Part shown: positions 1 through 26,265 of the stretch, in pieces
How positions within the stretch are numbered: the first letter of the stretch is position 1
Layout: the number at the start of each line of letters is the position of its first letter
IMG/VR virus record: IMGVR_UViG_3300025087_000279
Span: 1-26,265 of that record
Origin: a virus
Length of the DNA stretch: 26,265 bases
Reading direction: 5' to 3' (one strand)
The notes under the pieces: generated by a model
What the model saw: the letters and a program-made list of their open reading frames with translations, nothing else
What the model was told of the DNA's origin: nothing
Database searches by the model: none
Program-made: the position numbers and the translations under genes

Positions 1-6
1 AGGAGG
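1..6 (+). promoter_or_regulatory. Ribosome binding site for the first gene
   Basis: AGGAGG lies five bases before the ATG at 12, which fixes the start of the first complete gene. Whatever lies upstream is outside the window. Confidence 0.8.
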
Positions 7-11
7 TCCAA

Positions 12-584
12 ATGGCCGTCGATACGGTGCAGCCAGCAGAAGTGAAGGATGCCAAGATTCAGTTCTTCGGGGAGTTCGAGAAGCACCCAAAGGGAGGCTA
101 CAGGTCCGAGTACCCCGCGTGGATGCACACGAAGTTGCTCTCCGACATGAAGGACGAACTCAAGGGGAAGCAGAAAGCGCTTGACATGAGACTGCCCAAC
201 GCCAACGAAGCGGAGTTGAGGGAACAAATTCGGGACATGAAGTCTAGGATCGACGACATCGAGTCGTCCAAGCCGAAGCTGTCCGCGAAGATGAAGGACG
301 AACTGATGAGGGCGTCGGAGGACTTGGAGACCGGCATCAAGGAGTCGTTGTTCACCCGTGACGAGATGCGGCTCGGTCTCGCTGACGCTCATCGTGAGTT
401 GGAGCGGTCCATGAAGAAGTGCATTCCGATTCGTGCGGATCTTGCGGAAGCCGCCGGGGTGAAGTTGGAGAAGGGGAAATTCGGCAGCCGTGAGGACGCT
501 ATCAAGGTGTGGCGCTTGACTCGTCGGGCGTGCGACCCGGATCTTCACACGAATGCCGAATATTTGAGAAAAGAGAGCAGGTAG
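12..584 (+). CDS. Hypothetical phage protein, coiled-coil rich
   Basis: I do not recognise a family for this 190-aa protein. It is strongly charged; residues about 45-140 are rich in Lys, Glu, Asp, Met and Leu with heptad-like spacing, as in a long helical or coiled-coil segment. No signal peptide, membrane segment or catalytic motif is visible. The start is supported by AGGAGG at 1-6. It ends four bases before the head-tail adaptor-like gene and is read in the same direction, so it probably belongs to the head/neck part of the late operon. Possible roles are a head-associated, scaffold-like or neck accessory protein; this is inferred from position only. Confidence 0.75.
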   Translation: MAVDTVQPAEVKDAKIQFFGEFEKHPKGGYRSEYPAWMHTKLLSDMKDELKGKQKALDMRLPNANEAELREQIRDMKSRIDDIESSKPKLSAKMKDELMRASEDLETGIKESLFTRDEMRLGLADAHRELERSMKKCIPIRADLAEAAGVKLEKGKFGSREDAIKVWRLTRRACDPDLHTNAEYLRKESR

Positions 585-588
585 CCAA

Positions 589-1515
589 ATGGATGGGTCG
601 ACTTTGCTTCGTTCTCTTCGTGAGTCGGTCGGCGAACCTTCGGGTAGCCAGTACCTCGATACGCGCACTTCCTACCAATATTTGTGGGAAGCGGCGATCG
701 AACTGGTTCGGCGAACGAGATGTCTTAAAGCGACCCAATCCATTACCTCCGTTGCGGAAACGGCATCGTACACGTTGAATGCGGACTTTCTCAAGGTGGA
801 TCTCCGCAACAGTAGCGGCGAATACATCGTCAAGTATTACGACGGATCTTCAACGACCTTCATCAATTTTGGTGAGTACGATGCCATTATTTACGCGAAC
901 CAGACGACCTCGCAGTCCGTGCCCAACCGGTTCACTGTGATCGACAAGGCTTCCTTATACTCGCAGATCACGGGAACTGCGACTTCTATCGGGACGTCGA
1001 GCGCAGGGCTGTCCATGCTCACCGACACGTCGGGGCTGTTTACGACGACGGACTATGTGTCGGCAGGAGATTTGATCCATAATACAACCGATGCGAGTTC
1101 GGGAATTGTCTTGTCCGTTACGGACGCCACGCACCTGAACACGGCCATATTCTCGAACACGGACGGGACGGCGGCGAGTTGGGCGGTATCCGACGCCTAC
1201 GTGATCCAGCCTCAGGGACGGCTTGAGATCCTGTTCGACCCGCCGTTGTCTACTGCGGGCCACACCGTAACGGTTTACTACATCCAGCGCCCCGCTCCGG
1301 TGTTCCACGATTACGGCATGTATCGGTTTTCACCGAATTACATGAACGCCCTCATTTCTTACGCAGCAGCCAAGTACAAGCTGGCCGACAAGGAGCCGGG
1401 GTCGTGGGATGCGTTCCGCAAGGAATGGGCCGGGCGGCTTGGAGAAGTAAGTAACTCTATCGGGAATACGTTCAATCGGTCGGGGTTCAAGATGTCGCTT
1501 CGCGGTGTCAAATGA
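589..1515 (+). CDS. Head-tail adaptor-like protein (SU10-type)
   Basis: The 308-aa product resembles phage adaptor proteins of the SU10/podovirus type, which bind below the portal and connect it to the tail nozzle. The N-terminal about 50 residues (LLRSLRESVGEP, then YQYLWEAAIELVRRT) look like the helical segment typical of adaptors. The middle (about 60-235) is Thr/Ser-rich and beta-type. The last about 80 residues return to helices (MNALISYAAAKYKLADKEPG and an Arg/Trp-rich stretch), the usual adaptor ending. The start follows the previous stop by four bases with a weak purine-rich site, and the stop overlaps the next ATG (ATGA at 1512). The middle is longer than in compact adaptors, so an extra beta domain may be inserted. 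The family call is from remembered patterns. Confidence 0.65.
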   Translation: MDGSTLLRSLRESVGEPSGSQYLDTRTSYQYLWEAAIELVRRTRCLKATQSITSVAETASYTLNADFLKVDLRNSSGEYIVKYYDGSSTTFINFGEYDAIIYANQTTSQSVPNRFTVIDKASLYSQITGTATSIGTSSAGLSMLTDTSGLFTTTDYVSAGDLIHNTTDASSGIVLSVTDATHLNTAIFSNTDGTAASWAVSDAYVIQPQGRLEILFDPPLSTAGHTVTVYYIQRPAPVFHDYGMYRFSPNYMNALISYAAAKYKLADKEPGSWDAFRKEWAGRLGEVSNSIGNTFNRSGFKMSLRGVK

Positions 1516-1808
1516 CGACCGCTGTCCTGTGGGCGCTGATGAACCTCGCAATCGTTGCGGATTGGGGCCAGACTCGGTACGGGGCGGCTCACCCCCAACA
1601 GTTCGAGGAAATCTCGAACCCGTTTCTCGGAGCACACCCTTCGGTGGGCAAAGTCGATGCGTGGTTTGTTGGGTCCCTTGCGGTGAACAACGGAATCATG
1701 GTCGCGCTTCCGAAGAAGTATCGTCCGTGGTACGCAGGAGCGGTGACGGCGTACGAGGCGCATTTCGTGGTTAAGAACAACTCCATCGGCGCGAGAATCC
1801 GGTTCTAA
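1512..1808 (+). CDS. Small membrane protein, unknown function
   Basis: This 98-aa protein overlaps the adaptor stop by four bases (ATGA), so it is translationally coupled to it. Residues 1-18 are hydrophobic, and two further hydrophobic patches occur around 48-65 and 74-88, suggesting a multi-pass inner-membrane protein. The phrase NPFLGAHPSVGKVDAW resembles short membrane proteins that recur in phage structural operons and have no assigned role. Its place between adaptor and nozzle genes is odd for a membrane protein; it could act in host takeover or lysis timing, but nothing in the sequence shows this. Confidence 0.7.
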   Translation: MTTAVLWALMNLAIVADWGQTRYGAAHPQQFEEISNPFLGAHPSVGKVDAWFVGSLAVNNGIMVALPKKYRPWYAGAVTAYEAHFVVKNNSIGARIRF

Positions 1809-1818
1809 CGAGAGGCAG

Positions 1819-4800
1819 ATGGCCGACGATCGGATTGTAACATACAGAGAACTCCCCCTCAACGGGCGTTTGAGGACAAACGACGATCCCGCTGAACTTG
1901 TGTCCGAAGGCAACGTCGTCGATCTATCTTTACTTCAGAACATGCGGTATTTCGACAGCCACCTTCAGGGCATTGGTGGAACGACGAAGATCAACACCAC
2001 GGTCTTAGGCAATCCTCAGATAAAGAACATGTTCCAGTTTCGTAAAGACTCGCCCGCCGAGTCGAACGTCCTGGTCGCAGCCAGAGACTCTAACGGGCTG
2101 AATCAGAAGGTTTATCGAAACGGGACTGCTATACCGTCTGCGGGAGACTTCACAGCAACGGCTTTATTTACAGACTCGACAGGGTATGGCACACCCATGT
2201 TCTCCACGGCCCCAGGCGAGAAGGCCATTTACTGCAACGGCAAGGATACTGCCATCTGGGGTGGGTCCGAGATGAAGCCTATAGGCTTTATCGACATGGA
2301 CCCGAACGGAACCTATAAATATGACTACACAGAGCAGGTTAAGAACTCATTAACCGACTCTAATAATATCGCGACGTTGCATCGTAGGGCGGACACCGTA
2401 GACGCGGCGACAATGGCTCTATGGCATTTCGACAACAGCCCAAATGATGCTACGGCTGCGGCGCACAACCTTACCGAGGTAAGTGCCGCCTATAGTACGT
2501 CCGTTAAAAAATTCGGGACGCATTCGGTCGGCGGCAGCGGTGGGTATTTCACCATTGCGGACCACGCGGATTTTGATTTTTCCGGCGGGACGTATTCCAT
2601 AGATTTCTGGATAAATCCCACGGCAAAAACCGGAACCATATACCACCAAGGGAGTGCGACGGACTACTATAAGATTTACTTCAACGGCAGTGGCGTCCTC
2701 GTCATGGACATATACGCGGCTTCCTCGCTTGTTCTGTCGCATGGAATAGATGTTTTGTCCCCGCTGCAACTTGGTGTATGGTCCCACGTTGCTTTAGTTG
2801 AGAGCGGGAACAACTACTATCCCTTCGTAAATGGAGCGTCGCTCAACACCTATTCTGGTGTTGAACGAGCCGCCAATTATGCCTCGGCTATCGCGATAAA
2901 AGCGATGAACGACGGGTCAACGATATTTAATGGATACCTCGACGAGTTTCGTGTTTCCAATTCCGCCCGCTGGACTGATTCATTCGACCCGCCGACGCTC
3001 GCCTACGGTTCGACAACCATCACAAGCATCTATGTCGGGTCTCAACTCCCGGTCCAGGGTGTCAATCCCTACGTTGTAACGGCGAACACGACAGCGGGTG
3101 CGGTCACTGGGAACTATTGGAGTTCTTCAGGCTGGGCTTCTCTTGGAGCAGTCTCCGGTGTCGGTGCGACTCCGCTTTCGGCAGTCGGCAAGAATACGTG
3201 GACGTTTACATCTACGGCTTCTATAGTAAGACAAAAGGCAATAGACGACAAAGTGGCTTATTGGTATCGGTTTGATATAACCGACTGTGACGCAACGACG
3301 ACCATCTCGCAATTGACCTTAGATACGCCAGTCCAGGCCCTCAAAGAGTTATGGGACGGGCAATACAGGACAGTAAATTCTTTCCTTGTCTACAAGAACA
3401 GCACGTTCAACGATTACGCGGTCAACGTGTTCGAAGATTCATGGACTTCTACCGATACAAATACGTTCGTCGAACTTGATAGTCTCGCCACCGCGACTGA
3501 TGCTTTATATATCGGGTTCAGCGAAAGGCAGATGGGGTTAAGGCTTAACCTCATCGGTGGGCATGTCAACACCACTGCAAGTACGATTGCTACAGTTTCG
3601 TATTACAACGGGACCGGCCTCGCGACGAATTCGGATTCTTGGACCTGGGTCGGGACTACAGACGACGGCACAGCAAATGCAGGTATCGCCGTTTCTAAGA
3701 GCGGTACGGTTACGTGGACCCCCCCGGCGTTGTCTGCGGAGTTCAAGGTTTCTATATCCGGCAGCATGACTGGGGATCGCGTAATAGATGTCCTCCTTAA
3801 CCCATCCAATGCCCCCGCTCAGTCGCAGAGGATGTATTTTTATAAAGTCGTGTTCTCGCAGAACCTTTCGGCGGACGTTCAGTTGTTCTTTATCGGCGGT
3901 ATCACGGCACCTGAAGATGTGGCCGGGCACAAGTTCGCCGTACACCACGTAGACCGTGTGTGGTATTGGGGTAGCGAGAAAGATCCTCATCTCGGTTTCT
4001 GTACTTCGCGGGAGACGGCGCAGGTTTTACGCGGGGCGGACACTGTAAGTTTCTACCTCAAAAACACTCCTGTTGCTGGAATCTCGTTATTTGAACGGTA
4101 CGGGTCTACAGCGGCGAACGTGCAGTTGGTCTGCGAGCCGACGAGAACATGGGCTATCGTTGGGGAGACTGTCGAGAACTTCGTTCCAAACTGCATAGAT
4201 TCATCCAATGGTTGTACGTCCGCGTTGACGATGGATGTCGCGACTGTTGAAATTCTCCCGGGGACCTTCCGGCGTGTCGGGATGTGGCAGTCGCAAGGCG
4301 GAATCGTAATCTGCGACGGTTCGTCCGTCACCGAAGTCTCCCATGACATCAAGGACAAGTTCGATCCGAAACACGCAAACTACATCGGGGCGTCGACTTT
4401 GGCGGCCTGCTCGGGCTGGATAGATCCTGTCTACAACGAGTACAACTGGGTGATTCCTGGCACAACCATATGGGCATATGATATCCTGAGAAAGAAGTGG
4501 TACGAAAAGCCGCTCGCCACATCCAAGCGGCCTTCTTGTGGGTTGGCGGTCTACGACACCAACGGGATAGCGTACTCCTACGCGGCGACGGCCTCTGGAT
4601 TCATGTATCGTATGGAGTACGGGACCACGATCGATGGGACGGCGATCCCCTTCGCGGTGCAGATTGCGGATGTCGCGCCTACGGGGTCGATCTCAGATCG
4701 GACAGAGGCGTGTTCCGTCCGGTTGGTGGGCAAGGCGAAGACCACGACGACTCAGGCCGTCCTCATTGAGCATTTCGGGGATAGTTCTACGACTGCGTCT

Positions 4801-4998
4801 GTACCTGCAATACCGGGAGTCTCTATGGCGAATTCCGGCAAGCGACTGTTCTCAGTCATCCGGTCGATGGGGACTGCACCGAAGAACCACATCTATCATG
4901 CGTACAAGTTATCAGTCTCGACTTCAGACGAGACGATCGGGTTCGAGCCGGTGTTCCTTGTTCTTGGTTACCGGTCGATCGGGAAAGACTCCCGGTAG
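1819..4998 (+). CDS. Large tail nozzle-like protein with LamG insertion
   Basis: The 1059-aa product looks like a podoviral nozzle/tail tube protein. Its N-terminus (about 1-190) and C-terminus (about 690-1059) are beta-rich, with repeated blades containing phrases such as VHHVDRVWYWGS, GGIVICDGSS and WAYDILRKKWYEKPL, as in beta-propeller nozzles that sit below the adaptor ring. Residues about 197-393 form a LamG/concanavalin-A-like jelly roll: it opens with MALWHFD, has the central phrase YSIDFWINP and VWSHVALVE, and ends with GYLDEFRVSNSARW. That domain usually binds carbohydrate or protein. Residues about 400-690 are further beta-rich material. The protein is longer than typical nozzles, consistent with domain insertion. 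The start is preceded by AGAGG at 1811-1815. An alternative is a tail baseplate or fibre-type protein; the position directly after the adaptor favours nozzle. Confidence 0.7.
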   Translation: MADDRIVTYRELPLNGRLRTNDDPAELVSEGNVVDLSLLQNMRYFDSHLQGIGGTTKINTTVLGNPQIKNMFQFRKDSPAESNVLVAARDSNGLNQKVYRNGTAIPSAGDFTATALFTDSTGYGTPMFSTAPGEKAIYCNGKDTAIWGGSEMKPIGFIDMDPNGTYKYDYTEQVKNSLTDSNNIATLHRRADTVDAATMALWHFDNSPNDATAAAHNLTEVSAAYSTSVKKFGTHSVGGSGGYFTIADHADFDFSGGTYSIDFWINPTAKTGTIYHQGSATDYYKIYFNGSGVLVMDIYAASSLVLSHGIDVLSPLQLGVWSHVALVESGNNYYPFVNGASLNTYSGVERAANYASAIAIKAMNDGSTIFNGYLDEFRVSNSARWTDSFDPPTLAYGSTTITSIYVGSQLPVQGVNPYVVTANTTAGAVTGNYWSSSGWASLGAVSGVGATPLSAVGKNTWTFTSTASIVRQKAIDDKVAYWYRFDITDCDATTTISQLTLDTPVQALKELWDGQYRTVNSFLVYKNSTFNDYAVNVFEDSWTSTDTNTFVELDSLATATDALYIGFSERQMGLRLNLIGGHVNTTASTIATVSYYNGTGLATNSDSWTWVGTTDDGTANAGIAVSKSGTVTWTPPALSAEFKVSISGSMTGDRVIDVLLNPSNAPAQSQRMYFYKVVFSQNLSADVQLFFIGGITAPEDVAGHKFAVHHVDRVWYWGSEKDPHLGFCTSRETAQVLRGADTVSFYLKNTPVAGISLFERYGSTAANVQLVCEPTRTWAIVGETVENFVPNCIDSSNGCTSALTMDVATVEILPGTFRRVGMWQSQGGIVICDGSSVTEVSHDIKDKFDPKHANYIGASTLAACSGWIDPVYNEYNWVIPGTTIWAYDILRKKWYEKPLATSKRPSCGLAVYDTNGIAYSYAATASGFMYRMEYGTTIDGTAIPFAVQIADVAPTGSISDRTEACSVRLVGKAKTTTTQAVLIEHFGDSSTTASVPAIPGVSMANSGKRLFSVIRSMGTAPKNHIYHAYKLSVSTSDETIGFEPVFLVLGYRSIGKDSR

Positions 4999-5007
4999 GA
5001 GGACGTT

Positions 5008-6207
5008 ATGGCATACGCCTATGATGCTGGATTAATCGACCGGATCATGCCGAGGATAAAACAATACGAAGCCACGACCGGGCGCAAAATCAGCCAGTCG
5101 GTGCTCGATGCTTTGATGAAGGGCCAGTTGTCCGCCGAGGTCGACAAGGCGCAGCAGACCCGTGCGATCGATCTTCAGGAAGAGCAGTTCGCCAATCAGA
5201 AGGATCAGCAGAAGAAGGCGGCTAAGGCGGCTTCGGTCAAGGGGTACGTGGATACTGCATCTACGGCAGGCATGGGGTACCTCACCTATAAGGCAGTCAC
5301 AAAGCCGTCTGCGATGTCTGAATTGCTTGCCTATCAGAAAAGCATTGGGGCAACCCCGGCCATAACGGGGGCAGACATTACGGCGGCTGGCGGGTCATTT
5401 GGTGCTCCGACAGCAGAGGCCGCAGGGTACGGGTTGACCGCCCCCGGATATACCGCCCCCGCGTTTACTGGAGCGCAGACGACCCTTGCGGGAGGGACGG
5501 CAGCAAGTGGCGCTCAAGCAACGCCAGCAGTGTACGGGACCGGGGAATATGCCGCCTACGATGCGTCTCTTGCGGCCGGGGCATCTGAGGGGGTTGGGAC
5601 GGCGACATCGGCGGCCTCCATGCTTGGGCCTGTTGCTGGCGGTGTCGGCGGCGGACTTTTGGGCGCGGACCTTGCTGTAAATAAATTACACCTTTTCGGA
5701 GCGGGGAAACCGGGGCATATGGGCGGGGAGACAAACACGGCAGCGGCTGTCGGTGGGGCTGTCGGTGGGGCAGCCGGAGGCGCACTTATAGGATCACAGG
5801 TGGGATCTGTTGGCGGACCCGTCGGTGCAGCTGTTGGCGCAATCGTTGGCGGTGTTGTCGGGTGGGCGTCAGAGGCATCGGTAATTTGTAGCGAACTTGT
5901 CCGCCAGAAACGCATCTCCGAGCGCGAGAGGACTGCCTGCGTTATCTTCCGCTTCCGGTATATCCCAGACGACATGTTCATGGCCTATCTCGAATGGGCG
6001 GAACCTATAGTGCGCCTTATGCGAAACAATAGGGCGGCTAACTTCTTCCTTGTTCCGTTTGCGATGCATTTCGTGGGTTACATGCTGGCGGTTCAGGCCA
6101 AGGTGGAACCTACGATTACCGAACGCCTTGTATGGAAATACGCTTGGTGGAGATGCAGCGAGATTGCTCGACGTACCGAGCAATTCGTTAAGGAGGTGGC
6201 CGCGTAA
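5008..6207 (+). CDS. Glycine-zipper internal/tail protein with Cys-containing C-terminal domain
   Basis: This 399-aa protein starts after AGGAGG at 4998-5003. Residues 1-90 are charged and helical, about 90-290 are very rich in Gly, Ala and Val with repeated AVGGAVGG-type glycine-zipper segments able to insert in membranes, and about 290-399 form a separate domain beginning ICSELVRQKRIS and containing EWAEPIVRLMRNN. Similar C-terminal domains occur at the ends of other phage tail/ejection proteins, in my recollection. Because it precedes two further internal-virion-type genes, it is probably a minor virion protein ejected to help DNA cross the envelope. That role is inferred from composition and order. 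Confidence 0.65.
   Translation: MAYAYDAGLIDRIMPRIKQYEATTGRKISQSVLDALMKGQLSAEVDKAQQTRAIDLQEEQFANQKDQQKKAAKAASVKGYVDTASTAGMGYLTYKAVTKPSAMSELLAYQKSIGATPAITGADITAAGGSFGAPTAEAAGYGLTAPGYTAPAFTGAQTTLAGGTAASGAQATPAVYGTGEYAAYDASLAAGASEGVGTATSAASMLGPVAGGVGGGLLGADLAVNKLHLFGAGKPGHMGGETNTAAAVGGAVGGAAGGALIGSQVGSVGGPVGAAVGAIVGGVVGWASEASVICSELVRQKRISERERTACVIFRFRYIPDDMFMAYLEWAEPIVRLMRNNRAANFFLVPFAMHFVGYMLAVQAKVEPTITERLVWKYAWWRCSEIARRTEQFVKEVAA
5745..5768 (+). repeat. Perfect 12-bp tandem duplication in the glycine-zipper segment
   Basis: The unit GGCTGTCGGTGG occurs twice back to back, with a degenerate third copy after it. It encodes AVGG repeats in frame, so its copy number could change the length of the predicted membrane-inserting segment without breaking the gene. 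Confidence 0.85.
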
Positions 6208-7574
6208 TGGGCTTCATGGAGGACGTAGGCCGGTCCAACGCCCTAAGCAGCGTCAACAACCTCATGGGCAAGGCAATCGACATCCGGCGCGGTGAAGACC
6301 AAAGCGCCGAGAGAGCATACACGGTTGGACTTCAGACTGAGAAGTTTGGCCTAGAGAAGGAATCTGCGGCGCGAGAGGCGACCAAGTTCGGTTGGGCGGC
6401 AGAGGAACAGGCAAAGAAGCAGAAGTTCAACAAGACCGTTGTGCCCGTAGACACCATTCTTCAAAACGCCCGTCCTGGGTCGAGAGAGAAGTTGCTTAAA
6501 CTTGGCAAGGACAACGGGTGGATTCAGGATATCGGAGGAAACCTTGTCATATCTAACGAAAACCTTGCGAACGCAAAGCAATATCTGAAAGAGAACCTTG
6601 AATTTACTAGTCAACTAGCACTTACCGATGTGGCGGATATCAATAAAGAGATGATCCCACTGAAGCAGCAGTTGGCGGAACTAACAACGACCAAGCCTGA
6701 CGATAAGAGTATACCCATCCTGCAAAAACGCATAGCGGATTTAGATAAGCAGAAAACGATGCATCTCAACAGCGCGTTAGAGATCGACAAGGCGTATCAA
6801 GAGAAGAAGGCACTTGAGGAAACAAAGCAGACTGGAAAAATAGTCAAGGGTCCGGACGGGGGGTTGTATCGGCAGAAGGAAGATGGGACGATGGAGGAAT
6901 TGGTCGCCCCGCCGGAGAAGGAAACGAAACCCCCGCCGGACCGTAGAAGGGATGTTGGAGCGCACACTCTTACCGAGGAGTGGGAGGACGGTGCATGGGT
7001 AGAAGTTAGTCGTGCTCCTCGGTGGAACACAAGGGGGGACGCAATTGAGGCAAGAAAGACTAAGCAAGAAACATTTAAGAACGAGCAGTCCATGCGTAAG
7101 GAATTTGAAGCGTTGCCTGAAGTCAAGGACTTCACTGCTGTAAGCATAGCTGCTGGACAGATGGATGCCGCCTATGCAGAGTCTAAGAAGACGAAAAACT
7201 TTGTGGCAGTAGACCAAGCGTTAATCACAATGTTCAATAAAATGACGGACGCTAAGTCTGTGGTTAGGGAGAGTGAATATTTAAGGACCGCAAGTGATAT
7301 GGCTATATGGAATAGATTGAAGGGTAAGAAGGCGCAGTTAGAAAGTGGAGGTGCCGGGATAACAGCAGAAGAACGTACCGCTCTTAAAACAATATCGGAT
7401 AGATTCATGAAAGCGTCTTCCAGTAGGTACAACAAAGTAGCAACCGAATATAAAAGACTGGCAACAGAATACGGATACAAACCCGAAAATGTGGTATTCA
7501 GGAACACGATCATAACCGCCGATGACGCTCCCAAGACAGCCGATGACTTCCTCAAGAAGTACGGAGGAAAGTAA
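6207..7574 (+). CDS. Putative internal virion/ejection protein, Lys-rich helical
   Basis: The 455-aa product starts at a TAATG overlap with the previous gene, behind AAGGAGGT at 6190-6197. It is predominantly helical and charged. Residues about 120-200 (KQQLAELTTTKPDD, then KRIADLDKQKTM) look like coiled coil, followed by a Pro/Lys/Glu linker around 225-250 and a helical C-terminal domain. No enzyme motif or signal peptide is seen. Together with the genes on either side it forms a three-gene set resembling the internal core/ejection proteins of short-tailed phages. The segment 7000-7570 looks more AT-rich by eye than the flanks, perhaps reflecting a different ancestry of the C-terminal half. 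Confidence 0.65.
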   Translation: MGFMEDVGRSNALSSVNNLMGKAIDIRRGEDQSAERAYTVGLQTEKFGLEKESAAREATKFGWAAEEQAKKQKFNKTVVPVDTILQNARPGSREKLLKLGKDNGWIQDIGGNLVISNENLANAKQYLKENLEFTSQLALTDVADINKEMIPLKQQLAELTTTKPDDKSIPILQKRIADLDKQKTMHLNSALEIDKAYQEKKALEETKQTGKIVKGPDGGLYRQKEDGTMEELVAPPEKETKPPPDRRRDVGAHTLTEEWEDGAWVEVSRAPRWNTRGDAIEARKTKQETFKNEQSMRKEFEALPEVKDFTAVSIAAGQMDAAYAESKKTKNFVAVDQALITMFNKMTDAKSVVRESEYLRTASDMAIWNRLKGKKAQLESGGAGITAEERTALKTISDRFMKASSSRYNKVATEYKRLATEYGYKPENVVFRNTIITADDAPKTADDFLKKYGGK

Positions 7575-10054
7575 TGGATCTCGCTGAACTGGCAAACAAC
7601 GAGGATTTCAAGGGCCTGCCGACGGAAGAGCAGCGTAAGGTCATGTCGCAGAACCCTGATTTCTCTTCTTTGCCCGTTGCGGAGCAGGATAAAGTCATCG
7701 CCCGGATACCGAAAGGGTTCGCCGCTTCTCCGAAGGGCGAGACGCAGTTGCGTCAAGGCAAACCTGTTCGTGAGTTTCTCAGCAGCATCTACACTCCCCT
7801 TCTTGAGATGGGCGGGATGGTATTGGGCGAGACTGCCGGGGCCGTTACCGGGGCCGCAGGTGGTCCGGTGGGCGCTACTGTCGGGGCGTTGAAAGGCGCA
7901 GGCATCGGTTATTCGACCGGCAGAGGAGCCGCGCAAGCAGTAGATGTCGCAACTGGACTGAGTGACCTGCCTTCGTTCGAGGAGTCTGCCGAGAGCAGGG
8001 CGAAGGATGTTGCCGTTGGTTCTGCTCTTGGCGCGGCAGGCAAAGTCGCTCAGCCGGTCCTGGAGGCCCCTTTCAGGTATCTCGGGGGGAAGATCGCGGC
8101 GAATGAAATCGTTCTCAACAAGGAAGCAGCGGCGATCGCAGAGCGTGAGGGTTTCGATCTCACCGCAGCGCAGCAGACCGGCTCCCCGGGGTTGTCGCGT
8201 ACGGAGATGGTCGGTCGATGGTTCTTGACTGCCGGTGGGGTGTTCAACAAACGGGACGCGCAGGAGGCTTCGAAGTGGGTCGCCAAGCGCCAGCAGTGGC
8301 TGGATAAACTCGGAGACCCGTACCCCGGTACTTTGTCCGCAGACAGGGCGGCGGAGGCGGGGAAGATCGTCAAGGAGAAAGTCGACGCTCTGGTCAAGCG
8401 ATCTGATGCCCGGACCGCCGCAGATGTGGAGCGGGTACGAACCGCGCTCTTGAAATCAATGGGGTCCAACGAGCCATACTCCGAGTTGGGGAAGAGCGGA
8501 CAGGAAATCATAAAGGCCAGGAACGCGAAGGATTTCGAACGCGCCGGAAAATTATACGACAAAGCGAAACAGTTTCTAAACGGCGACGAACGGCTCGCGG
8601 CGGGTAACTTGAAGGCGACGGCGCAGAAAATTATCGACGAGGAATTGAAGATCCCCGCGAGCGACCGGAACAATGCGCTGATTTCCCGGTTGAAGTCGTA
8701 CACGAAACTCCCGACTACGCAGGAAGAAATCGCAGCGGCGACGAAGAAAGACGCGGAGATAAAGAAATCCGTAGATGCGTTGGTGGCTGGCAGCAAACCG
8801 AAGAACCAGCAGGAGACGGACGATCTGCGGACGGCGGTGTTGCAGACCTTGCGCGTGGATAAGCCTTACGAGGAACTTGGCAATGTGGGGCTGAACCCCG
8901 ATGCGGTGTCCACTCTCCGCTCGCACTTTAGAGACGCCATCGAGGTCGCGGATAGCGCGGCGCGGAAGGGAATTGAAGGCGGCAAGTTTATGAGCAGCAA
9001 GGAGGGCGGCGCGTACAAGCGGCTTCAGGGTGCTCTTGGCGCGGACGAGGAAGTCTTCGCTGCTCATGTTGGAGGGGAGTACCAGCGCGTCCATTCCTTG
9101 GCGAAGGCGTTCTATAAGAAGAAAACGAACTTCTGGCAGGATAAAGATGTCGTCAAGATGATGACGGAGAAGCCGGAATATCTTCTCGACTACGTGACCG
9201 ACGCGGGGAGCACGACCATACCGGCGAAGTTCAAGGCGGCGATCGGCCCGCAGGGGGTACAGAAGTTCAAGGACCGGCTTACCAGTAAACTGTTCGATGT
9301 CGCCAAGCCGGGACCGTTTGACCCCGACGGAGTTGTGGAGAACATCGCCAAGTACGGCGAAACGCTCACGGCTTTCTACTCGCCGCAGGAAATATCTCTG
9401 ATGGTGGATGCGGCGAATGCGGCCAAGGGGATGAAGGTCGCAAACCTCGAACGAAATAAGTATTTTATCGACCTGATGAAGGAATCGCCCGAGAAGGCCG
9501 CTTCGTTTATCATGCAGACGGAAAACATCCCGATGCTGTCTCGGTTGAAGCTCGTCGTCGGCAAGGACACTATGAACCGGATGCGGTCTACTTTCCTTGC
9601 GAACGAAATCGAACTGAACGTGTACGGCATGATGTACCCCTCCGATCTTGGGAGAATGCTTGACAGACACGGCAAGAACAAATTGAATGCTTTTCTCGGT
9701 CCGGAACTCACTCAGAACATCGTAGACATGAATAAAGTCGGCGCGGTAACGCGCACCGTGGAGAACATCGCTAAAAACCCCTCCGGTACGGGGCAGGCGC
9801 TTATTTCGTACTTTACGCTTATTCAGGTGGGGTCAGATTTGGCGAAGGGCAATCTGTGGGGGGTGATTAAGACGCTGTGGCCCCCCAACATCATCGCTAA
9901 AGCGTACCTCACCAAACGGGGGACGGCGTTGCTGTCGGGCACGGCAGGGATTCCCGCCGAGTCGTCTCTTGCGGCGCAGACCTATATCAAGTTGCTAGGG
10001 GTCGTTTCAGAGGGCGGCAAGTATCCGTATCGAGGAGGCTCGAATGGCCCGTAG
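7574..10054 (+). CDS. Large putative ejection / internal virion protein
   Basis: The 826-aa protein starts at a TAATG overlap after GGAGG at 7563-7567. The first 50 residues hold two copies of a short motif of the form DFxxLPxxEQxKV (around 12-24 and 30-42), which I recall from phage internal proteins and peptidase/lysin-linked virion proteins. Residues about 70-120 are Gly/Ala-rich with a hydrophobic stretch (GETAGAVTGAAGGPVGAT), a likely membrane-interacting segment. The remaining about 600 residues are long charged helices without a recognisable catalytic site. This matches the large last member of a podoviral ejection-protein set, delivered into the envelope with the DNA. No lytic transglycosylase Glu motif could be recognised, so enzymatic activity is not claimed. 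Confidence 0.65.
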   Translation: MDLAELANNEDFKGLPTEEQRKVMSQNPDFSSLPVAEQDKVIARIPKGFAASPKGETQLRQGKPVREFLSSIYTPLLEMGGMVLGETAGAVTGAAGGPVGATVGALKGAGIGYSTGRGAAQAVDVATGLSDLPSFEESAESRAKDVAVGSALGAAGKVAQPVLEAPFRYLGGKIAANEIVLNKEAAAIAEREGFDLTAAQQTGSPGLSRTEMVGRWFLTAGGVFNKRDAQEASKWVAKRQQWLDKLGDPYPGTLSADRAAEAGKIVKEKVDALVKRSDARTAADVERVRTALLKSMGSNEPYSELGKSGQEIIKARNAKDFERAGKLYDKAKQFLNGDERLAAGNLKATAQKIIDEELKIPASDRNNALISRLKSYTKLPTTQEEIAAATKKDAEIKKSVDALVAGSKPKNQQETDDLRTAVLQTLRVDKPYEELGNVGLNPDAVSTLRSHFRDAIEVADSAARKGIEGGKFMSSKEGGAYKRLQGALGADEEVFAAHVGGEYQRVHSLAKAFYKKKTNFWQDKDVVKMMTEKPEYLLDYVTDAGSTTIPAKFKAAIGPQGVQKFKDRLTSKLFDVAKPGPFDPDGVVENIAKYGETLTAFYSPQEISLMVDAANAAKGMKVANLERNKYFIDLMKESPEKAASFIMQTENIPMLSRLKLVVGKDTMNRMRSTFLANEIELNVYGMMYPSDLGRMLDRHGKNKLNAFLGPELTQNIVDMNKVGAVTRTVENIAKNPSGTGQALISYFTLIQVGSDLAKGNLWGVIKTLWPPNIIAKAYLTKRGTALLSGTAGIPAESSLAAQTYIKLLGVVSEGGKYPYRGGSNGP

Positions 10055-10322
10055 ACCCATCTCAGGGGTAGCAAGAGACGGTGTTGGAAACATTGTAGCC
10101 TCTGCAACGGCGACATTGACCGTGTATTCCGGTGGAGCCGCCGCGACTTGCTACGCTGCGGAGTCCGGCGGGTCGGCCCTGTCGGGCGGGGCTACGACAT
10201 CCGGTACTGATGGCACGTATACGTTCTGGGTCGACGACGGCGATCACGCGGTCTTGACCATCTTCAACGTAACGGTGAGTAAGACCAACCACAGAACGAT
10301 GACGACTCCGATAGCGGCATAG
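10044..10322 (+). CDS. Small beta-rich appendage-type protein
   Basis: This 92-aa protein overlaps the end of the previous gene by 11 bases and has its own GAGGAGG just upstream. It is rich in Gly, Ser, Thr and Ala with alternating hydrophobic residues. Phrases such as GVARDGVGNIVASATATLTV and GTDGTYTFWVDDGDH match the small Ig/transthyretin-like domains found singly or in repeats on phage tail fibres, where they act as linkers or surface-binding modules. There is no signal peptide. It sits directly before a tailspike, so it could be an adaptor or stem subunit of that spike. Confidence 0.65.
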   Translation: MARRPISGVARDGVGNIVASATATLTVYSGGAAATCYAAESGGSALSGGATTSGTDGTYTFWVDDGDHAVLTIFNVTVSKTNHRTMTTPIAA

Positions 10323-10330
10323 GGGGAACG

Positions 10331-11899
10331 ATGAAGAAATACACGGCGTGGGTATTGGCACTCTTGTTTTACGTTTCGGTTCTTCCGTGGAATATGGCGG
10401 GTGCGACGGATTATTGGAATTATAACGTTCATAAACTAAATTTCGACAATACATATTTATCCACACTTCAGGGTAACGACCTCATCGTGAAGGGGCCGTG
10501 GGTGGATGTGAGGGCGTATGGGGCCGTTGCTGGCGGTTCTGCCTCTGCCAACGCGACGGCGCTTGCGGCGGCTATTGTTTACGCCAACGCGAACAATCTC
10601 GATATTTTCATCCCAATAGGTGTGTTTGCCTATAACGGCGACGGGCTGACTTTTAACACGACCGCGACGACCGGCCATGGGTCGATCCATGGGGTCGGCC
10701 CCGGTTCCGTTCTGGATTATCAGGGAACCGGCGTGGCCCTCTCAATGGCTGATGGAGACGGGTCTGGTAGATACGCGCCATACCTCCATGATTTCCGCAT
10801 CACCACCTCTGCCGGTACTCCTCTCGGCGGGCTGCATATCGGAGCCGGAGCACAGTACGGGATGGTGAACGGGGAACGGATATATATAGACGGATTTGAC
10901 AACACGAACGCCTACGGTATGAGGGCGTCAAAGGTAGTTTCATCCCATTTTATTGATTCATCGTTTTGGGATAATTACGACGGGTTCATTACAATGAATA
11001 CTGTTGGAAGTTGGCCCACGACGCTCACGTTCAGTTCGAGCCGCTTCCGCTCGAATGATCGGCACGGTGTGTTTCTTCAGAGCGGGTTAGGAATTACATT
11101 CGAGAGTAACTGTATTTTTGAATCGAACCAGCATGCGGGGATTTACGCTACCGGAATCGGAAGCGATCCATCGCTCGGGCTTATAAAAATTATAGGAAAC
11201 CATTTCGAAAACAATGGGGGCAGCACCGACAACACGGATTACAACATAGATATTGTTGGTACAGATGCAGCCGATCCAATACCCGACGTTTGGATTCAGA
11301 GCAATTACATACAGGACACCGCTGGTGGCGGACATATCCGGTACGGGAAATTAAGGTATGTCGTCATAAGGGATAATTTCTTTAGCGGGACGGACGGCCC
11401 GGAGGATGTAGCGAACGTTGGCAACAACCGCTTTGTGGAGTGGTTAAGAAATCACGGAATTAACGAAACAAGCGTGACAGCCCACGGGAATAACGCAGAG
11501 GATGCCGACCAATATCAAGCGAGTGGAATTAATCTCAGGACGCAACCGGTGGGGGCAACTTATTGGACCACGCATCAACTGAAATCCTCCAGTGCCTTGG
11601 TATCATTGCCCGGTGACAACGCCACGCTCACCACGATCGCATCTCTGATTCTCAACGGGACCGACGCGGATATAGCCGGAGGCATCGTCTTGGTCAGCGG
11701 GTACAACGCAGGTCTTACCGCATATTTCGTGGACCTTGTGGCCCTTAGTTACGGGGCGGCGGCTGTCATCAGCACCAGCAACACCGTGGGTTCTCCCGCC
11801 GCGAGGACGTACAGCGTAAGTTCAAATGTCAATCTACAGGTTAAATTCGCCAACGACGCGGACACATATGCTGTCCGAGTTTCGCAACTGACAAATTGA
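10331..11899 (+). CDS. Tailspike with pectate-lyase-type parallel beta-helix and N-terminal signal peptide
   Basis: The 522-aa protein carries the phrase WVDVRAYGA (about 58-65), the usual opening of pectate-lyase-3 superfamily right-handed beta-helix domains in phage tailspikes. It is followed by short beta rungs to about residue 370 (for example FESNCIFESNQHAGIYATG), then a separate C-terminal domain (about 390-522). Such spikes bind or cleave host polysaccharide. Unexpectedly, residues 1-25 (MKKYTAWVLALLFYVSVLPW, then NMAGA) form a convincing Sec signal peptide with likely cleavage after AGA, rather than a tail-attachment domain. AGGGGGA precedes the ATG. Catalytic residues cannot be assigned by eye. 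Confidence 0.75.
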   Translation: MKKYTAWVLALLFYVSVLPWNMAGATDYWNYNVHKLNFDNTYLSTLQGNDLIVKGPWVDVRAYGAVAGGSASANATALAAAIVYANANNLDIFIPIGVFAYNGDGLTFNTTATTGHGSIHGVGPGSVLDYQGTGVALSMADGDGSGRYAPYLHDFRITTSAGTPLGGLHIGAGAQYGMVNGERIYIDGFDNTNAYGMRASKVVSSHFIDSSFWDNYDGFITMNTVGSWPTTLTFSSSRFRSNDRHGVFLQSGLGITFESNCIFESNQHAGIYATGIGSDPSLGLIKIIGNHFENNGGSTDNTDYNIDIVGTDAADPIPDVWIQSNYIQDTAGGGHIRYGKLRYVVIRDNFFSGTDGPEDVANVGNNRFVEWLRNHGINETSVTAHGNNAEDADQYQASGINLRTQPVGATYWTTHQLKSSSALVSLPGDNATLTTIASLILNGTDADIAGGIVLVSGYNAGLTAYFVDLVALSYGAAAVISTSNTVGSPAARTYSVSSNVNLQVKFANDADTYAVRVSQLTN

Positions 11900-11952
11900 T
11901 GCGCCCCTCCTTCCCCGCTGCCTCCTTCGCGCTTGAAAGGGGGAATAGATGA
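11899..11952 (+). CDS. 17-codon mini-ORF (possible reinitiation relay, first unit)
   Basis: The tailspike stop TGA at 11897-11899 shares its last A with an ATG that opens a 17-codon reading frame. That frame ends TGA at 11950-11952, overlapping the next mini-ORF as ATGA. There is no clear Shine-Dalgarno before it, so it would be read only by ribosomes that have just finished the spike gene. The peptide (MRPSFPAASFALERGNR) has no recognised function. It may act only through translation. Confidence 0.3.
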   Translation: MRPSFPAASFALERGNR

Positions 11953-11993
11953 CCCGCACCCGCCTCATCGCGCAGTTGCAGGAGGGTAGATGA
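11949..11993 (+). CDS. 14-codon mini-ORF (possible reinitiation relay, second unit)
   Basis: A second tiny frame starts inside the ATGA that ends the first and is preceded by AAAGGGGG at about 11936-11943. It encodes MTRTRLIAQLQEGR and stops at TGA 11991-11993, overlapping the lysin ATG at 11990 as ATGA. The lysin ribosome binding site (AGGAGGG, 11980-11986) lies inside this frame, so translating it would clear or expose that site. This is the classic layout of a coupling leader, but it could also be chance. Confidence 0.35.
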   Translation: MTRTRLIAQLQEGR

Positions 11994-12391
11994 GACTCAT
12001 ACCCGATGATCTTCTCGGCATCGTTTGCGTTTTTCAGGAGGCCGAAGGGGAACCTATCGAGGGCAAGGTGGCCGTCGCGGAAGTGATCCTTCGACGCACT
12101 CAGCGGAAGTACATGAGCGACGGGACCGTGGCGGGGACCGTGCTGCGCCGTCTGCAATTCAGCGGTATGAATAGCAACGCTCCGAACCGCACACGTTCCT
12201 TCAAGGTAGACGATTCGGACGCCAAGGTTCTCGAATGCGTATCGGCGTGGCAGATGGCGAAGCAGGGAAGTATCCTTGCGCCTGGCTGTCTGCATTATTT
12301 CAACGCGCATATCGTATCCCCGCCGTGGGCGAAGGATGCGGAAGTTGTCGCTGTCATCGGCAACCATACATTCGTGAAGGTGAAAGAGTGA
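11990..12391 (+). CDS. SleB-type cell wall hydrolase (endolysin)
   Basis: The 133-aa product fits the Hydrolase_2/SleB family of cell-wall hydrolases. It has the expected N-terminal EAEGEPIEGKVAVAEVILRR (about 17-36), whose first Glu is the presumed catalytic acid, followed by QFSGMN (about 56-61) and GCLHYFNA (about 100-107). It is a single domain of usual length without a signal peptide, so it needs a holin to reach the peptidoglycan. AGGAGGG at 11980-11986 sets the start. The next genes encode membrane proteins, which supports a lysis cassette. I am confident in the fold, and less so in whether it acts as muramidase-like transglycosylase or another glycosidase type. Confidence 0.85.
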   Translation: MRLIPDDLLGIVCVFQEAEGEPIEGKVAVAEVILRRTQRKYMSDGTVAGTVLRRLQFSGMNSNAPNRTRSFKVDDSDAKVLECVSAWQMAKQGSILAPGCLHYFNAHIVSPPWAKDAEVVAVIGNHTFVKVKE

Positions 12392-12600
12392 GGGGCTGTC
12401 GCCATCCGTGGATGCCGTGGTCAACATTCATCGCGCACGTGGAGACGTGCCGGAAGGAGAAAGAGGATGCGAAAGGTAATCTTTGCAACGATCCTGCTGT
12501 TGGCACCGCTGATGATCGGCTGGACCGTATCGTGGGATCCCGTGACGATGTACACGGACAACACGGCGATCGAAGCGACGAAACTCCCGGTCAAGTATGA
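12388..12600 (+). CDS. Possible small Cys/His protein overlapping the lysin stop
   Basis: A 70-codon frame begins at GTG 12388, overlapping the lysin stop as GTGA with AAGGTG five bases upstream. Its start has a compact Cys/His pattern, CRHPWMPWSTFIAHVETC (C-x-H then H-x3-C), which could bind zinc. The last two thirds overlap the Fn3-like gene at 12467 in another frame. It is either a genuine small overlapping gene or a chance frame. The start signals are as good as those of accepted genes here, but the overlap is unusually long. Confidence 0.35.
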   Translation: MRGCRHPWMPWSTFIAHVETCRKEKEDAKGNLCNDPAVGTADDRLDRIVGSRDDVHGQHGDRSDETPGQV

Positions 12601-12805
12601 GATCAAGAAGGACGGGGCGATCCTCGTAACCGGAACGACGGCGACCTCCTTCGCGTTCACGGACACCGGCCACGGGTTGACCCGATCATTCACCGCGAAA
12701 GCCGTGTTGCAGACCGGAGAGGAATCGGTGGAGTCGCCGTCCTACTCGTGGACCGTCCCTTTGGGCAACCCCCGCAACCCGGCCAATCTCCGGGTTGCGC
12801 CGTGA
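12467..12805 (+). CDS. Secreted fibronectin-III-like small protein
   Basis: The 112-aa protein begins with a signal-peptide-like stretch (MRKVIFATILLLAPLMIGWT) and continues with a single fibronectin type III-like domain: TVSWDPV, a central KYEIKKDG strand, a T-rich turn and a C-terminal SYSWTVP strand, ending in a Pro/Asn-rich tail (NPRNPANLRVAP). Fn3 domains of this kind occur in secreted bacterial proteins and as phage appendage decorations. GGAGAAAGAGG upstream sets the start. Lying between the lysin and holin-like genes, it could be a periplasmic lysis factor, an outer-membrane modifier or an appendage decoration. No lipobox Cys is seen, so it is probably not an o-spanin. Confidence 0.7.
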   Translation: MRKVIFATILLLAPLMIGWTVSWDPVTMYTDNTAIEATKLPVKYEIKKDGAILVTGTTATSFAFTDTGHGLTRSFTAKAVLQTGEESVESPSYSWTVPLGNPRNPANLRVAP

Positions 12806-12816
12806 GGGGATGAGAT

Positions 12817-13005
12817 ATGTACTGCCCGCGCTGTAGCCGAGACGTGCATCCGATGGAGGATGAGAATGTCCTTGCCCTCCTTCATGGCATGGCAGAAGAC
12901 TTCCGGCTTCGGCCCCACAAGATAGACGAAACAACGGACAAAACCTGCGTGGCGATCACGGCCTACATTCGTGGGCGCGAGAGACGATATTGGGAGGTGA
13001 AGTGA
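12817..13005 (+). CDS. Small CxxC protein, possible zinc ribbon
   Basis: The 62-aa product starts MYCPRCSRDVHPMED, a CxxC knuckle that with a following His and Cys (TCVAITAYIRGRERRYWEV) could bind metal. It has no membrane segment. GAGGGGATGAG lies before the ATG. Its stop overlaps the next start as TGATG at 13003-13007, so the two are coupled. Function is unknown; small zinc-ribbon proteins in phage late operons are common. Confidence 0.65.
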   Translation: MYCPRCSRDVHPMEDENVLALLHGMAEDFRLRPHKIDETTDKTCVAITAYIRGRERRYWEVK

Positions 13006-13283
13006 TGGCCGAACAGAACTGGTTCCAGAGGATCATGTCGGCGGCGTTCGACCAGCGGGGCGGGGTCTATGTCGGAATGGCGACCGTCGCCGTCACCATC
13101 ATGGCCCTCGGGGAGTTCGTGAAGAACGGCTGGAAAGCCCCGGCGTGGTACGTGGCGGTCCCTCTCGGGGTCTATGCGTTCATCCTCGGGGTATTCGTCG
13201 TCCGCAAGGGGGCCGAGTATTACATGGACAGCCGGTACAATTCCCCGGCGGATAAGCCGCCCGAGAAACCCCCGGCGGGGTAG
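13005..13283 (+). CDS. Putative holin, two membrane segments
   Basis: The preferred start is the ATG at 13005 (MAEQNWFQRI), with GGGAGG at 12992-12997 and a TGATG overlap; an upstream in-frame ATG at 12990 lies on top of that ribosome binding site. The 92-aa protein has hydrophobic segments at about 21-39 and 47-66, a charged region after the second segment and a Pro/Lys-rich tail (DKPPEKPPAG). Size and topology match class II-type phage holins, which open the inner membrane to let the lysin out. Proximity to the SleB-type lysin supports this. No named holin family is recognised. Confidence 0.65.
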   Translation: MAEQNWFQRIMSAAFDQRGGVYVGMATVAVTIMALGEFVKNGWKAPAWYVAVPLGVYAFILGVFVVRKGAEYYMDSRYNSPADKPPEKPPAG

Positions 13284-13292
13284 GAGGCGAGG

Positions 13293-13877
13293 ATGTGGAA
13301 AAAGATCGGGCCATTTGTCCTACAGAACAACGTGGGGGCTATTGCCCTTATCGCAGTTCTGTTTTTTGCCTATGCCAAGTTTGCCCCGGACTCCCTCAAA
13401 CCGTGGTCGAACGCCCCGACAGTAGCAGTCCAGCCGAAGGACCCGGCGGCGACCATCGAGCGGATCTACATCCCCGGCCCCGAAAGGGTACGGGTCATCG
13501 AAACGATAAAGTATCTCGAAAAGGTCCCGGGGGCGCTGACTCCGGCGACCGCCGCCGATAACTCGGCGCACGTCATCGCGTCGGCGAAGATACCCCCCTC
13601 CCCCGCCGGAGGGACGGCCACGGGCATCCTACGGTATCAGGACGGGGTAGGAACGGGATCGATCGAGTACAGGGCGGCGACGCCCCCCTTCTTCGCCATC
13701 CAGAAGGAGTTCGGCGTCAGGGCGGGCATGGGGACCGGAGGATTCGTCATTGGCGAGATCTACGCGAGACCATTAAGGATTGGCCCTGTCACGGTGGAGA
13801 TTCGCGGATACGGTCAGAGGACTGATCTTAGTGGGGCCGATTTCGGCGGTGCTGTTCTGGCCGACTTCAGATTTTAG
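13293..13877 (+). CDS. Membrane-anchored periplasmic protein, spanin-like position
   Basis: The 194-aa product has one N-terminal membrane anchor (about 10-28, IGPFVLQNNVGAIALIAVLF region), a Pro-rich linker (about 40-60), a short helical part and a beta-rich C-terminal domain (about 105-194) rich in Gly with alternating hydrophobics. This topology, in the lysis cluster, is compatible with an inner-membrane spanin component, but the beta-rich C-terminus is unlike Rz, which is mostly coiled coil. AGGAGG at 13282-13287 sets the start. It may instead be a beta-barrel-like unimolecular spanin or an unrelated membrane protein. Confidence 0.6.
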   Translation: MWKKIGPFVLQNNVGAIALIAVLFFAYAKFAPDSLKPWSNAPTVAVQPKDPAATIERIYIPGPERVRVIETIKYLEKVPGALTPATAADNSAHVIASAKIPPSPAGGTATGILRYQDGVGTGSIEYRAATPPFFAIQKEFGVRAGMGTGGFVIGEIYARPLRIGPVTVEIRGYGQRTDLSGADFGGAVLADFRF

Positions 13878-13887
13878 GGAGGCAACC

Positions 13888-14160
13888 TTGGCGAACGGTG
13901 ACAATGTATGGGTAGATATCAAGGACATGCGCAGGGACATAACCAATCTCGCCAAGGAAGGCTGCGGTCACAAGGAGTGGCATGAAAAGGTATCGAACGA
14001 GTTGCGACAGGATCTTATCGCTGAAGTAAAGGAGCGTGGTGCGATGGGAGACAAGTTATTCAACAAACTGGACCGTCTTATGGCATTGGTGATCGGCGCA
14101 CTCGGGGGCATCATCGTGATTCTGCTGAAATCATACCTTCCGACGATATTCGGAAAGTAG
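13888..14160 (+). CDS. XhlA-like membrane protein, second holin candidate (TTG start)
   Basis: The reading frame is open further upstream, but the only well-placed start is TTG at 13888, behind AGGGAGG at 13876-13882, which overlaps the preceding stop. The resulting 90-aa protein has a charged amphipathic N-terminal half (VDIKDMRRDITNLAKEG, with a KEWHEK segment) and one C-terminal membrane helix (LMALVIGALGGIIVILLKSY). That is the layout of the haemolysin XhlA family, which cooperates with a partner holin and a lysin in some phages. The pair with the two-segment protein at 13005 is plausible. Confidence 0.65.
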   Translation: MANGDNVWVDIKDMRRDITNLAKEGCGHKEWHEKVSNELRQDLIAEVKERGAMGDKLFNKLDRLMALVIGALGGIIVILLKSYLPTIFGK

Positions 14161-14168
14161 ACCGGTCG

Positions 14169-14183
14169 TTACCGACATGGTAA
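14169..14183. promoter_or_regulatory. Short inverted repeat TTACC-5-GGTAA
   Basis: A perfect 5-bp inverted repeat with a 5-bp spacer lies in the 77-base gap before the second appendage module, one of the few gaps in the late block. It could be a protein-binding half-site pair or part of a promoter region, but no convincing -35/-10 pair with 17-bp spacing is seen. Confidence 0.3.
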
Positions 14184-14202
14184 AGTAGAAACACATCAAC
14201 CG

Positions 14203-14224
14203 GCGGGGACGGGAAAAGTCCCGC
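14203..14224 (+). promoter_or_regulatory. mRNA hairpin just before the 14238 ribosome binding site
   Basis: GCGGGGAC and GTCCCGC can pair (one bulged G) around a GGGAAAA loop. The hairpin ends directly before AAGGAGGT at 14225-14232. There is no U-tract after it, so it is not a typical terminator. It may protect a processed 5' end or tune translation of the next gene. Confidence 0.5.
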
Positions 14225-14237
14225 AAGGAGGTAGGCC

Positions 14238-14834
14238 ATGTTTGTTCTTGAATATTACGGAGAGGCTTTGACCCACCAGAAGGTCGTTCCAGGAGACACG
14301 ATTACGTCTTTGAACTCGGAGATGTATACGTACTGCGAAAGGTATCTGGCATATACCTCCGGCGGCACAACGGAAGTTGCCGTTGGAGACTGGATCGTCG
14401 GCGCGACCGGCGCTGCGAAGGCGCGGGTTCTGTTCGTAACGCTTGACTCCGGTACGTGGGCGGGTGGGGATGCCGCAGGACACTTCATCATCAATAGCCA
14501 GCATGGGTCGTTTCAGAGCGAGAACATCAAGGTCGCCGGTGGGACCAACGACGCCACGATCGCCGCGAACTCAAGGCTCTGCGCCTACGATGAGTACGTG
14601 AACAAGCAGTTCTACAAGAAGAACGCGACCGCCGCGCTAATTAACGTGTACGCACAGACCGCGCTGGTGGATATCTCCGGTGCCAAGCCCGATCAGACAG
14701 CATTGGTTGGACAGCCCATCGCCGCTGGTGGTAACTGGATGCTTCGAGATCCGAAAGCAATTCGGTCGTTTAAGTGCGTGGATTATACGTCTGCTTCTGC
14801 CTCGACAATCCAATGCACGTTCTTCTACAAGTAG
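14238..14834 (+). CDS. Hypothetical virion-type structural protein
   Basis: The 198-aa protein begins MFVLEYYGEALTHQKVVPGD, is beta-rich with many Thr, Gly and Ala residues, and has no signal peptide or membrane helix. The strongest ribosome binding site in this region (AAGGAGGT, 14225-14232) and a preceding hairpin suggest high expression, as for an abundant structural subunit. Residues about 38-75 (TSGGTTEVAVGDWIVGATGA, AKARVLFVTLDSGTW) look like a small beta-barrel domain. It is the first gene of the second appendage module, so head decoration, fibre connector or chaperone roles are possible. No family is recognised. Confidence 0.7.
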   Translation: MFVLEYYGEALTHQKVVPGDTITSLNSEMYTYCERYLAYTSGGTTEVAVGDWIVGATGAAKARVLFVTLDSGTWAGGDAAGHFIINSQHGSFQSENIKVAGGTNDATIAANSRLCAYDEYVNKQFYKKNATAALINVYAQTALVDISGAKPDQTALVGQPIAAGGNWMLRDPKAIRSFKCVDYTSASASTIQCTFFYK

Positions 14835-14843
14835 GTGATAAAC

Positions 14844-15857
14844 ATGAAGAAAACAATCTTTCTCCTTATCGCTCTCTGTGCCTTGATCCCTGTTGTCGCT
14901 TTCTGCCTCGGTGAAGGCGGGATACAAGGAGGCGGGACTTCCGGCACCGTCACCGAAGTAACCGGCGATTCGATGATTGGCGTAGCGACCGGTACCTCGA
15001 CCCCCGCGCTGTCGCTGACGGACAACTCGGTGACGAATGCGAAACTCCTCGACAATACGATCGCCACCGGGAAGATCGCAGACGGGACGATCGTGGATGC
15101 TGATATTAGCGCATCTGCCGCGATTGATGCGACGAAGATCGACCTATCTGCCTACGCTCCGCTCATCTCCCCCTCCTTCACGACCCCGACGTTGGGGGTT
15201 GCGACGGCTACTACTCTGTCGACAGGGCAAGGACAATACGAACTGTACGCGATGAATCAGGACGTAAAGACGACCGACAACGTAGTCTTCAACACCGTCA
15301 CCGCCGAGATCATTTCCCCCTGCACCGCAACCGACAACGATTGCTTCCTTGAGGCGGTGAATGCGGGCGCGTTGGACGATGCTTATTTGAAGGCTGGGCG
15401 GCTGTGGTTCGACAACACGTTACAGGCGATGAAGGTGAGAAATAACGACAACACGGCCACGTTGGAGGTCTTCACCTCCGGGGCGGCGCATACGCTCAAC
15501 TTTGCCACCACCGGCACGATTACCGGCGGCATCATGATCCTCGACAACGTGGTGTCTCCAACAGTCTCGCAAGTCTACGGATCGTGGAACACGATCACCA
15601 CGGCAGGTACGGTAACGCTACCCGCCGCCGCAACCGGCATGTCCACCTGTATCGCCACCGAGGGCGCGTTGGAGATCACGCTGGAGTTGGACGGTTCCGA
15701 CACGTTTGTCCTCGCCGGGGTCACGATGGACGCCGGGGAAGCCATCATCAACACGACGGCAGAGGCGGCGGGAGACTACATCTGCGTGATCGCAACGTCG
15801 GCGGTTAAGTGGAGAGTGGCCGGAAAGCAGGGCACGTGGACGCAGGCCACCCCATGA
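14844..15857 (+). CDS. Tail-fibre-like protein with N-terminal signal peptide
   Basis: The best start is ATG 14844 (MKKTIFLLIALCALIPVVAF), with AGGTG at 14833-14837; the frame also opens at GTG 14835. The first about 25 residues are a signal peptide. Then comes a short-period repeat region typical of fibre shafts (about 55-105; SVTNAKLLDNTIATGKIADG and VDADISASAAIDATKID). Residues about 110-230 are mixed beta and resemble fibre segments that precede a C-terminal head. The last 100 residues (GTVTLPAAATGMSTCIATEG, and DSTVTMD-like alternation) look like a small beta sandwich. It overlaps the next gene as ATGA. Role: host-surface contact, inferred. Confidence 0.7.
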   Translation: MKKTIFLLIALCALIPVVAFCLGEGGIQGGGTSGTVTEVTGDSMIGVATGTSTPALSLTDNSVTNAKLLDNTIATGKIADGTIVDADISASAAIDATKIDLSAYAPLISPSFTTPTLGVATATTLSTGQGQYELYAMNQDVKTTDNVVFNTVTAEIISPCTATDNDCFLEAVNAGALDDAYLKAGRLWFDNTLQAMKVRNNDNTATLEVFTSGAAHTLNFATTGTITGGIMILDNVVSPTVSQVYGSWNTITTAGTVTLPAAATGMSTCIATEGALEITLELDGSDTFVLAGVTMDAGEAIINTTAEAAGDYICVIATSAVKWRVAGKQGTWTQATP

Positions 15858-16951
15858 GGAAACTACTCTTCGCACTCCTGATCCTGCTGGTAGCCTCTTC
15901 CTCGTTCGCCGGGGGCGGCGCGACGATGATGATGATTGGGGGAACGGCGGCGGGGGGGTGTGTTGCCTCCTACGGCGCGGAACTCAACACAACGCAGACG
16001 GCCTCTTCCCCTGCGGGGGTGTCTGAGGCCAACGCCACGACCGGATGGGCCGCAGCAGGGACCGGCACGTTTGAATCCTCTACGACCGCGCCGAGTTTGG
16101 GCACCTATCACATCAGCGCAATCGCAAACGCTAACGGAGGGAAGGTTTCCTACGCGCTCGGCTCCCTTGGCTTGACAGGCGGGACGCTGTACAAGATAGC
16201 GTTCGGTCTTCGGCACAACGGGACCGGTGGAGCGTGGTCGTGTGGATTTGGCGCGTCAACCGATACCTACCAAATAATGAATTGGACTATAGATAATACG
16301 GCGGACGCCTATACCCATTACTCCGTATATTTCCTGTCAAATGGCACCGAGGACACGCTTGGTTGCAAGGAAGCCAGTGCGTCCGATGACGGCGGCATGT
16401 ATATCGACAACGTGTCCATCAAGGCGGCAACTCCATGTTCAGGGGATGAACTTCACACCGCTGCCAACGCCGCAGCCATAGGTGCAGAGGCAAACGCCAC
16501 GACCGGGTGGAGCAATATAAATACCCTAAACTCGTTCACATCGGATGGCACCGGGCCGCACGGCGGTTCATACCACATTCTCGCAAATGCAATGACAAGC
16601 TCCGCCGCGAATAACGGATTCAACATAGACCTCGCGTTCGCGCCGTTCTCCCTTCAGGACGGGACGAAATACGTGGTGCGTTTTTGGGCGCGTCATATCA
16701 CGGCGGCTGAAGGGGGCGGGGACGCAGGGGATGCGTGGCAGTGCGGGCACAGCAATACAAGCACCGGCGCGGCTAACACCACGAACCATACTATGTCGTT
16801 AGCCGCGGCCACCACAACCTACGCCGAATACGGATGGGACGTAACGTACAGTTCCACTTTTAGATACTTCGTCTGCACGGAGGCCGGAGCGAACAACAAC
16901 GGCGGGATTTATCTGGACGACTTCAGCGTGAAGGCGATCACGGGGGAATGA
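15854..16951 (+). CDS. Secreted protein with duplicated CBM-like domain
   Basis: The chosen start, ATG 15854, overlaps the previous stop as ATGA; the frame is open further upstream, but that part lies inside the fibre gene. The 365-aa product has a signal peptide (MRKLLFALLILLVASSSFA, cleavage likely before GGG). It then has two copies of a jelly-roll-like domain: each has an EANATTGW opening (about 58 and 212), a G(S/T)YHI strand, a long loop with Cys, and a closing GG(M/I)Y(I/L)D(N/D) strand. This resembles galactose-binding/carbohydrate-binding (CBM4/9-type) folds. The duplication is also visible in DNA near 16025 and 16487. Role: binding a surface glycan, inferred. Confidence 0.7.
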   Translation: MRKLLFALLILLVASSSFAGGGATMMMIGGTAAGGCVASYGAELNTTQTASSPAGVSEANATTGWAAAGTGTFESSTTAPSLGTYHISAIANANGGKVSYALGSLGLTGGTLYKIAFGLRHNGTGGAWSCGFGASTDTYQIMNWTIDNTADAYTHYSVYFLSNGTEDTLGCKEASASDDGGMYIDNVSIKAATPCSGDELHTAANAAAIGAEANATTGWSNINTLNSFTSDGTGPHGGSYHILANAMTSSAANNGFNIDLAFAPFSLQDGTKYVVRFWARHITAAEGGGDAGDAWQCGHSNTSTGAANTTNHTMSLAAATTTYAEYGWDVTYSSTFRYFVCTEAGANNNGGIYLDDFSVKAITGE

Positions 16952-18852
16952 TGAAGCGACTATTCACGGTCCTTGCGCTCTGCCTGTTCGCCTCCATCGC
17001 GTCCGCTGCCGATGTCTACATCACCGATGCTACCTCCGGAGGGGATACGGGGGCCGATTGCGCGAACGCCCATTCTGCATCGTGGTTTAACTCCAATGCC
17101 GTCGGGGGCAATACCTATCATCTCTGCGGCACGTTCACCGGTACGGCGGGAAGCACGAAGTTGACGCCTCCTTCGGGAACCGCCGGGAATGTCCTGACCG
17201 TCGTCTTCGAGGCCGACGGGGTACTTACGGCTCCGTATTGGGGCACGAACGGAGCGATTCAGATTTCGGGGAAGTCCTACATCACCATCGACGGGAACAA
17301 CGCAGGCATCATCCAGAACACGGCAAACGGCACGGCTCTCGACAATCAGCAGGCGTCCAACGGGATCAATATATCCGCGTCCGATCACATCACAATCCAG
17401 AAACTTACCATCGACAATGTGTACCAAAACGGCGGAAGTGACCCGGCGTCCACAGACGGCGGCGGGGTGAACACGAACGATATCCTTCTCTCGGGCAGCG
17501 GGAACAATATCCTTATAGACAACAATACCCTGAAGGCGTCCCGTGCCGGAATCCGGTACGACTTCGACTCCGACACGCTCGATACGATCACCTTCTCCAA
17601 TAATATAATCACCGACCACTGTTGGGGCATCGCGATGGCGTCCGGGGGGACGAATACCAACGCGACCAACGTGGTTATTTCAGGGAACGACATCTCCGAG
17701 TGGCTGAACTGGCAATGCCCCGCGAACGCGGCGTACTGCACGGACAAGACGGACAGGTACCACACGGACGGGATGATACTATACCAACCTCGTACAAACG
17801 TAGCCGCGTTCCAACCTTTAATCTTCAATAATTATATCCACGGCGATTTGGGTAAGGGTTCTCCTACCGCGTTTATCTATTGTACCTACGGAGGAGGAGC
17901 ATCTGGAACCAATGGGGCTTCGTGCAGAATTTACAATAACCTTCTTGTCTATATAGACGGAGGTGTTAGTTCAACGAATCATTGGGGAATATCTACGGGG
18001 GGCAGCACAGACGGTCACTTGATTTACAATAATACTGTTGTTGGAAAATCATCATCAGTTGGCGCAGGGATGATGCTTTCTTCTACTAACACGGAAGTTA
18101 AAAACAACATCGTTGCTTCATCGAAGTACGGCATCGCCAGTTACAGCACTGCGTTCACAACCGATGGGTACACGATAGACAACAATGTTTACTACAACAT
18201 AAACACCGGAACAGAGAGTTATATGTTCCATCAGGACGAATCCAGCCCAACCGCCCCCGGCGATTACTGGACGTGGGCGCAATGGCAAGCGGCGGGGTTT
18301 GATGCGACAAGCCAATACGTTGATCCGCTGTTCGTTGGCAGCGGCGACTACTCGCTTCAGGTGGGTAGTACGGCCATCGACAATGGTGCCGACCTGTCGG
18401 CGTATTTCATTACCGACTACGCCGGAAACGCCCGTCCTGCGGGCGCGGCGTTCGATATCGGAGCATATGAGTACGGTTCCGGGGATGGTACCCCCTCCGC
18501 CTTCTCCTTCGGCGCGGACGTAACCGGAGCGGAACTGTCCACGCTCACCCCCTCCCCCGACAACGTGACCGTAGCCGGGATAGACGCAGGGCAGACGCCA
18601 GCGATCACCGTAAGCGGGACTGGGTGCGAGTACAGCATTGACGGGGCGGCGTTCACCTCCGACGCGGGAACCGTGGGCCTCGATAACGTGGTGGCCCTGC
18701 ACACAACGTCCTCTGCGTCCCACAACGCGACGATCACCTGCACCGTGACCATCGGCGGGGTAAGCGATTCGTGGGGGGTGACAACCAAAACGTACGCTGC
18801 AGATACGAGCCGGGCGCGGAAAAGGGCGGGCGGAAGGGGAGGGTGGAGATAG
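16948..18852 (+). CDS. Second beta-helix spike with signal peptide and Ig-like C-terminus
   Basis: The 634-aa product starts at ATGATG (16948 or 16951), overlapping the previous stop. It has a signal peptide (MMKRLFTVLALCLFASIASA, cleaved before ADV), a right-handed beta-helix region (about 90-430) with many short rungs (ISGKSYITIDGNNAG, HITIQKLTIDN, LIYNNTVVG), a choice-of-anchor-Q-like segment (about 490-510, RPAGAAFDIGAYEYG) and a C-terminal Ig-like domain (about 515-620). This architecture is typical of secreted bacterial surface proteins and unlike classical phage tailspikes. The last residues (RARKRAGGRGGWR) are basic; their codons double as the ribosome binding site of the next gene. 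The segment 17820-18200 looks AT-richer by eye, suggesting mosaic origin. Confidence 0.7.
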   Translation: MMKRLFTVLALCLFASIASAADVYITDATSGGDTGADCANAHSASWFNSNAVGGNTYHLCGTFTGTAGSTKLTPPSGTAGNVLTVVFEADGVLTAPYWGTNGAIQISGKSYITIDGNNAGIIQNTANGTALDNQQASNGINISASDHITIQKLTIDNVYQNGGSDPASTDGGGVNTNDILLSGSGNNILIDNNTLKASRAGIRYDFDSDTLDTITFSNNIITDHCWGIAMASGGTNTNATNVVISGNDISEWLNWQCPANAAYCTDKTDRYHTDGMILYQPRTNVAAFQPLIFNNYIHGDLGKGSPTAFIYCTYGGGASGTNGASCRIYNNLLVYIDGGVSSTNHWGISTGGSTDGHLIYNNTVVGKSSSVGAGMMLSSTNTEVKNNIVASSKYGIASYSTAFTTDGYTIDNNVYYNINTGTESYMFHQDESSPTAPGDYWTWAQWQAAGFDATSQYVDPLFVGSGDYSLQVGSTAIDNGADLSAYFITDYAGNARPAGAAFDIGAYEYGSGDGTPSAFSFGADVTGAELSTLTPSPDNVTVAGIDAGQTPAITVSGTGCEYSIDGAAFTSDAGTVGLDNVVALHTTSSASHNATITCTVTIGGVSDSWGVTTKTYAADTSRARKRAGGRGGWR

Positions 18853-19052
18853 TGCTTATCGAGATGTGCGCCTACCCGGTGGGGCATGTGACAGGCGAAC
18901 TGTCTTGGCGTTGCGTTGTCTGTGACGAAATTACGAGGCATGAGGAATCGACCATACTTGAACATCTCGTGAAAGAACACGGACTTAAGAAAGAACTGCT
19001 CAAGAAGGACAAGTCGGATGGGATCTTTCTATACCCGACGGGGAACGCTTAA
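18852..19052 (+). CDS. Small C2H2-like zinc-finger protein
   Basis: The likely start is GTG at 18852, sharing its first base with the previous stop (TAGTG) and preceded by GGAGG at about 18838-18842. The 66-aa product contains RCVVCDEITRHEESTILEHL followed by VKEHG: a CxxC pair and two His residues spaced like a C2H2 finger, followed by a Lys-rich helix (LKKELLKKDK). It probably binds nucleic acid or protein. It is the last gene of the plus-strand block, and its stop TAA overlaps the stop of the convergent primase gene. Confidence 0.65.
   Translation: MLIEMCAYPVGHVTGELSWRCVVCDEITRHEESTILEHLVKEHGLKKELLKKDKSDGIFLYPTGNA
19049..19052. other. Convergent stop-codon overlap of the two gene blocks
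   Basis: The last plus gene and the last minus gene share TTAA: TAA at 19050-19052 on plus and TAA read from 19051-19049 on minus. No intergenic terminator separates them. Terminators would have to lie inside coding sequence, or transcripts run into each other. Confidence 0.9.
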
Positions 19053-21880
19053 CCTATCCCCGCCTCCTTCTTCTGAAATCCCGGTTTCCCCTTGTAAACC
19101 CGCGCCTTCGGCATCAACTCCAAGTCCGCTCGGCGGGCGTCCTCTTCGTGCGGAGCGATCTTCTCCCGCACCTTCACTTCGTCGGTCAATGCCACCTGGT
19201 ACTTTCCCATGTCCGGATGTTTCAGGTCGAGGACCCACACGGGCTGCTGCGACCCTGCGAACTCCGTCCGGGAGCCTAAGACCTTTCGTGCGTTCGCGTT
19301 CACTAGTACCCGTATGCGGCTTAAGTGGTTCTTCATCGCCGTGTAGGAAGCATGATTCCTCGTACACCACTCCTGCACTTTCCCACGGCTGATGAACAGG
19401 AAGTCGGTGTCGACTTCGATGCGGATGAACAACGCCCCGCGAGGACGGACAAGGCTTGTGTCGGTCTTGCCGATGATGAGCCGGTGGTCCGCGAAGTCGT
19501 CGATCATCTGGCCGAGGCTGTCAAGGGCCGTGTTGACCACTTCCTTCTTCGTGACCCGCATCTCCTTGATCGTCTCCACGACCCAAGTGAACAGCCGCTT
19601 CACGTCGAACCGGATCAACCCGAGTTTCTGAGCGCAGGCCGCGCCGTACAGCGTCACTCCGGCGATGGCGGACCAGTACCGCTCCTCGTTCTTGGCCCCC
19701 GTCTGTGCGTCGAGCAAAGTAACGATCTTGTCGATCTTCTCCTGGTGCTCGGCTTGATGGGCAACGAGGTACTTAATGTACTCTATCCCCGCGTGGCCGT
19801 AATTCTCGGTGATGACTCGATAGATCCCTGTGGCGATGTCGCGGTTAAGCTGCGTCGTCTGCGGTACGGAGAACTCAAGGACTCGGTTTAACTCGGGGGA
19901 GGCGTCCTGCTTCATGCCCGATAACTTATCGACAATAGACGAATTTGACGAAACTACTGCTAATGTTTGCCATTGATTATTAATAGTCCGTTCCGTTGCG
20001 TTCCGGTTCAGCCGCGCCTTATCCCGCCCCTGAGTAATCCTGTAAGTCAGTTCGGATAGTTCTTCCGGGTCGATGTTCGTGACCTCGTCAATGTACAGGG
20101 GCAGGTTCCCATACGCGCCTAGACGACCAATAAGTGCATTTTTCGTGTCGTCTTTGAGCATAATAAGACGGTTTGGCTCACCGTAGGTGGATGCGATCCA
20201 CGTGCCTACAAGGGTCTTGCCCACGCCCGAGGCACCGAGCATTGCCACCATCGCGCCGGGGTATCCGGTGAACTTCATCAGGGGCGCGCCGAACGCCCCC
20301 GCGCAGAAGGCGAAAGCGAGAGGGAACATGTCGTCGGACTGGGCGAAAAGGGCCGTGGCGTCCACCCACGGCTTGAGATCCCCCTGCGTATGGAATGCCT
20401 CGATCGACTGCGGCACGGACTTCGCCAGAGCAACCGGCTCGGCTTCGCCGTTTGAGAGAATGACGTTCCTCCCAAGGACGAATCGCCCGTCGTCTTTCCA
20501 TCCCATCTGGCAGACGAGTTGGGACATCTTCCTCGCTCGCTGGATCTTCGCAAGGTAGCTCTCAATGTACACGAGCATCGCTTTTTTTCGGTCTGCCCCA
20601 ACTAATTTGACGTGATTATCAGCAAGAGCGGTCAAGCATCCCTTCGGGTCGTTCGTCAGGGACGATCTGAACTTGAACTCTTTCCACCCTTCGTGGGGCA
20701 GGAAGTGCTTCACCGTCGCCGTCTCGTAGCCGAGAGATTCGTCCCACGCAAGAGCCGTGATGTAGAGTTCGTTGTCGTAGAACTGGACAGGTTCGTCGGG
20801 GATCTTGAAGATAAGGCCATGCTCCGTAATTTCGAACCCGACAGGGAGTTCTGGTTTCTCCTCAACCGGCAGGGTTGGCTCCGCCGTCTCGTAGACCTTC
20901 CCCAACTGGATCGGAGAAGTAACGGTGTGGCTGCATCCTTCGCAGTACGTGGGGTTCAATGTGCGGAACCGAGCGCACGTTGTAGGACCGATACCGCGCT
21001 TTATAAGGTACGCGAGTTTGGTCTCCGTGGCTTCTTCCGTGTAGTCGGGGTGGTTTTTTGACCACTCATGCGCCCACTCCGTCCCCGCTTCGCAATGCCG
21101 GGCCAGCCCGATGAGGGCGTGCCAGAGCGGTTCGTCGGTCTTTGCTTGGTTCTGTACGAGGTAAGCGACCTGCGGGCACTTCTCAGCGATGCGCTCCGCG
21201 TTGCTTGGGGGACCGTCGTAGACTGGTAGAAATTCTTGGTTCAAAGACGGGGACGCCGGTGCAGGAAGGATTGCCACTTGGAATTTGGTAGCTGCTGCCT
21301 CCAATAAAGATCGGAAGGAATCGAACGATACTTCCTTCGCCGCTGCCACCAGATGAACCGGCTTCGCCTCTTCCTGCTTTTTGTTTCTCGTCCCAACAGG
21401 ACGTAAGACGGAAGCGGAGTCGGCGGTCCGTGATCCGTCGGACGAGAAATCGCAAGCGATACACACCTGCTTGAGTAAGCATGCTGTCTCCTTCCAGGAA
21501 ACCGGGTCGATATCTTCGTCTAAGATCCAATGGGCGTAGAGGCCGTTGCCGGAGTTGACCACGGCAGGTAGTGGAAGATTCGCATTAACGCAAAAAGATT
21601 TGAGTGCAAACGCTCCATCGCCTTGAGTGTCGTAAGGTTTCCCAACGCCGCAGTCGATGTCCAGCCAGAAAGAACGGACAGCAAGTACGTTCTCCTGACG
21701 GCGATTCTCCTTCGTCTTGAACGACACCTGCGCGAGGTAAATCTCGTGGCCCTTCTTGTCCTCCTGCAACGCATACGTTTCCGCCTCCTCGGGAAACTCG
21801 AACCAGACGTGCTGGAAGCCTTTGTCCCGCCTTTTGGCGACACAAATCCACCCTTCGTGAGGAAGCATTTGCCCGAACAT
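19049..21880 (-). CDS. Primase-helicase (AEP-type primase plus SF3/DUF927-like helicase)
   Basis: The 943-aa product joins two replication activities. The N-terminal part (about 60-200) looks like an archaeo-eukaryotic-type primase: FWLDIDCG (DxD at 74-76, metal-binding) and SGNGLYAHWIL (about 110-120). A Cys-rich PriCT-like segment follows (about 225-320), ending CARFRTLN and YCEGCSH, a possible zinc site. The C-terminal half is an ATPase: Walker A GASGVGKT (about 549-556), Walker B LPLYIDEV (about 594-601), and an SSN motif (about 650), as in DUF927/superfamily 3 helicases. Together they would prime and unwind phage DNA. The start is ATG 21880 or the in-frame ATG 21868; neither has a strong ribosome binding site, so coupling to the HTH gene seven bases upstream is likely. 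Confidence 0.85.
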   Translation of the reverse strand: MFGQMLPHEGWICVAKRRDKGFQHVWFEFPEEAETYALQEDKKGHEIYLAQVSFKTKENRRQENVLAVRSFWLDIDCGVGKPYDTQGDGAFALKSFCVNANLPLPAVVNSGNGLYAHWILDEDIDPVSWKETACLLKQVCIACDFSSDGSRTADSASVLRPVGTRNKKQEEAKPVHLVAAAKEVSFDSFRSLLEAAATKFQVAILPAPASPSLNQEFLPVYDGPPSNAERIAEKCPQVAYLVQNQAKTDEPLWHALIGLARHCEAGTEWAHEWSKNHPDYTEEATETKLAYLIKRGIGPTTCARFRTLNPTYCEGCSHTVTSPIQLGKVYETAEPTLPVEEKPELPVGFEITEHGLIFKIPDEPVQFYDNELYITALAWDESLGYETATVKHFLPHEGWKEFKFRSSLTNDPKGCLTALADNHVKLVGADRKKAMLVYIESYLAKIQRARKMSQLVCQMGWKDDGRFVLGRNVILSNGEAEPVALAKSVPQSIEAFHTQGDLKPWVDATALFAQSDDMFPLAFAFCAGAFGAPLMKFTGYPGAMVAMLGASGVGKTLVGTWIASTYGEPNRLIMLKDDTKNALIGRLGAYGNLPLYIDEVTNIDPEELSELTYRITQGRDKARLNRNATERTINNQWQTLAVVSSNSSIVDKLSGMKQDASPELNRVLEFSVPQTTQLNRDIATGIYRVITENYGHAGIEYIKYLVAHQAEHQEKIDKIVTLLDAQTGAKNEERYWSAIAGVTLYGAACAQKLGLIRFDVKRLFTWVVETIKEMRVTKKEVVNTALDSLGQMIDDFADHRLIIGKTDTSLVRPRGALFIRIEVDTDFLFISRGKVQEWCTRNHASYTAMKNHLSRIRVLVNANARKVLGSRTEFAGSQQPVWVLDLKHPDMGKYQVALTDEVKVREKIAPHEEDARRADLELMPKARVYKGKPGFQKKEAGIG

Positions 21881-21886
21881 GCGGGC

Positions 21887-22075
21887 TTACTTCATCTTTC
21901 CGGCAATTTTCAGACAGGCCTTCATCCTGTAAGGATCAGGCCGTCTCCTCCCAGTTAACCATCCGTAGTACGTGGACCTCTGGATCGGTAGCAGATTCGT
22001 AAATGCGACGATCGTCAGCCCCCGTTTTACGCGGACAGACTCTAACTTGTGGATGCCGGGCGTCTCATTGCACAT
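21887..22075 (-). CDS. Small helix-turn-helix DNA-binding protein
   Basis: The 62-aa protein is a short HTH regulator: residues about 18-55 (RGLTIVAFTNLLPIQRSTYY followed by GWLTGRRRPDPYRMKACLKI) match the XRE/Cro-like pattern of two helices, a turn and a recognition helix with Ser-Thr-Tyr-Tyr, followed by an Arg-rich wing. TAGGAG upstream gives a good ribosome binding site. It lies just downstream of a strong hairpin terminator and just before the primase-helicase. It could control replication or early transcription, or mark the origin region. Without a partner repressor in view, lysogeny control cannot be claimed. Confidence 0.75.
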   Translation of the reverse strand: MCNETPGIHKLESVRVKRGLTIVAFTNLLPIQRSTYYGWLTGRRRPDPYRMKACLKIAGKMK

Positions 22076-22095
22076 GGGTAAGGCTCCTATAAATA

Positions 22096-22117
22096 GGGGG
22101 GAGGTTGCCCTCCCCCC
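22096..22117 (-). terminator. Strong intrinsic terminator-like hairpin
   Basis: A perfect 9-bp GC stem (GGGGGGAGG with CCTCCCCCC) with a 4-base loop lies between the SSB-like gene and the HTH gene. On the minus strand it is followed by TATTTAT, a short U-rich run. It sits about 10 bases after the SSB-like stop and about 20 before the HTH ATG, leaving no room for a promoter between. It therefore probably acts as a partial terminator or attenuator, so the HTH and primase genes are expressed by read-through. Confidence 0.7.
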
Positions 22118-22126
22118 GGATGTACT

Positions 22127-23071
22127 CTACAGCCCGAGTGCCTTCGTGATCTCGTCGTCCGACATAACAGCGGCAGAGGCCGCAGGAGCCGGTTCCGCCG
22201 GAGTAGGAGGCCGTCCGGAGCCGCGTTTGCGAGACGGAACGGGTTCAGTGACCTTCCCAGATGCGGCGAGGGTCTGAGCCGTCGTCGCCTGCGGTACTGC
22301 CGCTGCCACTGCATCCACTACTGCATCGCTTTTTGGAGGCGGCAACGCTCTGTACTCCATCGGGCAAACGATGTCCGCGACCTCCTGCGACTTGCTGACG
22401 GTAAGTAAAGCCTCCTTCGCAGATTCCGGGATGAACGCCCCGACCCGGAACTGCAACACGGAGTAGTCAGCATCCTCGTCAAAGCCGACGTAGGTGATGA
22501 CGTTCCCGAGAGGCACTCCGCGATTCGTGAGGTTCTTCACGTACAGGCCGAAGTTCTTGAGACTCGCAGGCGGGATCTTGAACGAATAGACCGATCCCTT
22601 GCGGAACACGGCGAGGATTTTGCTGTCCACACACGCCTTGCCCTTGGTGGGCTGCCCCGCCGCGTTGCGACCGGAGCCAAAAGCGTTCATCGGGCAGGTG
22701 CCGCAGGTCGGGTTGACCGGCTTGTTGACGGACTTGTCGGGGGTCACGCCGTCCAAGGAGAAGCAGTCCGGGGCGGAAGGCTCCACCTGGTTCGGGTCGT
22801 ATGCGGCCTCGTAGTAGACCTTGTTCAACCCCGGCTTGGCGGCGAGAATCACGATGTCCAGATACTCCCCCCCGGCGAGGTCGTTGGGTTTGAGGTTAAT
22901 CTCGTCCCCGTTGCCGTCCACGATACGGAACCCGTTGCGCTTGATCCGGATTGACGGCGGGAAGCCGGTGGAGATGCCCTGTAACGCATCAGCGTTCAGC
23001 GTCTTCGCTTCGTTGATGGCGAGTGCGAAACTCGGAATGTCTTTCGGAATCTGTACCAGATCGGTGCTCAT
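22127..23071 (-). CDS. Putative SSB-like replication protein with acidic C-terminal tail
   Basis: The 314-aa protein has an N-terminal globular domain (about 1-245) that begins with an OB-fold-like segment (GISTGFPPSIRIKRNGFRIV), a cysteine cluster (CGTCPMNAFGSG, then KACVDSK, about 143-172) that may bind zinc, and further strands to about residue 245. An Ala/Pro/Lys-rich linker (about 250-300) follows, then a short acidic tail ending SDDEITKALGL. Globular domain, disordered linker and acidic tip are the organisation of single-stranded DNA-binding proteins, and it sits in the replication block. I cannot name the family, so the function is an inference from architecture. AAGGGGGG precedes the start. 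Confidence 0.55.
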   Translation of the reverse strand: MSTDLVQIPKDIPSFALAINEAKTLNADALQGISTGFPPSIRIKRNGFRIVDGNGDEINLKPNDLAGGEYLDIVILAAKPGLNKVYYEAAYDPNQVEPSAPDCFSLDGVTPDKSVNKPVNPTCGTCPMNAFGSGRNAAGQPTKGKACVDSKILAVFRKGSVYSFKIPPASLKNFGLYVKNLTNRGVPLGNVITYVGFDEDADYSVLQFRVGAFIPESAKEALLTVSKSQEVADIVCPMEYRALPPPKSDAVVDAVAAAVPQATTAQTLAASGKVTEPVPSRKRGSGRPPTPAEPAPAASAAVMSDDEITKALGL

Positions 23072-23090
23072 GTAGTAGACCCCCCTTGAG

Positions 23091-23312
23091 TTATACTTCG
23101 TTTTCGTTCCTTGCGATCGCTGAATTTGCCCACATGACGACTTCTTCCAACTTCGTCAGCGCGAGCGACTGTTCCCTGCTCGTCGGCGTGGCCCCCAAGA
23201 TCAGAGCCGCGAACGCCTTCGCCATTTCTCGGATCGTTACGTACCGCTCTTGCTGGTTCCCCTTCGGCGGATGGTACGTGTACACCTTGTCTAATTCCGT
23301 TCCTTGCGCCAT
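23091..23312 (-). CDS. acb2: Acb2-like anti-CBASS cyclic nucleotide sponge
   Basis: The 73-aa protein matches my recollection of the Acb2/Vs.4 family (DUF7681): an N-terminal YTYHPPKG segment, then two helices (IREMAKAFAALILGATP, then the signature SREQSLALTKLEEVVMWANS with AIARNE). Acb2 proteins are small helical oligomers that bind cyclic di- and trinucleotides and so prevent CBASS effectors from being activated. This copy is slightly shorter than described ones but keeps the signature helix. It starts directly after the stop of the gene upstream (no gap) with AGGA about 10 bases before ATG. Not recognised: residues that would tell which cyclic nucleotide is bound. Confidence 0.85.
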   Translation of the reverse strand: MAQGTELDKVYTYHPPKGNQQERYVTIREMAKAFAALILGATPTSREQSLALTKLEEVVMWANSAIARNENEV

Positions 23313-23534
23313 TTACGTGAGTCCTGCAAGAGCGTCAGAGTTTGCGTTGGGCGTTGCCCCCCGTTTCTTATTCGGCCCGCGAGGTTTCCGCGCCGCCTTC
23401 GCCGTCGGCTTGACCGGTTTCACGATCGACCGCAACGACGCGCCGAGGTCGGCATCCGGCACGATCAGCCCCGTCTGCCCCTCCATCGGGATAATGCAAC
23501 GCCCACCTTCGATCAGTTCTACTTCGAATTTCAT
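23313..23534 (-). CDS. Small basic protein with Lys/Arg-rich tail
   Basis: The 73-aa product has a compact acidic N-terminal half (MKFEVELIEGGRCIIPMEGQ) and a basic C-terminal half with Pro-Arg-Gly and Lys-rich patches (ARKPRGPNKKRGATP), reminiscent of an AT-hook-like or nucleic-acid-binding tail. AGAGGAGG before ATG is one of the strongest ribosome binding sites in the block. No family is recognised. It is placed immediately before the Acb2-like gene and its stop abuts that ATG, so the two are co-translated. Confidence 0.65.
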   Translation of the reverse strand: MKFEVELIEGGRCIIPMEGQTGLIVPDADLGASLRSIVKPVKPTAKAARKPRGPNKKRGATPNANSDALAGLT

Positions 23535-23555
23535 GTTCGTTTCCTCCTCTTTCGG

Positions 23556-24254
23556 TTAAGAGATTGGGGTTTTGTTGTTTCCGTGGTCTTCCAGTTCCCG
23601 CAAGGCGGCGCATAACGCCACAATGGGGTGTTCGTACTCTTCTCTGAAAGTTGCCTTCCTCCAGTCGCCCAAGTGATGCGTTGCCAGTGCATCCGCCGCC
23701 TCGCACGCGGCGATCATCGATCGAGCATCGTTGCGGAGGGCGGCACAGGACGGGCAATCGTGTACCTGATTATTTACGCCTTCGTTCAGGTTAACTACCG
23801 GATACCACGCCTTGACCCTATAATCCTCAATCTTCCCTTCGTCGGGCCGATCAGGATTCGGATCACGCACTACCTTCCCGTCCCAATAGACGGCATGTGT
23901 GCAACCCGGAAGGCGATCGCTATAAACGGTCAACTCTGCGGCGAGGTAGTCCGGTATCCGGCACAGGATTCCTCGATTCCCACCCTCGGTTTCCCATTTA
24001 GGTTGTCCGTCGCATAGTGCGCCTACGGCGTTGCGGGCGATCCCGCGAGATGCGAGAAAGGCAGAGATTTCGTTATCCATGAACCCACGCCGCTTCTCGG
24101 GGTGCCGGTTGCGTTCATCGTTATCAATGGCCGATCCGTCGTGCCCACAAAACTGGAACACTTCTTCGACTTCACACCCTGCGATCATGGCAGCGACATA
24201 GGCCATGCACCGAAAAGTGTCCGGCTGTTTCAACGTCTTATTAGGCCAAGTCAT
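23556..24254 (-). CDS. Predicted papain-fold cysteine peptidase-like protein
   Basis: The 232-aa product shows the pattern of a C39/papain-like cysteine peptidase: Gln10 then Cys16 in LKQPDTFRCMAY (oxyanion Gln and nucleophile spacing), His120 in LPGCTHAVYWDG, and an Asp/Asn (131-133) in VVRDPNP. A C-terminal domain (about 165-230) carries a CxxC (DCPSCAAL) and helical, charged sequence. Such folds include peptidases, transglutaminase-like and amidase-like enzymes, so the substrate is unknown. It overlaps the upstream gene as ATGA with GGAGAGGG before it. Located in the early/accessory block, it may process a host protein. Activity is not proven by sequence. Confidence 0.6.
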   Translation of the reverse strand: MTWPNKTLKQPDTFRCMAYVAAMIAGCEVEEVFQFCGHDGSAIDNDERNRHPEKRRGFMDNEISAFLASRGIARNAVGALCDGQPKWETEGGNRGILCRIPDYLAAELTVYSDRLPGCTHAVYWDGKVVRDPNPDRPDEGKIEDYRVKAWYPVVNLNEGVNNQVHDCPSCAALRNDARSMIAACEAADALATHHLGDWRKATFREEYEHPIVALCAALRELEDHGNNKTPIS

Positions 24255-24652
24255 TTCCCTCTCCTCACGTTCACGCCTTCGACGCGAACGAAATTCACTC
24301 CCGGAGGCGGTTCGTGTGTGTAGTTCCCGTTCCGGTCCTCCTCCATGCGATCCTTCACTGCGGACTTACTTACCCTCCTTTCGAGCAAGTCCCAAGCCTC
24401 TGATTTTTTTATGAACCCGAGAAGCACGTCCCAGTCCGCGACCGTTGCCGATTCCCTGTAGGCGATGTAAGCCGTCCCATGCGCCGTCTTGACGCTCGTC
24501 ACTCCATTCGCGTGCATAATCTCGCGGATCTTGTCTCCGATCGCATCTTGGAGGACGCTCAAGGCCGCTTCAGCATCTTCCGCCTCTTTCTTGATCTTCG
24601 CTTTCCGTTCCCGCAGTTCGATGTACTTGGCGGTCAGGTCGTCTACGTTCAT
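24251..24652 (-). CDS. Conserved phage early protein, unknown function
   Basis: The 133-aa protein has an N-terminal helical, charged stretch (about 7-47, coiled-coil-like), a central domain (NGVTSVKTAHGTAYIAYRES, about 50-69) and a tail rich in charge and Pro (EPPPGVNFVRVEG). The GVTSVKTxxGTAY block recalls small proteins common in phage early operons, with no assigned function. It overlaps its neighbours as ATGA on both sides, behind GAGGAGG. No membrane segment or catalytic residue is visible. Confidence 0.7.
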   Translation of the reverse strand: MNVDDLTAKYIELRERKAKIKKEAEDAEAALSVLQDAIGDKIREIMHANGVTSVKTAHGTAYIAYRESATVADWDVLLGFIKKSEAWDLLERRVSKSAVKDRMEEDRNGNYTHEPPPGVNFVRVEGVNVRRGK

Positions 24653-24885
24653 GGCAGATCCTCCTCACCCCTCCGGATCACCAAAGCGCGGGTCCGTAAA
24701 ATATCCATTGTCTTCCGACACGCCAAGGCTAAACCTTTTGCAGCGTTGGCAAGCGGATCGTACTGCTCCCCAACGGTAAACTTGCGCCCCTCGTTTATGG
24801 GCCACAACCCCCCGCCGCTATCTGGTGCCTCTCCACGAACGAACGCTTCTCGTTTTCCCACGGATAAGTATTTTCCCGCGTTCAT
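24649..24885 (-). CDS. Small early protein, unknown function
   Basis: The 78-aa protein (MNAGKYLSVGKREAFVRGEA at the start) has no recognised domain. The middle is Gly-rich (DSGGGLWPINEG), and the second half is a likely helix (ANAAKGLALACRKTMDILRT). It starts in an ATGA overlap with the Dam-like gene and is preceded by GGAGGGAGGAG, a strong ribosome binding site. It belongs to the coupled early operon. Confidence 0.65.
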   Translation of the reverse strand: MNAGKYLSVGKREAFVRGEAPDSGGGLWPINEGRKFTVGEQYDPLANAAKGLALACRKTMDILRTRALVIRRGEEDLP

Positions 24886-25328
24886 GTCTCCTCCCTCCTT
24901 TTCAACGCCACAGAAAAACGACAGTAAACAGAATACGACATCCGGAAAGGATCAAAATCCCGAGCAGTCGAAATCTCTGGAGCGGTCCTCCAGACTACAG
25001 ACGCAACCGACTCAATCCGTCGCAAAATCGTTGTGTCCACGAAAAGAACAAAGGCATAAAACAGTCCTTCGGCGTCGGATTTCCCGGCGGTACACCCCGG
25101 AAATGGAAACCGATGGTGCTCGGTCGTTGGCCCGTGCATTACGCCCGATGAGTCTATTAATTGGATCACCCCCGCCTTTTTCAATGTCTCATTCACTCCA
25201 TGCATATACTCGGACAAAGCACGGCCAAGCCACTGAGCGTCGATATCCACCATATCAAAGTTGAACTCTGCCATGAGCGGGTCAAATATCTCAGGCGGTG
25301 TCTGCCACCGTTCGTGGTCGTTCGTCAC
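24882..25328 (-). CDS. Dam-like methyltransferase relative lacking the catalytic core
   Basis: The 148-aa product starts at GTG 25328, overlapping the helicase stop as GTGA, behind AAAGGAGGGA. The N-terminus (WQTPPEIFDPLMAEFNFDMV, about 8-27) matches phage N6-adenine methyltransferases of the Dam type (PF05869). The C-terminal half (HRFPFPG, then AEGLFYAFVLFVDT) recalls the GRxxF and following strand near the end of that family. Between them, where the family normally has the DPPY/NPPY catalytic motif, only a short helix (WLGRALSEYMHGVNETLKKA) is found, so about 40 residues seem to be missing and no DPPY is present. It may be inactive, DNA-binding only, or a diverged protein. Alignment is from memory. 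Confidence 0.55.
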   Translation of the reverse strand: MTNDHERWQTPPEIFDPLMAEFNFDMVDIDAQWLGRALSEYMHGVNETLKKAGVIQLIDSSGVMHGPTTEHHRFPFPGCTAGKSDAEGLFYAFVLFVDTTILRRIESVASVVWRTAPEISTARDFDPFRMSYSVYCRFSVALKRREET

Positions 25329-26265
25329 TTCCGTCCCTCCTTTGCGAGTTCCAGAACCAAGTCTTGCAGTCGTCTGCGCTCCTTCAAAGTCTGGTAGAGC
25401 CTTCTTTCAACTGCCGATCCATGCAACATGATAATGTGGGCGGTCTTTACCTGTCCCGGTCTCGATATTCTTGCATTCGCTTGTAGGAACGTCTCCGTCG
25501 AGGTCACAGGCGCGGCCCAGACGATCGTCGTCGCTGCCGTGAGGGTCAACCCGTGGGCCATCGTTCCTGGGTGCGCGAGAATGACACGCGGGTTAACCCC
25601 CTCTTGGAAGTCTTTGAAGATCCTATTCCGCTTGGAAGCCGAAACAGATCCATCGACTATTTCGACTGACCAGTGGTTCTTTAATTCATCATAGAAACGG
25701 AGCAACGCACCTGTGTACGGCACAAAGACGATCACCTTCTCGTCGCATTCCTCGATCACCTCCTTCAAGACTTTCAGCCGAGGACCAAAATCCATATCCA
25801 CGACCCCGCCCGCGCCGTCGTACATAATGCCGAGGCTCGCTTGGCAAAGTTTCCCGAGAAGCACCCCGGCGTTGACGGCACTTATGCTCGTGCCTTGGAT
25901 CTCCGTGAAACACTGTCGTTCCATTTCCTTGTAGTGTTTCTGCTGCTGCGGCGTGAGTTCACATTCCCGCTCCTGGTAGATCGTCGGTGGCAGGTCGAGA
26001 CAATCTTCAAGAGCGAATCGAATAGAAGGCTGCATCAGTTCGTATACTCGTTCAGCAGAGCCGTGTTTCGGCACCCACTTGAATTGACTGACCTGCGTCA
26101 TCAGTTCGTTCTGGATGGTGCGGAAACCTTTCGTGTACCTCTCCGGCGTGAGGAGCCGGATCTGCCCGAAGCAGTCGGTCGGAGCGGTAGGCGTCGGCGT
26201 TCCTGTGAGGCCCCACGCGGAGCGGGGGATGTTCTGCCGGTTGAGAATGGCGAACATGGTCCGTG
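25325..26265 (-). CDS. SNF2-type DEAD/H helicase, 5' end outside the window
   Basis: The reading frame is open at the window edge, so the gene's beginning (Walker A and DEAH motifs) lies outside. The visible about 313 residues contain the end of helicase domain 1 (WGLTGTPTPTAPTDCFGQIR, motif III), an accessory stretch (ELTPQQQKHYKEMERQ), then domain 2 with VIVFVPYTGALLRFYDEL (motif IV), VILAHPGTMAHGLTLTAATT (motif V) and QANARISRPGQ (motif VI with its Arg fingers). This is the SNF2/SWI2 helicase-like family found in many phages, an ATP-driven translocase in replication, recombination or counter-defence. Its stop overlaps the next gene as GTGA. Confidence 0.85.
   Translation of the reverse strand, partial: RTMFAILNRQNIPRSAWGLTGTPTPTAPTDCFGQIRLLTPERYTKGFRTIQNELMTQVSQFKWVPKHGSAERVYELMQPSIRFALEDCLDLPPTIYQERECELTPQQQKHYKEMERQCFTEIQGTSISAVNAGVLLGKLCQASLGIMYDGAGGVVDMDFGPRLKVLKEVIEECDEKVIVFVPYTGALLRFYDELKNHWSVEIVDGSVSASKRNRIFKDFQEGVNPRVILAHPGTMAHGLTLTAATTIVWAAPVTSTETFLQANARISRPGQVKTAHIIMLHGSAVERRLYQTLKERRRLQDLVLELAKEGRK

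Follow-up and report, generated by a model that had tools for sequence, protein, structure and literature searches.

Two tiny reading frames that link a phage tail spike gene to its lysin gene are, with a probability that we put at about 70%, stacked scars of lysin replacement, the heads of two former lysins. They lie in the window, by which we mean the whole 26,265-nucleotide stretch of viral DNA analyzed here. The locus touches an old question, namely how the joints of mosaic phage genomes fall at gene borders and keep genes expressed. Viruses of a single clade seem to display successive steps of lysin replacement here, and the locus suggests a simple explanation of how such joints remain translatable. 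It also urges caution, as overlapping mini-ORFs that are conserved in phages can turn out to be fossils and not regulators.

Overlapping frames between spike and lysin

All genes of the locus are on the + strand. The upstream gene is an open reading frame for a tail spike (10331..11899) whose beta-helix assignment comes from a Pfam Beta_helix match of 25.2 bits, slightly below the cut-off of 25.9. Its stop codon, TGA at 11897-11899, is the first element of the relay and overlaps the ATG at 11899 of mini-ORF 1 (11899-11952; 17 codons, MRPSFPAASFALERGNR) as TGATG. The stop of mini-ORF 1 (11950-11952) in turn overlaps the ATG at 11949 of mini-ORF 2 (11949-11993; 14 codons, MTRTRLIAQLQEGR, read directly from the DNA) as ATGA, and the TGA of mini-ORF 2 (11991-11993) overlaps the lysin ATG at 11990, again as ATGA. 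The present lysin (11990-12391) is a Hydrolase_2 (SleB-type) cell wall hydrolase. It matches PF07486 at 58 bits against a cut-off of 27, with residues 20-129 covering the entire profile, and it also matches PHROG endolysin families. Direct reading thus bears out the three consecutive overlaps from spike to lysin described in an earlier note, as well as a fourth at the lysin stop (12389-12391), which overlaps a GTG frame starting at 12388 (12388..12600) as GTGA. The "94-base gap" of that note needs correcting: the gap between spike and lysin is 90 bases (11900-11989), and 94 is the span 11897-11990.

Could such a chain arise by coincidence? In dinucleotide shuffles of the gap, an unbroken stop/start chain appeared in 51 of 20,000 when only ATG counted as a start, in 78 with ATG or GTG, and in 161 with ATG, GTG or TTG. 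Chance is therefore unlikely for a single gap, yet these frequencies do not settle the matter when the gap was chosen among many. We take the relay as real because all three overlaps recur in a second virus. A purely coincidental origin would mean overlapping frames in a GC-rich gap, kept merely by kinship of the viruses. The shuffle counts leave some room for it, as does the fact that a Shine-Dalgarno stretch followed by TAGATGA holds a stop in two of three frames, but the second virus has unrelated flanks and the mini-ORF peptides match lysin starts. We rate coincidence as highly improbable.

The gap shows few other signals. The predicted RNA fold of the relay is no better than that of shuffles (z -0.28), a scan of 9800-14300 gave no sigma-70-like promoter and no terminator-like site in the gap, and the whole window holds no tRNA.

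The same block in a second virus

The second virus (locus L024) repeats the chain in full: spike TGA/ATG, MRASFPAISFVPEREDR, ATGA, MTRTQLIAQLQEGR, ATGA, then a lysin of the GH108 class. The common block (11897..11995) is identical at 85 of 99 bases (85.9%) without an indel, and it is sharply bounded. In each of 11 flanking 20-base bins (five left, six right), 3 to 7 of the 20 bases are identical, a chance level that arises because the spike body and the GH108 lysin of L024 differ from their counterparts in the window. At an E-value of 0.001, the DNA of the two loci shares only the relay, the downstream gene p194 (71%) and 48 bases of the spike N-terminus (10475..10522; 89.6%, blastn). The similarity of the spike proteins is limited to the region around residues 34-66, and the 48-base block is a possible left bracket of an exchangeable spike body.

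Because the same block precedes a different lysin class in L024, the relay is no partner of the window lysin. It follows neither lysin nor spike body and therefore acts as a boundary between two exchangeable genes: a short conserved block between non-homologous genes in different phages, as at a module boundary. Mini-ORF 1 differs between the two viruses by six amino-acid-changing codons and one silent codon, so its peptide is not conserved; mini-ORF 2 differs by one codon of each kind. The punctuation is kept while the peptide drifts. When the viral collection was scanned with a mini-ORF 2 pattern, six contigs came up, all belonging to the window or L024 group, and each fetched locus with the block carries one copy, with no second copy in any of them.

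Searching the viral collection with the lysin or spike sequence alone recovered only two sister contigs. One equals the window over 6,399 bases (L001) and, fetched as L004, shows 1 difference in 19,051. The other (L002) departs from the window at 3 of 6,399 positions, which cluster inside a ten-base stretch where mini-ORF 2 ends (11978, 11979 and 11987); frame, stop and overlap are kept. Fetched as L005, it has 18 differences over window positions 3004-19051, made up of 15 in 7969-8161 plus the three-base cluster, and apart from that cluster it is without differences for kilobases around the relay; window positions 1-2955 add 3 more, and the match is broken up to 3004. Both clusters resemble imported tracts or assembly variants, and the three-base cluster could be an assembly artefact. 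Both sisters keep the lysin together with the mini-ORF frames; neither shows what the earlier note named as refuting its reading, a lysin without these frames. A further relative (L006/L008) matches only up to 11712, inside the spike, and is therefore silent on the relay.

Lysin classes at the locus

More distant loci were reached through a profile of p194 (13293-13877), which detected 15 in the viral collection and one more in the genome collection. Of these 16, three (L028, L030, L034) start at or within p194 and so reveal nothing of the region upstream. The remaining 13 amount to nine loci of distinct origin, with the window group (L021, L022) counted once and L024, L025, L026 and L035 also counted as one; these last four are identical where they overlap, except for the number of 54-base repeats in L026. 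L036, one of the nine, is a contig from a bacterial bin.

The lysin class differs among these nine loci. It is Hydrolase_2 in the window group, M15-like in L015 (23.0 bits, under the cut-off of 25), GH24 in L017, and GH108 in L018, L019, L023, L024, L029 and L036. Each profile was searched for in ten records, which may be fragments: Hydrolase_2 was found in G000, G009 and G010 only, and GH108 (PF05838) in six of its ten, being absent from those of L017 and L015 and from the two sister records. Within G004 (the L017 virus) and the window sisters G009 and G010, again possibly fragments and with G000 outside this search, no intact GH108 gene was found. Five of the nine loci (L018, L019, L023, L029, L036) have a lysin and no relay; two of them, L019 and L023, show a direct overlap between the lysin start and the gene before it. 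L015 has one 17-codon frame at the place of the relay.

Among phage records, 25 have a homologue of the window lysin, all below 60% identity, and searches with the GH108 and GH24 lysins of L019, L017 and L029 likewise gave only matches below 60%. The relay DNA gave 7 weak matches (best E about 1), and ORF 5008 had no match.

Origin of the mini-ORFs

Two loci connect mini-ORF 1 to the GH108 lysins. In L017, a 17-codon frame (MRDSFPAAVAFVLEREG) lies between the spike and an intact GH24 lysin, with its TAA directly before the GH24 ATG. In L029, an intact GH108 lysin has a homologous start (MRDSFPAAVAFVLSHEGG, also given as MRDSFPAAVAFVLSHEGGYSYDPQDPGG) one base after the spike stop; a longer frame opens upstream of this start. 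The best score of the L017 frame, 74, is against this L029 lysin (read from L044, the same record) and was reached in 0 of 3,000 shuffles. Among 801 N-termini, its top eight matches are all labelled GH108. These matches show that the L017 frame is the severed head of a GH108 gene.

Mini-ORF 1 itself matches the L017 frame at a score reached in 0 of 20,000 shuffles, as does its L024 copy, and against the L029 lysin start alone the count is again 0 of 20,000. Broader comparisons give less. Against 37 pooled GH108-pattern peptides, at least eight of them plainly spurious and retained, the match is moderate (11 of 3,000 shuffles; 15 of 3,000 for the L024 copy). GH108 enrichment among the 801 N-termini is not significant (p 0.065 for mini-ORF 1, p 0.076 for the L024 copy), and the five best matches of the L024 copy carry labels other than GH108, in a set that mislabels at least two lysins as 'other' and lacks the L029 lysin because its longest frame starts upstream. 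From the direct matches, we strongly infer that mini-ORF 1 is a relic of a GH108 lysin start.

The case for mini-ORF 2 was built on a GH24 matrix of 63 distinct N-termini (consensus MDRDALIEQLKRHEGL); 4 of 80 GH24 loci yielded no N-terminus by the pattern used. Mini-ORF 2, compared after inspection, scores 17.4 bits, reached in 6 of 20,000 shuffles, and its copies in L024 and L002 give 11 and 3 of 20,000, likewise post hoc. Three of 6,493 starts in the window and its relatives reach 17.4 bits, namely mini-ORF 2, its L024 copy and one unrelated start that outscores mini-ORF 2. Ranked against the 801 N-termini, in which GH24 is over-represented, the top three matches of mini-ORF 2 are GH24 (AUC 0.866); for the L024 copy GH24 proteins lead, with unrelated N-termini among the top five. 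In a survey against a lysin library mini-ORF 2 scores 29, and a pair of unrelated ORFs, 25 and 22 codons long, score 28 and 27. Its QEGR end is without the two residues usual before Glu, and the analysis turned up no intact gene that begins MTRTRLIAQL. In L017, the slot corresponding to mini-ORF 2 holds an intact GH24 gene. We regard mini-ORF 2, with moderate confidence and less surely than mini-ORF 1, as a putative relic of a GH24 lysozyme start. Both mini-ORF peptides resemble truncated N-termini of earlier lysins, an origin that accounts for them without any regulatory purpose.

A proposed order of replacements

Three states suggest an order of events: no relic in L029, one in L017, and two in the window and L024. 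The ancestor would have carried a GH108 lysin directly behind the spike, a state that would persist in L029. A GH24 lysozyme would then have replaced it, joined just behind the first ~17 codons, as may still be seen in L017. The GH24 gene would later have been cut to ~14 codons by a third lysin, a GH108 of another type in the L024 virus and a SleB-type hydrolase in the window. Each joint would fall within a Shine-Dalgarno-like stretch that the next start uses, with TAGATGA at the joint ending the old frame where the new one starts. The block would persist as a short common boundary used for swapping spike bodies and lysins, and translation might pass through it by stop-start reinitiation as a by-product.

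The Shine-Dalgarno-like stretches at the joints have a candidate source in the lysins themselves. The Glu-Gly of GH24 and GH108 lysins is presumably their catalytic motif. Within its codons, a Shine-Dalgarno-like motif is present in 76 of 78 GH24 genes, compared with 220 of 7,020 control codon positions, and in all 28 GH108 genes (28/28), compared with 86 of 2,520. The motif is an almost trivial consequence of GAR GGN. Ranked by duplex energy, the site falls in the gene's top tenth in 24 of 28 GH108 genes and in only 29 of 78 GH24 genes. Because the codons are Shine-Dalgarno-like, a cut there would give the incoming gene a ribosome site. In L017, GAAAGGGAGGGG precedes the GH24 start and is both the relic codons E-R-E-G and a Shine-Dalgarno stretch, with a predicted duplex of -11.8 kcal/mol at that start.

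It is thus conceivable, although we consider it rather doubtful, that lysins carry a built-in landing site. Glu-Gly codons ~10-17 codons into the gene would mimic a Shine-Dalgarno sequence, so a new lysin could be grafted there and translated immediately. The leftover head would become a coupled leader, and repeated swaps would layer a relay that also offers homology for spike and lysin exchange. A survey of 102 pattern-picked lysin genes, among them one GH24 labelled GH108, and of 25 small ORFs ending near a lysin start revealed no other convincing relic stack outside the L024 virus.

Relation to known phage joints and mobile elements

Short shared boundary sequences at phage module joints, as possible homology for swapping, are a proposal discussed in PMC3029335. 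As far as the available text of that source goes, the likeness is a short common block at the border of exchanged genes; the block in the window differs in that it seems assembled, layer by layer, out of the first codons of genes that previously occupied the same functional slot. Lysis genes are exchanged between phages by relaxed homologous recombination with viable recombinants, and the accessible part of this account (PMC3945230) places the exchange across regions of identity common to lambda and defective prophages. Here, by comparison with that part, different lysin classes appear to replace one another, leaving relics of 14-17 codons joined to the next gene. We found no report in the open-access literature of layered lysin heads or lysin remnants upstream of lysins, nor of lysin exchange at a catalytic-Glu/Shine-Dalgarno site. 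Mosaic joints are already known; the layered lysin scar, seen at successive stages, is a new form of them.

The block also invites comparison with a mobile mini-element inserted between spike and lysin. Short ORFs, including the MIRU elements of mycobacteria, deliver ribosomes to the next gene, and in the available text of PMC12548453 MIRU is likewise a short block whose internal frame is coupled to the following gene by a 4-base overlap. The sharp bounds of the relay fit such an insertion. Dispersed or repeated copies were not found, however, either in the fetched loci or in the six contigs of two virus groups, and the block has an apparent lysin origin: L017 has the first ORF only, with an intact lysin where the second would be, and the peptide of this ORF matches the start of a lysin. 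We consider a MIRU-like element extremely improbable.

Translation through the relay

Layered lysin scars, which remain our preferred origin for the mini-ORFs, may still influence how ribosomes cross the gap. A Shine-Dalgarno duplex is nearly absent before mini-ORF 1 (-0.6 kcal/mol; -4.2 in L024), which would hardly be translated except through reinitiation by ribosomes finishing the spike. Since it should be readable mainly in this way, coupling is possible. Mini-ORF 2 is preceded by a strong Shine-Dalgarno-like stretch, AGGGGGA (11938..11944), at the close of relic 1; its counterpart in L024 is AGGGAGG, and the upstream duplexes are -10.7 and -11.3 kcal/mol, respectively. The present lysin has a strong Shine-Dalgarno of its own, with a duplex of -10.8 kcal/mol in both viruses. 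This stretch and the lysin start form a 16-mer (AGGAGGGTAGATGAGA, 11980..11995) that also precedes the L024 GH108 lysin and the L017 relic. It occurs exactly in 20 of 170 fetched loci, all from the window, L024 and L017 viruses, with one base changed in the L002 sister. By this prediction, the lysin can start independently of upstream ribosomes. The predicted opening energy of its start is high (12.0 kcal/mol, third highest of the 12 window starts computed), so the start is perhaps partly masked.

The earlier note had suggested that reinitiation couples lysin output to spike translation and possibly times lysis. The coupling idea survives in part. Overlapping stops and starts of the kind used in termination-reinitiation (TGATG, ATGA, ATGA) are kept in the L024 group, and mini-ORF 1 nearly lacks a Shine-Dalgarno. 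Against a dedicated timing device, the lysin has a strong site of its own, the relay sits before a GH108 lysin and behind another spike body in L024, and five of nine loci have a lysin without it; a lysis timer is unsupported. Coupling is plausibly a by-product of the relic stack.

A stronger proposal is that selection maintains the mini-ORFs as a dedicated relay, passing ribosomes from spike to lysin and coupling their output. It is compatible with a relic origin followed by later use. ATGA and TGATG coupling is documented, and the available text of PMC6728339 describes the same overlap types; the partners here differ from the full genes of that text in being tiny probable relics, known from sequence alone. 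Neither of the two viruses has lost any of the three overlaps or either Shine-Dalgarno stretch, their 99 bases align without an indel, and the block is better conserved between them than p194 (85.9% vs 71%). The near absence of a ribosome site before mini-ORF 1 and the possible masking of the lysin start would also suit a relay. Against this, 99 bases are too short to prove a selected absence of indels, the peptide of mini-ORF 1 is not conserved between the window and L024, the lysin has its own Shine-Dalgarno, and five of nine loci do without the relay, though in two of these the preceding gene overlaps the lysin. We hold a dedicated relay to be somewhat unlikely.

Two minor observations concern the edges of the relay. 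Stop read-through of the spike was considered but not adopted: beyond the stop, its frame runs uninterrupted almost as far as the lysin in both viruses, but with many amino-acid changes. Behind the lysin, the GTG frame that starts at 12388 bears a weak likeness to a small Cys/His ORF that follows the L024 lysin and is joined to it by ATGA (local score 45 over 16 residues, reached in 13 of 20,000 shuffles).

Behind the lysin, a GTG frame at window 12388-12600 begins CRHPWMPWSTFIAHVETCRKEK. Its start is weakly similar to a Cys/His small ORF behind the lysin of L024, a second virus with the same relay of overlapping mini-ORFs between spike and lysin, in which ATGA joins the small ORF to the preceding lysin. 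The window's GTG frame extends into the gene at 12467, in a different frame.

In the related locus L015, the M15-like lysin frame begins within a hydrophobic 17-codon frame (3255-3308; MKRLTLLVLLLALDGGE), which may be another cut-off start, perhaps that of a signal peptide. Three loci without the relay each carry a hairpin followed by a T run, found by eye, directly upstream of the lysin in L018 (2988-3010) and L036 (4215-4236) and one gene upstream of it in L023 (4305-4330). This arrangement suggests that transcription is separate at these loci.

Comparison of the window with its sister contig L005 revealed 15 substitutions crowded into 193 bases (window 7969-8161), inside the gene at 7574-10054, and just three further differences outside this cluster across 3004-19051. 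At two of the 15 cluster sites, the relative L006 has the same base as the sister. The cluster looks like an imported tract.

In the N-terminal part of the tail spike, 48 bases (window 10475-10522) are 89.6% identical to the L024 virus, and the spike bodies are unrelated. This block is perhaps a virion-attachment part and recombination bracket.

L024 also contains a tandem repeat with a 54-base period (1455-1592), immediately upstream of a gp77-like adaptor gene; L026, from the same virus group, seems to have a different number of copies.

Follow-up and report, generated by a model that had tools for sequence, protein, structure and literature searches.

Acb2-type proteins are hexameric sponges that bind their ligands tightly without degrading them, and effector activation is lost (PMC10097602, PMC12043709, PMC12657218). 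For T4 Vs.4 (Acb2; PHROG 717, PDB 7uq2), an 88-aa protein, the complex with cGAMP has been solved and loss of the protein sensitises T4 to CBASS (PMC10097602). Further structurally solved members are the 93-aa PaP2/PaMx33-type Acb2 (p26, PDB 8h2j/8h2x), with a long connector between its helices, and Acb2 homolog 43 (9ptq). Tad1 carries the hairpin together with an extra N-terminal beta-sheet domain, and a review describes its homologues as conserved in the binding of both cyclic trinucleotides and gcADPR (PMC12043709). The same activity can be a liability, as Panoptes-type defence is triggered by Acb2 (PMC12657230). The Acb2 identity of proteins like the one described here is already published at the level of annotation, given the labels ‘cyclic nucleotide sequestering protein’ for StellaBean gp101 of a cluster E mycobacteriophage, ‘CBASS antagonist’ for Xandras gp101 and BigBubba gp102, also from cluster E (PMC11953737), and putative Acb2 in Microbacterium phage Statler (PMC13348362).

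Here, we analyse a relative of these proteins in a viral sequence of 26,265 nucleotides (IMG/VR record IMGVR_UViG_3300025087_000279, hereafter the window). The minus-strand ORF at 23091-23312 has an uninterrupted translation of 73 aa, which includes SREQSLALTKLEEVVMWANS; the full product is MAQGTELDKVYTYHPPKGNQQERYVTIREMAKAFAALILGATPTSREQSLALTKLEEVVMWANSAIARNENEV. The gene and its start region are as follows.

23091-23312, minus strand: acb2-like gene for a 73-aa Acb2/Tad1-hairpin protein (PF24729, 69.4 bits; PHROG 1454, E 7e-23; AF2 model).
23313-23325, minus strand: AGGA Shine-Dalgarno at 23325-23322 and TAA stop of the upstream ORF at 23315-23313 (sequence).

The AGGA lies 9 bases upstream of the acb2 ATG, and translational coupling with the upstream ORF is probable because the stop of that ORF directly abuts this ATG. 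Compared with the approximately 80%-identical copies in two related loci, L005 and L006, the changes are distributed 10/9/24 over the three codon positions, with third positions dominating, and the dN/dS of approximately 0.2 indicates purifying selection. The Shine-Dalgarno, the abutting start, the third-position changes and the dN/dS all point firmly to a real, selected gene.

The Pfam model PF24729 (Acb2_Tad1_hairpin) matches residues 12-68 of the protein along profile positions 1-58 of 58, that is, over the full domain, with a score so far over the cut-off (69.4 bits against 27, E 2.9e-19) that a chance match is not a sensible explanation. On the same model the proven Acb2, T4 Vs.4, scores 71.4 bits as a control, and the assignment is therefore equal in strength to that of a proven member. 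Judged by this profile, the 73-aa protein is a member of the Acb2/Tad1-hairpin family. An initial annotation, made from the sequence alone, had placed the product in the Acb2/Vs.4 family and named a PF24729 search as a check; that search is significant, and the placement is backed by the profile, the predicted fold and the key residues.

Within the family, the protein falls into PHROG 1454 (E 7e-23), a sister clade to that of Vs.4, whereas the homologues in the Vs.4 paper were taken from PHROG 717 (PMC10097602). Searched against the PDB, a clade profile built from 21 relatives of the window protein finds Acb2 homolog 43 (9ptq), Tad1 and Vs.4 with E-values of 1e-7, 2e-3 and 0.12, respectively, and with bit scores of 21.4 for Tad1 and 15.8 for Vs.4. 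Aligning the PHROG 1454 and Vs.4 clades with hhalign gives E 1e-4 at a probability of only 57%, in a register that pairs Y13 with Y8 and R28 with K23. When Vs.4 is added to 90 relatives, the resulting profile, run on the PaP2 genome, finds p26 (E 3e-5), whose identity with the crystallised Acb2 of 8h2j was checked; the 21-member profile gives no significance against the single p26 sequence, so this relative is found through the larger profile only. PADLOC and NCBIfam hold no match for the acb2 protein. The nearest solved relative by profile, homolog 43, has a similar length and a REKS..TKLEE motif, but lacks the Tyr (FDTH against FTYH in the window protein) as well as the MWAN and IAR residues. 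Among the cluster E ‘CBASS antagonist’ proteins, which are known from annotation and have approximately 35% identity, StellaBean gp101 is found directly by tblastn with the window protein.

The AF2 monomer model of the 73-aa protein (mean pLDDT 84.6, approximately 92-97 in the hairpin) consists of a short N-terminal helix at residues 7-10 and helices at residues 18-41 and 46-69, which make up a single domain and nothing else. The helices and the residues taken up below map to the window as follows.

23190-23261, minus strand: predicted hairpin helix 1, residues 18-41 (AF2 model).
23106-23177, minus strand: predicted helix 2, residues 46-69, which holds A51 and A62 (equivalent to Vs.4 A66 and A77) and T53 (equivalent to T68) (AF2 model, alignment).
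23274-23276, minus strand: Y13 codon, equivalent to T4 Vs.4 Y8 and PaP2 Acb2 Y11, which stack on the cGAMP base (alignment, profile alignment, PMC10097602).
23229-23231, minus strand: R28 codon, equivalent to Vs.4 K23, a polar contact to cGAMP (alignment, PMC10097602).

The initial annotation had also proposed a structural comparison with Acb2. Made on the monomer model with Foldseek against 350,542 PDB chains, it places Vs.4 and PaP2 Acb2 at ranks 2-5, although each has E >1 and none is individually significant, because a small helical hairpin is a generic shape. The predicted fold is thus consistent with Acb2 rather than independent proof of it. Like Vs.4, the window protein has a short N-terminal helix followed by the hairpin, with a shorter helix connector; it shares its predicted fold with PaP2 Acb2. 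The Tad1 N-terminal beta domain is absent, as the chain has just 11 residues ahead of the hairpin and the model shows no strands (Pfam, AF2). In contrast, the SREx3ALTx2EEx2MWxN motif is common to the clade and Tad1, in which the hairpin likewise reads SRE...ALT..EE..MW.N. With the Tad1 motif kept and the Tad1 beta domain absent, the window protein reads as a hairpin of Acb2 size whose second helix resembles that of Tad1.

Residue conservation was assessed through alignment to Vs.4 and to 90 distinct relatives of the window protein, with the cGAMP contacts, the hexamer and the mutants of Vs.4 taken from PMC10097602. The counterparts of Vs.4 Y8, K23, A66, A77 and T68 are each kept in more than 90% of the relatives: the Y13 column is 95% Tyr, the R28 column is 97% Arg (K26 being the PaP2 counterpart), the hexamer-interface alanines A51 and A62 are Ala in 95% and 97%, and T53 is kept in 96%. 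The T68M change at the last of these positions reportedly lowers the ligand affinity of a T4-like Acb2 (PMC12657230). The Vs.4 interface residues L29, A66, A73 and A77 correspond to F34, A51, V58 and A62, all small or hydrophobic as before. However, three of the five cGAMP contacts of Vs.4 are replaced, with H11, R79 and F82 becoming P16, S64 and A67, and these columns are largely conserved in the clade (96% Pro, 91% Ala and 91% Ala, respectively). R46, E47, N63 and R68 are near-invariant and are the clade's own. In a hand alignment PaP2 Acb2 also lacks a Phe of the F82 type; hence, this Phe is no family requirement, and the R79/F82/H11 pocket marks the Vs.4 branch only.

The reading that we favour, and regard as likely, is that the window protein is an Acb2/Tad1-hairpin sponge, that is, a hexameric, non-catalytic protein that sequesters cyclic di- or trinucleotide immune signals. 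Each 73-aa chain would fold into the short N-terminal helix and the two-helix hairpin, and the chains would assemble into a hexamer. The hexamer would tightly bind, without degrading, the cyclic dinucleotide and/or trinucleotide signals of CBASS or related systems, so that signal-dependent effectors would stay off and the phage cycle could be completed. Because H11, R79 and F82 of the T4 Acb2 contacts are replaced, cyclic di- and trinucleotides as ligands of the PHROG 1454 clade are something that we infer, and the exact ligand could be another than the one bound by T4 Acb2; the literature searched contains no ligand-binding data for this clade. Such a sponge could also leave the phage open to defence of the Panoptes type.

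The altered pocket bears on the first alternative, namely that the protein is a sponge for a signal other than the dinucleotides of T4 Acb2, either a cA3-type cyclic trinucleotide bound at the trimer interface or, in the manner of Tad1, a cADPR-type signal of Thoeris. The clade shares the long second-helix motif with Tad1, which outscores Vs.4 in the profile search, and has lost R79 and F82 while R46, E47, N63 and R68 are near-invariant; the conserved trinucleotide and gcADPR binding described for Tad1 homologues points the same way. On the other hand, the N-terminal beta domain that helps to form the gcADPR pocket of Tad1 is missing, and the clade keeps, almost without exception, the Tyr and the basic residue that pair up in the dinucleotide site of Acb2. 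We consider such a change of signal quite possible, although short of an even chance. Carried further, the PHROG 1454 clade could form a distinct sponge class that bridges the Acb2 and Tad1 types, with a pocket rebuilt by gain of R46, E47, N63 and R68 and loss of R79 and F82 and with a signal outside the set of dinucleotides known for Acb2; we put this forward tentatively, as a rather unlikely case.

Relatives are found at 532 or more loci in IMG/VR and in 273 isolate-phage records, mostly labelled hypothetical, from phages of Mycobacterium, Paenibacillus, Gordonia, Streptomyces and Arthrobacter, cyanophage S-2L and others, and a scan of genome contigs gives three cellular loci only. No near DNA match was found in isolate phages. 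The DNA of L005 and L006 is approximately 80% identical to the window across 215-221 bases, which is essentially acb2 alone, with no similarity beyond acb2 in the flanks compared. As these copies share nothing else and the contexts vary, acb2 moves, judging from the comparisons, as a single gene. A closer relative, L004, is approximately 90% DNA-identical to the window and keeps acb2 without the peptidase-like gene and a 78-aa ORF. Between L004 and the window, acb2 has a dS of 0.04 against 0.27-0.78 for the neighbouring genes. A recent transfer of acb2 between the two was considered and dropped, as a sliding comparison gives other stretches at 97-99% in the same region, and the high identity of acb2 is therefore just part of a mosaic. 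In Paenibacillus phage Lily (L035:3992-4868), a relative at the end of the genome is flanked by a serine recombinase on one side and a hicBA toxin-antitoxin pair on the other, and StellaBean gp101 adjoins a ClpP-like protease gene.

The close relatives thus occur in many contexts, some near structural genes, which counts against the sponge reading in so far as they lend it no independent functional support. This leads to the second alternative, a hairpin protein of sponge descent with a different present role, for example as a regulator or a binder of a host protein. It would fit the relatives that adjoin structural genes, such as that of Gordonia phage ChisanaKitsune between portal and RNA ligase, and the partial alteration of the known ligand pocket. 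Against it, the residues of the interface, the basic position and the stacking Tyr hardly vary across the 90 distinct relatives; a conserved site for a small molecule accounts for this better than a protein partner that shifts, and we regard a changed role as improbable.

Along the direction of transcription, the genes around acb2 are a SNF2-type helicase (25325-26257), the 148-aa ORF with a Dam-like start, the 78-aa ORF, a Gam/Gp157-like protein, the peptidase-like ORF, a basic 73-aa ORF, acb2 itself, a 314-aa phrog_27714 protein, a small HTH protein and a DUF927 primase/helicase. From this gene content we infer that the surroundings are an early/replication operon. The neighbours discussed here are the following.

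24882-25328, minus strand: 148-aa ORF whose first approximately 25 residues resemble phage Dam, the rest being an unrelated small protein.
24251-24652, minus strand: 133-aa Gam/Gp157-like protein, which also matches PHROG 13900 ‘minor head protein’ (E 7e-22).
23556-24254, minus strand: ORF of 232 aa that reads as papain-like, with FRC close to its start and GCTHAVYWDG and VRDPNP further on.
23313-23534, minus strand: basic 73-aa ORF directly upstream of acb2 in the same operon, no family match (ORF list, Pfam, PHROGs).
22127-23071, minus strand: 314-aa phrog_27714 protein, the next gene downstream in the same operon (PHROGs), with a possibly metal-binding cysteine cluster, CFSLDG..CGTCPMN..GSGR...GKAC.

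The initial annotation had taken this neighbourhood to suggest a counter-defence island of a basic mini-protein, a cysteine peptidase-like protein, two orphan early proteins and a Dam-like remnant. The basic mini-protein is there, directly beside acb2. The peptidase is a reading of the sequence with no Pfam or PDB match; this 232-aa ORF has no IMG/VR relative outside the same virus and is absent even from the approximately 90%-identical L004. The Dam-like remnant is weak, as the Pfam Dam score is 14.3 bits against a cut-off of 28.1 and the phrog_111 match covers residues 3-25 only. In L004 the remainder of this ORF stands without the Dam-like start, and we accordingly read the 148-aa ORF as a natural N-terminal swap and not a decayed Dam. 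Of the two orphans, one (24251-24652) has a Mu Gam/Gp157-like or Pam3-gp33-like match, below the Pfam cut-off; its ‘minor head protein’ label looks doubtful, given that the gene lies in the replication operon. Neighbour recurrence was scored at 110 loci with relatives, and none extends beyond the same species-level group except a scattered terminase (11) and a ParB/methylase-like gene (10), both by reading.

Anti-defence genes cluster in some phages, and the genes here are adjacent and on one strand, but a dedicated island of acb2, basic mini-protein, cysteine peptidase and Dam remnant is rejected as highly improbable: no acb2 neighbour is conserved outside the same species-level group, L004 keeps acb2 without the peptidase and the 78-aa ORF, acb2 occurs elsewhere without this set, and those flanking genes that match a family (SNF2 helicase, Gam/Gp157-like, HTH and DUF927 primase/helicase) are mostly genes of replication and DNA metabolism.

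L006 carries two identical type I-C-like CRISPR repeats (4073-4108 and 5947-5982, GCGAGTTCGCGCCCGCGCGGGCGCGTGGATTGAAAC), and one of these lies just upstream of acb2. Such solitary repeats are found in L006 and in no other viral contig, and Rfam has no match in the window, L002, L005 or L006. By reading against L005, an exonuclease-like ORF is cut short by the first repeat, and the second interrupts the start of dnaB. A chimeric contig, with a host array bearing spacers against the phage, is for this reason at least as likely as solitary phage repeats of the RNA anti-CRISPR type. An RNA anti-CRISPR link to acb2 was dropped, given that the repeats occur in a single contig and interrupt ORFs.

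The window protein is a clear but ordinary addition to a known sponge family. With it, a proven anti-CBASS family now reaches a large and mostly ‘hypothetical’ clade of actinobacterial, Paenibacillus and environmental phages. If the clade does bind cyclic nucleotides, signal sequestration would be far commoner in phages than the T4 and Pseudomonas cases suggest, and this would be relevant to the Panoptes-type systems that such sponges set off. Through the altered pocket, the evolution of ligand choice between Acb2 and Tad1 can be tested directly.
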